From NCBI GenBank assembly GCA_947505105.1, contig CANNKG010000022.1, positions 1 through 41,972 of the forward strand: a stretch of DNA of 41,972 bases, written 5' to 3'. Below are positions 1 through 41,972 of this stretch, in pieces. The translations under genes and the position numbers were made by a program. Under the pieces are notes generated by a model that saw only the letters and a list, made by a program, of their open reading frames with translations, was not told where the DNA came from and searched no databases. Positions within the stretch are counted from its first letter, which is position 1. Every line of letters begins with the position of its first letter. This DNA comes from Methylococcaceae bacterium (GTDB taxonomy: Bacteria > Pseudomonadota > Gammaproteobacteria > Methylococcales > Methylomonadaceae).

Positions 1-147
1 CTCAGTCAATTTTGTTTTGTCGAGTACTTATAAATACCCCGTTCGTCCTGAGCTTGTCGAAGGATTTGCGGTTCATGGTTCGACAAGCTCACCACGAACG
101 GTTTTTTTTGAACTACACCCGCCATAATTAAATTGACTGAGTACTAG
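1..147. mobile_element. MITE-like element (left part may lie outside the window)
   Basis: The arm CTCAGTCAATTT (1-12) is the perfect reverse complement of AAATTGACTGAG (130-141). The right arm extends to ATTGACTGAGTACTAG (132-147), and the reverse complement of those 16 bases recurs once more at 41346-41361. Between the arms lies a REP-like stem and no gene. Short non-coding DNA bounded by inverted repeats that recur elsewhere fits a miniature inverted-repeat element or the two ends of a decayed insertion sequence. The outer part of the left arm would be upstream of base 1 and cannot be seen. A target-site duplication therefore cannot be checked. Confidence 0.45.
39..101. repeat. REP/BIME-like inverted repeat
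   Basis: Two arms each contain CCGTTCGT, three variable bases, then GAGCTTGTCGAA (39-61, and on the opposite strand 101-79). The variable bases next to the conserved blocks differ between the arms (CCT against GGT), as in the paired forward and reverse units of REP doublets. The arms can fold into a long imperfect stem. A run of eight T follows at 103-110 on the plus strand, so the structure could also act as a transcription terminator. Family identification is by resemblance only. Confidence 0.7.
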
Positions 148-192
148 TGGTGTTTCATTCCGATGATACAGGACATCCAGTGGTAACCGAAC

Positions 193-2871
193 ATGACAAC
201 GCCGGAACATCTTCGAATTCAAGAAAATACCGATACACTTCATCCATGGTGGCGCTGGGGACCTTATGTCAGCGAACGCTCATGGGGAACTGTGCGCGAA
301 GATTACAGCGACAACGGTGACGCTTGGCGATTCTTACCACACGATTTTGCTCGCAGTAAAGCCTACCGTTGGGGTGAAGACGGTCTTGCCGGAATTTGCG
401 ACCGCTATCAACTGCTGATCTTTTCGGTCGCACTCTGGAATGGCAAAGATGCTATTTTGAAAGAGCGCGCGTTTGGGCTTGATTCGACTGAAGGCAATCA
501 TGGCGAAGATGTCAAAGAATATTATTTCTATTTAGACAACACCCCGACTCATAGCTATATGCGGTATTTGTATAAATACCCACAATCAGCTTTTCCCTAC
601 GAAGCATTAATTACAGAAAACCAACGACGAAACGGACAAGGTCCGGAATACGAACTGCTGGATACCGGGATTTTTAGTGAAAATCGTTATTTTGATATTG
701 AGGTTGAATACGCCAAAGCGACTCCAGACGATGTATATATTCGTATCACTGCGTTCAATCGATGCTCGGAACCAGCATTACTGCATCTTATCCCGCAACT
801 ATGGTTTCGAAATACTTGGGCCTGGACGGTTCCCCGCGGAACGGAACCAAGTATCAGCCTTCGCAATGCCAATAAAATCAATGACCATATTTGCCTGATC
901 GCGGATCGCTCGGAACTTGGAGATCTCAAAGGCGTTTTGATGTCTTATCGACTGCCCCAAACCTATTTATATGCCGCCGGTAATTGTGAGCTGTTATTTA
1001 CCGATAACGAAACCAATATTCAGCGTGTGTATGGAACTCCCCACCCTGATGCCAAGCGATTTACCAAGGATGCTTTTCATCGCTATCTGATTGAGGGCGA
1101 AACTTGCCTGAATCCCGAACAGGCCGGAACCAAAGCCGGACTGCATTATAAACAAACAATTCCGGCCGGAAAATCCATCCAATTACAGCTACGCTTGACA
1201 CCAATAGCGACAAGCACCCCTTTCGCACAGTTTGAGACGATTTTTGCGCAGCGCAAACAAGAAGCGGATGCTTTTTATGCGACCATTCATCCACCGCGGG
1301 CGGATCAAGAATTATGCAAAATTCAACGTCAGGCATTTGCAAATCTACTGTGGAGCAAACAAATTTATCTATTTGATGTCAGTAAATGGCTCAAAGGCGA
1401 TCAACCGAATGCGCCGCCTCCTGCTTCACGGTATTCGATTCGCAATCGCCACTGGCAACATCTGAATTCGATGCGTATTTTATTAATGCCCGATAAGTGG
1501 GAATATCCGTGGTTTGCCGCTTGGGATTTGGCTTTTGCATGCGTTCCGATGTCTCTCATTGATCCGGACTTCGCCAAAGAACAATTATGGTTAATGCTGT
1601 TTGAACAGTTTCAACATCCTAACGGACAAATTCCAGCGTATGAATGGGATTTCTCCGATCTAAATCCTCCCGTTCACGCCTGGGCGGTTTGGCGGGTTTA
1701 CAACGCGGAAAAACGTCGTCACCATCGAACTGATCGGAAGTTTCTGGAACGCTGTTTTCATAAATTGTTGATTAATTTCGCCTGGTGGATTAACAAAGTC
1801 GATCACGTCGGGAATAATATTTTCGAAGGCGGCTTCCTGGGACTTGATAATATTGCGGTCGTCGATCGCAGTAAACCTCTGCCTGCTGGTCAGATTCTGG
1901 AACAATCCGATGCAACAGGATGGATGGCGATGTTCAGTTTAAATATGATGCGCATTGCCCTAGAGCTGGCACTCGAAAACAAGACTTACGAAAGCTTGGC
2001 GACCAAGTTTTTAGAACACTATGTCTATATAGGTTCAGCCATGAAACAAATGGGTGGACAAAATTATCAACTGTGGGACGAAACTGACGGCTTCTTTTAT
2101 GATGTATTACGCCACGCAGATAATAGTTTTGATAAATTTAGGGTTCGGTCGCTGGTTGGTCTGATTCCGATCTTTGCGGTAGAGCGACTCGAAAACGACT
2201 GGCTCGAACCCTTTCCTGATTTCAGAGCCAATTTAAAATGGTTTCTGGAAAATCGTAACGAACTCGCCCAATTCAGTTATCACGCAGTCAATCATAATAA
2301 CAAAACCACTTTTGTTCTGAGTATTCCGGATCAGGATCAGATTAAGCGGCTACTCGTTCGTGTTTTTGATCAACAGGAGTTTTTCTCTGAATTTGGAATT
2401 CGCAGCCTTTCCAAGTTTCATGCCGAACAACCGTTCCACTATGGTGATAATGAAGTTCGCTATGAACCCGCTGAAGCAGAATCAAAACTAAAAGGCGGTA
2501 ATTCCAATTGGCGCGGTCCGATATGGTTTCCGACCGGTTTTCTAATGATTGAAGCGTTACGTAAACTAGACAAAGCGCTAGGTGAGGATTTTAAAATAGA
2601 AGTGCACCTGGATGATCAGTCCTCACCGACTTTGATGAGTCTTGGGGCGCTGGCAAAGGAACTGGCATTACGCATGATCAAGCTATTCCTGCCCGATGCA
2701 AACGATCAAAGACCCATCTACGGGGATAATCGTTATTTTAAAGATGATCCCTACTGGCGTGACTTGATCTTTTTTCATGAATATTTTCATGCCGAGACCG
2801 GACAAGGCTTAGGCGCAATCCATCAAACCTGGACTAATTTAGTAGCAACGCTAATTGATGAATGGAGCTAA
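193..2871 (+). CDS. GH63/MGH1-like glucosidase
   Basis: A protein of 892 residues with the look of the bacterial glycoside hydrolase family 63 (mannosyl-oligosaccharide-glucosidase-like, (alpha/alpha)6 barrel) group. No signal peptide is visible, so it is probably cytoplasmic. Family-like blocks are [10 protein letters not shown] with Asp445, the NWRGPIWFP block at 772-780, and a C-terminal acidic block ETGQGLG around Glu868. By analogy with other GH63 enzymes the Asp in the AWD block is the best candidate for the general acid and one of the C-terminal Glu residues for the base, but I cannot assign the base. The substrate is unknown: bacterial members act on alpha-glucosides, mannosylglycerate or glucosylglycerate. 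The ATG at 193 has only a weak upstream ribosome site. It stands alone on the plus strand, convergent with the DUF2782 gene. Confidence 0.82.
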
Positions 2872-2906
2872 TCAGTCATGACCATAGCGAGATTCACTCA
2901 AGGATT

Positions 2907-3356
2907 TTAATTCCATTCCAACAATTTCCATTGATTAATTTTTAACCCTTTATCGAGATCACTGCCGCGCACATCTAATTTGCCATCGCCATTGGTATCA
3001 ATCAGATAATAGGCAGGGCCTTTATCTGGAATGACTTTGACCATATAGAGCACGCCGCCTCTCCGATATTCTTGCACAGTTTTTTGCCCGCGGCGGATAA
3101 TAGTAATATCGGGTTCCAGGTTTTCGCCGCTCTTTACCGACATCGGAATATCGGGTGGTTCAGGTGCTGCAACGGGCGGAGCGGATGGCTGATTATCATC
3201 CTTTGCCTGTTCAGGTGGAGGCGTGATACCCTGATATTTTTTAGGTAGTTGAGGAGGTTCAGGAACCTGGGCTGCGTCTGAATCATCCGCATAGACCGCC
3301 ATCGGTAGATTGATCAAACTATAAACCATGCAAGCGAATAAAAAACGGGGCATCAT
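2907..3356 (-). CDS. DUF2782 domain protein, exported
   Basis: A protein of 149 residues. The N-terminus is a signal peptide (hydrophobic stretch about residues 4-20, then AVYADD, likely cut near residue 23). A proline-rich linker covers about residues 30-75. The C-terminal part matches the DUF2782 pattern: ITIIRRG, EYRRGGVLYMVKVIPDKG, YYLIDTNGDGK and a terminal QWKLLEW. The family is common in gammaproteobacteria, periplasmic, and has no assigned function. Two ATGs stand in tandem at 3356 and 3353; either could serve. It is convergent with the glucosidase and divergent from NDH-2. Confidence 0.85.
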   Translation of the reverse strand: MMPRFLFACMVYSLINLPMAVYADDSDAAQVPEPPQLPKKYQGITPPPEQAKDDNQPSAPPVAAPEPPDIPMSVKSGENLEPDITIIRRGQKTVQEYRRGGVLYMVKVIPDKGPAYYLIDTNGDGKLDVRGSDLDKGLKINQWKLLEWN

Positions 3357-3472
3357 AGTGAATTCTCGGCAATTGTCTTAAAAGCGTCATAATATTACAG
3401 ATTGCGTCACTTTGCTTTAATATCATGCACTGCTTGCATCCAGCTAAACTAAACCAATCCGGGGAGAAATAT

Positions 3473-4777
3473 ATGACCGATAAACACAAAATAGTCATCA
3501 TCGGCGGTGGCGCCGCAGGACTTGAATTGGCAACCAGTCTGGGCATTAAATTAGGCAAACCGGGACTTGCCGAAGTTATTCTGGTGGATGCCACCTCGAC
3601 CCATATCTGGAAACCACTCTTGCACGAGGTTGCTGCAGGCACTCTCGATTCGGCAGAAGAAGTCGAGTATTTAGCCCAGGCACATCGCTATCATTTCCAG
3701 TTCCGGCTTGGCAAAATGGACGCTTTAGATCGCCAAAACAAACAAGTTTTTGTCAGCCCCACTTATTCGAGCAACGGCGAAGAATTATTACCACGCCGGG
3801 TATTCAGCTACGATACGCTCGTTCTGGCGGTCGGTAGTATCAGTAACACCTTCAATATTCCAGGGATTCAAGAACATTGCTTATTTCTCGATACCACAAC
3901 CCAGGCCTTCAATTTTCAAAAGCAATTAGTCGAAGCCTATATTAGAAATTATGCGGCCAATAATTATTCTCAAAGCGATCAGGTGTTGTCGATTGTGATC
4001 GTCGGGGCGGGCGCTACCGGTGTTGAACTGGCCGCAGAGCTGCACGAAGTCACTCATTTGTTGACCGTCTATGGTTTGGAAACCGTTAATAAAGTCAAAA
4101 TCACGATTATCGAAGCCGCTACCCAGTTATTACCGGCACTGCCTCAAAAACTAGCGTTGGAAACTCAAAACCAGCTGGTTAAACTCGATATCGGCCTGAA
4201 GTTAGGACGACGTGTTGTTGAAGTTACTCGAGAACAAATCAAAACTCACGACGGAGAAATTATCCCCGCAGATTTAAAGGTCTGGGCCGCAGGCATTAAA
4301 GCGCCCGATTGGCTCAATAATATCGATGGATTGACCACGAACCAGATCAATCAATTGGTAGTTGATGCCTATCTGCAAACCAGCGACCCGAATATTTTCG
4401 CACTCGGTGATTGCGCCGCTTGTGTTTGGCCGGAACATCCTAACGGCGTCAACATTCCACCAAGGGCTCAAGCGGCTCATCAACAAGCCTCTACCCTGAG
4501 CAAAACCATTCTTAATCGCCTCCAAGGTAAAGCGCCGGTTGCGTTTGTTTATTATGATTACGGCTCGCTGGTTTCGCTTGGCAAGTACACGACCGTCGGA
4601 AATTTAATGGGTAATTTGATGGGAACCGTCACCATTGGGGGCTTTATTGCTCGTATTGTCTATCTGTCGTTATACAAAATGCATCAAATCGCCATTCACG
4701 GTTATTTCAGAACTGCGATGCTGACCTTATCGAATCTGTTTCGGCGCAGTACTCATGCAAAAATTAAAATGCATTAA
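3473..4777 (+). CDS. ndh: type II NADH:quinone oxidoreductase (NDH-2)
   Basis: A single-chain FAD flavoenzyme of 434 residues that passes electrons from NADH to quinone at the inner face of the membrane without pumping protons. Two Rossmann motifs are present: IIGGGAAGLELA near the N-terminus for FAD and IVGAGATGVELAAEL mid-protein for NADH. LALGDCAA-type FAD-closing residues appear as IFALGDCAACVWPE. The C-terminal region with hydrophobic and aromatic residues (GGFIARIVYLSLYKMHQ) is the typical membrane-anchoring end. The start is placed at the ATG at 3473 because GGGGAGAA (3461-3468) lies just upstream; an in-frame upstream ATG at 3425 would add 16 residues without a flavin motif. Confidence 0.92.
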   Translation: MTDKHKIVIIGGGAAGLELATSLGIKLGKPGLAEVILVDATSTHIWKPLLHEVAAGTLDSAEEVEYLAQAHRYHFQFRLGKMDALDRQNKQVFVSPTYSSNGEELLPRRVFSYDTLVLAVGSISNTFNIPGIQEHCLFLDTTTQAFNFQKQLVEAYIRNYAANNYSQSDQVLSIVIVGAGATGVELAAELHEVTHLLTVYGLETVNKVKITIIEAATQLLPALPQKLALETQNQLVKLDIGLKLGRRVVEVTREQIKTHDGEIIPADLKVWAAGIKAPDWLNNIDGLTTNQINQLVVDAYLQTSDPNIFALGDCAACVWPEHPNGVNIPPRAQAAHQQASTLSKTILNRLQGKAPVAFVYYDYGSLVSLGKYTTVGNLMGNLMGTVTIGGFIARIVYLSLYKMHQIAIHGYFRTAMLTLSNLFRRSTHAKIKMH

Positions 4778-4863
4778 CACTCAGGTAAAAGCTGTGCGAT
4801 TAGGTACAATACCCGCTTACATCATTCCTTTATATTCCAAATAAATCTATATTAATCACACTC

Positions 4864-5385
4864 ATGTTTGAAATTGAATACGAATTCCGCGAACAGGACC
4901 TGATTCATTTTAATGAATTACAACTCGAACGCTCTGAAGAAATTCAGAAAAACATCCGCAAAAATCGTCTGATGGTCCCCAGCATTATGATGTTGATCGC
5001 GGGCTTCTATTACTATTACTATGGACAATGGATGTCTGCTGCTTACATTGGATTCATTGCCGTGCTATGGGGTATTTTGTCGCCTCGAATCATTAAACTT
5101 GATTTAAGACGCCAGATTTTGACGAATTATTCTTACAAAGAAAAAGCCAAAATGTTTGGCCTGTATAATTTATCAATCGATAAAGATTTTCTGATCGACA
5201 AATCACCGGGCGGCAAACATAAAACTGCCTGGACTGATGTCTTGCGTGTTGAATATGTTAAAGGTTATGTATTTATTTATGTCGACCTGACAACCGCCTT
5301 GGTTGTTCCGGTTGAGACGATTAAAAGCGGCAACCTGGAAGAATTTGCCGAACAGGTCGAAAAAATGATTGAACGGGCCGATTAA
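4864..5385 (+). CDS. YcxB-like membrane protein
   Basis: A protein of 173 residues. A charged N-terminus is followed by two closely spaced membrane segments (about residues 36-55 and 58-76, including a run of five Tyr), then a soluble C-terminal domain with alternating beta-strand character (HKTAWTDVLRVEY, VFIYVDLTTALVVPV). This layout matches the YcxB-like family, whose role is unknown; the C-terminal half resembles a small PH-like fold. It lies 8 bases upstream of the yheS-type gene and is probably co-transcribed with it. Confidence 0.7.
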   Translation: MFEIEYEFREQDLIHFNELQLERSEEIQKNIRKNRLMVPSIMMLIAGFYYYYYGQWMSAAYIGFIAVLWGILSPRIIKLDLRRQILTNYSYKEKAKMFGLYNLSIDKDFLIDKSPGGKHKTAWTDVLRVEYVKGYVFIYVDLTTALVVPVETIKSGNLEEFAEQVEKMIERAD

Positions 5386-5393
5386 GGCAGCGC

Positions 5394-7310
5394 ATGTTAA
5401 ATTTCAAGAATATTTCACTACGCCGAGGCACCAAAGTATTGTTTGCCGACGCGTCCTTCATTATTCATAAAGGTCAGAAAGTGGGCGTCACTGGTGCGAA
5501 TGGCGCCGGTAAATCCAGCTTGTTTGCGATGATCCGCAATCAGTTGCATGCCGACGTCGGCGATTTTTCAATGCCGCCGAATCTATCTATTGCTCACGTT
5601 GCCCAGGAAACGCCTGCCGTTGCGTGTAGCGCCCTTGATTATGTCTTGGATGGCGATCAGGAATTACGTCAGTTACAAGCGCAATTACTGGCCGCAGAAA
5701 CCGCTGATGATGGCTTAAAACAGGCTGAGCTTCATGCGATGCTTGATCTAATTGGTGGTTATACTGCGGAAGCACGCGCTGCGCGTTTAATGAACGGTTT
5801 GGGCTTTACGCCAAATCAGGAACAACAACCGGTCAGTGCCTTTTCGGGTGGCTGGCGTATGCGCTTGAATTTGGCTCAGGCCTTGATGTGTCGCTCCGAT
5901 GTCTTACTTCTGGATGAACCGACCAACCACCTTGATCTTGAAGCGGTGTTATGGCTACAAGACTGGCTGTGTAAATATTCAGGAACCCTGCTGCTGATTT
6001 CGCATGACCGGGATTTTCTCGACAATATCACGACCCACATTGTCCATATCGAACAGGCCAAAGCTGAAATATATACCGGCAACTACTCCGCATTTGAACG
6101 AATGCGCGCCGAAAAACTCTCCCAGCAACAAGCGGCTTTTGAGAAGCAACAACGCGAAATTGCGCATATTCAAAGTTTTATCAATCGTTTCAAAGCGCAA
6201 GCGACCAAAGCCCGTCAAGCACAAAGTCGAATCAAGTCGCTTGAGCGTATGGAATTAATCGCCCTCGCCCATGTCGACTCACCATTTAATTTCGGTTTTG
6301 CCGCCCCAGGTCGAATGCCCAACCCGCTATTAAATTTCGAGAATATTGCGATTGGTTATCCGGGTAAAACCGTCATTCCAAAGGCGAGTATGACGATTAC
6401 GCCGGGCGACCGTATTGGCCTGCTCGGTGCCAATGGTGCAGGTAAATCCAGTTTGGTCAAGGTGCTGGCCGGTGCGATGGAACCGCTCGAAGGTGAAGTG
6501 TTGCGCGCTGACGCGCTTAAAATCGGTTATTTTGCGCAGCATCAGCTCGAACAGCTACGCTTGGATGAATCGCCGTTATGGCATTTGCAAAAAATCAATC
6601 CGCAAGCCGCCGAAAAAGATTTGCGCAATTTTCTCGGTGGCTTTGATTTTCAGGGCGACAAAGTCAAAGATCCGGTCAAACCGTTTTCGGGCGGTGAAAA
6701 AGCCCGATTGGTCTTGGCAATGCTGGTCTATCAGAATCCGAACTTATTATTGCTCGATGAGCCGACCAATCACCTGGATCTCGATATGCGCCATGCCTTG
6801 AATGTCGCCTTGCAGGATTTTGAAGGGGCCTTAATTGTCGTCTCGCACGATCGACACTTATTGCGCTCGGTCACCGATCAACTGGTACTGGTCGGTAATG
6901 GTGAAGTCAAACCCTTTGATGGTGATCTGGATGATTATCGCGCCTGGATTGCAGAACAACGCAGCAAACAAGTCGCCGCACTTGATGCCAGCCATACTCA
7001 TGCGCAACTCGACGGAGCTAAAAATGATCCCGGCATTTCGCGTAAAGACCAACGCAAACAAGATGCTGAACGCCGTCAACGTTTGAAACCCTGGCTTGAT
7101 GCCGTCAAAAAAGCCGAACAGCACATGAACGATTACCATCAGCAACAACAGAAAATTGAGCAACAACTTGCTGATCCCGAAATGTATACCGACGCAGCCA
7201 AACCTCGCTTGAAACAGCTACTCGAACAGAAAAGCCAAATCGACAAAGCTCTGCAAAGCGCCGAAGAAGCTTGGCTGGAAGCTGAACAAGCCTTAGCCGA
7301 GATTGAATAA
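5394..7310 (+). CDS. yheS: ABC-F family ATPase, YheS type
   Basis: A protein of 638 residues, the length of E. coli YheS (about 637). Two ATP-binding cassettes without membrane segments: Walker A GANGAGKSS in each half, signature motifs FSGGWRMRL and FSGGEKARL, Walker B LLLDEPTNHLDL in each half, and H-loops ISHDRDFL and VSHDRHLL. A basic linker of about residues 235-290 (RFKAQATKARQAQSRIKSLER) joins the cassettes, and a charged coiled-coil tail ends the protein. ABC-F proteins bind the ribosomal E-site and modulate translation or relieve stalling. It is followed after 2 bases by a small membrane-protein gene. Confidence 0.93.
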   Translation: MLNFKNISLRRGTKVLFADASFIIHKGQKVGVTGANGAGKSSLFAMIRNQLHADVGDFSMPPNLSIAHVAQETPAVACSALDYVLDGDQELRQLQAQLLAAETADDGLKQAELHAMLDLIGGYTAEARAARLMNGLGFTPNQEQQPVSAFSGGWRMRLNLAQALMCRSDVLLLDEPTNHLDLEAVLWLQDWLCKYSGTLLLISHDRDFLDNITTHIVHIEQAKAEIYTGNYSAFERMRAEKLSQQQAAFEKQQREIAHIQSFINRFKAQATKARQAQSRIKSLERMELIALAHVDSPFNFGFAAPGRMPNPLLNFENIAIGYPGKTVIPKASMTITPGDRIGLLGANGAGKSSLVKVLAGAMEPLEGEVLRADALKIGYFAQHQLEQLRLDESPLWHLQKINPQAAEKDLRNFLGGFDFQGDKVKDPVKPFSGGEKARLVLAMLVYQNPNLLLLDEPTNHLDLDMRHALNVALQDFEGALIVVSHDRHLLRSVTDQLVLVGNGEVKPFDGDLDDYRAWIAEQRSKQVAALDASHTHAQLDGAKNDPGISRKDQRKQDAERRQRLKPWLDAVKKAEQHMNDYHQQQQKIEQQLADPEMYTDAAKPRLKQLLEQKSQIDKALQSAEEAWLEAEQALAEIE

Positions 7311-7312
7311 CC

Positions 7313-7822
7313 ATGTGGCCCTTGATCAAACTTTTTATCGATATTTGCTGCTTGACCAAGGCGCCGCAAGACATCCCTTATTCAGCGACGCTGTTAAAAG
7401 TGTTAATGATCATCTATGCCGGGATCGCATTCTTAATTCTCTCGCCCGAACAAACTGTCTTTACTGGCGCATGGGAAGTTCTGTGTGAGCTTATTTTAAT
7501 GGTTCTATTTGTTTGGTTGATGCTGTTTATTTACGGGAAACTGCCTCGGTTTACGCAAGTAATGTGTGCTTTTGTCGGAACTGACGCCCTTGTCAGTTTT
7601 CTGGCGTTACCTGCAATGAGTGCTTTGATCGCTAACCGCTGGATCGATATTTCTAGCATTATGCTCCTAAGTTTAATGACTTGGCATTGGGTTATTTGTG
7701 ATCATATCATTCGCCATGCGCTTGCACAATCATTTCTGTTTGGCTTAGGTATGTCCTTCCTGTATTTCGTTGTATCTTATCAGCTCATGGCTTGGCTGTT
7801 TCCCTATGTAGCTTCCAGTTAA
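7313..7822 (+). CDS. small multi-pass membrane protein, unknown function
   Basis: A protein of 169 residues that is mostly hydrophobic, with about five membrane segments (near residues 27-45, 57-79, 82-108, 113-133 and 139-164). I do not recognise a catalytic motif. The ATG lies 2 bases after the stop codon of the ABC-F gene, so the two are almost certainly one transcript and translation may be coupled. Function is not assignable; it may belong to the conserved small inner-membrane proteins found beside YheS in this group of bacteria, but that is inference. Confidence 0.7.
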   Translation: MWPLIKLFIDICCLTKAPQDIPYSATLLKVLMIIYAGIAFLILSPEQTVFTGAWEVLCELILMVLFVWLMLFIYGKLPRFTQVMCAFVGTDALVSFLALPAMSALIANRWIDISSIMLLSLMTWHWVICDHIIRHALAQSFLFGLGMSFLYFVVSYQLMAWLFPYVASS

Positions 7823-7870
7823 CCCAAGCATTCAGCAACAAAAGTGGATTATTAAACTAGGTAAATATTT

Positions 7871-8314
7871 ATGACGTCATATCAACACATCTTACTAGCC
7901 GTGGATTTTTCCGAACAATGCCTTGAAATAGGCTTTCGCGCCAAAGATTTGAGCGAGCGTTACCACGCCAAATTGAGCATCGTGCATGTCGCTGATAATT
8001 TACCTATTATCGATGGTATGGACGGCCAAATTATGCCGTTCGATTTTGATTTGAATAACGAACTGATGCAACTGGCTAAACAACATCTTGCCAAGGTCGC
8101 CGCCAAACTGGACATCGCTGAGGAAAATCAATGGCTGGTGATCGGCAGTCCCAAACTGGAAATTGTCAATTTGGCCGAAGCTAACAACGTCGATTTGATT
8201 GTGGTCGGCTCCCATGGTCGTCATGGACTCGCGCTACTGCTTGGTTCAACCGCGAATGGCATTTTGCATCATGCGCAATGCGATGTCATGGCCGTTCGTA
8301 TCAAAGAAAACTAG
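7871..8314 (+). CDS. universal stress protein, UspA family
   Basis: A protein of 147 residues with a single Usp domain. The N-terminal strand HILLAVDFSEQ and the C-terminal nucleotide-binding pattern G-S-H-G-R-H-G-L, nine residues, then G-S-T (residues about 116-130) match the ATP-binding class of the family. Such proteins accumulate on starvation and stress and bind ATP. AGGTAA about 7 bases before the ATG serves as ribosome site. It stands alone with 48 and 143 bases to its neighbours. Confidence 0.9.
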   Translation: MTSYQHILLAVDFSEQCLEIGFRAKDLSERYHAKLSIVHVADNLPIIDGMDGQIMPFDFDLNNELMQLAKQHLAKVAAKLDIAEENQWLVIGSPKLEIVNLAEANNVDLIVVGSHGRHGLALLLGSTANGILHHAQCDVMAVRIKEN

Positions 8315-8457
8315 GCTAGGACATTTTAAAGGTTAGACCGTGGTGCATTTGGCCAATAATCCTATCTGGATTGCATAACACAATTTATTTTCGCGCTACA
8401 ATAAGCATCACTTCACTCATCGCAACAACATAATTATAAAAATATTGAGGAGTGCAC

Positions 8458-8871
8458 ATGATTGGGCATATTGAAAGTTATTCGCAAGATATTCAAACCG
8501 GCATTATCAAATATGGGAAACAGTTTTACGAATTTCATATCGATGTCTGGCAATCCGATGAAAAGCCTAAAGCCGGAGATGATGTAGAGTTTCATCTCGA
8601 AAATGATAGCGTTTATAAAGCAAGCTTGATTGGTGATTACGTCAAAGGCATGCAACCGGTCAAGTCGCGTAAAATTGCCGGTATTTTGGGATTGCTTCTA
8701 GGCGCTATCGGCTTACATCGCATTTACCTCGGATTTTATTGGACGGCACTCATGCAGATTGTCGTCACGGTCCTATCAGGCGGATTTGGCGTGTTATGGG
8801 GCTTTATCGAGGGCGTTTTAATCCTTGGAGCATATTTTGATAAAGATGCTAAAGGACGTCGTTTGAAATAA
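8458..8871 (+). CDS. TM2 domain protein with OB/cold-shock-like N-terminus
   Basis: A protein of 137 residues. Residues 1-62 look like a small beta-rich cold-shock-like domain (GHIESYSQDIQTGIIKYG, then DVWQSDEKPKAGDDVEFHL), the pattern of a CSD whose RNA-binding aromatic patch is altered. Residues about 66-130 are a TM2 domain: basic KSRKIAG, helix ILGLLLGAIGLHRIYLGF with the family's G-HR-YLG core, a second membrane helix and a charged tail. The start is the ATG at 8458, preceded by GAGGAG at 8447-8452; the in-frame GTG at 8452 overlaps that ribosome site and is unlikely. Role unknown; the combination recurs in proteobacteria. Confidence 0.83.
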   Translation: MIGHIESYSQDIQTGIIKYGKQFYEFHIDVWQSDEKPKAGDDVEFHLENDSVYKASLIGDYVKGMQPVKSRKIAGILGLLLGAIGLHRIYLGFYWTALMQIVVTVLSGGFGVLWGFIEGVLILGAYFDKDAKGRRLK

Positions 8872-8896
8872 GGCAGATCAGTCAAACGATTAACGA

Positions 8897-9730
8897 TTAA
8901 CGGTTCGTGGTTAAAGAATTTTCAGTATTTAATAGGATAACTTCGATTTCTTCGGTAATTTCTTCCTGTCGGTAAATCTGCGATTTACGACGCAAAGATA
9001 CTACGTGATCATCCAGGTGTTTGATCGCCGCTTCCAGATGCTGCAAGCGGCGATGATTCTCGGCCATTAATGACAGGTACAGAATCTCGTGCAGCACGGC
9101 AAATAAATAATGATCGATTAATTCAGCAAAAAAATCGGCAGGTTCAAGATTCAGCAGCGGCGGATGACCGCCGGTCTTTGTCGGCTGGCAATGCTCAAAC
9201 GGTGGCATGATTTGCCGAACGTTGATGTGATTTGGCAATGGATCATGATGAATCACCGTCAAGCTCAGGGTTTGATGCTCACTATGCTGTTGACCTAACA
9301 CATCAATGACCCGCGCCAGCACTTCCGGTATTTCTTCTGCGACATTAGCGCCTGGTATGGCTTCGATCAGTTGAAGCGAATGCCCTTCAAGTCGATGATG
9401 TAAGCGTGTGCCGAGCGCAATGATGCCCGTATAATTCTGTGCCGCCATCGTGGTGAGCAAACTTTCGTTAAAATCACCGCAAAAACCGCGTTCAGCACCG
9501 ACAATCAATGCAATGGTTCGGGTTTGAACAGAGGTTTTTGGAAAACCTGGATAAAACGCTAGATAATCGGTAGCGGTTTGTTCAATCAGGTCCACTGACT
9601 GACGTTGCGTATTTTGAAAACGAGTCAATTTATGAATTTCGATCAAGGCCAGATTCTTCATCGAGTTTAAGATGCTGCGTATCTCCTCCATTTGAGTAAT
9701 ACGCACTTGTAACTGGCGACTTTGACTCAT
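8897..9730 (-). CDS. atpG: N-type ATPase gamma subunit
   Basis: A protein of 277 residues with the F1 gamma layout: an N-terminal helix (QVRITQMEEIRSILNSMKNLALIEI), a central Rossmann-like part with the family block VGAERGFCGDFNE, and a C-terminal helix (ENHRRLQHLEAAIKHLDDHV) that forms the central shaft. It is the rotor axle linking the F1 head to the c-ring. It is the last gene of the cluster and its ATG overlaps the alpha stop codon (TAATG at 9730). The sequence resembles gamma subunits of the laterally transferred N-ATPases rather than the housekeeping enzyme. Confidence 0.88.
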   Translation of the reverse strand: MSQSRQLQVRITQMEEIRSILNSMKNLALIEIHKLTRFQNTQRQSVDLIEQTATDYLAFYPGFPKTSVQTRTIALIVGAERGFCGDFNESLLTTMAAQNYTGIIALGTRLHHRLEGHSLQLIEAIPGANVAEEIPEVLARVIDVLGQQHSEHQTLSLTVIHHDPLPNHINVRQIMPPFEHCQPTKTGGHPPLLNLEPADFFAELIDHYLFAVLHEILYLSLMAENHRRLQHLEAAIKHLDDHVVSLRRKSQIYRQEEITEEIEVILLNTENSLTTNR

Positions 9731-11268
9731 TAGATGGGTTCAGGATTTGCGCTCAGCCATGATGTTAACGCCTGTAGCCATTCATGTTGAGGACTGTCGA
9801 GGATTAACGGCGTCGATTGCAGCGCCTGTTCAATTCGACTTAGATAGTCGGGAAGTTCGGTTAATTCCAGCCGGTTGAACAGATCGGCATTAAATGCGCA
9901 TAACCAGGCGAGTTGAAACAGACTGTTCAGCGGCTGCAAGCGATCCTGTTTGAGTATTTCACGCAGCAAGCGACCGCGTTTGATGCGCAATTCCATAGAG
10001 GCTTCAAGACGCTGCCCAAAACGCGTAAAAGCTTCCAATTCAAGAAACTGCAAATAATCCAGCTTCATTTGACCGGCTTGCTTGCGAATGGCCGGATGCT
10101 GGGCCTTACCGCCAATACGTGATACGGATTTGGTGATGTCGATGGCCGGGCGAAATCCCGACACAAATAAATCATTATCGAGGTAAATCTGCCCATCAGT
10201 AATCGAAATCAGATTGGTCGGAATATACGCGGCGATTTCGCCTTGCTGAGTTTCTACAATCGGTAGGGCGGTCATACTGCCGCCACCATGTTCGGCATTT
10301 AAACAGGTGGAGCGCTCCAGCAAACGCGAATGTACAAAGAAAATATCGCCCGGATAAGCTTCACGGCCGGGCGGTCTGCGTAACAACAGTGACAATTCCC
10401 GATAGGTGCGCGCATGTGTTGAGAGATCGTCGTAGACAACCAGAGTATCCCGGCCTTGTCGCATCCAGTATTCAGCAAGGGCGCAGCCTGCAAACGGCGC
10501 GATATATTGCAATCCTGGTAGCGCATTAGCTTCCGCAACGACACAGATGGTGTAAGCCAAGGCACCCTGCTTTTTTAGAATTTCAATTGTATTGACGACT
10601 GCTGAGCGTTTCTGGCCGATCAACACATAAATGCAGAGTACATTCTGGTTTTTTTGATTGATCACGGTATCAAGCGCAATCGAACTTCTTCCGAGCCCCT
10701 CGTCACCAATAATCAATTGTCTTTGTCCACGACCAATCGGAATCAGCGTGTCGATTATTTTAATGCCGGTATATAGGGGCTTTACGACAAAATCACGTTC
10801 AATGATTGCCGGAGAGGCTTTTTCAAGAGTTTCGCGCGTTATCGATTGTGGGGGCGTTAGACCATCGAGTGGCTCGCCGAGCGGATCGATAATTCGTCCA
10901 ATAAACTCATCCCCGACTGGAATACTCAATGGATAATGCGATAAATGCACTGTAGTGCCGGCAGTCAGCAATTCCGTCTCGTAGAATAAAATAGCCCCAA
11001 TTCGGTCACGATTAAGATCGAAAACCATGCCGCGGCTACCGTCAGCGAAAATTAGAATATCGTCAATTGCAGCCGATGGAAGACCCTTAATCCAGCTGAT
11101 GCCATCGCCGATTGATACGACGGTACCCTGCTCGCTGATCTGCAATGACGTCTGATACCGATCCAGCCATGAAGCCTGTTGGGTGAGTAGACTTTCGGTA
11201 TAATTATTGGGATTGGGAGGCATCGACAAGCTCGGCAAAGCCAACAAGTTCATGCTGGAGATTCGCAT
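9730..11268 (-). CDS. atpA: N-type ATPase alpha subunit with altered P-loop
   Basis: A protein of up to 512 residues of the F1 alpha family. Recognisable blocks are the N-terminal beta-barrel ([15 protein letters not shown]), [30 protein letters not shown] and SVSRIGG with the arginine that reaches the catalytic site. The P-loop reads GDEGLGRSS (188-196): the usual lysine of GKT/S is arginine 194 (AGA). Nucleotide binding at the non-catalytic site may therefore be changed. The start is uncertain: ATG at 11268 overlaps atpF by 65 bases, ATG at 11253 by 50 and ATG at 11223 by 20; none has a clear ribosome site, so translation is probably coupled to atpF. No beta subunit gene is present in the cluster. 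Confidence 0.9.
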
Positions 11269-11959
11269 TTAACACCCAGGCGCCCAAATCAATGCGTAAT
11301 CCTGCGATGAGATCAGGCTCTATCGAAAAACTGAGCTTAATCGGATGCGCAACCAAAGCCTCTAGCTGATTTTGCAAACTTTTCTGTAGATTTTCAGTAA
11401 GTGGAAATGCGCTACTGATTTTAATCGGCAGTGCTTCTTTCGGTTTCATGTTTTTGAAGCTGGTGTGACACGCTTCCGGTAAACTCGACCATTGCTCAAG
11501 CAGTAATTGACACAAGTGAGCTTCAAGTTCCGGGGTAACGGTCGGTTTAAGCAATAAGGCCGCAAAGCGTGTCGCGTTCTGCAAAGCCTGACGTTCTAAC
11601 TGTTGCTCCCATTGGTGTTGTTGCAATGCTTGAGCTGCTTTTGCACTTTGGCGTGCTTGTTCCAGTTCATCCTGAAAACGCTGCATCTGCGTTGTTTTTT
11701 CGATACTTAGTTGCGCCTGCAACGCCTGCATTGCTGATTGCTTTTCTTGCTCCCAGCTTTTTAGGCGATTTTCATAGTCATGTCGTAAGGTTTCGGCTTG
11801 CAATTTGAGATTTTCGGCATCAGCAAGCGCTTGATTGATGAAATCTTTGCGTTTGGCAATCACAGCCAGCAGCGGCTTATAAAACAGGCGCTGCAAAATC
11901 CAAATTAAAATCAGAAAATTGATGATTTCAAGAACAAAGGTCGAAACATTGAATTCCAT
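11204..11959 (-). CDS. atpF: N-type ATPase b subunit with delta-like tail
   Basis: A protein of 251 residues, longer than the usual b subunit (about 156). Residues 7-30 form one membrane helix ([18 protein letters not shown]), residues about 35-145 a long charged helix of the peripheral stalk, and the C-terminal third (from about 150) ends in [19 protein letters not shown], a pattern like the end of the delta subunit. N-ATPases have no separate delta gene and carry this extended b subunit. It begins 17 bases after atpE and overlaps atpA. Confidence 0.85.
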
Positions 11960-11976
11960 AGCGAATTTAGCAACCG

Positions 11977-12246
11977 CTAACGATTGATAATGTATTCAAG
12001 CAATGGATTTTTGAATAGCACAATCAAGATAATCACCAAGCAGTAGATAGCCAGCGATTCAATCATCGCCAAACCAATAAAGAGGGTACGCATGATCGAA
12101 CGTTCCGATTCGGGTTGTCTTGAAATGGCTTCTAAGGCGCTGGCAATTGCTTTTCCCATGGCCAAGGCCGGTAGCATGACGCCGAGCGCAATTCCAATCA
12201 CCGCCGCAATACTCGAACCCAAAACAATCATTGAAATATCTGTCAT
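11977..12246 (-). CDS. atpE: N-type ATPase c subunit (ring proteolipid)
   Basis: A two-helix hairpin of 89 residues. Polar loop RQPE (43-46) joins the helices; the second helix has the ion-binding carboxylate Glu63 in the motif ESLAIY. Glu63, Ser64 and Tyr68 have the spacing E-S-x-x-x-Y seen in sodium-binding c subunits, but the first helix shows no glutamine or glutamate at the matching place (MLPALAMG), so the coupling ion, proton or sodium, cannot be decided. AGGA about 7 bases upstream of the ATG is the ribosome site; the gene starts 3 bases after atpB ends. Confidence 0.9.
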   Translation of the reverse strand: MTDISMIVLGSSIAAVIGIALGVMLPALAMGKAIASALEAISRQPESERSIMRTLFIGLAMIESLAIYCLVIILIVLFKNPLLEYIINR

Positions 12247-12249
12247 CGC

Positions 12250-12903
12250 TTATTCCTGTGCGTTAAGTTGTTGTGATTGCATCGCCCCGGCGAGATAAAT
12301 CAGCGCCAACATCCCAAAAATATAGGCTTGCACCAAAGCCTCAATAATATGTAACATCAGAATCGGAATCGGCGCAAGAAAACCCGCAACCAGCAAAATT
12401 AACATCGCGGCCATTTCCAGGCTCATGATATTGCCAAATAACCGAATTGCCAATGCCAGAGTGCGTGTAAATTCACTAATCAAATGAAAAGGCAATAAAA
12501 TCGGGCTGGGAGTTAAATAATGATGCAAATATTTTTTCAGACCATGGGTTTTGATACCGAACCAATGTACCGATAAAAACACTAGCACAGCTAGGGCAGA
12601 CGTGACTGAAATCTCTCGCGTTGGCGAATGTAGGCCTGGGATTAGACTCACCAAGTTTGCGATAATCAGAAAGATCCACAGTGAAGCAATAAACGGCAGA
12701 ATTTGGCGACCATGATCGGGAGCGACCGCTAAAATCGCTTCGTCGATAGCAGCAATAATGCCTTCAACACAGGTTTGTATCGCTCCTGGAAAGAGCTCCA
12801 AACGACGAGTAGTCAGCCATGCGAATATGGATAGCACAGCCATGATGCCCCATGTTGTTAGAATAGCTGAATCAATGACAATACCAGTTACGTCAATAAC
12901 CAT
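12250..12903 (-). CDS. atpB: N-type ATPase a subunit
   Basis: A multi-pass membrane protein of about 217 residues that forms the ion half-channels beside the c-ring. The essential arginine sits in the conserved block RTLALAIRLFGN; AIDEAI, HSPTREISVTSAL and the terminal EALVQAYIFGML also match the family. The start is placed at ATG 12903 with GGAGGAG 8 bases upstream; an adjacent TTG at 12906 would add one residue. This is the first gene of the cluster here, whereas complete N-ATPase operons have atpD, atpC, atpQ and atpR before it. The 205 bases upstream hold no ORF remnant that I can see. Confidence 0.9.
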   Translation of the reverse strand: MVIDVTGIVIDSAILTTWGIMAVLSIFAWLTTRRLELFPGAIQTCVEGIIAAIDEAILAVAPDHGRQILPFIASLWIFLIIANLVSLIPGLHSPTREISVTSALAVLVFLSVHWFGIKTHGLKKYLHHYLTPSPILLPFHLISEFTRTLALAIRLFGNIMSLEMAAMLILLVAGFLAPIPILMLHIIEALVQAYIFGMLALIYLAGAMQSQQLNAQE

Positions 12904-12949
12904 CAATATGGCTCCTCCCGAAACTTACTTGGAGTAAGCAGGATAATCA

Positions 12950-13011
12950 CTCGTTATCAAAAGGAAGTAATACAGGCTTTTTGTACTGATTGTACAGGAC
13001 TTGATAACGAG
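12950..13011. promoter_or_regulatory. nested inverted repeats upstream of the atp cluster
   Basis: CTCGTTATCAA (12950-12960) and TTGATAACGAG (13001-13011) are perfect 11-base inverted repeats. Inside them TGTAC-TGATT-GTACA (12982-12996) forms a second small palindrome. On the minus strand TACAAT in this inner element has TTAATT 17 bases upstream, a weak sigma-70-like pair that would start transcription about 75 bases before atpB. The structure could be an operator, a leader-RNA hairpin, or the two ends of a 62-base miniature element left after a deletion. The sequence alone does not decide. Confidence 0.45.
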
Positions 13012-13111
13012 AATTAAGCGTTTGTCAGACACATTTATCTATTAGTAGAAAATACTCTTTGCGACAGAACCAATTAATGATCGTTGTAAAATGGTACGCG
13101 CAGAGTGTCTA

Positions 13112-13807
13112 CTACCAGGGCATGCCACTGCCATCGTAATTTAAAAAGTTGCCGCTTTGTTCCAACGTAAAGTCGGCGATGATTCTGCGCATGCCGGAAA
13201 CGCTTTCATCCGCATCAATCAGACCATTGGGGCCCCCCATATCGGTTTTAACCCAACCGGGATGTAAAATCAGTACCCCGATACCTTGATCGTGTAAATC
13301 AATAGCGAGTGATTTCATAGTGGCATTTAGCGCGGCTTTGCTGGAGCGATATAAAATACTGCCTCCGCTAGTATTGTCGGTAATGCTAGCCATCAATGTA
13401 CTAATATTAACGATCAATTTTTGTTGACCCTGCTTTAGATTTTGAAAAAAGGCTTCGACCATTCTGAGCGGCGCTTGGCTGTTGACTATAAAATTCTGGG
13501 TCCAGGCATGATAGTCCAGATGCTTAAAGCCACGGGCACGAATATCACCATATACCCCAGCGTTGTTAATTAAAACATCGATCGGATGTTTAACGAGTTT
13601 ATGTGCCAACTGATCGATTTGGTCGAAGTCAGCAACATCAAGTGTTTCTATTTGAATGTTCGAATGTTGTGAGGCTAGCTCTTGCAGGGCGCTAGCTAGC
13701 GCTGGATTACGACAACAGGCAATGACTTGCCACGCGGCATTCGCATATTGTTTGACAAATTCCAGGCCTAAGTCACGGTTTGCACCGGTAATTAATACGG
13801 TAGCCAT
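13112..13807 (-). CDS. short-chain dehydrogenase/reductase, C-factor-like
   Basis: A protein of 231 residues of the classical SDR family. The cofactor-binding motif is TGANRDLGLE near the N-terminus, then NNAGVYG, a catalytic serine in the NISTLMAS region and YRSSK as the catalytic Tyr-Lys pair. The general form resembles the CsgA/C-factor-like NAD(P)-dependent SDRs of unknown substrate. GAGG lies about 11 bases before the ATG. It is in the same direction as the atp cluster, 205 bases upstream of atpB, but the gap with inverted repeats suggests separate transcription. Confidence 0.88.
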   Translation of the reverse strand: MATVLITGANRDLGLEFVKQYANAAWQVIACCRNPALASALQELASQHSNIQIETLDVADFDQIDQLAHKLVKHPIDVLINNAGVYGDIRARGFKHLDYHAWTQNFIVNSQAPLRMVEAFFQNLKQGQQKLIVNISTLMASITDNTSGGSILYRSSKAALNATMKSLAIDLHDQGIGVLILHPGWVKTDMGGPNGLIDADESVSGMRRIIADFTLEQSGNFLNYDGSGMPW

Positions 13808-13888
13808 TAATGTTTTAACCTCAATAGTAGCAAAATAGGTTTGTGTTTGTGGTGGAAACAGTCCTTAACCTGCAACAAAATCTTTCCC

Positions 13889-16135
13889 TTACTCAAGTTT
13901 AATCCAGCGTAAACGATTTGCATTGCTAACTACGGTGACGGATGACATTGCCATCGCGGCCCCTGCTATCATAGGGTTCAACAAGACTCCGAACAAGGGG
14001 TAAAGCAAGCCTGCGGCGACCGGAATGCTCAGCGTATTGTAGAAGAACGCACCAAGTAAATTTTGTTTAATGTTAATAACGGTGGCTTTAGATAAGGCGA
14101 TAGCCTCAGGTACTTTCAATAATGAGCCTTGCAGAATGACGATATCGGCGCTTTCAATCGCAACATCGGTGCCGGTGCCGATTGCCATGCCGATATCGGC
14201 TTGAGCCAGAGCGGGGGCGTCGTTGATGCCGTCACCGACCATGCCGACAATTAAACCTGCATCTTGTAATTCTTTGACAACTGCTGCTTTATCTTGAGGA
14301 AGCACCTGCGCTCTAACCTCATCAATTCCAGCTTGTTTGGCAATGGTTTGCGCGGCGATCTGATTATCACCGGTGAGCATGATGACGCGAATGCCGGCAT
14401 TTCTGAGCATGGTTACCGCATGTGCTGAATCGGTTTTGATCGGATCGGCAACGGCAATAATGCCGATAATTTTTTTATCCAGCGCCAACAGCATTGGGGT
14501 TTGCCCTGAACGTGCTAATTCATCGAGTCGATTGCCATGTTCGGTATAAGAAATCTCTAAATTTTGCATGAGCGCGGCATTACCGAAGGCCACTGCTTGA
14601 TCGTTGAGTTGTGCGGTAACGCCTTGACCGGGAATAGCAGCAAATTGGCTGGCTTTGATCAACTCGATTTGACGTTTGGACGCTTCGGCTAGAATACTGG
14701 CCGCCAACGGATGTTCGGAGCCGGATTCAATGCTGGCCGCCAGTTGTAAAATTGTCTGTTCAGGGACTTCAGCCAAAACGCTGATACTGGCAACCGAAGG
14801 TTTGCCGGCCGTGACCGTGCCGGTCTTGTCGAGGACGACACAATTGATTTTACCTGCCTGCTGCAAGGCGTCGCCTTTTCGAATCAAGATGCCCATTTGT
14901 GCCGCACGGCCCACCGCTACCATCACTGAAATCGGGGTTGCGAGCCCTAAGGCGCATGGACACGCTATGACTAGAACGGTCATGCTGGTGACAAATGCAT
15001 AGCCTACCGATGGATCGGGGCCGAAAATAGTCCAGATCAGAAAAGTCAAAACCGAAATGGCAACGACGACTGGAACGAATACGCTGGCAATTTTATCGGC
15101 CAGTTTTGCAAGTTCAGGTTTGCTGCTTTGCGCTTGTCGAACGCTTTTGATAATTTGAGCAAGCGCGGTATCTCTGCCGATATGAGTCGCCGTAAATAAA
15201 AAGCTGCCTTGCAAATTCATGCTACCGGCAACAACTTTAGCACCGACGAGTTTTTCAACCGGTATCGATTCGCCGGTCAGCATTGATTCATCAATGGCCG
15301 AATGGCCTTCGAGGATTACACCATCAACCGGGATTTTTTCACCGGGGCGCACCCGCAAGGTTTCACCCAAGCCAACTTCCTCGATCGGCACATCCAGTTC
15401 TTCACCGTTGCGCACAACGCGAGCGGTACGAGGTTGCAGCCCCAATAATTGACGGATCGCGCTTGAGGTTTTACCACGCGCTAAGGTTTCAAGCGCCGAA
15501 CCCAAGTTAATAAATGCCAAGATAACGACGGCAGCTTCAAAATAGGCGTGTGAAGACAGCGACGGTAAATTATCAGAATAATCAATGATTACAGTTGAAT
15601 AGAGCCAAGCCGAGCCAGTGCCCAAAGCAATCAAGGTGTCCATATTAGACTGTTTCAGCTTGATCAATTTGAAGGCCGAGGTATAAAAATGTAAGCCTGA
15701 ATAAATGATCACCGCAAGACTGATGAGCGAAACCCACGGCCAGAAGGATCGACCCTCGGGGGTTCCCATTTCGGGAAACCAGCCCAAATGGCTGCCGAGC
15801 ATCAGCGGTAAACCGACAACACCAGCGACGATGGCTTTCTGCATCAGGTTGCGATAGCGGGCTAATTCCAGTTGCTCCTGTTCCGCCGGATCTTCAAGGC
15901 CTTCCATAATCGCCGCGTCAAAGCCTGCCGCCTTGACAGCCTGAATTAAAAGTTCCGAGTCGGCAGCACCTTTTACGACTGCCGAATGATCCGCAAAATT
16001 GACGCTGACTGAATTGACGCCGGTGACTTCGGCTAATGCACCCTCCACGGCACTGACGCAGCCGGCGCAGCGCATACCCAGAATCGAGAGTCGAAGATCA
16101 CTTGAAGTTGGCAGGGCTTGGTCGTCTGTGCTCAT
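13889..16135 (-). CDS. copA: copper-exporting P1B-type ATPase
   Basis: A membrane ATPase of 748 residues that exports Cu(I) from the cytoplasm. One N-terminal metal-binding domain carries GMRCAGC (Cys23, Cys26); then come eight membrane segments with the CPC ion site ([11 protein letters not shown]), the actuator TGES loop ([11 protein letters not shown]), the phosphorylation site DKTGT and the hinge [10 protein letters not shown]. The terminal [14 protein letters not shown] block is typical of copper rather than zinc pumps. The start is the ATG at 16135 with AGGTAAG upstream; a TTG at 16153 gives a longer but less likely frame. It follows copZ after 69 bases, and the two are probably one operon. 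Confidence 0.93.
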
Positions 16136-16204
16136 ACGCTTACCTTTAAGCAATATTTATTGAAGTTATTTGGAGCGCGATCTGCCCACTGGCAAGTCGG
16201 TTGG

Positions 16205-16414
16205 TTATTCAACAACGAAACCTGCGCCGGTAATGACTTGGGTGAGCGCTGCGATATCGGTTTGGGCCGAATCGAATTCTATCGAGACTCGATTTTCCTT
16301 AAACGATGCGCTAACGGCGGATACCCCTGGAATGGCTTGTAATTTACCGCTGACATTCGATTCGCAGCCGCCACATTTCATGCCGGTAACGGTTAATTGA
16401 ATGGATTCTGTCAT
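16205..16414 (-). CDS. copZ: copper chaperone, heavy-metal-associated domain
   Basis: A cytoplasmic protein of 69 residues that is a single HMA domain of the ferredoxin-like fold. The metal site is GMKCGGC (Met-x-Cys-x-x-Cys); the end AGFVVE is also typical. It binds Cu(I) and hands it to the adjacent copper ATPase. AAGGAG lies 8 bases before the ATG, an optimal ribosome site, so it is probably expressed more strongly than copA. No CueR-type regulator gene is beside the pair. Confidence 0.9.
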   Translation of the reverse strand: MTESIQLTVTGMKCGGCESNVSGKLQAIPGVSAVSASFKENRVSIEFDSAQTDIAALTQVITGAGFVVE

Positions 16415-16458
16415 GATGAACTCCTTAGAAAATGTATTGAAAAAATTACGGTCCGCGA

Positions 16459-18054
16459 TTAATAAAATACTCTAAAACTTTGCTGAATTTGATGGAACTC
16501 ATACATATAAGGTTTAGCAACCTCATGATTTGCCGCGACGACGATCAAATCATGCGAGAACACTGAGGTGTTGTACCAGTTAAAACTGCCTTCGATCACA
16601 ATGTAGTCGTCGATGATGCAATATTTCGAGTGAATCGGTGAATACGGCACCGGATGATCGTCCATGCCATAAACAAGGCCGACACTGATCCCTGAATATT
16701 TTAAACGTTCGACTGCCGGTAATAAAGGTCGCTGCAATTCATCATGCATTGAGCGTTCGACCCCGATCCGTCCTTGGCGCGCCAGATGGCCATTAAACAG
16801 CATTTGCACATGGACGCCGCGTTCTTTAGCTTGAATCAAGGCATTAACTACGCTGTCATGATGTTCACCGAGTAAATCGCCGATCAGAAACAGGCACACT
16901 TTAATGCTGTGGCGCGCCCGATGAATTTCGGCCAGAATCGCTTGGTGCGGCAAATAAGGGTGTCCATTGCTCATGGTATGACGACCAAAGGTATAGAGCA
17001 GATTGAATGGACTAAACGGATCAATGCCGTATCGTTGAATCACGCCACCGCGTTGGCTTTGAAAAATATTGTCCAGGATTCGACAGACACCTTTGGAATG
17101 GAAGGTCATGCCGGACTCCCAGTTCGCCCACCAGCGATCAAAGGTAATATTGAAGGAGCCGAGAATGCAGTCCTCATCATTAAAGATGATGAATTTGGTG
17201 TGCATATCGGGTTCTACTTCGATCAGATGATGTTTTGGACTACAAAATACGCCCAATAACTCGACGCGAGAGCGTTTAAGTCGCGCATAATTGTGACTGT
17301 TGGTCAGGGTCATTTTACGCCAATCGACAATCACTTGCACCCATACGCCTTGATCTCTGGCCGTGATCAGGTGCGTGATGAAATCGGAGTCATCAATGCA
17401 GTCAACGCTGACTTTAATCGTGCAAAAACGCGCAGGATTTTCATGTTTGGAACGAATGACTTTGTCGATCAGATCATGAATGTAGCGTTTGGGGTGGAAC
17501 GGATGATGAACTTGACCTTTAGTGAATTTGGGTACTAAATTCAGTGATTCAAAATGGTGATTGTACCAATCGACATCACTTTGAAGTTCCCCGGAATGCA
17601 GTTCGTAAGTCCGATAATTATTCAGGGTCGCCCACTCGGAGTTAATATTGCGATGTTGGTGATGTTCGCTTTGTAATTGCTGCCAATCCATGAAAATATA
17701 ATCATTTTGCGATGGGATGGAGCGTTCACCAATGTGAACGATAAAGGAGAATTTGACGCAATTAATACGCCCAAAATTGGATGAAAACGGATGAATGAAA
17801 AAATCGCGGGTGCCGCGTTTATGAAAATTCCATTGAATATCATAAGGATCGGTATCGACGATAAAACTTTCACAAATATTATTGTCCCGATACACTTTTA
17901 AAATAACCTTAATATTGACTTGAGTGCCGTGATAAACGTCAAAATCAATTTTTCCCCAACGAACAAAGAACTTGTCTTTAAAGTCGTTTACGCGTTGAAA
18001 AGATCCGCCTAGGTGGCCGTAGGTAGGTAAGGCATAATGTTCAGCAAACTGCAT
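16459..18054 (-). CDS. phospholipase D-like protein with extra N-terminal domain
   Basis: A protein of 531 residues. Residues 1-130 form a beta-rich domain that I do not recognise (it could be another carbohydrate-binding-like module). Residues about 190-530 hold two PLD half-domains. The second has a full HKD motif: His475, Lys477, Asp482, Gly489-Ser490-Phe-Asn. The first reads HTKFIIFN (His285, Lys287) with Asn292 where Asp is expected, then GSFN at 299. PLD enzymes cleave or transfer phosphodiesters through a histidine intermediate. No signal peptide is visible. It is the last gene of the DUF4912-GH57-EEP cluster and starts 63 bases after the EEP gene; substrate unknown. Confidence 0.82.
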   Translation of the reverse strand: MQFAEHYALPTYGHLGGSFQRVNDFKDKFFVRWGKIDFDVYHGTQVNIKVILKVYRDNNICESFIVDTDPYDIQWNFHKRGTRDFFIHPFSSNFGRINCVKFSFIVHIGERSIPSQNDYIFMDWQQLQSEHHQHRNINSEWATLNNYRTYELHSGELQSDVDWYNHHFESLNLVPKFTKGQVHHPFHPKRYIHDLIDKVIRSKHENPARFCTIKVSVDCIDDSDFITHLITARDQGVWVQVIVDWRKMTLTNSHNYARLKRSRVELLGVFCSPKHHLIEVEPDMHTKFIIFNDEDCILGSFNITFDRWWANWESGMTFHSKGVCRILDNIFQSQRGGVIQRYGIDPFSPFNLLYTFGRHTMSNGHPYLPHQAILAEIHRARHSIKVCLFLIGDLLGEHHDSVVNALIQAKERGVHVQMLFNGHLARQGRIGVERSMHDELQRPLLPAVERLKYSGISVGLVYGMDDHPVPYSPIHSKYCIIDDYIVIEGSFNWYNTSVFSHDLIVVAANHEVAKPYMYEFHQIQQSFRVFY

Positions 18055-18117
18055 AATGGTAATCTCTAAGGTGTAGATGCCTGAGAAACAGGCTGGTAAA
18101 TCAAAGGTTAGCCGAGT

Positions 18118-19623
18118 TTATTTGGGTTCAAAGGTCATTAAATAGCCGCAATGATCCGAAACGCGTCCGTAATAGTCGTCGGTAAATAACACTTCACCGG
18201 CAGTCACTTTTAACGAACTATGCTTGTTCATGAAGATATAATCAATTCGATAATCATCCGCCAGATAATGGCTCCAGTATGGATCATTGACACGGAAGAT
18301 TTTTTCAAAAATTCCTTGCCGTTCAGCAGCTAAAAATTGATCTTCATATTCGTTTGATTGTACGACTAATTGATATCCGACTGAACCCGCCGCGATATTA
18401 AAATCTCCGCACAATAACGTTGCTTTTACGGCTCGGGAATGTGTGGTCGCTGCCCATTCACTGAGACGTTTAAATTGTCCTGCAAAACCGTCTTCCCACC
18501 AACTCAGGTGAGCAGAAAATACATTCAGCGCACCGATGCCGGGGACGTTAATTTGGGCATTGACGACTTTGCGTGAATGGATGCTATATATATCAGCCGA
18601 TTCCGAGACATAACGCGCGTCGTGGTTAGACATCGGATAACGGCTTAATATTGCAACGCCTTCGCGGTATTTGTCGAAGCCCATGTGCGACCAGTCGGTA
18701 TGCAGATTAAACGGTTTTGGCAAGCGGTCGTTAATGATGCGCGCCGAATTGGAATTCCAGTCGCCCTGACCGTTATTCCAAAGTTCTGCAACTTCCTGCA
18801 AACAGACAATATCCACCTGAAGATCATCAATCGCTTTGGCTATTTGAGAAAACTTATGATCTTGATGCTCTTCCTGGTAACAATGCAGATTTAAAATCAT
18901 AACCTTTAACGGTTTATGGCGTGCTGCATAGTTTTGCCCGTAGTTATTATCCCACCAGACTCGATTTTTGCTATAGCCGGCTATACAGTATTGCAGACGA
19001 AAGGCGTGCGTGACATTGATTCGCCCTTTCCACAGTTCGACCTGCCCTCGATTAAGGCCTTTGGACGGACTGAGTAGTTTTTTATTGTGGGCGCTTTTTC
19101 TAAAATGACAGGGCGTTTGATGGACATGCGACCAATTATCGGTCGTCCAATGAATAATGACTTTTTCTAGTTCCAGCGTTGGATCGACTGCGACGCTAAT
19201 CGACATAAATTTACGTTCGGAAACCAGTTTGTCACTAAAGCCGATATTTAATAATTGCAGATCATGCGCCAGACGTATGCCTGAATTGGCCGGGCTCAGG
19301 TAATTTAAGCCATTATGGTGATCTTGAAATTCTTTGCCTAATGCGCGATAACGCAGACTAAAGCTGATATTACCCGGTAATGCGGTTGCGGGTGTTTGTT
19401 GGATACGGGTTGTGACTTGCCAATATTCTTTGGACGAGTCGATGCGACTGTGAAACAAAGCAGGTAAAACATGCCAAATCCCATCAGCTCCTGACCATAG
19501 AACGTCCACCTGCTTGTCATAGCTGAGATTTTCGACCACCATAAAAAAGTTCAGCGTCTGTTGCTGAACTTCGTTGTCTCTCGTGACGATATTCTCGACA
19601 TAAAGTAGTTGAATCTTATCCAT
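18118..19623 (-). CDS. tandem CBM21-like modules plus endonuclease/exonuclease/phosphatase domain
   Basis: A protein of 501 residues. Two starch/glycogen-binding (CBM21-like) modules appear in tandem: about residues 6-108 (ENLSYDKQVDVLW to DHHNGLNY) and 122-232 (IIHWTTDNW to WWDNNYGQNY, the family's closing WDNN-NY block). Residues 240-500 are an EEP (DNase I/exonuclease III/phosphatase) domain with all metal and catalytic motifs: NLHCYQ, LQE (Glu277), GDFN (Asp407, Asn409), RIDYIF (Asp461) and SDH (Asp490, His491). It should be an active phosphohydrolase held on an alpha-glucan. No signal peptide is seen. AGAGGACG precedes the ATG. It follows the GH57 gene by 42 bases. Confidence 0.85.
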   Translation of the reverse strand: MDKIQLLYVENIVTRDNEVQQQTLNFFMVVENLSYDKQVDVLWSGADGIWHVLPALFHSRIDSSKEYWQVTTRIQQTPATALPGNISFSLRYRALGKEFQDHHNGLNYLSPANSGIRLAHDLQLLNIGFSDKLVSERKFMSISVAVDPTLELEKVIIHWTTDNWSHVHQTPCHFRKSAHNKKLLSPSKGLNRGQVELWKGRINVTHAFRLQYCIAGYSKNRVWWDNNYGQNYAARHKPLKVMILNLHCYQEEHQDHKFSQIAKAIDDLQVDIVCLQEVAELWNNGQGDWNSNSARIINDRLPKPFNLHTDWSHMGFDKYREGVAILSRYPMSNHDARYVSESADIYSIHSRKVVNAQINVPGIGALNVFSAHLSWWEDGFAGQFKRLSEWAATTHSRAVKATLLCGDFNIAAGSVGYQLVVQSNEYEDQFLAAERQGIFEKIFRVNDPYWSHYLADDYRIDYIFMNKHSSLKVTAGEVLFTDDYYGRVSDHCGYLMTFEPK

Positions 19624-19665
19624 CCATCGTCCTCTTTAAGTGATGCATTAGGGTAGCGTCTGAAT

Positions 19666-21261
19666 TTATTGGGCCACGTAATCTCGAAAATCTAATTCCG
19701 GAAAAATATTATCCATAATTTCCAAGGCGCTCAAATAACGTTCGTTAATATTGTTTTTACGAATACTATCATGTAAATAATTAAAGCGCGCCAAGTGATC
19801 GGTAATCCGTTTTCGGGCATATTCGATCGTGGTACCCGATTTCATGATAAATGGCCAATCGGAGGCTTGCGCCAATAACACTGAACGAGCCGCCTGATTC
19901 AGGGCACGCATTTGTAAATCGGTCAAGGTAAATTTAGCAAGATCCGTGCTCAATTGCTCCAATTGCAATTCGGCTTTATGCAGGAGCGGATAAATCCAGA
20001 CATTGGTCTCATTGATCCAGTAGCTCGAATAGCCCTGATCCCCCCAGGTCGAGGCAGAAGGAAGTGTCGATTGTTGCTCCGGATACTGTTGCAGGTAATC
20101 GCCGGGACTGACCAATTGCACGTCAGAATCCTCGCGCGCAGCAATTCTAATCAGTGCCTCCAACCAGTTAGGACCTTCAAACCACCAGTGCCCGAATAAT
20201 TCCGCATCAAAGGGTGTGACAATAATCGCTGGACGATCCATTTCGGTGCTTTGTTGATCGATTTTCTGACGGCATTTTTCAATAAAATCTTCGGCATGTG
20301 CTTGCGCTTTTAAGAGTGCCTGTCGAGGCTGATAAATATCTTTCGGCGTGTCGCCCCCGGTGACACGATAATACTTGATGCCGGTATTAATTCTGATGGT
20401 GTTATCGAGAATATAGGGCGCAATGTAATCCAGTGGCATATCAAAGCCGAGGTCGCGGTAGTATTCACGATAATCGAAATCGCCCGGATAACCCTCTTTA
20501 GCGCTCCACACCTGCTGCGACAAAGATAGTTCGCGTGCAAACGCTGCCACGCCATTTGTGCAGTCCAGGGGCGCATAAACACCATAACGGGGCGTTTCGT
20601 TCGCAAACAGCACACCATGAGCATCGACAAAAAAATACTCGATGCCCTGCTCTTTTAAAATAGCCTCCAAGCCTTGATAATAGCCACATTCGGGGAGCCA
20701 AAAACCCTTAGGTTTAAAACCTAAATTGGTATTAAAAACATCAATACCAGTTTTTATCTGATTGCGTACCGCAATTTCGCTGACATTCAATAACGGTAGA
20801 AAGCCATGAGTTGCGGCGCAGGTAATTAATTCGAGTCGGCCACTTGCCTCATGTTTACTGAAAGCCGCAAGTAAATCGCAGGAATACTGTTGTTGATAAA
20901 CTTGTAAGATCTTGCGAAAAAAGCGACGATACAGTCGAGCCAGTTTGGCGAATTGCGGCTGTTCCGCACGCGTTCTAATAACTTCTTTGTCCGCAAGTTC
21001 CAACAGATGCTGCAAATAATGCAGATAGCGGTTTTGAAGTAGTTCATCCCGCAACATCGTGACCAAGGGAGGAGACAGCGATAAGGTTAATCGATAGTCA
21101 ATACGATCCACAGTCAGTCGATCAAGCATGCTAATCAACGGAACATAACACTCGGTAATGGCCTCAAACAGCCAATTTTCCTCAAAAAAACTTTCATGTT
21201 CCGGATGGTGTACATAAGGAAGGTGGGCATGCAGAATAATACTCAGAAATCCTTTGGCCAT
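19666..21261 (-). CDS. GH57 glycoside hydrolase, glucan-branching type
   Basis: A protein of 531 residues, the usual length of GH57 1,4-alpha-glucan branching enzymes. Conserved regions: HAHLPY (11-16), the nucleophile block GFWLPECGY with Glu191, and the acid/base block TPFDAELFGHWWFEG with Asp352; the C-terminal helical domain ends near DWPFIMKSG. Such enzymes cut an alpha-1,4 chain and rejoin it through alpha-1,6, building branched glycogen-like polymer. It begins 5 bases after the DUF4912 gene, so co-translation is likely. The family also has amylase and alpha-galactosidase members; the length and the motifs favour branching activity. Confidence 0.9.
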   Translation of the reverse strand: MAKGFLSIILHAHLPYVHHPEHESFFEENWLFEAITECYVPLISMLDRLTVDRIDYRLTLSLSPPLVTMLRDELLQNRYLHYLQHLLELADKEVIRTRAEQPQFAKLARLYRRFFRKILQVYQQQYSCDLLAAFSKHEASGRLELITCAATHGFLPLLNVSEIAVRNQIKTGIDVFNTNLGFKPKGFWLPECGYYQGLEAILKEQGIEYFFVDAHGVLFANETPRYGVYAPLDCTNGVAAFARELSLSQQVWSAKEGYPGDFDYREYYRDLGFDMPLDYIAPYILDNTIRINTGIKYYRVTGGDTPKDIYQPRQALLKAQAHAEDFIEKCRQKIDQQSTEMDRPAIIVTPFDAELFGHWWFEGPNWLEALIRIAAREDSDVQLVSPGDYLQQYPEQQSTLPSASTWGDQGYSSYWINETNVWIYPLLHKAELQLEQLSTDLAKFTLTDLQMRALNQAARSVLLAQASDWPFIMKSGTTIEYARKRITDHLARFNYLHDSIRKNNINERYLSALEIMDNIFPELDFRDYVAQ

Positions 21262-21266
21262 AATGA

Positions 21267-21932
21267 TTAGTATTGATTTATATAATTTGGAAGCGGTTGA
21301 TGTGGACCCGCAATACTGACTTGATTAAACAACATGGCTTGCGGTTCCACCTGCGGCAATACCCAGGATTCGAAGTTTTGTGGGAAATCAGTTCTGGCGC
21401 GTGGAAGATGAATATGGTTCGAATAGGCAAGTTCTGCAAAAGCATTTTCGATACTGGGCTTACCGAGCGTCGCCGAATAACTCCCAATCGCCTTTTGGGT
21501 TGGTAAGCGAATCTTCTGCTGCATACGCGGTTGAGCCACCTGAATGTCAAACCAGTTTTGATGCGGTGTTTCAATGTCGATAAAATGCGCTTGATTATAA
21601 ATACGTAAGGTCAGGGGTTCAGGATCGGGTACTTTAAGATCCGTCTGGGCAATGTGTTGCTCAGGAATATGCCAATAGGCATATAGATGCTCAGGGTCTA
21701 CCGGTAAGATGACCAATTTTGGTTGATCCTCCGGGGTAATGCAGGGACTAAAATTACGGCTAATTTCTTCGCTAATGGCCAATAATTCGTTGGACTTAAA
21801 TTTAGACGGTAAGACTGGAGAAGCGATTGAAATTTCAGGGGCAAATTTCTGATTAATATCCTGACAAATTTCAAGCATTTCATCTGAGGAAATGCCAAGC
21901 GAGGAATTAAATCTTGAATGTAAAAAAGCCAT
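21267..21932 (-). CDS. DUF4912 domain protein
   Basis: A protein of 221 residues. The N-terminal part holds a twice-seen short segment (MLEICQDINQKFAPEIS and LLAISEEISRNFSPCIT), probably two copies of a small helix motif. From about residue 85 to 195 it matches DUF4912: LVILPVDPEHLYAYWHI, LRIYNQ, then FDIQV and SYSATLG. This Ig-like domain of unknown role is often coded next to GH57 and other alpha-glucan genes. AAGGA stands just before the ATG. It is the first gene of the four-gene cluster and probably serves as a partner or carbohydrate-binding helper. Confidence 0.82.
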   Translation of the reverse strand: MAFLHSRFNSSLGISSDEMLEICQDINQKFAPEISIASPVLPSKFKSNELLAISEEISRNFSPCITPEDQPKLVILPVDPEHLYAYWHIPEQHIAQTDLKVPDPEPLTLRIYNQAHFIDIETPHQNWFDIQVAQPRMQQKIRLPTQKAIGSYSATLGKPSIENAFAELAYSNHIHLPRARTDFPQNFESWVLPQVEPQAMLFNQVSIAGPHQPLPNYINQY

Positions 21933-22058
21933 CGTCCTTAAAATCTAGGAGTATTACCTTATCAAAAAAATGCATCCATGCCCCGAAATGCAGCCATGTA
22001 TCCTTCTATCCCGATATTAACGTCACTGCATACATTGCTTAGTGCTGGGACTCTAAAC

Positions 22059-22079
22059 CTTGCAGATCATTTTTGCAAG
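22059..22079. promoter_or_regulatory. inverted repeat upstream of the DUF4912-GH57 cluster
   Basis: CTTGCA (22059-22064) and TGCAAG (22074-22079) form an inverted repeat about 130 bases before the DUF4912 start. The surrounding 21933-22200 is AT-rich intergenic DNA without an ORF and must contain the promoter of the cluster. The repeat is a weak candidate for an operator or leader hairpin. Confidence 0.25.
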
Positions 22080-22200
22080 AAATTTAAAAATAATAAACTT
22101 ACCTGATAATGTTTTTGTTCCAATTATGAATAACCTATCCACATAAATGGTTCATTTATTTTTAATTACTTGATTTTGAAAAATAAAAAAAGCCGGTTTC

Positions 22201-22968
22201 CTAGTGTGGCCTGAACACCATAAAACCTCGTTGACGTTTAAAAAAATGCTCAAAATTGACATCTACGACCTTTCGGTTTGGGGCGTCGGAATCTGCATGG
22301 CGAAAGTACACACCGGTCGGTTTATGGATCAATATGCCGACATGGTTCACATCCAGTCCTGGGCGATCAGAATAAATTCCAATGTAATCGCCGTTTTTTA
22401 AACGATGTAAGATTTCAGTATTGATTTTATTGGCGGGAATATAATTGACGACCCGTTCCGAAATCGGAATGTCGGGAAGCAGGGTTTTGGTCGCGCCATC
22501 ATTGAGTTTTTTGAGCGCTTGTAAACTCGCCTCTTGACCAACCAAGGCAGTAACATCTTCGATCAACACAGTATTGTTTTGCAGCCAATCGGTAAAAAAA
22601 TGTTTGCGTTGATAATAATCCACTTCACCAGCGTGATATCGAACGGTTACTAGTTGTTCAGGAATCTCATCCAATGTGGAGGATAGTCGCATGGCCTCGA
22701 CATATTCAATAAAGGTCATGCAATCGACCGCATCCCAACGTATCGTGAACTGTTCAGCTACTGTGGCACTGCCAACTAATGTATTTGCCTGATAACGGGT
22801 ATTTAAAAAATGTGTCGAAATGAAGGCCACTCGCTCGCCCGGATCAACAATATGCTGCGCCTCGCCGAGCATTTCGTTCATAGTCGTTGCCGACCATTGG
22901 CTTAGAGGGGCTGCCGCAATATTCGCTGTTAAGCACAGCGGACAGAGGCTCAAAAACAGTTTTAACAT
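22201..22968 (-). CDS. DUF1460 (N-acetylmuramoyl-L-alanine amidase-like) exported protein
   Basis: A protein of 255 residues with a clear signal peptide (MLKLFLSLCPLCL..., cleavage likely after ANIAAA). The mature part matches DUF1460, a cysteine-hydrolase fold of the NlpC/P60-like superclan: the likely nucleophile is Cys in RWDAVDCMTFIEY and the likely His is in VNHVGILI. Related proteins act on cell-wall peptides, so a periplasmic muropeptide role is probable but not shown. The start is ATG 22968, which leaves 10 bases after waaC; the longer frame from TTG 23013 would bury the signal peptide and overlap waaC. Confidence 0.8.
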   Translation of the reverse strand: MLKLFLSLCPLCLTANIAAAPLSQWSATTMNEMLGEAQHIVDPGERVAFISTHFLNTRYQANTLVGSATVAEQFTIRWDAVDCMTFIEYVEAMRLSSTLDEIPEQLVTVRYHAGEVDYYQRKHFFTDWLQNNTVLIEDVTALVGQEASLQALKKLNDGATKTLLPDIPISERVVNYIPANKINTEILHRLKNGDYIGIYSDRPGLDVNHVGILIHKPTGVYFRHADSDAPNRKVVDVNFEHFFKRQRGFMVFRPH

Positions 22969-22978
22969 GGATAAAACG

Positions 22979-23980
22979 TTAACGTGCCAGTAATAACTTA
23001 TGTGCCAAATCAATCACGGCTTCGGGGGGGATTTCCGCAATTGAAAAATCCTGTTTATTAAGCTTATAAGGATTGACGATTGAAGGAGATTTTAAAACTT
23101 TGTTGATATCGGTTTGATAGACACGACTGATCGGTGTGGGTCCAAACAGGGTAATCGAGGGTTTATTCATGCCCCAAGCCATGTGCGTCGGACCAGTATC
23201 ATTGCCGATCACTAAATCGACTTGAGCCAATAATGCTTTCAAGCTATTCAAATCAAGTTTCGGCAATATTTTTACCCGGTCACTGCGCGCGGCAAGCCAT
23301 TCGGCGGCTTGGTATTCCGCGTCATTGCCCCATATTACTAAAGCCTGATGCGGCAACTGATTAATGACCGACAAAAACAGCTCTTTCGGATAATTTCGAC
23401 TTGGCCAGGTCGAGCCCGTCACATAGAGAATATTCGGTTGATCAGCGGCGAGATATTTTTCGAACGAGATTTCCGGAGTCGCAAAAAACAGAAAAGGCTG
23501 TTTAGCCTGAATTTGTGCGCTGGAAACCTTAAAACCCAAGGGTTCGGTAATAACCTGAACATTTCGATCAATACTATTGCTCGCGTAGGAACAACTGACC
23601 TGATACTGATAAAATCGGGCGGCCATACTTTCGCGGATTGAATTTTTGTCAAAGCCCGCACGATTGTTACCCATTAGAACCGCCGTCAATGCCGACTTAA
23701 TAAGCCCCTGGGCATCGATGACCCAGTCGTACTGAGACTTACCAAAATTATGAATTTTTCGAATTTCAGCAAAAATGCCCAATTTATTTTGTTTGAGGGC
23801 TTTTAAATTAACCGTTAATACCTGATTAATATCGGGATTATGCCGTAATAAACCCGCAAAACGCTCTTCTACGACCCAATCAATTTGGAGTTCCGGGTAT
23901 TGTTGCTTAAGAAATTGCAAAGCTACCATTGCATGTACTATATCGCCCAGTGCTGAAAGTTTTACAATAGCAATTTTCAT
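22979..23980 (-). CDS. waaC: lipopolysaccharide heptosyltransferase I
   Basis: A GT9 glycosyltransferase of 333 residues that adds the first heptose to Kdo of the LPS inner core at the cytoplasmic face of the inner membrane. Typical blocks are KLSALGDIVHAMVAL at the N-terminus, DAQGLIKSAL, GSTWPSRNYP, and VIGNDTGPTHMAWG with LFGPT near the C-terminus for ADP-heptose binding. It leads the small operon with the DUF1460 gene. The intergenic 23981-24207 separates it from the divergent signalling genes. Confidence 0.9.
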   Translation of the reverse strand: MKIAIVKLSALGDIVHAMVALQFLKQQYPELQIDWVVEERFAGLLRHNPDINQVLTVNLKALKQNKLGIFAEIRKIHNFGKSQYDWVIDAQGLIKSALTAVLMGNNRAGFDKNSIRESMAARFYQYQVSCSYASNSIDRNVQVITEPLGFKVSSAQIQAKQPFLFFATPEISFEKYLAADQPNILYVTGSTWPSRNYPKELFLSVINQLPHQALVIWGNDAEYQAAEWLAARSDRVKILPKLDLNSLKALLAQVDLVIGNDTGPTHMAWGMNKPSITLFGPTPISRVYQTDINKVLKSPSIVNPYKLNKQDFSIAEIPPEAVIDLAHKLLLAR

Positions 23981-24207
23981 TATATTTATTTCATTCTAAA
24001 ATGGTAATTCATAACATGTTTTTGACTGGGTGGCGCGATCAAAAATGTTGGAAAGGTATCGTTCGCGTATCATAACAGATTAACCCTGTCGAGACAGGAG
24101 GATTCAGTCGCTTGAGTTATTCTGTATGTTGTAAGCGTGCAAATTGATGGGGTTCCATTAAATCCGGATTAGATGACTATGATTTATTTATGTATTTTAG
24201 GCGCGCC
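23981..24207. other. divergent intergenic region with small hairpin
   Basis: No ORF is visible. The region separates divergent waaC and the REC-PAS gene, so it must hold both promoters. A compact hairpin CCTGTC-GA-GACAGG lies at 24085-24098, directly followed by AGGAGGA-like purines. I could not place a convincing sigma-70 or sigma-54 promoter by eye. Confidence 0.4.
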
Positions 24208-25053
24208 ATGAGTGAACACTCTCTCGCCGCTAGAACCTTATTATTGGTCGATGATGAACCTAATATTATTAATGCGCTAAAGCGGACTTTCCGCCGCGAG
24301 GGTTATATCATTCTGACCGCTAACAGTGGCCCAGAGGGACTCGAAATCCTTGCCAATCATGACGTGCATGTGATTCTTTCAGATCAGCGGATGCCCGAAA
24401 TGACCGGAGTGGAGTTTTTACGCAACGTGAAGGATTTATATCCCAAAACGATACGGATAGCGCTTTCGGGCTATACTGATCTTGAATCAATTACCAGCGC
24501 AATTAATGAAGGCGCTATTTATAAATTTCTGACTAAGCCCTGGGATGATGAGCAATTACGCGACAATGTCCGTAAATCGTTTGCTCATTATGAGATGGAA
24601 AGTGAAAATCTCCGTTTGACCGCCGACCTCCAGAAAGTAAATGAACAACTTTCTATATTGAATCAGAATCTAGAGCAGAAGGTGCTCGAAAAATCGCGCG
24701 AGATCAATTTAAATATGCATTTATTGCAAATTTCCCAGGAAATTCTGGAACATTTACCCGTTGGCGTGTTGGGCGTGGATGAGCAAGGCATGATTGCACT
24801 TTCCAATCGACGGGCGGATGCCTTGCTGCATAACGATAATGGCGAGAGTTTGCTCGGCTCATATATCATGCACTATCTCCCGGCGGAGTTACTCACTTGT
24901 GTTGATGATTCCGATGCCCATACATGTCAAAGCAGGTTTTTTGAATTACCAAATGGCGTTTCCTTACAGGTCACTATTAGCCCCATGGGAGTCAGCAGTC
25001 GTTCAAATGGCAAAATCATTGTGATTTCCACTCATCACTACCCTTTACCATGA
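24208..25053 (+). CDS. response regulator with PAS-like output
   Basis: A protein of 281 residues. Residues 8-125 are a REC domain with acidic pocket VDDEPN and phosphorylation site Asp59 (LSDQRMPEM), then SGYTDL and KPWDDEQL of the RpfG-type REC group. A coiled coil (about 130-170) leads to a PAS-like domain (about 178-265: LEHLPVGVLGVDEQGMIALSNR). No DNA-binding or enzymatic output domain is present. The start at 24208 is chosen because the in-frame ATG at 24190 has no ribosome site, though neither is strong. Its stop overlaps the HDOD start (ATGA). Confidence 0.87.
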   Translation: MSEHSLAARTLLLVDDEPNIINALKRTFRREGYIILTANSGPEGLEILANHDVHVILSDQRMPEMTGVEFLRNVKDLYPKTIRIALSGYTDLESITSAINEGAIYKFLTKPWDDEQLRDNVRKSFAHYEMESENLRLTADLQKVNEQLSILNQNLEQKVLEKSREINLNMHLLQISQEILEHLPVGVLGVDEQGMIALSNRRADALLHNDNGESLLGSYIMHYLPAELLTCVDDSDAHTCQSRFFELPNGVSLQVTISPMGVSSRSNGKIIVISTHHYPLP

Positions 25054-25892
25054 GCACAGTTGTCGAAACGTCCTTGGCAAATCACTTGTCGCGCTTGAAT
25101 GAGTTACCCTCATTATCAGCGCTATTGCTTGAAGCCTTGCAATTGCTGAATAGTGGTTACGATGCTCACGAACTCGCCGAAAAAATCGGGCAAGATCCTC
25201 CAATGACGGCTAAAATTTTACGTATTGCTAATTCGCCGTTTTACGGGCGGGCACGCCAAATTTCGTCATTAGCGGATGCCATTGTGTTACTGGGACGTAA
25301 TCAAATTGGTGACTTATTGTTGAGTGTTTGTTTTACAAATATCATTCCCAGCAGAATTGAAAATGTCGACTATTCGTTCTTCTGGAATCACTGCCTAGCC
25401 GTCGCCAATTGCACCCGTAAGCTGGGATTGGTTTGCGACATTGAATCGGATATGGCGTTTACGGCAGGACTATTGCACGACATTGGGCGATTAATCATGA
25501 TTACCCTCTATACCGAGCAATATCGAGCCCTATTTGACGATTCCGCATTAGCGCTTCACTACTTAGGAGAGCAGGAACGTGCGCTCTTGGGATTCGATCA
25601 CGCTCAAATCGGCGGACACGTTGCTAAAATGTGGAATTTTCCGCCCGAAATTCAGGAAGCCATCGAGCAGCATGAGCAACCTCCTTCGCCGAGAACGGCT
25701 ATTTCGCTTAGTGCGCTAATCTATACGGCTAATTTACTCGTCTATCAGGCGCAACAGGCTGAAAATGGCAACGAAGCGCTGCAGCAAGCGATTTTGGATG
25801 CGCTTGAATTGTTGGCGGTTTCGACTGAGCAGGCGTCATGCATTGCTCAGGATAGTCTGACTTATGCCGATCATATTACCGCTTTACTCTAG
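25050..25892 (+). CDS. HDOD domain signalling protein
   Basis: A protein of 280 residues filled by an HDOD domain: LPSLSALLLEALQLL, the helix DPPMTAKILRIANSPFYG that defines the family, and AFTAGLLHDIGRLIM. HDOD proteins are non-phosphodiesterase relatives of HD-GYP and act in signalling, motility and stress control, usually with a response regulator. It overlaps the REC-PAS gene by four bases and so is translationally coupled to it; the pair probably forms one signalling unit. Confidence 0.92.
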   Translation: MSTVVETSLANHLSRLNELPSLSALLLEALQLLNSGYDAHELAEKIGQDPPMTAKILRIANSPFYGRARQISSLADAIVLLGRNQIGDLLLSVCFTNIIPSRIENVDYSFFWNHCLAVANCTRKLGLVCDIESDMAFTAGLLHDIGRLIMITLYTEQYRALFDDSALALHYLGEQERALLGFDHAQIGGHVAKMWNFPPEIQEAIEQHEQPPSPRTAISLSALIYTANLLVYQAQQAENGNEALQQAILDALELLAVSTEQASCIAQDSLTYADHITALL

Positions 25893-25907
25893 TCTTTAGG
25901 AGCACGT

Positions 25908-27587
25908 ATGTGTAAAGAACCCGGAACGGCTACGGAAAATGCTGAATCAAAACCGATTGTCCTCCTGGTGGATGATAACCCGCTCAATATTGATGTGCTC
26001 GCCAATGCCTTAACAAACAAATATCAAATTAAGGTTGCGAACAATGGTCTACGGGCGCTGGAACTGGTGCAGGGTAAAACGCCTCCAGCCTTGGTATTGC
26101 TGGACATCATGATGCCCGATATGGATGGCTATGAGGTTTGTTTGCAGATAAAAGCCTTGCCGATACTCTCTCGAATCCCGATAATTTTTGTCAGCGCGAT
26201 GACCAGCACGGCTAACAAGGTCTATGGGTTTTCAATTGGCGCGGCTGACTATATCACCAAACCTTTTGACGTCGAAGAGGTCAAGGCCAGAGTGGCAATA
26301 CATTTGGAATTAAGTCGTTTACAACACCATTTTGAACAAGCGCTAAGTCAACGAACTTCCGCACTGAAAGAGAGCCGCGAGAAATACCGGATTCTCGCCG
26401 AATATTCACCGAATTGGGAGTATTGGCTTAATCAGCAAAGCGAATATCTCTATGTATCGCCCGCGTGCGTTGAAGTATCTGGTTATCAACCTGAGGAATT
26501 CATCACCAATGCCGGGTTGATGCGCAGTATTGTGCATCCGGATGATCTGACGCTATGGGATGCGCATGTATTGTCCGAGAGCAGTATTGTCAGCGCGATG
26601 GAACCTGCACTCAATCTACGCATCATCAATCAGCGCGGTGATGTACGCTGGATAGAGCACATCTGTAAACCGGTATTGGACGAGAATGGACAGTATTTAG
26701 GTTCAAGAGGCACTAATCGAGATATTACCGAGCGAAAATTAAGCAGGGCCGAATTGCAACTGGCGCGGCATCAGATTCAGGAAGTTCAAAATCAATTGGT
26801 CCAATCCGAAAAAATGGCCTCGATTGGTCAATTGGCGGCAGGGGTCGCACATGAAATCAATAATCCAATCGGTTATATCAGTTCAAATTTAGTCTCGCTT
26901 AAAGGCTATCTGGAAGATTTATTCGGACTGATATCGCTGTACGAAGCGAATGAAGCAAACGGTATCGATGCAGAACTTTTACAGCAAATTCAAAACTTCA
27001 AGCAGCAAATCGATCTGGAATTTTTGAAAACCGATATGCTGGATTTACTCAGTGAATCGCGTGAAGGAGCGATGCGCGTCAAAAAAATTGTGCATGATCT
27101 CAAAGATTTTTCTCATGTGGGCGGTGATGATGATTGGCAATGGGTGAATCTACATGTCGGGCTTGAAAGTACCTTAAATATCGTGCACAACGAAATCAAA
27201 TATAAAGCGCGAGTCGTAAAGGAGTTTGCGGATATTCCTGATATTAATTGTTTGCCACATCAATTGAATCAAGTGTTTATGAATTTGCTAGTCAATGCTG
27301 CCCATGCGATTGAAAAAGATGGCATTATTACCGTTCGTACCCGTTTGCAGGATTCAAAGGTATTAGTGGAAGTCAGTGATAATGGCAGCGGAATTTCACC
27401 TCAGCATTTGAATAAAATCTTCGACCCATTTTTTACGACCAAGCCCGTTGGAAAAGGAACCGGCTTGGGGCTTTCAGTATCGTATAACATCATTAAAAAA
27501 CATAATGGCGAAATTCAGGTTATCAGTAAACCGGGCGAAGGGACTACGTTTAGAATTCTATTACCCATCAATAATGCAGCGGCATAA
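25908..27587 (+). CDS. REC-PAS-histidine kinase
   Basis: A soluble protein of 559 residues. REC at about 17-135 with Asp66 ([11 protein letters not shown]); PAS at about 155-290 ([20 protein letters not shown], ending RDITERK); dimerisation helix with H-box [14 protein letters not shown] (His near 316); and HATPase with N-box [41 protein letters not shown]. An N-terminal receiver before the kinase marks it as an intermediate in a phosphorelay. TAGGAG 6 bases upstream of the ATG is a strong ribosome site. It lies 15 bases after the HDOD gene. Confidence 0.92.
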
Positions 27588-27593
27588 ATACCT

Positions 27594-28922
27594 ATGAACA
27601 GTGATGTACCGTCAAATGAAACCAGTCAACCCTCTATCATCTTATGTGTCGATGATGAGCTGAATATCCTGAAAGCATTATGGCGGCTATTTCATTCAAA
27701 AAAGTATAAAGTTCTCCTCGCGAGTTCGGGTGCTAAAGGCTTGGAACTACTGGCTAAGGAACCTATTGATCTGATTATTTCCGATATGCGCATGCCGGAA
27801 ATGGACGGTGCAGAATTTCTAAGTCGAGCATTTCAACAAAATCCCAATACAATTCGAATTATGTTGACCGGTTATGCTGATTTGCAATCGACCATAGTGG
27901 CGGTGAATAGCGGTCGGATTTTCAGTTACTGTACAAAACCCTGGGATGATGAAGAGTTAAAGATCCTAGTCAAAAACGCCTTAGAACAAAAGCGTTTGCG
28001 CGAGGATCATGAACGATTAACGCGCTTGATACATCAAAAAAATAAACAACTAAAAGCCCTGAATGAATCCCTCGAAGTCAAAGTGGAACAGCGAACTCAG
28101 GAGTTAAGCAATACGTTGCAAAAGCTCGATCATGCCAACAGCACCCTAAAAAAACAATACACGGAATCTGTCAAAGCTTTTTCGCGGATTATAGAAATGC
28201 GTCCAGGCATTAAGAGCGGTCATTCAAAATTTATTGCCGAACACGCTCAATATGTCGGGCAAAAAATGCTTTTAGGTGATGAAGCTATTCGAGACTTGGT
28301 TTATGCGGGTTTGCTTTTGCAGATCGGCAAAATGACCTTACCAGAGGAATTACTTACTAAACCTTTTCATAACTTAACGTCACAGCAAAAACTTAATTAT
28401 CAGCAACATGCAAATGAAGCTGTTTATTTGTTGAAAGGCTTGAGTCAATTAGAGGGAGCCGTCATTTTAATTCAACATCAATACGAACATTTCAATGGTT
28501 CAGGGACGCCGGGGCGATTGATCGCAAAAAAAATACCGCTTGGCTCGAGAATTTTGGCGGTTGTTCGGGACTATATCAGGTGTTTAGAAGGGTCGATGAC
28601 CGGACAGGTGATGCCTGCCTCAAAAGCCCGAGAGCATTTGCAGAATTTCTGCATCAAAATATACGACCCAGAGGTTGTCGAGGTATTTTTAGACTATTTG
28701 GATAAAAGCGCAGCGGTCAATAATCGACCGGTGATTGAGATTCCGTTGATGAAATTACGGGCCGGTATGGAGATTGAAGACATTTCCTATGAAGGTAGGA
28801 TCTATTTAAAAAATTGCATCATTGATGAGAACAAGCTAAAAAATGTGCTTAGCTTGTGGACCAAGGGCGGGGTTTCACCGTTGATTAGGATTCGTCTCGG
28901 GCAAGATGCTGTCGCGCCGTGA
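27594..28922 (+). CDS. response regulator with degenerate HD-GYP domain
   Basis: A protein of 442 residues. REC at about 14-130 with Asp64 (ISDMRMPEM) and KPWDDEEL; a coiled coil at 140-195; then an HD-GYP-like region (about 200-350) and a C-terminal domain of about 70 residues. The metal and signature residues are mostly lost: the HD pair of LLHDIGK is Leu-Gln (LLLQIGKM), HHE is QYE and the GYP block reads FNGSGTPGRL. Cyclic-di-GMP hydrolysis is unlikely; the domain may be a protein-binding or nucleotide-sensing relic. It starts 6 bases after the kinase gene. Confidence 0.85.
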   Translation: MNSDVPSNETSQPSIILCVDDELNILKALWRLFHSKKYKVLLASSGAKGLELLAKEPIDLIISDMRMPEMDGAEFLSRAFQQNPNTIRIMLTGYADLQSTIVAVNSGRIFSYCTKPWDDEELKILVKNALEQKRLREDHERLTRLIHQKNKQLKALNESLEVKVEQRTQELSNTLQKLDHANSTLKKQYTESVKAFSRIIEMRPGIKSGHSKFIAEHAQYVGQKMLLGDEAIRDLVYAGLLLQIGKMTLPEELLTKPFHNLTSQQKLNYQQHANEAVYLLKGLSQLEGAVILIQHQYEHFNGSGTPGRLIAKKIPLGSRILAVVRDYIRCLEGSMTGQVMPASKAREHLQNFCIKIYDPEVVEVFLDYLDKSAAVNNRPVIEIPLMKLRAGMEIEDISYEGRIYLKNCIIDENKLKNVLSLWTKGGVSPLIRIRLGQDAVAP

Positions 28923-28937
28923 TCCTCTACGGTGTCT

Positions 28938-29501
28938 TTACGGTTCATCCAATTTCAAATCGGCACTATCGATAATAATCGAGCCGTCAATTCCCCAATT
29001 GACTTTAGTAATACCGGGTTCTTCTTTTTCAAGCGCCATCAAAATAGCCTCTTGTTGATTCAAGATAACCCGTTGTTTTCGAACTTCGTCGGCCAGTGCT
29101 CGATTCTCCAACATGACGCGTCGATATTCCAGACCGCGTTTGACACCGTTGAGCAGTTCGAAATTATTCCAGGGTTTGCTGATAAAACGGAACACTTCGA
29201 CATCATTTATGGCGTGTTGAGCGGTATTCAAATCAGCATAGCCGGTCAGAATCATGCGAATGGCGTCCGGCTGTAGCGCTCTAAAGAAGGTTAAAAACGC
29301 CACACCGTCCATCTCGGGCATTTTATAATCGGAAATAACGATGTCGAAGGTGGTTTCATGAGCCGCCAATAATGCCTCCTCACCCGAAGTAAACATTTCG
29401 ACCTGATAGTGTTTCAGTAATCGGTTTAACGCCTGTAAGATATTTGGATCATCATCGACAAGCAAGATTTTATAAGCTTCAGTCGGGTAGGTATTAGACA
29501 T
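28938..29501 (-). CDS. response regulator, REC plus coiled coil
   Basis: A protein of 187 residues from ATG 29501 (a TTG at 29516 would add five). REC at about 10-128 with VDDDPN, Asp58 (ISDYKMPEMDG), TGYADL and KPWNNFEL, very like the two RpfG-type receivers on the other strand. It ends in a coiled coil and a short acidic tail without an output domain. Its stop is 15 bases from the stop of the REC-HD-GYP gene, and it follows the hybrid kinase gene at 93 bases; it is a plausible phosphate acceptor of that kinase. Confidence 0.85.
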   Translation of the reverse strand: MSNTYPTEAYKILLVDDDPNILQALNRLLKHYQVEMFTSGEEALLAAHETTFDIVISDYKMPEMDGVAFLTFFRALQPDAIRMILTGYADLNTAQHAINDVEVFRFISKPWNNFELLNGVKRGLEYRRVMLENRALADEVRKQRVILNQQEAILMALEKEEPGITKVNWGIDGSIIIDSADLKLDEP

Positions 29502-29594
29502 GGGAGATGGTTCCAAAAAATGCAGATTGTAGAGAATTATCTATTTTCGGGCAAATATCGATATCTAACTTCAAGCTAAATACGGATGCTTGAG

Positions 29595-32500
29595 TTATTC
29601 GGTTTCGGCATCAAGTTGTTCGGTTAAGATTTTCTCCAGAGTAATTAATGCATTCGGATAATCATAGTTATCAATTTGAGTGCCCAAAAGGGTGCAGAAT
29701 TCCTCATTGATCATTTGGGTCAGTTGTGGTGCTAATTTTCGCCAGGTTTCATTCGATTCAATATTGCCGGTGACCAATAATGCTTTGAGGCGCATGAACT
29801 GTAATTTGAGTTCGGCGATATCCAATATTTGAGTAGAGGCGGAACTGGTTTTTGGAAGAGGTTGTTGAAGATTAATTTCAGCGCACACTTCGGCCAGCAT
29901 GGTTTTGAGCTCAGCCAGAGGCTTTTCGAGTTCACTTGCAGCAACACCATTATGAATCAGATGTTCCAATTCAAAGGCCATTTGGCGTAATGGTTCAGCG
30001 CCGAGTAAGCCGGAGATCGATTTTAAAGAATGCGCCGCTCGTTCAGCGGTCACCCGATCTTCCTTCTCAAGCGCGTTTTGCAGTCGGTTTGCGTCATCAG
30101 CATGCAAGTTGACAAATTTGAGCAACATACGTTGATAAGTTTCGAGATTTCCGGACCAATAATCCAAGCCGATCGCCATATCAATGTAACGTGAGGATGA
30201 CCTTTCGGTCACGGTTGGGTAGCTTTCCGGTAATAAAGTCAATAATTCATGGTTGATATTGGCCGTGCTTTCGGGAAGCCAATGCGCTAAGGTGGTATAC
30301 AAAAGATTGGGATTAACTGGTTTTGCGACATAATCATTCATCCCGGCTTCCATACAAAGCTTTCGATCGTCATCGAAGGCATTCGCCGTCATCGCGAGGA
30401 TCGGTAGGAGCTTGCCGTTCGGTAATTGTCTAATCAGGCGAGTCGCTTCCAGGCCATCCATAATCGGCATCTGCATATCCATCAAGATCAAATCATAGCT
30501 ATGATTAGCCATTTTCTCGACGGCTTCCTCGCCATTACTGGCAATGTCCACGACTAAACCAATCCGCTTTAACAACTGAGCAGCCACTTCTTGATTAATC
30601 TCATTATCCTCGACTAACAAAACACATGCGCCCATACGAATGCTTGTATTATTATCCAGCGGCGTTACCGTTTGTTCATTAGAGCCACGTTTTAAATAGA
30701 CCTCAAACCAAAAAGTGCTGCCCTTACCTAGTACGCTATTGACACCGGCATCTCCGCCCATTAAGCGCGCTAAACGACGGCTGATGGCAAGGCCCAAGCC
30801 CGTCCCGCCGTATTTACGGGTTGTAGAGACTTCGGCTTGTTCAAAGGCTTCAAATAAGCGTTCTTGCTGATCGGTACTGATACCGATGCCGGTATCCTCG
30901 ACGTCGAAACGAATACTGACAAAATTGGAATTTTCAGAGATAAGTTTGGCGCGTAAGGTGACACTCCCTTGGGACGTAAATTTGATCGCATTGCTCACAT
31001 AGTTGATTAAAATTTGACCAAGTCTAAGTGGATCGCCCAGCAATGGTAAGTGTAACAACTGTGGGTCAATATCAATGACCGACTGCAACTGTTTCGCGGT
31101 AAAGCGTTCGGTCATCATATTGCACACATGGTCAAAGATTATTGGAATACTCAGCGGAATTTTTTCCAAGGTGAGTCGATCGACTTCGATTTTTGAGAGA
31201 TCAAGAATATCGTTGATGATGCCGAGTAAATGTTTCGCAGCGGTTGCGATTTTTTTTAACATTTCGGTTTGGGAAGGCGTACTCATTTCACTGTCTAGTA
31301 AATGCGTAAAGCCAATGATCGCATTCATCGGAGTTCGAATTTCGTGACTCATGTTAGCCAGAAAACTACTTTTGGCACGACTGGCCGATTCTGCCTCTAG
31401 TTTGGCCTGTTCAAGTTCCGCCGTTCGAGATCTGACCAATTGTTCCAAATTCGCGCGGTAGGCTTCGAGTTCTTTGGCGACGCGTTTCTTTTCGGTAATA
31501 TCCTCCATGATGGCGACATAATGGGTAATCAGTCCATTGGTTTGCCGTACTGAGGCAATCTGAGTCCAAATATATTGGGTTCGGCCATTTTTATGATGAT
31601 CAATGAGTTCGCCCGACCATACCTGACCTTCAGCTAGTTGTTGCCAGATCTGCATGAATTTGCTTTGATCGGTATAGAGCGATTTTAAAATCGATGGCGT
31701 TTTACCGACGATTTCTTCACGACTGAAGCCGGTCATCTCACAAAACTCCAGATTGGCATACTCAATTTCAATATCCAGGTTAGTAATAATGACGCTATTT
31801 GGGCTTTGCTCCACTGCCAGCCAGAGCTTTCGCAAGTCGGTATCGGCTTTTTTGCGTGTGGTAATATCTCGCCAGACCACATGGATAAATTTTCTATCGT
31901 GCTCGACGATTAGCGTTAGTAATACTTCGGCAAAAAAATGTTCGCCATCGGCGCGGATATGTTCCCATTCAAATTCATGGGCGCCTTGTTTAATGGCAAT
32001 ATCAAGCATTTCTTTGGCTTTGATCGAGGATAATTGACCATCGGGCTGAAATTCCGGAGAAATGTCTATGGGTGTTTTACCTTTAAGGGTCTCCAGAGAG
32101 TCCATGTGCATCAATTCGAGGGAGGCCCGATTTGCATCAATAAAATAGCCATCTTCGAGTAGCAGAATCGCTTCTTTAGTTTCTTCAAATAACTTGCGAA
32201 AACGTCGTTCACTTTCGCGCAATTGTTCTTCAGCATCATGACGTTCGGTGATATCGGTCCAGATGATTGAAAAATAACGATGCCCGTCTAATTGAATGAC
32301 TTTCAGGCTTTTATGCGCATATCTTAACGATCCGTCTTTACAGCGGAGTTGGGTATCGTACCGTGTTTCACCCGAGCGTAGCGCATGCTGCAGTTGTTGC
32401 GTATGGGTCCATGCATCGTCCCCATTGTGAACAGTCGACAATTTTAAGTCGGCAAACTCCTCTCGACTGTAACCGAGGCTTTCGCAAGCGGCATTGTTGA

Positions 32501-33734
32501 ATTCAACAAAGTGCAGCGTATTAGCATCGACCAAGGTGATCGCATCCGCGGCTTGCGAAACGATGACTTTAAAAATTTCCTGACGTCTTTTAGCGTCTTC
32601 CTCATATTTTCGTCGCTCTATGATGCTGGCTAAGCGTTCTGCGACCCCTTCAAGCAGGATACGTTCTTCTTCAAAAAACGGCCCTTCAGCTCTTTCCGGA
32701 CACGGTTGAAGGTAACCAACGGCGACTTTACCTAAGATATTGTGTTCCGATTTGATAAGTGACATTTGTTCGACAACTGGCGTACTGAAACCCGGTGAAT
32801 AGAACTGCTCATCGCCCCACTCAATACGCGCCACAGTAAGCTCAGGATAAAACCAGCCCGAAGGTAGCGTGTCGACCGTTACTTGTAAAATGTCGACCAG
32901 CGGCGTTTGTAAATCTTCGCTAGCATGGAAAACGGTGGCAAGGCATTTTTGTTCTTTGATCCGCTCGCGGAGTGCATCCTGGATTTCACGCATTTCCGTG
33001 ATGTCGTGAGCCACTCCCAGAATGCCAATGACATTTGCATTATCGTCATAAATAGGGGTCTTGCTGGTACGGTATAGCCCTTGGTAATTGTCATCTTTTA
33101 ACGTCAAAATATCTTCGCTGATGAAAGTATGGCCTGCCTGCGCAACAATTGCATCTTGCCGACAAAATAAGTCAGCCAATTCTTGGTCGACAAAGTCATA
33201 ATCTGTTTTGCCGATAATATTTTCTTCAGTCGTTCCGTACATGGATTCGAAGGTGCTATTACAAAAGCGAAACGTTCCTTGAGCATCCTTGAGCCAGACT
33301 AGATCCGGTAGCGTTCGAAGCAGGGTGCGTAACCATAAGCGTTCGATATTAAACTGTTCAGCATCGTGCTGGGTTTTCTGATGTGCTTCACGCAATTTTA
33401 GATGGTAATGACTTAAGATGATCAATAGTGCGATGATCGTAACGGACAAACCGATTAAAATCATAATGATCAATTGATGATCGCGCCAGATCTGCATTAG
33501 GCTGATCGGGTTTTCTTTTTCAGAGGGTGGCAGCTGAAGCGCCCGAGAAACTTGGCGAACCGGTTCATAGTCAAATGGCAGCGTAAAGCCGTAAATACCG
33601 ATGGTTTTGGAGGTTTCGCTGTCGCTAGGCAATTCCAACAGTGCGGCGGTAAATTGCTGAAGCGTTGTCGCTTGGACATTGATCATCCAAAAAAACAGCG
33701 CGATTGTCATCATCAGGCGCTCAAACACAATCAT
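29595..33734 (-). CDS. hybrid sensor histidine kinase (PAS, GAF-like, HK, REC, Hpt)
   Basis: A protein of 1379 residues. Order seen: signal peptide (1-22), a short periplasmic stretch to 87, one membrane helix (88-112), PAS (about 128-250), GAF-like region (255-385), three PAS domains (388-500, 508-625, 636-755), HisKA with [13 protein letters not shown] (His near 795), HATPase with DTGIGIS and [12 protein letters not shown] with Asp near 1083 ([13 protein letters not shown]), and Hpt with AAHSLKS (His near 1236). The periplasmic stretch resembles only the last 60 residues of a PhnD-like sensor, so the ligand-binding part appears to be missing. GGGGGA 6 bases before ATG 33734 is the ribosome site. 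Divergent from the unlinked TauE gene side. Confidence 0.93.
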
Positions 33735-34103
33735 TCAGTTTCCCCCGGTAAATAATATGCCGACAGCGTTCCGAATAAGCCTACGACTATAGTCGCCGAG
33801 CTTATCCGAATAAATTTACGACGACTAATATCCAAGAGGCTATCAAGGTCGCACACTGGATATTTTGCATGTTCAGGTATGTGAAGAATTGTATAAATTT
33901 CTGAGATGGAGATGGGTTTCTACACTTGCCACAGTAGCCTGCACGTATATTACTATTGTGATATTTTGCAACATTTACAGAACAAAAAATAGCTGAATTT
34001 GTTATTTAAGGTTATTTCATTTTTGCGTGGAATAATTGCACATAATTTGCAATTATATAACTTCAATATTGCATAAATAGGTAACGCTAATGATCGAGGG
34101 AAA
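33735..34103. other. 369-base intergenic region
   Basis: No ORF of note on either strand; the sequence is AT-rich, most strongly at 33955-34085. It must hold the promoter of the hybrid kinase. A palindrome CGACTATAGTCG (33784-33795) is flanked by GAATAAGC (33773-33780) and GCTTATCC (33800-33807), which pair with one mismatch; together they can form a stem about 50 bases before the kinase start. Confidence 0.5.
33773..33807. promoter_or_regulatory. nested palindrome before the hybrid kinase gene
   Basis: The 12-base palindrome CGACTATAGTCG and its flanking near-complementary octamers lie in the leader of the kinase gene. It could be an operator or an RNA hairpin. No matching site was found upstream of the plus-strand signalling genes, so a shared regulator is not supported. 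Confidence 0.3.
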
Positions 34104-34859
34104 TTACCCCAATCCCCATAACCCTAAAGAACTGACAATAATTAACCCGCCGCCTATCCAGCGTTTGAATAATTGATCTTTGCGCATAATGACATCATGC
34201 GCCTTCAAGCCAAGCACATGACCAATAGCGGCAACCGGAAGTAGTTTTAAAGCGGCAAAAAAATGCAAAGGAACTGAAAAAGAAATAAACGTCATCATTT
34301 TGATGCTGACAAGAATGAACCATAACACGAACAGGGTATCGCGCAATTGTTCCTTGCTGACGTTGCGCATATAAACGGCGACCATTAACGGCGCCCCGGT
34401 TAGTGACGTGCCTGCGATATAGCCTCCGAGAACCAGCAAGACTTTATCGACCCAGTTGCGTTGGCTGTGGATGCTGCGGTTCAATAGCCACATCAGACCA
34501 TAAAACAGCGTAATTGAATAAATGAACAGATTGAGCCATAAAATCGGCAAATTGATCAAGCCGAATACCCCGACAATGGCTGGCGGAATAATATATAGGG
34601 ACGAGCGTTTAAGATAGGTCCAGTCCACGTTATGCAAGCGGGTGCGCAAGGTCAGAGCGGAGAAAAATAATAAATGTACGCTGATAATCGGCAGCCATAA
34701 ACGCGGATCATCAACGACGAATAGCATTAACGGCAAACCAAGTGCCGCGCCGCCGAAACCAAGTCCGGTCCTGACAAAACCTGTCCAAACGAACAGCAAG
34801 GCGGTCGCCAAATTTAATGAGATCGGTAAGTCTAAGGGTAATAAAAAACTTAAGTTCAT
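34104..34859 (-). CDS. TauE/SafE-type permease
   Basis: A multi-pass membrane protein of 251 residues, the usual length for the family, with about eight membrane segments. Family-like blocks are TGFVRTGLGFGGAALGLPLM near the N-terminus and GGYIAGTSLTGAPLMVAVYM mid-protein, the two related repeats with a glycine-rich pattern. Members export sulfite, organosulfonates or similar anions; the substrate here is not evident from neighbours. It lies downstream of the ilvC terminator and so is probably transcribed on its own. Confidence 0.87.
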   Translation of the reverse strand: MNLSFLLPLDLPISLNLATALLFVWTGFVRTGLGFGGAALGLPLMLFVVDDPRLWLPIISVHLLFFSALTLRTRLHNVDWTYLKRSSLYIIPPAIVGVFGLINLPILWLNLFIYSITLFYGLMWLLNRSIHSQRNWVDKVLLVLGGYIAGTSLTGAPLMVAVYMRNVSKEQLRDTLFVLWFILVSIKMMTFISFSVPLHFFAALKLLPVAAIGHVLGLKAHDVIMRKDQLFKRWIGGGLIIVSSLGLWGLG

Positions 34860-34922
34860 GGTCGGATAGTGAGGCTTTGCATAAGCTTTGTCAATGCCGA
34901 GCTAATGGTCGATTTTGAGGCG

Positions 34923-34951
34923 AAAAAAAGGCCCGATCACGGGCCTTTTTT
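34923..34951 (-). terminator. rho-independent terminator of the ilv operon
   Basis: Stem AGGCCCG (34929-34935) and CGGGCCT (34940-34946) with loop ATCA, followed on the minus strand by a run of seven T (34923-34929 read in reverse). It lies 23 bases after ilvC. The plus strand also has a T run, so it could work in both directions. Confidence 0.93.
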
Positions 34952-34973
34952 ACTTGTCGCTTAATTTAAAAAT

Positions 34974-36005
<1,032 letters not shown>

Positions 36006-36054
36006 TTAAGGGTATTGTAGGGAATTATTATAATTAAGTTAAGGTATTTGGCGT

Positions 36055-36546
36055 TTACAAATGCAGGCCTTTCTCGCCTCTTGAAATACCGATGGGACCT
36101 GAACGCACCACTTCGATTAAATGCGCAGGATCAAGCGTACTCATGAAGGCGTCGAGCTTGTCGGTGGAACCGGTCATCTCGATCACATAGCTGGTTGAGG
36201 TGACGTCAATGATTTTGCCGCGAAAAATATCCACCAAACGTTTGAGTTCTTCGCGGGTGTGTTCGGTCGCCTTGACTTTAATCAGCATCAGCTCGCGCTC
36301 AATATGCACCGATTCGGCCAGATCGATCAATTTCACGACATCAATCAATTTGTTCAATTGCTTGGTAATTTGCTCAATGATCTCTTCGCTGCCGCAGGTC
36401 ACCAAGGTCATTCTCGACAAGCTCGGATCTTCGGTTGGGGCGACAGTCAAAGATTGAATGTTGTACCCGCGCGCCGAAAACAAGCCGGCAACTCTCGACA
36501 AGGCGCCCGATTCATTTTCAATCAAAATTGCAATCATGTGTCTCAT
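36055..36546 (-). CDS. ilvH: acetolactate synthase small (regulatory) subunit
   Basis: A protein of 163 residues with an N-terminal ACT domain (IAILIENESGALSRVAGLFSARGYNI) that binds valine, and a C-terminal domain that contacts the large subunit. It activates the catalytic subunit and makes it sensitive to valine. Its ATG overlaps the ilvB stop codon by one base (TAATG), so translation is coupled and subunits are made in step. Confidence 0.96.
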   Translation of the reverse strand: MRHMIAILIENESGALSRVAGLFSARGYNIQSLTVAPTEDPSLSRMTLVTCGSEEIIEQITKQLNKLIDVVKLIDLAESVHIERELMLIKVKATEHTREELKRLVDIFRGKIIDVTSTSYVIEMTGSTDKLDAFMSTLDPAHLIEVVRSGPIGISRGEKGLHL

Positions 36547-38282
36547 TAGGCAAGCTCCCTGTCAGTAAGTGTTCCTGGGGCAACGCGCAGTTTCATGTCG
36601 TGATGCGCTTTACCGGCTTCAATCATTGGATAAACGTTTTCGGTGCGATCGGTCATAAAGTCGATAAACACAGTACGATCCTTCAAGGCAAAGGCGGCTT
36701 CCAAGGTCGGGCGCACATCTTCGGGTTTTTCAATACGCATGCCGACATGACCGTAAGCTTCAGCTAGTTTCACGAAATCCGGTATAGTATCCATATAAGA
36801 ATGTGAATAGCGGCTTTCATACGAAAATTCCTGCCATTGGCGAACCATACCCATATAGCGGTTGTTCAGATTGATGATCTTGATCGGCGTTTTGTATTGC
36901 AGGGCGGTTGATAATTCCTGAATACACATCTGAATGCTGGCTTCGCCAGTAACGCAGGCGACTTCGGTATCTGGGAACGCCAGTTTGACGCCGATTGCCG
37001 CTGGCAAGCCAAAGCCCATCGTGCCTAAACCGCCCGAATTAATCCAGCGCCGTGGTTTATCAAACGGATAATACTGTGCTGCCCACATTTGATGTTGACC
37101 GACATCTGAGGTGATAATCGCATCACCTTTAGTCACCTGATATAACTGTTCGATCACATATTGAGGCTTAATCAAGTTTGACTCACGATCATATTCGAGA
37201 CAGTTGACGGCACGCCATTGATTTATCTGATTCCACCAAGCTTCCAAGGCTTTTTTATTGGGGCGTTTTTTGCCTTCTTCCAGTAATTCGATCATGTGTT
37301 CAAGGACGGGTTTCACTTCACCGACAATCGGCACGTCGACTTTAACAGTTTTCGAAATCGACGCAGGATCGACATCGATATGAATCACTTGCGCGTATGG
37401 ACAAAATTCGGTCAATTTGCCGGTGACTCGGTCATCGAAACGTGCGCCAATCGCAATGATCAGATCGCTTTCGTGCATCGCCATATTGGCTTCATAGGTG
37501 CCGTGCATACCCAGCATACCGACAAATTGCGGATCGGTGCCGGGATAAGCACCAAGACCCATCAAGGTATTGGTAATCGGATATTCCAGCATGCGGGTGA
37601 ATTTAATCAGTTCCTCGCTGGCATTACCTAAAATAACTCCGCCACCAGAGTAAATAATTGGTCGTTGAGCATTCACCAACAAATCGATCGCGCGTTTGAT
37701 TTGACCCTTATGGCCTTGAACCGCAGGGTTATATGAGCGCATTGAGACTTTCTTCGGGTATTTGAACGGGACTTTCACCAATGGACTCGTAATGTCTTTT
37801 GGAATATCGACAACGACGGGGCCAGGACGACCGGTCGTCGCAATATAAAAAGCCTTTTTAATAGTTTCGGCAAGTTGGTTGACATCCTTGACTAAAAAAT
37901 TATGTTTGACGCACGGACGCGTAATGCCGACCATGTCAACTTCCTGGAAAGCATCGCTACCGATTACCGGTAAAGAAACTTGACCTGAAATAATCACCAT
38001 CGGAATCGAATCCATATAAGCCGTGGCGATACCGGTAACTGCGTTAGTGGCGCCAGGCCCGGAGGTAACCAGCACGACACCGGGTTTGCCGGTGGCGCGA
38101 GCATAAGCGTCGGCTGCATGGGTTGCGCCTTGCTCATGTCTGACTAGAATGTGTTTGACATCGTCCTGTTGAAAAATTGCATCATAAAGATGCAATACTG
38201 CGCCACCAGGATAGCCAAATAAGAATTCCACGCCTTCTTCTTTAAGGCTCTGCATAACAATCTGTGCGCCGTTGAGTTCCAC
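36546..38282 (-). CDS. ilvB: acetolactate synthase large (catalytic) subunit
   Basis: A thiamine-diphosphate enzyme of 578 residues that joins two pyruvates, or pyruvate with 2-ketobutyrate: the first common step of branched-chain amino acid synthesis. The catalytic glutamate lies in VRHEQGATHAADAYAR; the diphosphate/magnesium loop is GEASIQMCIQELSTALQ to NLNNRYMGMV, with Glu in place of the usual first Asp; FAD contacts fit LGMHGTYEANMAM. The start codon is GTG at 38282, with GAGGT upstream; no in-frame ATG fits better. It is more like IlvI/IlvB of the ilvIH type than ilvG. Product symbol could equally be ilvI. Confidence 0.96.
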   Translation of the reverse strand: MELNGAQIVMQSLKEEGVEFLFGYPGGAVLHLYDAIFQQDDVKHILVRHEQGATHAADAYARATGKPGVVLVTSGPGATNAVTGIATAYMDSIPMVIISGQVSLPVIGSDAFQEVDMVGITRPCVKHNFLVKDVNQLAETIKKAFYIATTGRPGPVVVDIPKDITSPLVKVPFKYPKKVSMRSYNPAVQGHKGQIKRAIDLLVNAQRPIIYSGGGVILGNASEELIKFTRMLEYPITNTLMGLGAYPGTDPQFVGMLGMHGTYEANMAMHESDLIIAIGARFDDRVTGKLTEFCPYAQVIHIDVDPASISKTVKVDVPIVGEVKPVLEHMIELLEEGKKRPNKKALEAWWNQINQWRAVNCLEYDRESNLIKPQYVIEQLYQVTKGDAIITSDVGQHQMWAAQYYPFDKPRRWINSGGLGTMGFGLPAAIGVKLAFPDTEVACVTGEASIQMCIQELSTALQYKTPIKIINLNNRYMGMVRQWQEFSYESRYSHSYMDTIPDFVKLAEAYGHVGMRIEKPEDVRPTLEAAFALKDRTVFIDFMTDRTENVYPMIEAGKAHHDMKLRVAPGTLTDRELA

Positions 38283-38387
38283 GCTACTACCTCAATTTAT
38301 GTGTCGATCGGCTGTTGCGAAACCGATATTAGGGGGGCTTGGTTACATTTGATCCCAAAGGAATCCAAATATATTAAAAAACTGAAT

Positions 38388-38416
38388 AAAGTAATAGTTT
38401 TGGCGGTTGACGTCAA
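38388..38416 (-). promoter_or_regulatory. candidate sigma-70 promoter of ilvBHC
   Basis: On the minus strand TTGACG (38411-38416) is followed after 17 bases by TACTTT (38388-38393), about 105 bases before the ilvB start. The -10 match is weak. The rest of the 278-base leader (38283-38560) has no convincing attenuator: no leader peptide rich in Val, Leu and Ile and no strong terminator hairpin was seen. Confidence 0.4.
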
Positions 38417-38560
38417 GCATAAATCATGATTATTAAACTAAGCTTCAGACGCTATTGGTTATATGATCTAAATACACAATTTCAAGTCCATATTGTATTA
38501 ACAGACAAGGTAACAGATGTCAGTTAACTCTTGATCTGTAAGGACTGAATAGCTGGTTTT

Positions 38561-38911
38561 TTATCCAATAAAATCAAACTGCTGACTAAAGACAGCAAAA
38601 TCTTTTCGATATATTTCTACCACGGGTAGGGCCAGATCAGCTGTTTTTAGACCACGCTCTCGTAGCGATTCGATTTCTACATAAAGCTGCTGGATATCGT
38701 AGATGGCAAGGGCATTAAAAATAGCTAGGGTATCTTTTAAGCCATAATGTTGCGCTTGTTGTTGTTTTTTTAACTGGAAGACCCCATTATCTAGAAACAG
38801 TAAGCTGACCTTTTGATCAAACGCCGCTGTCGTTAAAATCACATCCAATTGCTCTTGCAGCTTGATACCACTGTGAGGTAGTTGGCGCATCACAAATAAA
38901 AAGCGTTTCAT
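38561..38911 (-). CDS. tusC: TusC-like sulfur relay protein
   Basis: A protein of 116 residues of the DsrF/TusC family: N-terminal FLFVMRQLPHSG, then TAAFDQKVSLLFLDNGVFQL and a C-terminal half with IQQLYVEIESLRERGL. TusC pairs with TusB and TusD in a complex that moves persulfide sulfur toward 2-thiouridine of tRNA or, in sulfur oxidisers, toward Dsr enzymes. It starts 6 bases after tusD. No tusB follows in the 278 bases before ilvB. Confidence 0.85.
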   Translation of the reverse strand: MKRFLFVMRQLPHSGIKLQEQLDVILTTAAFDQKVSLLFLDNGVFQLKKQQQAQHYGLKDTLAIFNALAIYDIQQLYVEIESLRERGLKTADLALPVVEIYRKDFAVFSQQFDFIG

Positions 38912-38917
38912 GTCAAT

Positions 38918-39307
38918 TTAACCGAAGACTATGAATCGGTCGGCCAGTAAATTGGCCTCGATTAATTGACCTAAGCCAGAGATTCTGAAGCCTTGGGCGA
39001 GATCATCATCCGCTTTGTGCCGCTGTTTTGCTTCGTCGGCGCATAATAATCCTCTGCGCTGAGCGGCTGATATACACACGACTAAATCAAGCGCATAATC
39101 CTGAACCAATTTTTGCCAGCATGCGGTGTATTGCCATTCATCATCCGGCGGCAGTGCGTGGGCAAAGGCGTGGTAAACACCTTCCTGATAAAAAAATACG
39201 CGAATCACTTCATGGCCCAAATGCAACGCGGTTTTAACAAATTGGTAAGCAGTATGGCTAGTATGCGTTTGATTGGGGCTGCAATTTATCTGAATCGCGA
39301 ACTTCAT
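38918..39307 (-). CDS. tusD: TusD-like sulfur relay protein
   Basis: A protein of 129 residues of the DsrE/TusD family. The sulfur-carrying cysteine is Cys78 in LDLVVCISAAQRRGL, the same place as in E. coli TusD; FFYQEGVYHA is another family block. It receives sulfur from TusA in tRNA thiolation. The start is ATG 39307; TTG at 39316 would add three residues. It is divergent from the bepA-like gene. Confidence 0.9.
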   Translation of the reverse strand: MKFAIQINCSPNQTHTSHTAYQFVKTALHLGHEVIRVFFYQEGVYHAFAHALPPDDEWQYTACWQKLVQDYALDLVVCISAAQRRGLLCADEAKQRHKADDDLAQGFRISGLGQLIEANLLADRFIVFG

Positions 39308-39414
39308 GTGCGTCAATTTGTCATAAGAGGATGATAACTAATTCAGTTATTATAATGAACCAGGATGTAATTAAACATGTCTGGTAGCGTTTTTTAGAAA
39401 TTTTTGTGTGTTAT

Positions 39415-40866
39415 ATGATGAAATCGAATGTAAGTGCGATTGCTTTGGCTGCATTGTTAATGTTTTATCCGCACGTTCAACAAGCAGATGAACTTGGAAA
39501 AATTGAATTGCCCGATATGGGCGATTCTTCAGGCACCTTACTCTCTCCAGCCCAGGAGCAGGAATTAGGGGGAGAGTTTTTTCGTCAGCTACATACCCAA
39601 GTCGAAGTCAATCAAGACCCCGAAATTCAGCGTTATATTGAATCAATAGGCAAGGCTTTAGTCGCGAATAGTGATAATCCTGCCTATCCATTTCATTTTT
39701 TCGTGGTCACCGATAATTCAATTAATGCGTTCGCAGGACCTGGCGGCTATATTGGCGTCAATTCGGGGCTCATTTTATTAACCGAAGCCGAAAGCGAACT
39801 GGCCTCGGTCATGGCGCACGAAATTGCCCACGTCACTCAACGACATTTGTATCGCGCGGCGGAAGCGGCTGGGAGAATGACCTTGCCGACAATGGCGGCA
39901 ACCTTAGCCGCCATTCTAATCGGTTCACAAGCTCCAGCGTTGGGGCAGGCGGCGATTATGGCAGTGCAGGCAGGTAGTGTTCAGTTTCAGATCGACTTTA
40001 CCCGTGACAACGAACAAGAAGCAGACCGAGTGGGTATGCAGACACTTTCTAAGTCAAATTATGATCCCCGTAGCATGCCCACCTTCTTTGAACGATTACA
40101 ACAGTCCACTCGTTTTTACGGCAAGAATGTCCCCGAGTTCTTAAGAACTCACCCGGTCACCGAATCGCGAATTTCCGATACCCGCGGACGGGCAGACACT
40201 TATCCGTATCGCCAATATTCCAGCTCAATGGATTTTCAATTGGCCAAAACCAAATTGCAAGTGCTCAACAGCACCGATGACAGCATTTCGGCAACCTTTC
40301 AAAAACTTTCTTCCCAAGGAACTACCGATCAGCGAGCTGTGGCACGTTATGGAAGTGCTTTGCTGGCATTAAAAGCCCAACGATTTGATCAAGCCGAGAA
40401 AATGCTGCAAGAATTATGTAAGGAATATCCAGGACAGGAGCAATTTCCATTAGCGCTGGCTAAAAAATTCGTCGAAGCCAATGAATTGCCAAAAGCACTT
40501 GCGTTACTTAATACGACGCAGCAGCGATTTCCTGATAATGAAGCCATTAAATATGAATATATTTCAGTGCTATTGAAGTCTGGACAAGCTGAAGCAGCAC
40601 GTAAACTATTGCAACCGATATTGAAATCCCGCCCTCAACCACGCAATTTTAAACTGATGGCGCAAGCGTATGGGGATTCGGGTCAGCAGGCTGAAGCGCA
40701 TCGTTATCTGGCTGAGTTTTACTATGCAACGGGACAGACCCAAGCGGCAATTATGCAAATTGGCTTGGCTAAACAAGCTAAAGATCTCAATTTTTATTTG
40801 TCGAGTATCCTGGAAGATCGCTTACGATTTTTCATTACCGAGGAACAAGAGCGTAGAAAGAATTAA
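39415..40866 (+). CDS. bepA: BepA-like periplasmic M48 metalloprotease with TPR domain
   Basis: A protein of 483 residues: a signal peptide (about 1-24, ending near VQQADE), an M48 zinc-protease domain with HEIAH (His135, Glu136, His139) and the third ligand Glu in NEQEADRVGM, and a C-terminal series of TPR-like helices (about 300-480). BepA in E. coli (about 487 residues) handles outer-membrane protein and LptD assembly and degrades stalled ones. Two ATGs (39415, 39418) are close together; a GTG at 39406 also fits the frame but is less likely. No strong ribosome site is visible. Confidence 0.92.
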   Translation: MMKSNVSAIALAALLMFYPHVQQADELGKIELPDMGDSSGTLLSPAQEQELGGEFFRQLHTQVEVNQDPEIQRYIESIGKALVANSDNPAYPFHFFVVTDNSINAFAGPGGYIGVNSGLILLTEAESELASVMAHEIAHVTQRHLYRAAEAAGRMTLPTMAATLAAILIGSQAPALGQAAIMAVQAGSVQFQIDFTRDNEQEADRVGMQTLSKSNYDPRSMPTFFERLQQSTRFYGKNVPEFLRTHPVTESRISDTRGRADTYPYRQYSSSMDFQLAKTKLQVLNSTDDSISATFQKLSSQGTTDQRAVARYGSALLALKAQRFDQAEKMLQELCKEYPGQEQFPLALAKKFVEANELPKALALLNTTQQRFPDNEAIKYEYISVLLKSGQAEAARKLLQPILKSRPQPRNFKLMAQAYGDSGQQAEAHRYLAEFYYATGQTQAAIMQIGLAKQAKDLNFYLSSILEDRLRFFITEEQERRKN

Positions 40867-41147
40867 TTTAGCGGGTTGAAACTGAACGGTGGCTGAACAA
40901 AACGGCATTACTTGCCGGTGAATTTAATATATTTTGCACCGCATTATTTTTATAAGTTTCTGATTATTAAATACTTACTTCTTCAATTACAGTTTTTTCC
41001 ACTAAAAATTATTTTTTTGTATAGACGTTCATTAAAAGTTCATTTAGAATTCGCCCAGCTTTTAGGGAATGAGGCAACGATCAATAAAATCGTTTTAGAG
41101 GAGTGATAGCTTATAAATAGTTATCGAAAAAATAATAATAACAATAA

Positions 41148-41211
41148 ATAACAATAATAATATTTAGAAAAAATAACAATAATAATATTTAGAAAAAATA
41201 ACAATAATAAA
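41148..41211. repeat. 25-base AT-rich tandem repeat, about 2.6 copies
   Basis: Copies start at 41148, 41173 and 41198, each beginning ATAACAATAATAA and the first two continuing TATTTAGAAAAA. The third copy is cut short. Shorter related triplets (AATAATAATAACAATAA) run upstream from about 41130. The repeat is not palindromic and contains no ORF. Confidence 0.9.
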
Positions 41212-41271
41212 ATTAGTCCCTAGTTCGCACTTTGCGATTAGATTGGGTATGACGCATTAAAAATATATACA

Positions 41272-41296
41272 AACCCACTTTATAGTGGGTTTTTTA
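41272..41296 (+). terminator. rho-independent terminator
   Basis: AACCCACT (41272-41279) and AGTGGGTT (41284-41291) form a perfect 8-base stem with loop TTAT, followed by a T run to 41295. It is 406 bases after the bepA stop, too far for a usual 3' end, so it may end a small RNA or a long 3' leader. The other strand has no comparable T run. Confidence 0.85.
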
Positions 41297-41345
41297 TTGC
41301 CTAAAATTTTGGCTCTTCCGTATTTCTCGTGGTAAACCACAATAT

Positions 41346-41361
41346 CTAGTACTCAGTCAAT
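41346..41361. repeat. copy of the left-edge terminal repeat
   Basis: CTAGTACTCAGTCAAT is identical to the reverse complement of 132-147, with no mismatch over 16 bases. Only one arm is seen here within 600 bases, so it may be one end of an element whose other end lies further right, or a solo remnant. Confidence 0.75.
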
Positions 41362-41721
41362 CTTATAATTTTGGATGGGAATATTTATTAATCGAAATTC
41401 AGGCCACCAAATAATCAACATGACTTTATTTTTTAATTTAAGTCACTTTTCCAGCTATTTTGACGAAAAATTGCAATATACACATTGCAATCCAAGTAAG
41501 TTCCCCGTCTTTATGCTGCAGCCACACCTATCCGGTAATTGTCATTAAAATTTGGTTTAAACGAACCATGTTGATGCCCTATGGCAAAAGCCAACAAATG
41601 TAGGGCGGCAGGCACCATTTGCATCATGGAATTGTTTCGCCATAGAATCGTGCCCATCACAAGCATCTCCGCATTGCACCGCGTGGTCACGATACCGTTT
41701 TGCATTGCAGCAATGTTTCGC

Positions 41722-41744
41722 GTGGGCAGAAAAGCGTTGCCCAC
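41722..41744. repeat. hairpin GTGGGCA-TGCCCAC
   Basis: GTGGGCA (41722-41728) and TGCCCAC (41738-41744) form a perfect 7-base stem with a 9-base loop. Its GC-rich form contrasts with the surrounding AT-rich DNA and looks like an intergenic repeat unit. Confidence 0.6.
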
Positions 41745-41849
41745 CGGGCTTATTAGGTAACGTTATGTTTAGCTATCAGTGAGCAATTAGCTAAAACTTA
41801 AAGTGGCGGATTCAACTCCGAAGTGCAATCGCCAATAATAGGATATTAC

Positions 41850-41972
41850 TCATGGTTCGCCCATTTTGACACTCAGTTTTCCTAATTCCGGCGTAAGTCC
41901 CAAGTAGGTTTCCGCCGAAAATCCTATCAATGCCAGAATCCTTATTTGCACATCCGTTAACGGCGTCATGCA
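41850..41972 (-). CDS. C-terminal end of a gene cut by the window, possible transposase
   Basis: An open frame enters from the right edge and ends at TGA 41850-41852, giving at least 41 residues. It runs through an internal Met (41969) and continues beyond base 41972, so the real start is outside. The peptide (TDVQIRILALIGFSAE, then YLGLTPELGKLSVKMGEP at the end) has amphipathic, protein-like composition. The ending in LTPEL and KMGEP reminds me of the tails of some IS-family transposases, but I cannot name the family. Terminal-repeat-like DNA nearby (41346) supports a mobile element. Confidence 0.45.
   Translation of the reverse strand, partial: CMTPLTDVQIRILALIGFSAETYLGLTPELGKLSVKMGEP

Follow-up and report, generated by a model that had tools for sequence, protein, structure and literature searches.

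In a Methylococcaceae bacterium and its relatives, we found a conserved pair of genes whose first product joins two CBM21 modules to an EEP catalytic domain and whose second is a double phospholipase D (PLD) protein. We read the first, from its sequence, as a putative glycogen-bound alpha-glucan phosphatase, which would perform laforin-like work on a different fold with the PLD protein as its partner, and we put the probability of this reading at roughly 0.45. Among the points in its favor are the pairing of the two genes, the CBM21 modules, a neighborhood of glycogen genes, and the placement of the EEP domain in the subfamily of MapP. The EEP-PLD pair is the core two-gene module, and in the window (the entire stretch of 41,972 nucleotides that was analyzed, from GenBank contig CANNKG010000022.1) it stands next to a second pair, DUF4912 with the GH57 branching enzyme.

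A preliminary description of the window had reported four same-strand genes separated by 5, 42, and 63 bases and had assigned them to the DUF4912, GH57, CBM21-CBM21-EEP, and PLD families; the open reading frame coordinates bear out the spacing, and Pfam bears out the families (Table 1). Because this arrangement recurs in relatives, it is more than chance. Promoter-like sites (15, versus 14.6 in shuffled sequences) and terminator-like sites (5 versus 6.1) showed no excess over shuffles, and we therefore call the operon from spacing and strand alone. The four genes had been presented as one set, which proved not to be fixed. They are two conserved pairs, DUF4912-GH57 and EEP-PLD: the EEP gene does not follow DUF4912-GH57 in 17 of 36 loci, and DUF4912-GH57 occurs without EEP in 6 of 61 genomes, five of which belong to other families. 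These locus counts omit L051, a duplicate of L039 that is present among the 36 rows of our EEP-protein alignment, so that the alignment includes one duplicate pair; the EEP gene of L056 was read from L014 and is outside those rows.

Table 1. Coordinates of the four genes and of the domains and motifs of the EEP and PLD proteins
Feature	Position	Strand	Description
DUF4912 gene	21267-21932	-	221 aa; first of run; Pfam DUF4912 E 4e-14
GH57 branching enzyme gene	19666-21261	-	531 aa; Pfam Glyco_hydro_57 E 4e-37 and BE_C E 1e-32
CBM21-CBM21-EEP gene	18118-19623	-	501 aa; Pfam Exo_endo_phos E 2e-17 and CBM_21 E 4e-14 (2 stretches)
First CBM21	19294..19599	-	Residues about 9-110; WDNN loop is QDHH in this species, other ligand positions kept
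Second CBM21	18925..19167	-	Residues 153-233, best Pfam stretch; WDNN loop intact
EEP catalytic domain	18118..18909	-	Residues 239-501; of the MapP-like subfamily, with catalytic positions conserved
Double-PLD gene	16459-18054	-	531 aa; Pfam PLDc_2 E 7e-36 (2 stretches)
PLD N-terminal beta-rich domain	17605..18054	-	Residues 1-150; no Pfam match in window protein
First HKD motif region	17149..17202	-	Residues 285-302; H, K, GSFN kept, usual D is N
Second HKD motif region	16579..16632	-	Residues 475-492; complete HKD

In all 26 related genomes that match both families, DUF4912 adjoins GH57 on the same contig and strand. The GH57 protein contains both PF03065 and PF09210 (BE_C), as a GH57 glycogen branching enzyme does, and it scores under the cut-offs of two lineage-specific NCBIfam branching-enzyme models. 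An open full-text search found no paper that brings DUF4912 and glycogen together; DUF4912 itself turned up there in work that, by title, concerns cotton callus.

We place the catalytic domain in the EEP superfamily on the strength of its match to PF03372 (E 2e-17) and of eight residues (N245, E277, H372, D407, N409, D461, D490, and H491), which we take to be the EEP metal and catalytic positions and which are kept in 36 of 36 rows. Within the superfamily, sequence comparison assigns it to the subfamily of MapP, a maltose 6'-phosphate phosphatase and the nearest characterized kin that we found. A profile of 14 EEP proteins retrieved a single EEP chain from the PDB at E <0.005, 3TEB (E 1e-28), and MapP of Enterococcus faecalis also retrieved 3TEB first (E 8e-30), with nothing else below 0.04. 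By BLASTP, the window domain scored 76 to 98 bits against six MapP-type proteins, versus 29 bits against an EEP protein of the same genome that is ExoIII-like by eye. Five further residues (H247, H313, E321, R351, and W375) are shared without exception by the EEP proteins (35 of 35), all six paralogues, and all six MapP-type proteins and differ in the ExoIII-like protein, in a comparison whose MapP-type set was chosen for matching the window protein and whose single outgroup was that ExoIII-like protein. The structure model scores Z 26 against 3TEB and Z 21 to 24 against TDP2, neutral sphingomyelinase, and nocturnin, a comparison that does not separate EEP subfamilies. It also resembles Bt3783 (PDB 4c1r; Z 23.9, rmsd 3.3, 237 residues aligned), by entry title a mannosyl-6-phosphatase and so an EEP fold acting on a sugar 6-phosphate; since the EEP sequence profile did not match Bt3783 up to E 10, it probably belongs to another EEP subfamily. 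The domain had earlier been taken for a phosphodiesterase that might remove phosphate from glycogen: phosphate removal from glucan remains the best reading, but the label of phosphodiesterase is not supported, as MapP is a phosphomonoesterase.

The kinship with MapP leaves room for change. The window domain is only 27 to 30% identical to MapP-type proteins, so it may have come to act on a different substrate. A paralogue that stands alone, also of this subfamily, adjoins ethanolamine ammonia-lyase genes in two of the six loci examined and has no glycogen gene among the ten neighbors scanned, so the subfamily may extend beyond alpha-glucosides. Unlike the window gene, the MapP-annotated gene encodes 274 aa, with no room for a CBM21, and it sits with PTS IIBC, GH65, and pgmB, with no PLD gene among its annotated neighbors. 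Among plasmids, 60 records gave a match; in all six that we opened, a PTS IIBC gene immediately precedes the relative, and alpha-glucosidase, GH65, or pgmB is close by. The scanned neighbors in the window included no operon of a maltose PTS with maltose phosphorylase or alpha-glucosidase.

Both N-terminal modules are CBM21 members by their profile matches and kept ligand aromatics, and starch binding is predicted for them. Taken alone, the first falls under the Pfam cut-off (23.5 versus 28.9 bits) and the second is above it; the first has a profile match to the CBM21 of Rhizopus glucoamylase (E 2.6e-6), and the two modules align with each other at an hhalign probability of 96. The CBM21 profile further matches the PP1 glycogen-targeting subunits R3C and R3B (E 2e-7 to 5e-7). 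Passages of PMC3398936 name W47, Y32, and F58 as ligand residues of the Rhizopus module, and the equivalent positions are conserved: of 36 rows, 34 have W50, 33 have an aromatic at residue 35, and 35 have one at residue 57. We met no description of a CBM21-EEP architecture in the open full-text literature searched: no paper was found for CBM21 together with exonuclease and phosphatase in bacteria; among the matches listed for CBM21 with bacterial glycogen, and for glycogen granules, phospholipase D, and starch binding in bacteria, none concerned such a protein, judged from title or opening of the abstract; and the term CBM21 is absent from the portion of the alpha-glucan review PMC11046441 that was examined.

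Laforin, SEX4, and LSF2, glucan phosphatases from animals and plants, carry starch-binding modules, and the work we propose is like theirs, in that a binding module within the catalytic chain itself would anchor the phosphatase to alpha-glucan, although their catalytic domain has the dual-specificity phosphatase fold and the window protein combines EEP with two CBM21 modules. PPP1R3B and PPP1R3C likewise use a CBM21 to bring a phosphatase to glycogen, but they recruit a separate protein phosphatase, whereas the catalytic domain of the window protein is fused. GPCPD1/GDE5, a CBM20 joined to a GDPD phosphodiesterase, shares the fusion of a starch-binding module to a phosphoester hydrolase but differs in both CBM family and catalytic fold.

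An alternative is that the EEP protein acts in soluble glycogen metabolism, as a maltodextrin-6-phosphate or nucleotide-sugar phosphatase that CBM21 concentrates near the granule without the polymer being its substrate. MapP itself acts on a disaccharide phosphate, according to passages of PMC3737437, and GlgB, GlgA, GlgC, MalQ, and GH57 genes lie near the EEP gene in many loci, both of which are consistent with such a role. We nevertheless consider it unlikely, given that two CBM21 modules in tandem, their ligand residues conserved, suggest a polymer-bound substrate and that no PTS gene occurs among the window's scanned neighbors.

The second gene of the pair encodes a member of the phospholipase D superfamily with two HKD motifs. 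In 29 of 29 proteins, both motifs retain H, K, and GSFN; in the first motif the D is replaced by N in 28 proteins and by G in one, and the second motif is complete. The structure prediction is poor (mean pLDDT 55, from a shallow alignment), and we therefore used fold matches for the PLD halves only. These halves best resemble the nucleases Nuc, NucT, and Zucchini (Z 13 to 14 for this poor model), and by sequence the protein matches mitochondrial cardiolipin hydrolase/Zucchini in the PDB (E 2e-4) and, weakly, the DISARM DrmC model (43 bits versus a cut-off of 133). Its score for the best NucT model, 27 bits, is below the cut-off of 297, which does not support a place among the Nuc/NucT nucleases; unlike Nuc, NucT, and Zucchini, with which it shares PLD halves bearing HKD motifs, it carries both halves on a single chain, has a beta-rich N-terminal domain in addition, and shows N instead of D in its first motif. 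Pfam, searched up to E 10, found nothing for that N-terminal domain in the window protein or in the protein of L044; in L066 it returned an HTH match at chance level. We also tried this domain as a CBM21 homologue and rejected it (hhalign probability under 1). An open full-text search found no paper on phospholipase D, glycogen, and methanotrophs together.

These nuclease resemblances, and the nucleases and sphingomyelinases within the EEP fold, are consistent with an idea already offered in the preliminary description, that the pair is a glycogen-binding nuclease or lipid phosphodiesterase that frees granules of trapped RNA, DNA, or phospholipid. We regard this as quite unlikely: the EEP domain falls in the MapP-like subfamily, and the PLD model from which the fold matches come is of low confidence.

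We next turn to where the pair occurs. The PLD gene is downstream of EEP in 30 of 32 assessable loci, and no PLD match without EEP was seen in 61 genomes. Nineteen of the 36 EEP loci lie behind DUF4912-GH57, five lie behind glgB-glgA, and 12 have no glycogen gene in the examined flank. GH57 or GlgA is directly upstream of EEP in 23 loci, and GH57 is 2.3 kb ahead in one more, giving a glycogen neighborhood in two thirds of loci. Of 37 genomes of the family, 22 have both EEP and GH57, 2 have only EEP, 1 has only GH57, and 12 have neither (Fisher p 6e-7, a statistic that ignores kinship). The co-occurrence expected from the preliminary description thus holds within one bacterial family, and the link to glycogen that it drew is supported by this association, by the GH57/GlgA neighborhood, and by the two CBM21 modules. 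The EEP-PLD pair was found only in Methylococcaceae-type genomes, among them Methylobacter tundripaludum SV96 (locus L032), and in Bacterium UASB270. CBM21 was found in none of the 397 other Pseudomonadota genomes drawn, searches with the PLD protein returned only the pair's own protein from 299 Pseudomonadota genomes and from four genomes of UASB270's phylum, and no PLD relative turned up on plasmids at E 1e-10. Methylobacter tundripaludum SV96 stores glycogen, according to passages of PMC10030640.

Another reading is that the pair is unrelated to glycogen and stands in glycogen loci by an accident of inheritance in one family. The 12 loci that lie elsewhere, the UASB270 copy included, fit that view, as does the tree, whose starred branches force only three changes for the GH57 place and one for the GlgA place. 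We find it decidedly unlikely, however, since the pair occurs in two different glycogen arrangements and its EEP protein bears two CBM21 modules, and since GH57 is present elsewhere in the genome in seven of the nine family genomes in which the EEP gene is away from glycogen genes. It is very improbable that the PLD-fold protein writes phosphate onto glycogen for EEP to erase, as might be imagined from polyphosphate kinase 1 (PPK1), which has a PLD fold and transfers phosphate, from a weak resemblance between the first PLD half and PP_kinase_C (E 7e-5, under the Pfam cut-off), from fold matches of the poorly modeled halves to PPK1 (Z about 9), and from the strict EEP-PLD pairing, because the PPK matches are weak and may reflect a shared fold only, and Pfam finds no other PPK domain in this protein.

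Under the glucan-phosphatase reading, the EEP protein would be a cytosolic phosphatase of the MapP kind, anchored on glycogen by its two CBM21 modules, and it would hydrolyze phosphate esters on glucosyl residues of glycogen or of maltodextrins released from it. Chains kept free of phosphate would stay good substrates both for degradation and for the branching enzymes. For the PLD protein we propose a role on this polymer as well, most likely the opening of a phosphodiester, after which EEP would remove the remaining monoester; this PLD step is a guess, and a doubtful one. We likewise hold it unlikely, as a complete scheme, that some bacteria place phosphoesters, perhaps phosphodiesters, on glycogen and that granule-bound PLD and then CBM21-EEP remove them stepwise. 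According to passages of PMC13011383, branching enzymes, among them a bacterial one, lose affinity when the glucan is phosphorylated; phosphate on the glycogen of laforin-free organisms, bacteria included, is a matter of speculation; and all known glucan phosphatases are dual-specificity phosphatases.

If the stepwise scheme is true, it would give laforin a counterpart in bacteria and add, for the first time, a glucan phosphatase that is not a dual-specificity phosphatase. Phosphate on glycogen, and how it is taken off, are relevant to Lafora disease and to starch turnover. The likeness to MapP provides a biochemical lead for the CBM21-EEP architecture and for its strictly paired PLD partner, and since culturable methanotrophs have a CBM21-fused MapP-type domain next to glgA or to a branching enzyme gene, two points become directly testable, the presence of phosphate on bacterial glycogen and the existence of glucan phosphatases beyond the dual-specificity family. 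Our results suggest that some bacteria may clear phosphate from their glycogen, as animals do via laforin.

The preliminary description had placed four genes one behind another on the minus strand, separated by 5, 42 and 63 bases. ORF coordinates bear out both the positions and the gaps, and each gene has Pfam support (see the table). The run lies 268 and 305 bases from its nearest neighbours, which by Pfam are amidase-like and heptosyltransferase-type genes upstream and a heavy-metal-type P-ATPase and a short-chain dehydrogenase downstream, and which look unrelated to it. By eye, no signal peptide was recognised at the start of the EEP or PLD sequence, which fits a location in the cytosol.

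Coordinates of the four-gene run and of related EEP loci
Feature	Position	Strand	Remarks
DUF4912	21932-21267	-	first in transcription order; Pfam
GH57 enzyme with branching-enzyme C-terminal domain	21261-19666	-	second; Pfam
Two CBM21 modules and EEP catalytic domain in one protein	19623-18118	-	third; Pfam
Protein with two PLD halves	18054-16459	-	fourth; Pfam
EEP paralogue without CBM21, MapP-like subfamily	G000:C135:11260-12084 (L002, L076)		also at L077-L081
EEP-PLD pair of a far lineage, Bacterium UASB270	L044 8001-11163		beside radical SAM and TPM-domain genes

Elsewhere in the window, a GH63-like/MGH1-like glycoside hydrolase of 892 aa (193-2871, plus strand) is possibly a further alpha-glucoside enzyme. 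The minus strand also carries ATP synthase-type genes at 8897-12906, among them genes for an alpha/beta-type subunit and for a protein that combines a b subunit with an OSCP/delta match, in a layout that we take to resemble N-type (sodium) ATPase operons. A large hybrid histidine kinase (1379 aa; several PAS domains, receiver and Hpt) lies at 29595-33734 on the same strand, near response-regulator-like ORFs seen by eye at 24190-28922.

The four families had been proposed to form one cluster. We compared 36 distinct EEP loci, comprising 13 from a genome contig collection and 23 from genomes related to the window's, plus the window itself, minus one duplicate; the collection was scanned with exact peptide patterns, and its 13 relatives (Methylobacter, Methylomonas, other Methylococcaceae and Bacterium UASB270) are those found rather than a census. 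Co-occurrence held for two pairs, DUF4912-GH57 and EEP-PLD, and failed for one fixed set, as the EEP gene stands behind GH57 at 19 of the 36 loci (at up to 458 bases in 18 of them and at 2.3 kb in L057). DUF4912 precedes GH57 at all 19 (17 by tblastn, L046 and L067 by clustering). The PLD gene follows the EEP gene on the same strand, at 15-717 bases, in 30 of the 32 loci whose downstream side could be judged (L039, L053, L055 and L065 end too close to the EEP gene); the other two are L042 and L046, and a contig in the genome of L046 begins with a PLD gene. At five loci glgB-glgA lies upstream instead, with 61-184 bases to glgA, and at 12 none of eight glycogen-gene queries matched in the flank examined (2.1-8.7 kb upstream; downstream short in some). 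Nine of these twelve come from searched genomes of the window's family, and for seven of the nine a GH57 gene is found elsewhere in the genome. On the EEP protein tree, the three kinds of place (GH57, GlgA, neither) need seven changes, and the starred branches force at least three for the GH57 place and one for the GlgA place. Two glycogen synthase genes occur in each of two genomes, G033 (contig C58, L047) and G006; in G033 they flank a DUF4912-GH57-EEP-PLD run, and each side also has glgB and glgC.

We also surveyed 61 genomes, 37 of the window's family, which the names of the relatives point to as Methylomonadaceae, and 24 of other families in the same order. Full-length EEP occurs in 24, every one in the family (G041 adds one weak, partial match), and PLD in 22 of these 24 and nowhere else in the survey; in the remaining two, G003 and G034, no more than about 210 bases separate the EEP gene from the end of its contig in the direction where PLD would lie. 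GlgA is present in all 24 EEP genomes and in 10 of the 13 genomes of the family that lack EEP. Within the family, and ignoring kinship, 22 genomes have both EEP and GH57 genes, two EEP only, one GH57 only and 12 neither. Outside it, DUF4912-GH57 occurs in 5 of 24 genomes and EEP in none, which argues against an EEP-GH57 link. DUF4912 and GH57 adjoin, by eye, on the same contig and strand in 26/26 genomes matching both; of the two other GH57 genomes, G009 carries the gene at the end of a contig, and in G018 a DUF4912-type ORF was recognised by clustering alone (L067). In wider draws of Pseudomonadota, with few or no other family members, PLD was found in 1 of 299 genomes and CBM21 in 1 of 398, each time the window's own.

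The EEP-PLD pair also occurs in Bacterium UASB270, which we take to be Candidatus Vecturithrix of phylum KSB3. Its EEP and PLD proteins are 51% and 69% identical to those of the window, its EEP protein sits on a long branch (grouping support 82), and the copy possibly arose by horizontal transfer. In UASB270 and in Methylobacter tundripaludum SV96, the two named genomes checked, CBM21 occurs solely as two copies at the EEP locus.

On sequence, we assign the EEP domain to a subfamily like MapP (maltose 6'-phosphate phosphatase), because of its profile match in the PDB, its plasmid relatives and its shared columns. A profile of 14 EEP sequences matched PDB chain 3TEB, a Leptotrichia EEP protein with no stated function, at E 1e-28 (next EEP chain, 0.007), and 3TEB was likewise the first match of E. 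faecalis MapP. Plasmid tblastn found EEP proteins in 60 records, from Enterococcus, Lactococcus, Leclercia, Enterobacter, Cetobacterium, Priestia and Niallia, one match being annotated maltose 6'-phosphate phosphatase. In all six records examined, one from each of six organisms, a PTS IIBC gene lies directly upstream and GH65, alpha-glucosidase or beta-phosphoglucomutase is close by, an order in keeping with that of malT and mapP in E. faecalis, as described in an excerpt of PMC3737437 (citing Mokhtari et al. 2013). H247, H313, E321, R351 and W375 are among the columns identical in 35 EEP proteins, six paralogues and six MapP-type proteins and different in an ExoIII-like protein from the window's genome, in a comparison with a single outgroup and a MapP-type set picked by match to the window protein; in the printed alignment 3TEB retains the first four but not W375. 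To our knowledge, the one characterised member of the subfamily acts as a phosphomonoesterase on an alpha-1,4-glucoside. Other phosphoesters may also serve as substrates within the subfamily, since at two of six loci (L078, L079) the standalone paralogue adjoins ethanolamine ammonia-lyase genes, neighbours that hint at a phosphoethanolamine-type substrate.

The first CBM21 module is weak in Pfam but clear in an hhalign comparison with the second module and in a PDB profile search, whose matches for it are Rhizopus glucoamylase and PP1 subunit R3A; the second module matches PP1 subunits R3C and R3B. Equivalents of the ligand residues that an excerpt of PMC3398936 names for the glucoamylase module are kept in most EEP-protein sequences. 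The window's first module has QDHH in place of the WDNN loop; 34 of 36 rows have W at that place.

The PLD protein is more conserved than its partner (69-82% identity to the window, versus 51-62% for EEP). Both motifs keep H, K and GSFN in 29/29 sequences, and the usual D of the first is replaced by N in 28 and by G in one. In sequence and fold the halves most resemble Nuc, NucT and Zucchini and, less closely, PPK1; the best NCBIfam match, DISARM DrmC, scores 43 bits, far below its cut-off of 133. The first 150 residues had no match in a family search of the window's protein and appear beta-rich in a poor-quality structure model. From fold and pairing, our guess would be that the PLD protein opens a phosphodiester on glucan.

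The simplest reading is that the EEP protein would bind glycogen and take phosphate off sugar phosphates, with the PLD protein as its partner. According to an excerpt of PMC13011383, glucan phosphate lowers the affinity of branching enzymes of several sources, one bacterial; a gene order in which the putative phosphatase follows a branching enzyme or glycogen synthase fits this. The same source describes all known glucan phosphatases as dual-specificity phosphatases, and glycogen phosphate in organisms without laforin, bacteria included, as a matter of speculation. M. tundripaludum SV96, a cultured strain, carries an EEP locus (L032) and, as an excerpt of PMC10030640 states, stores glycogen.
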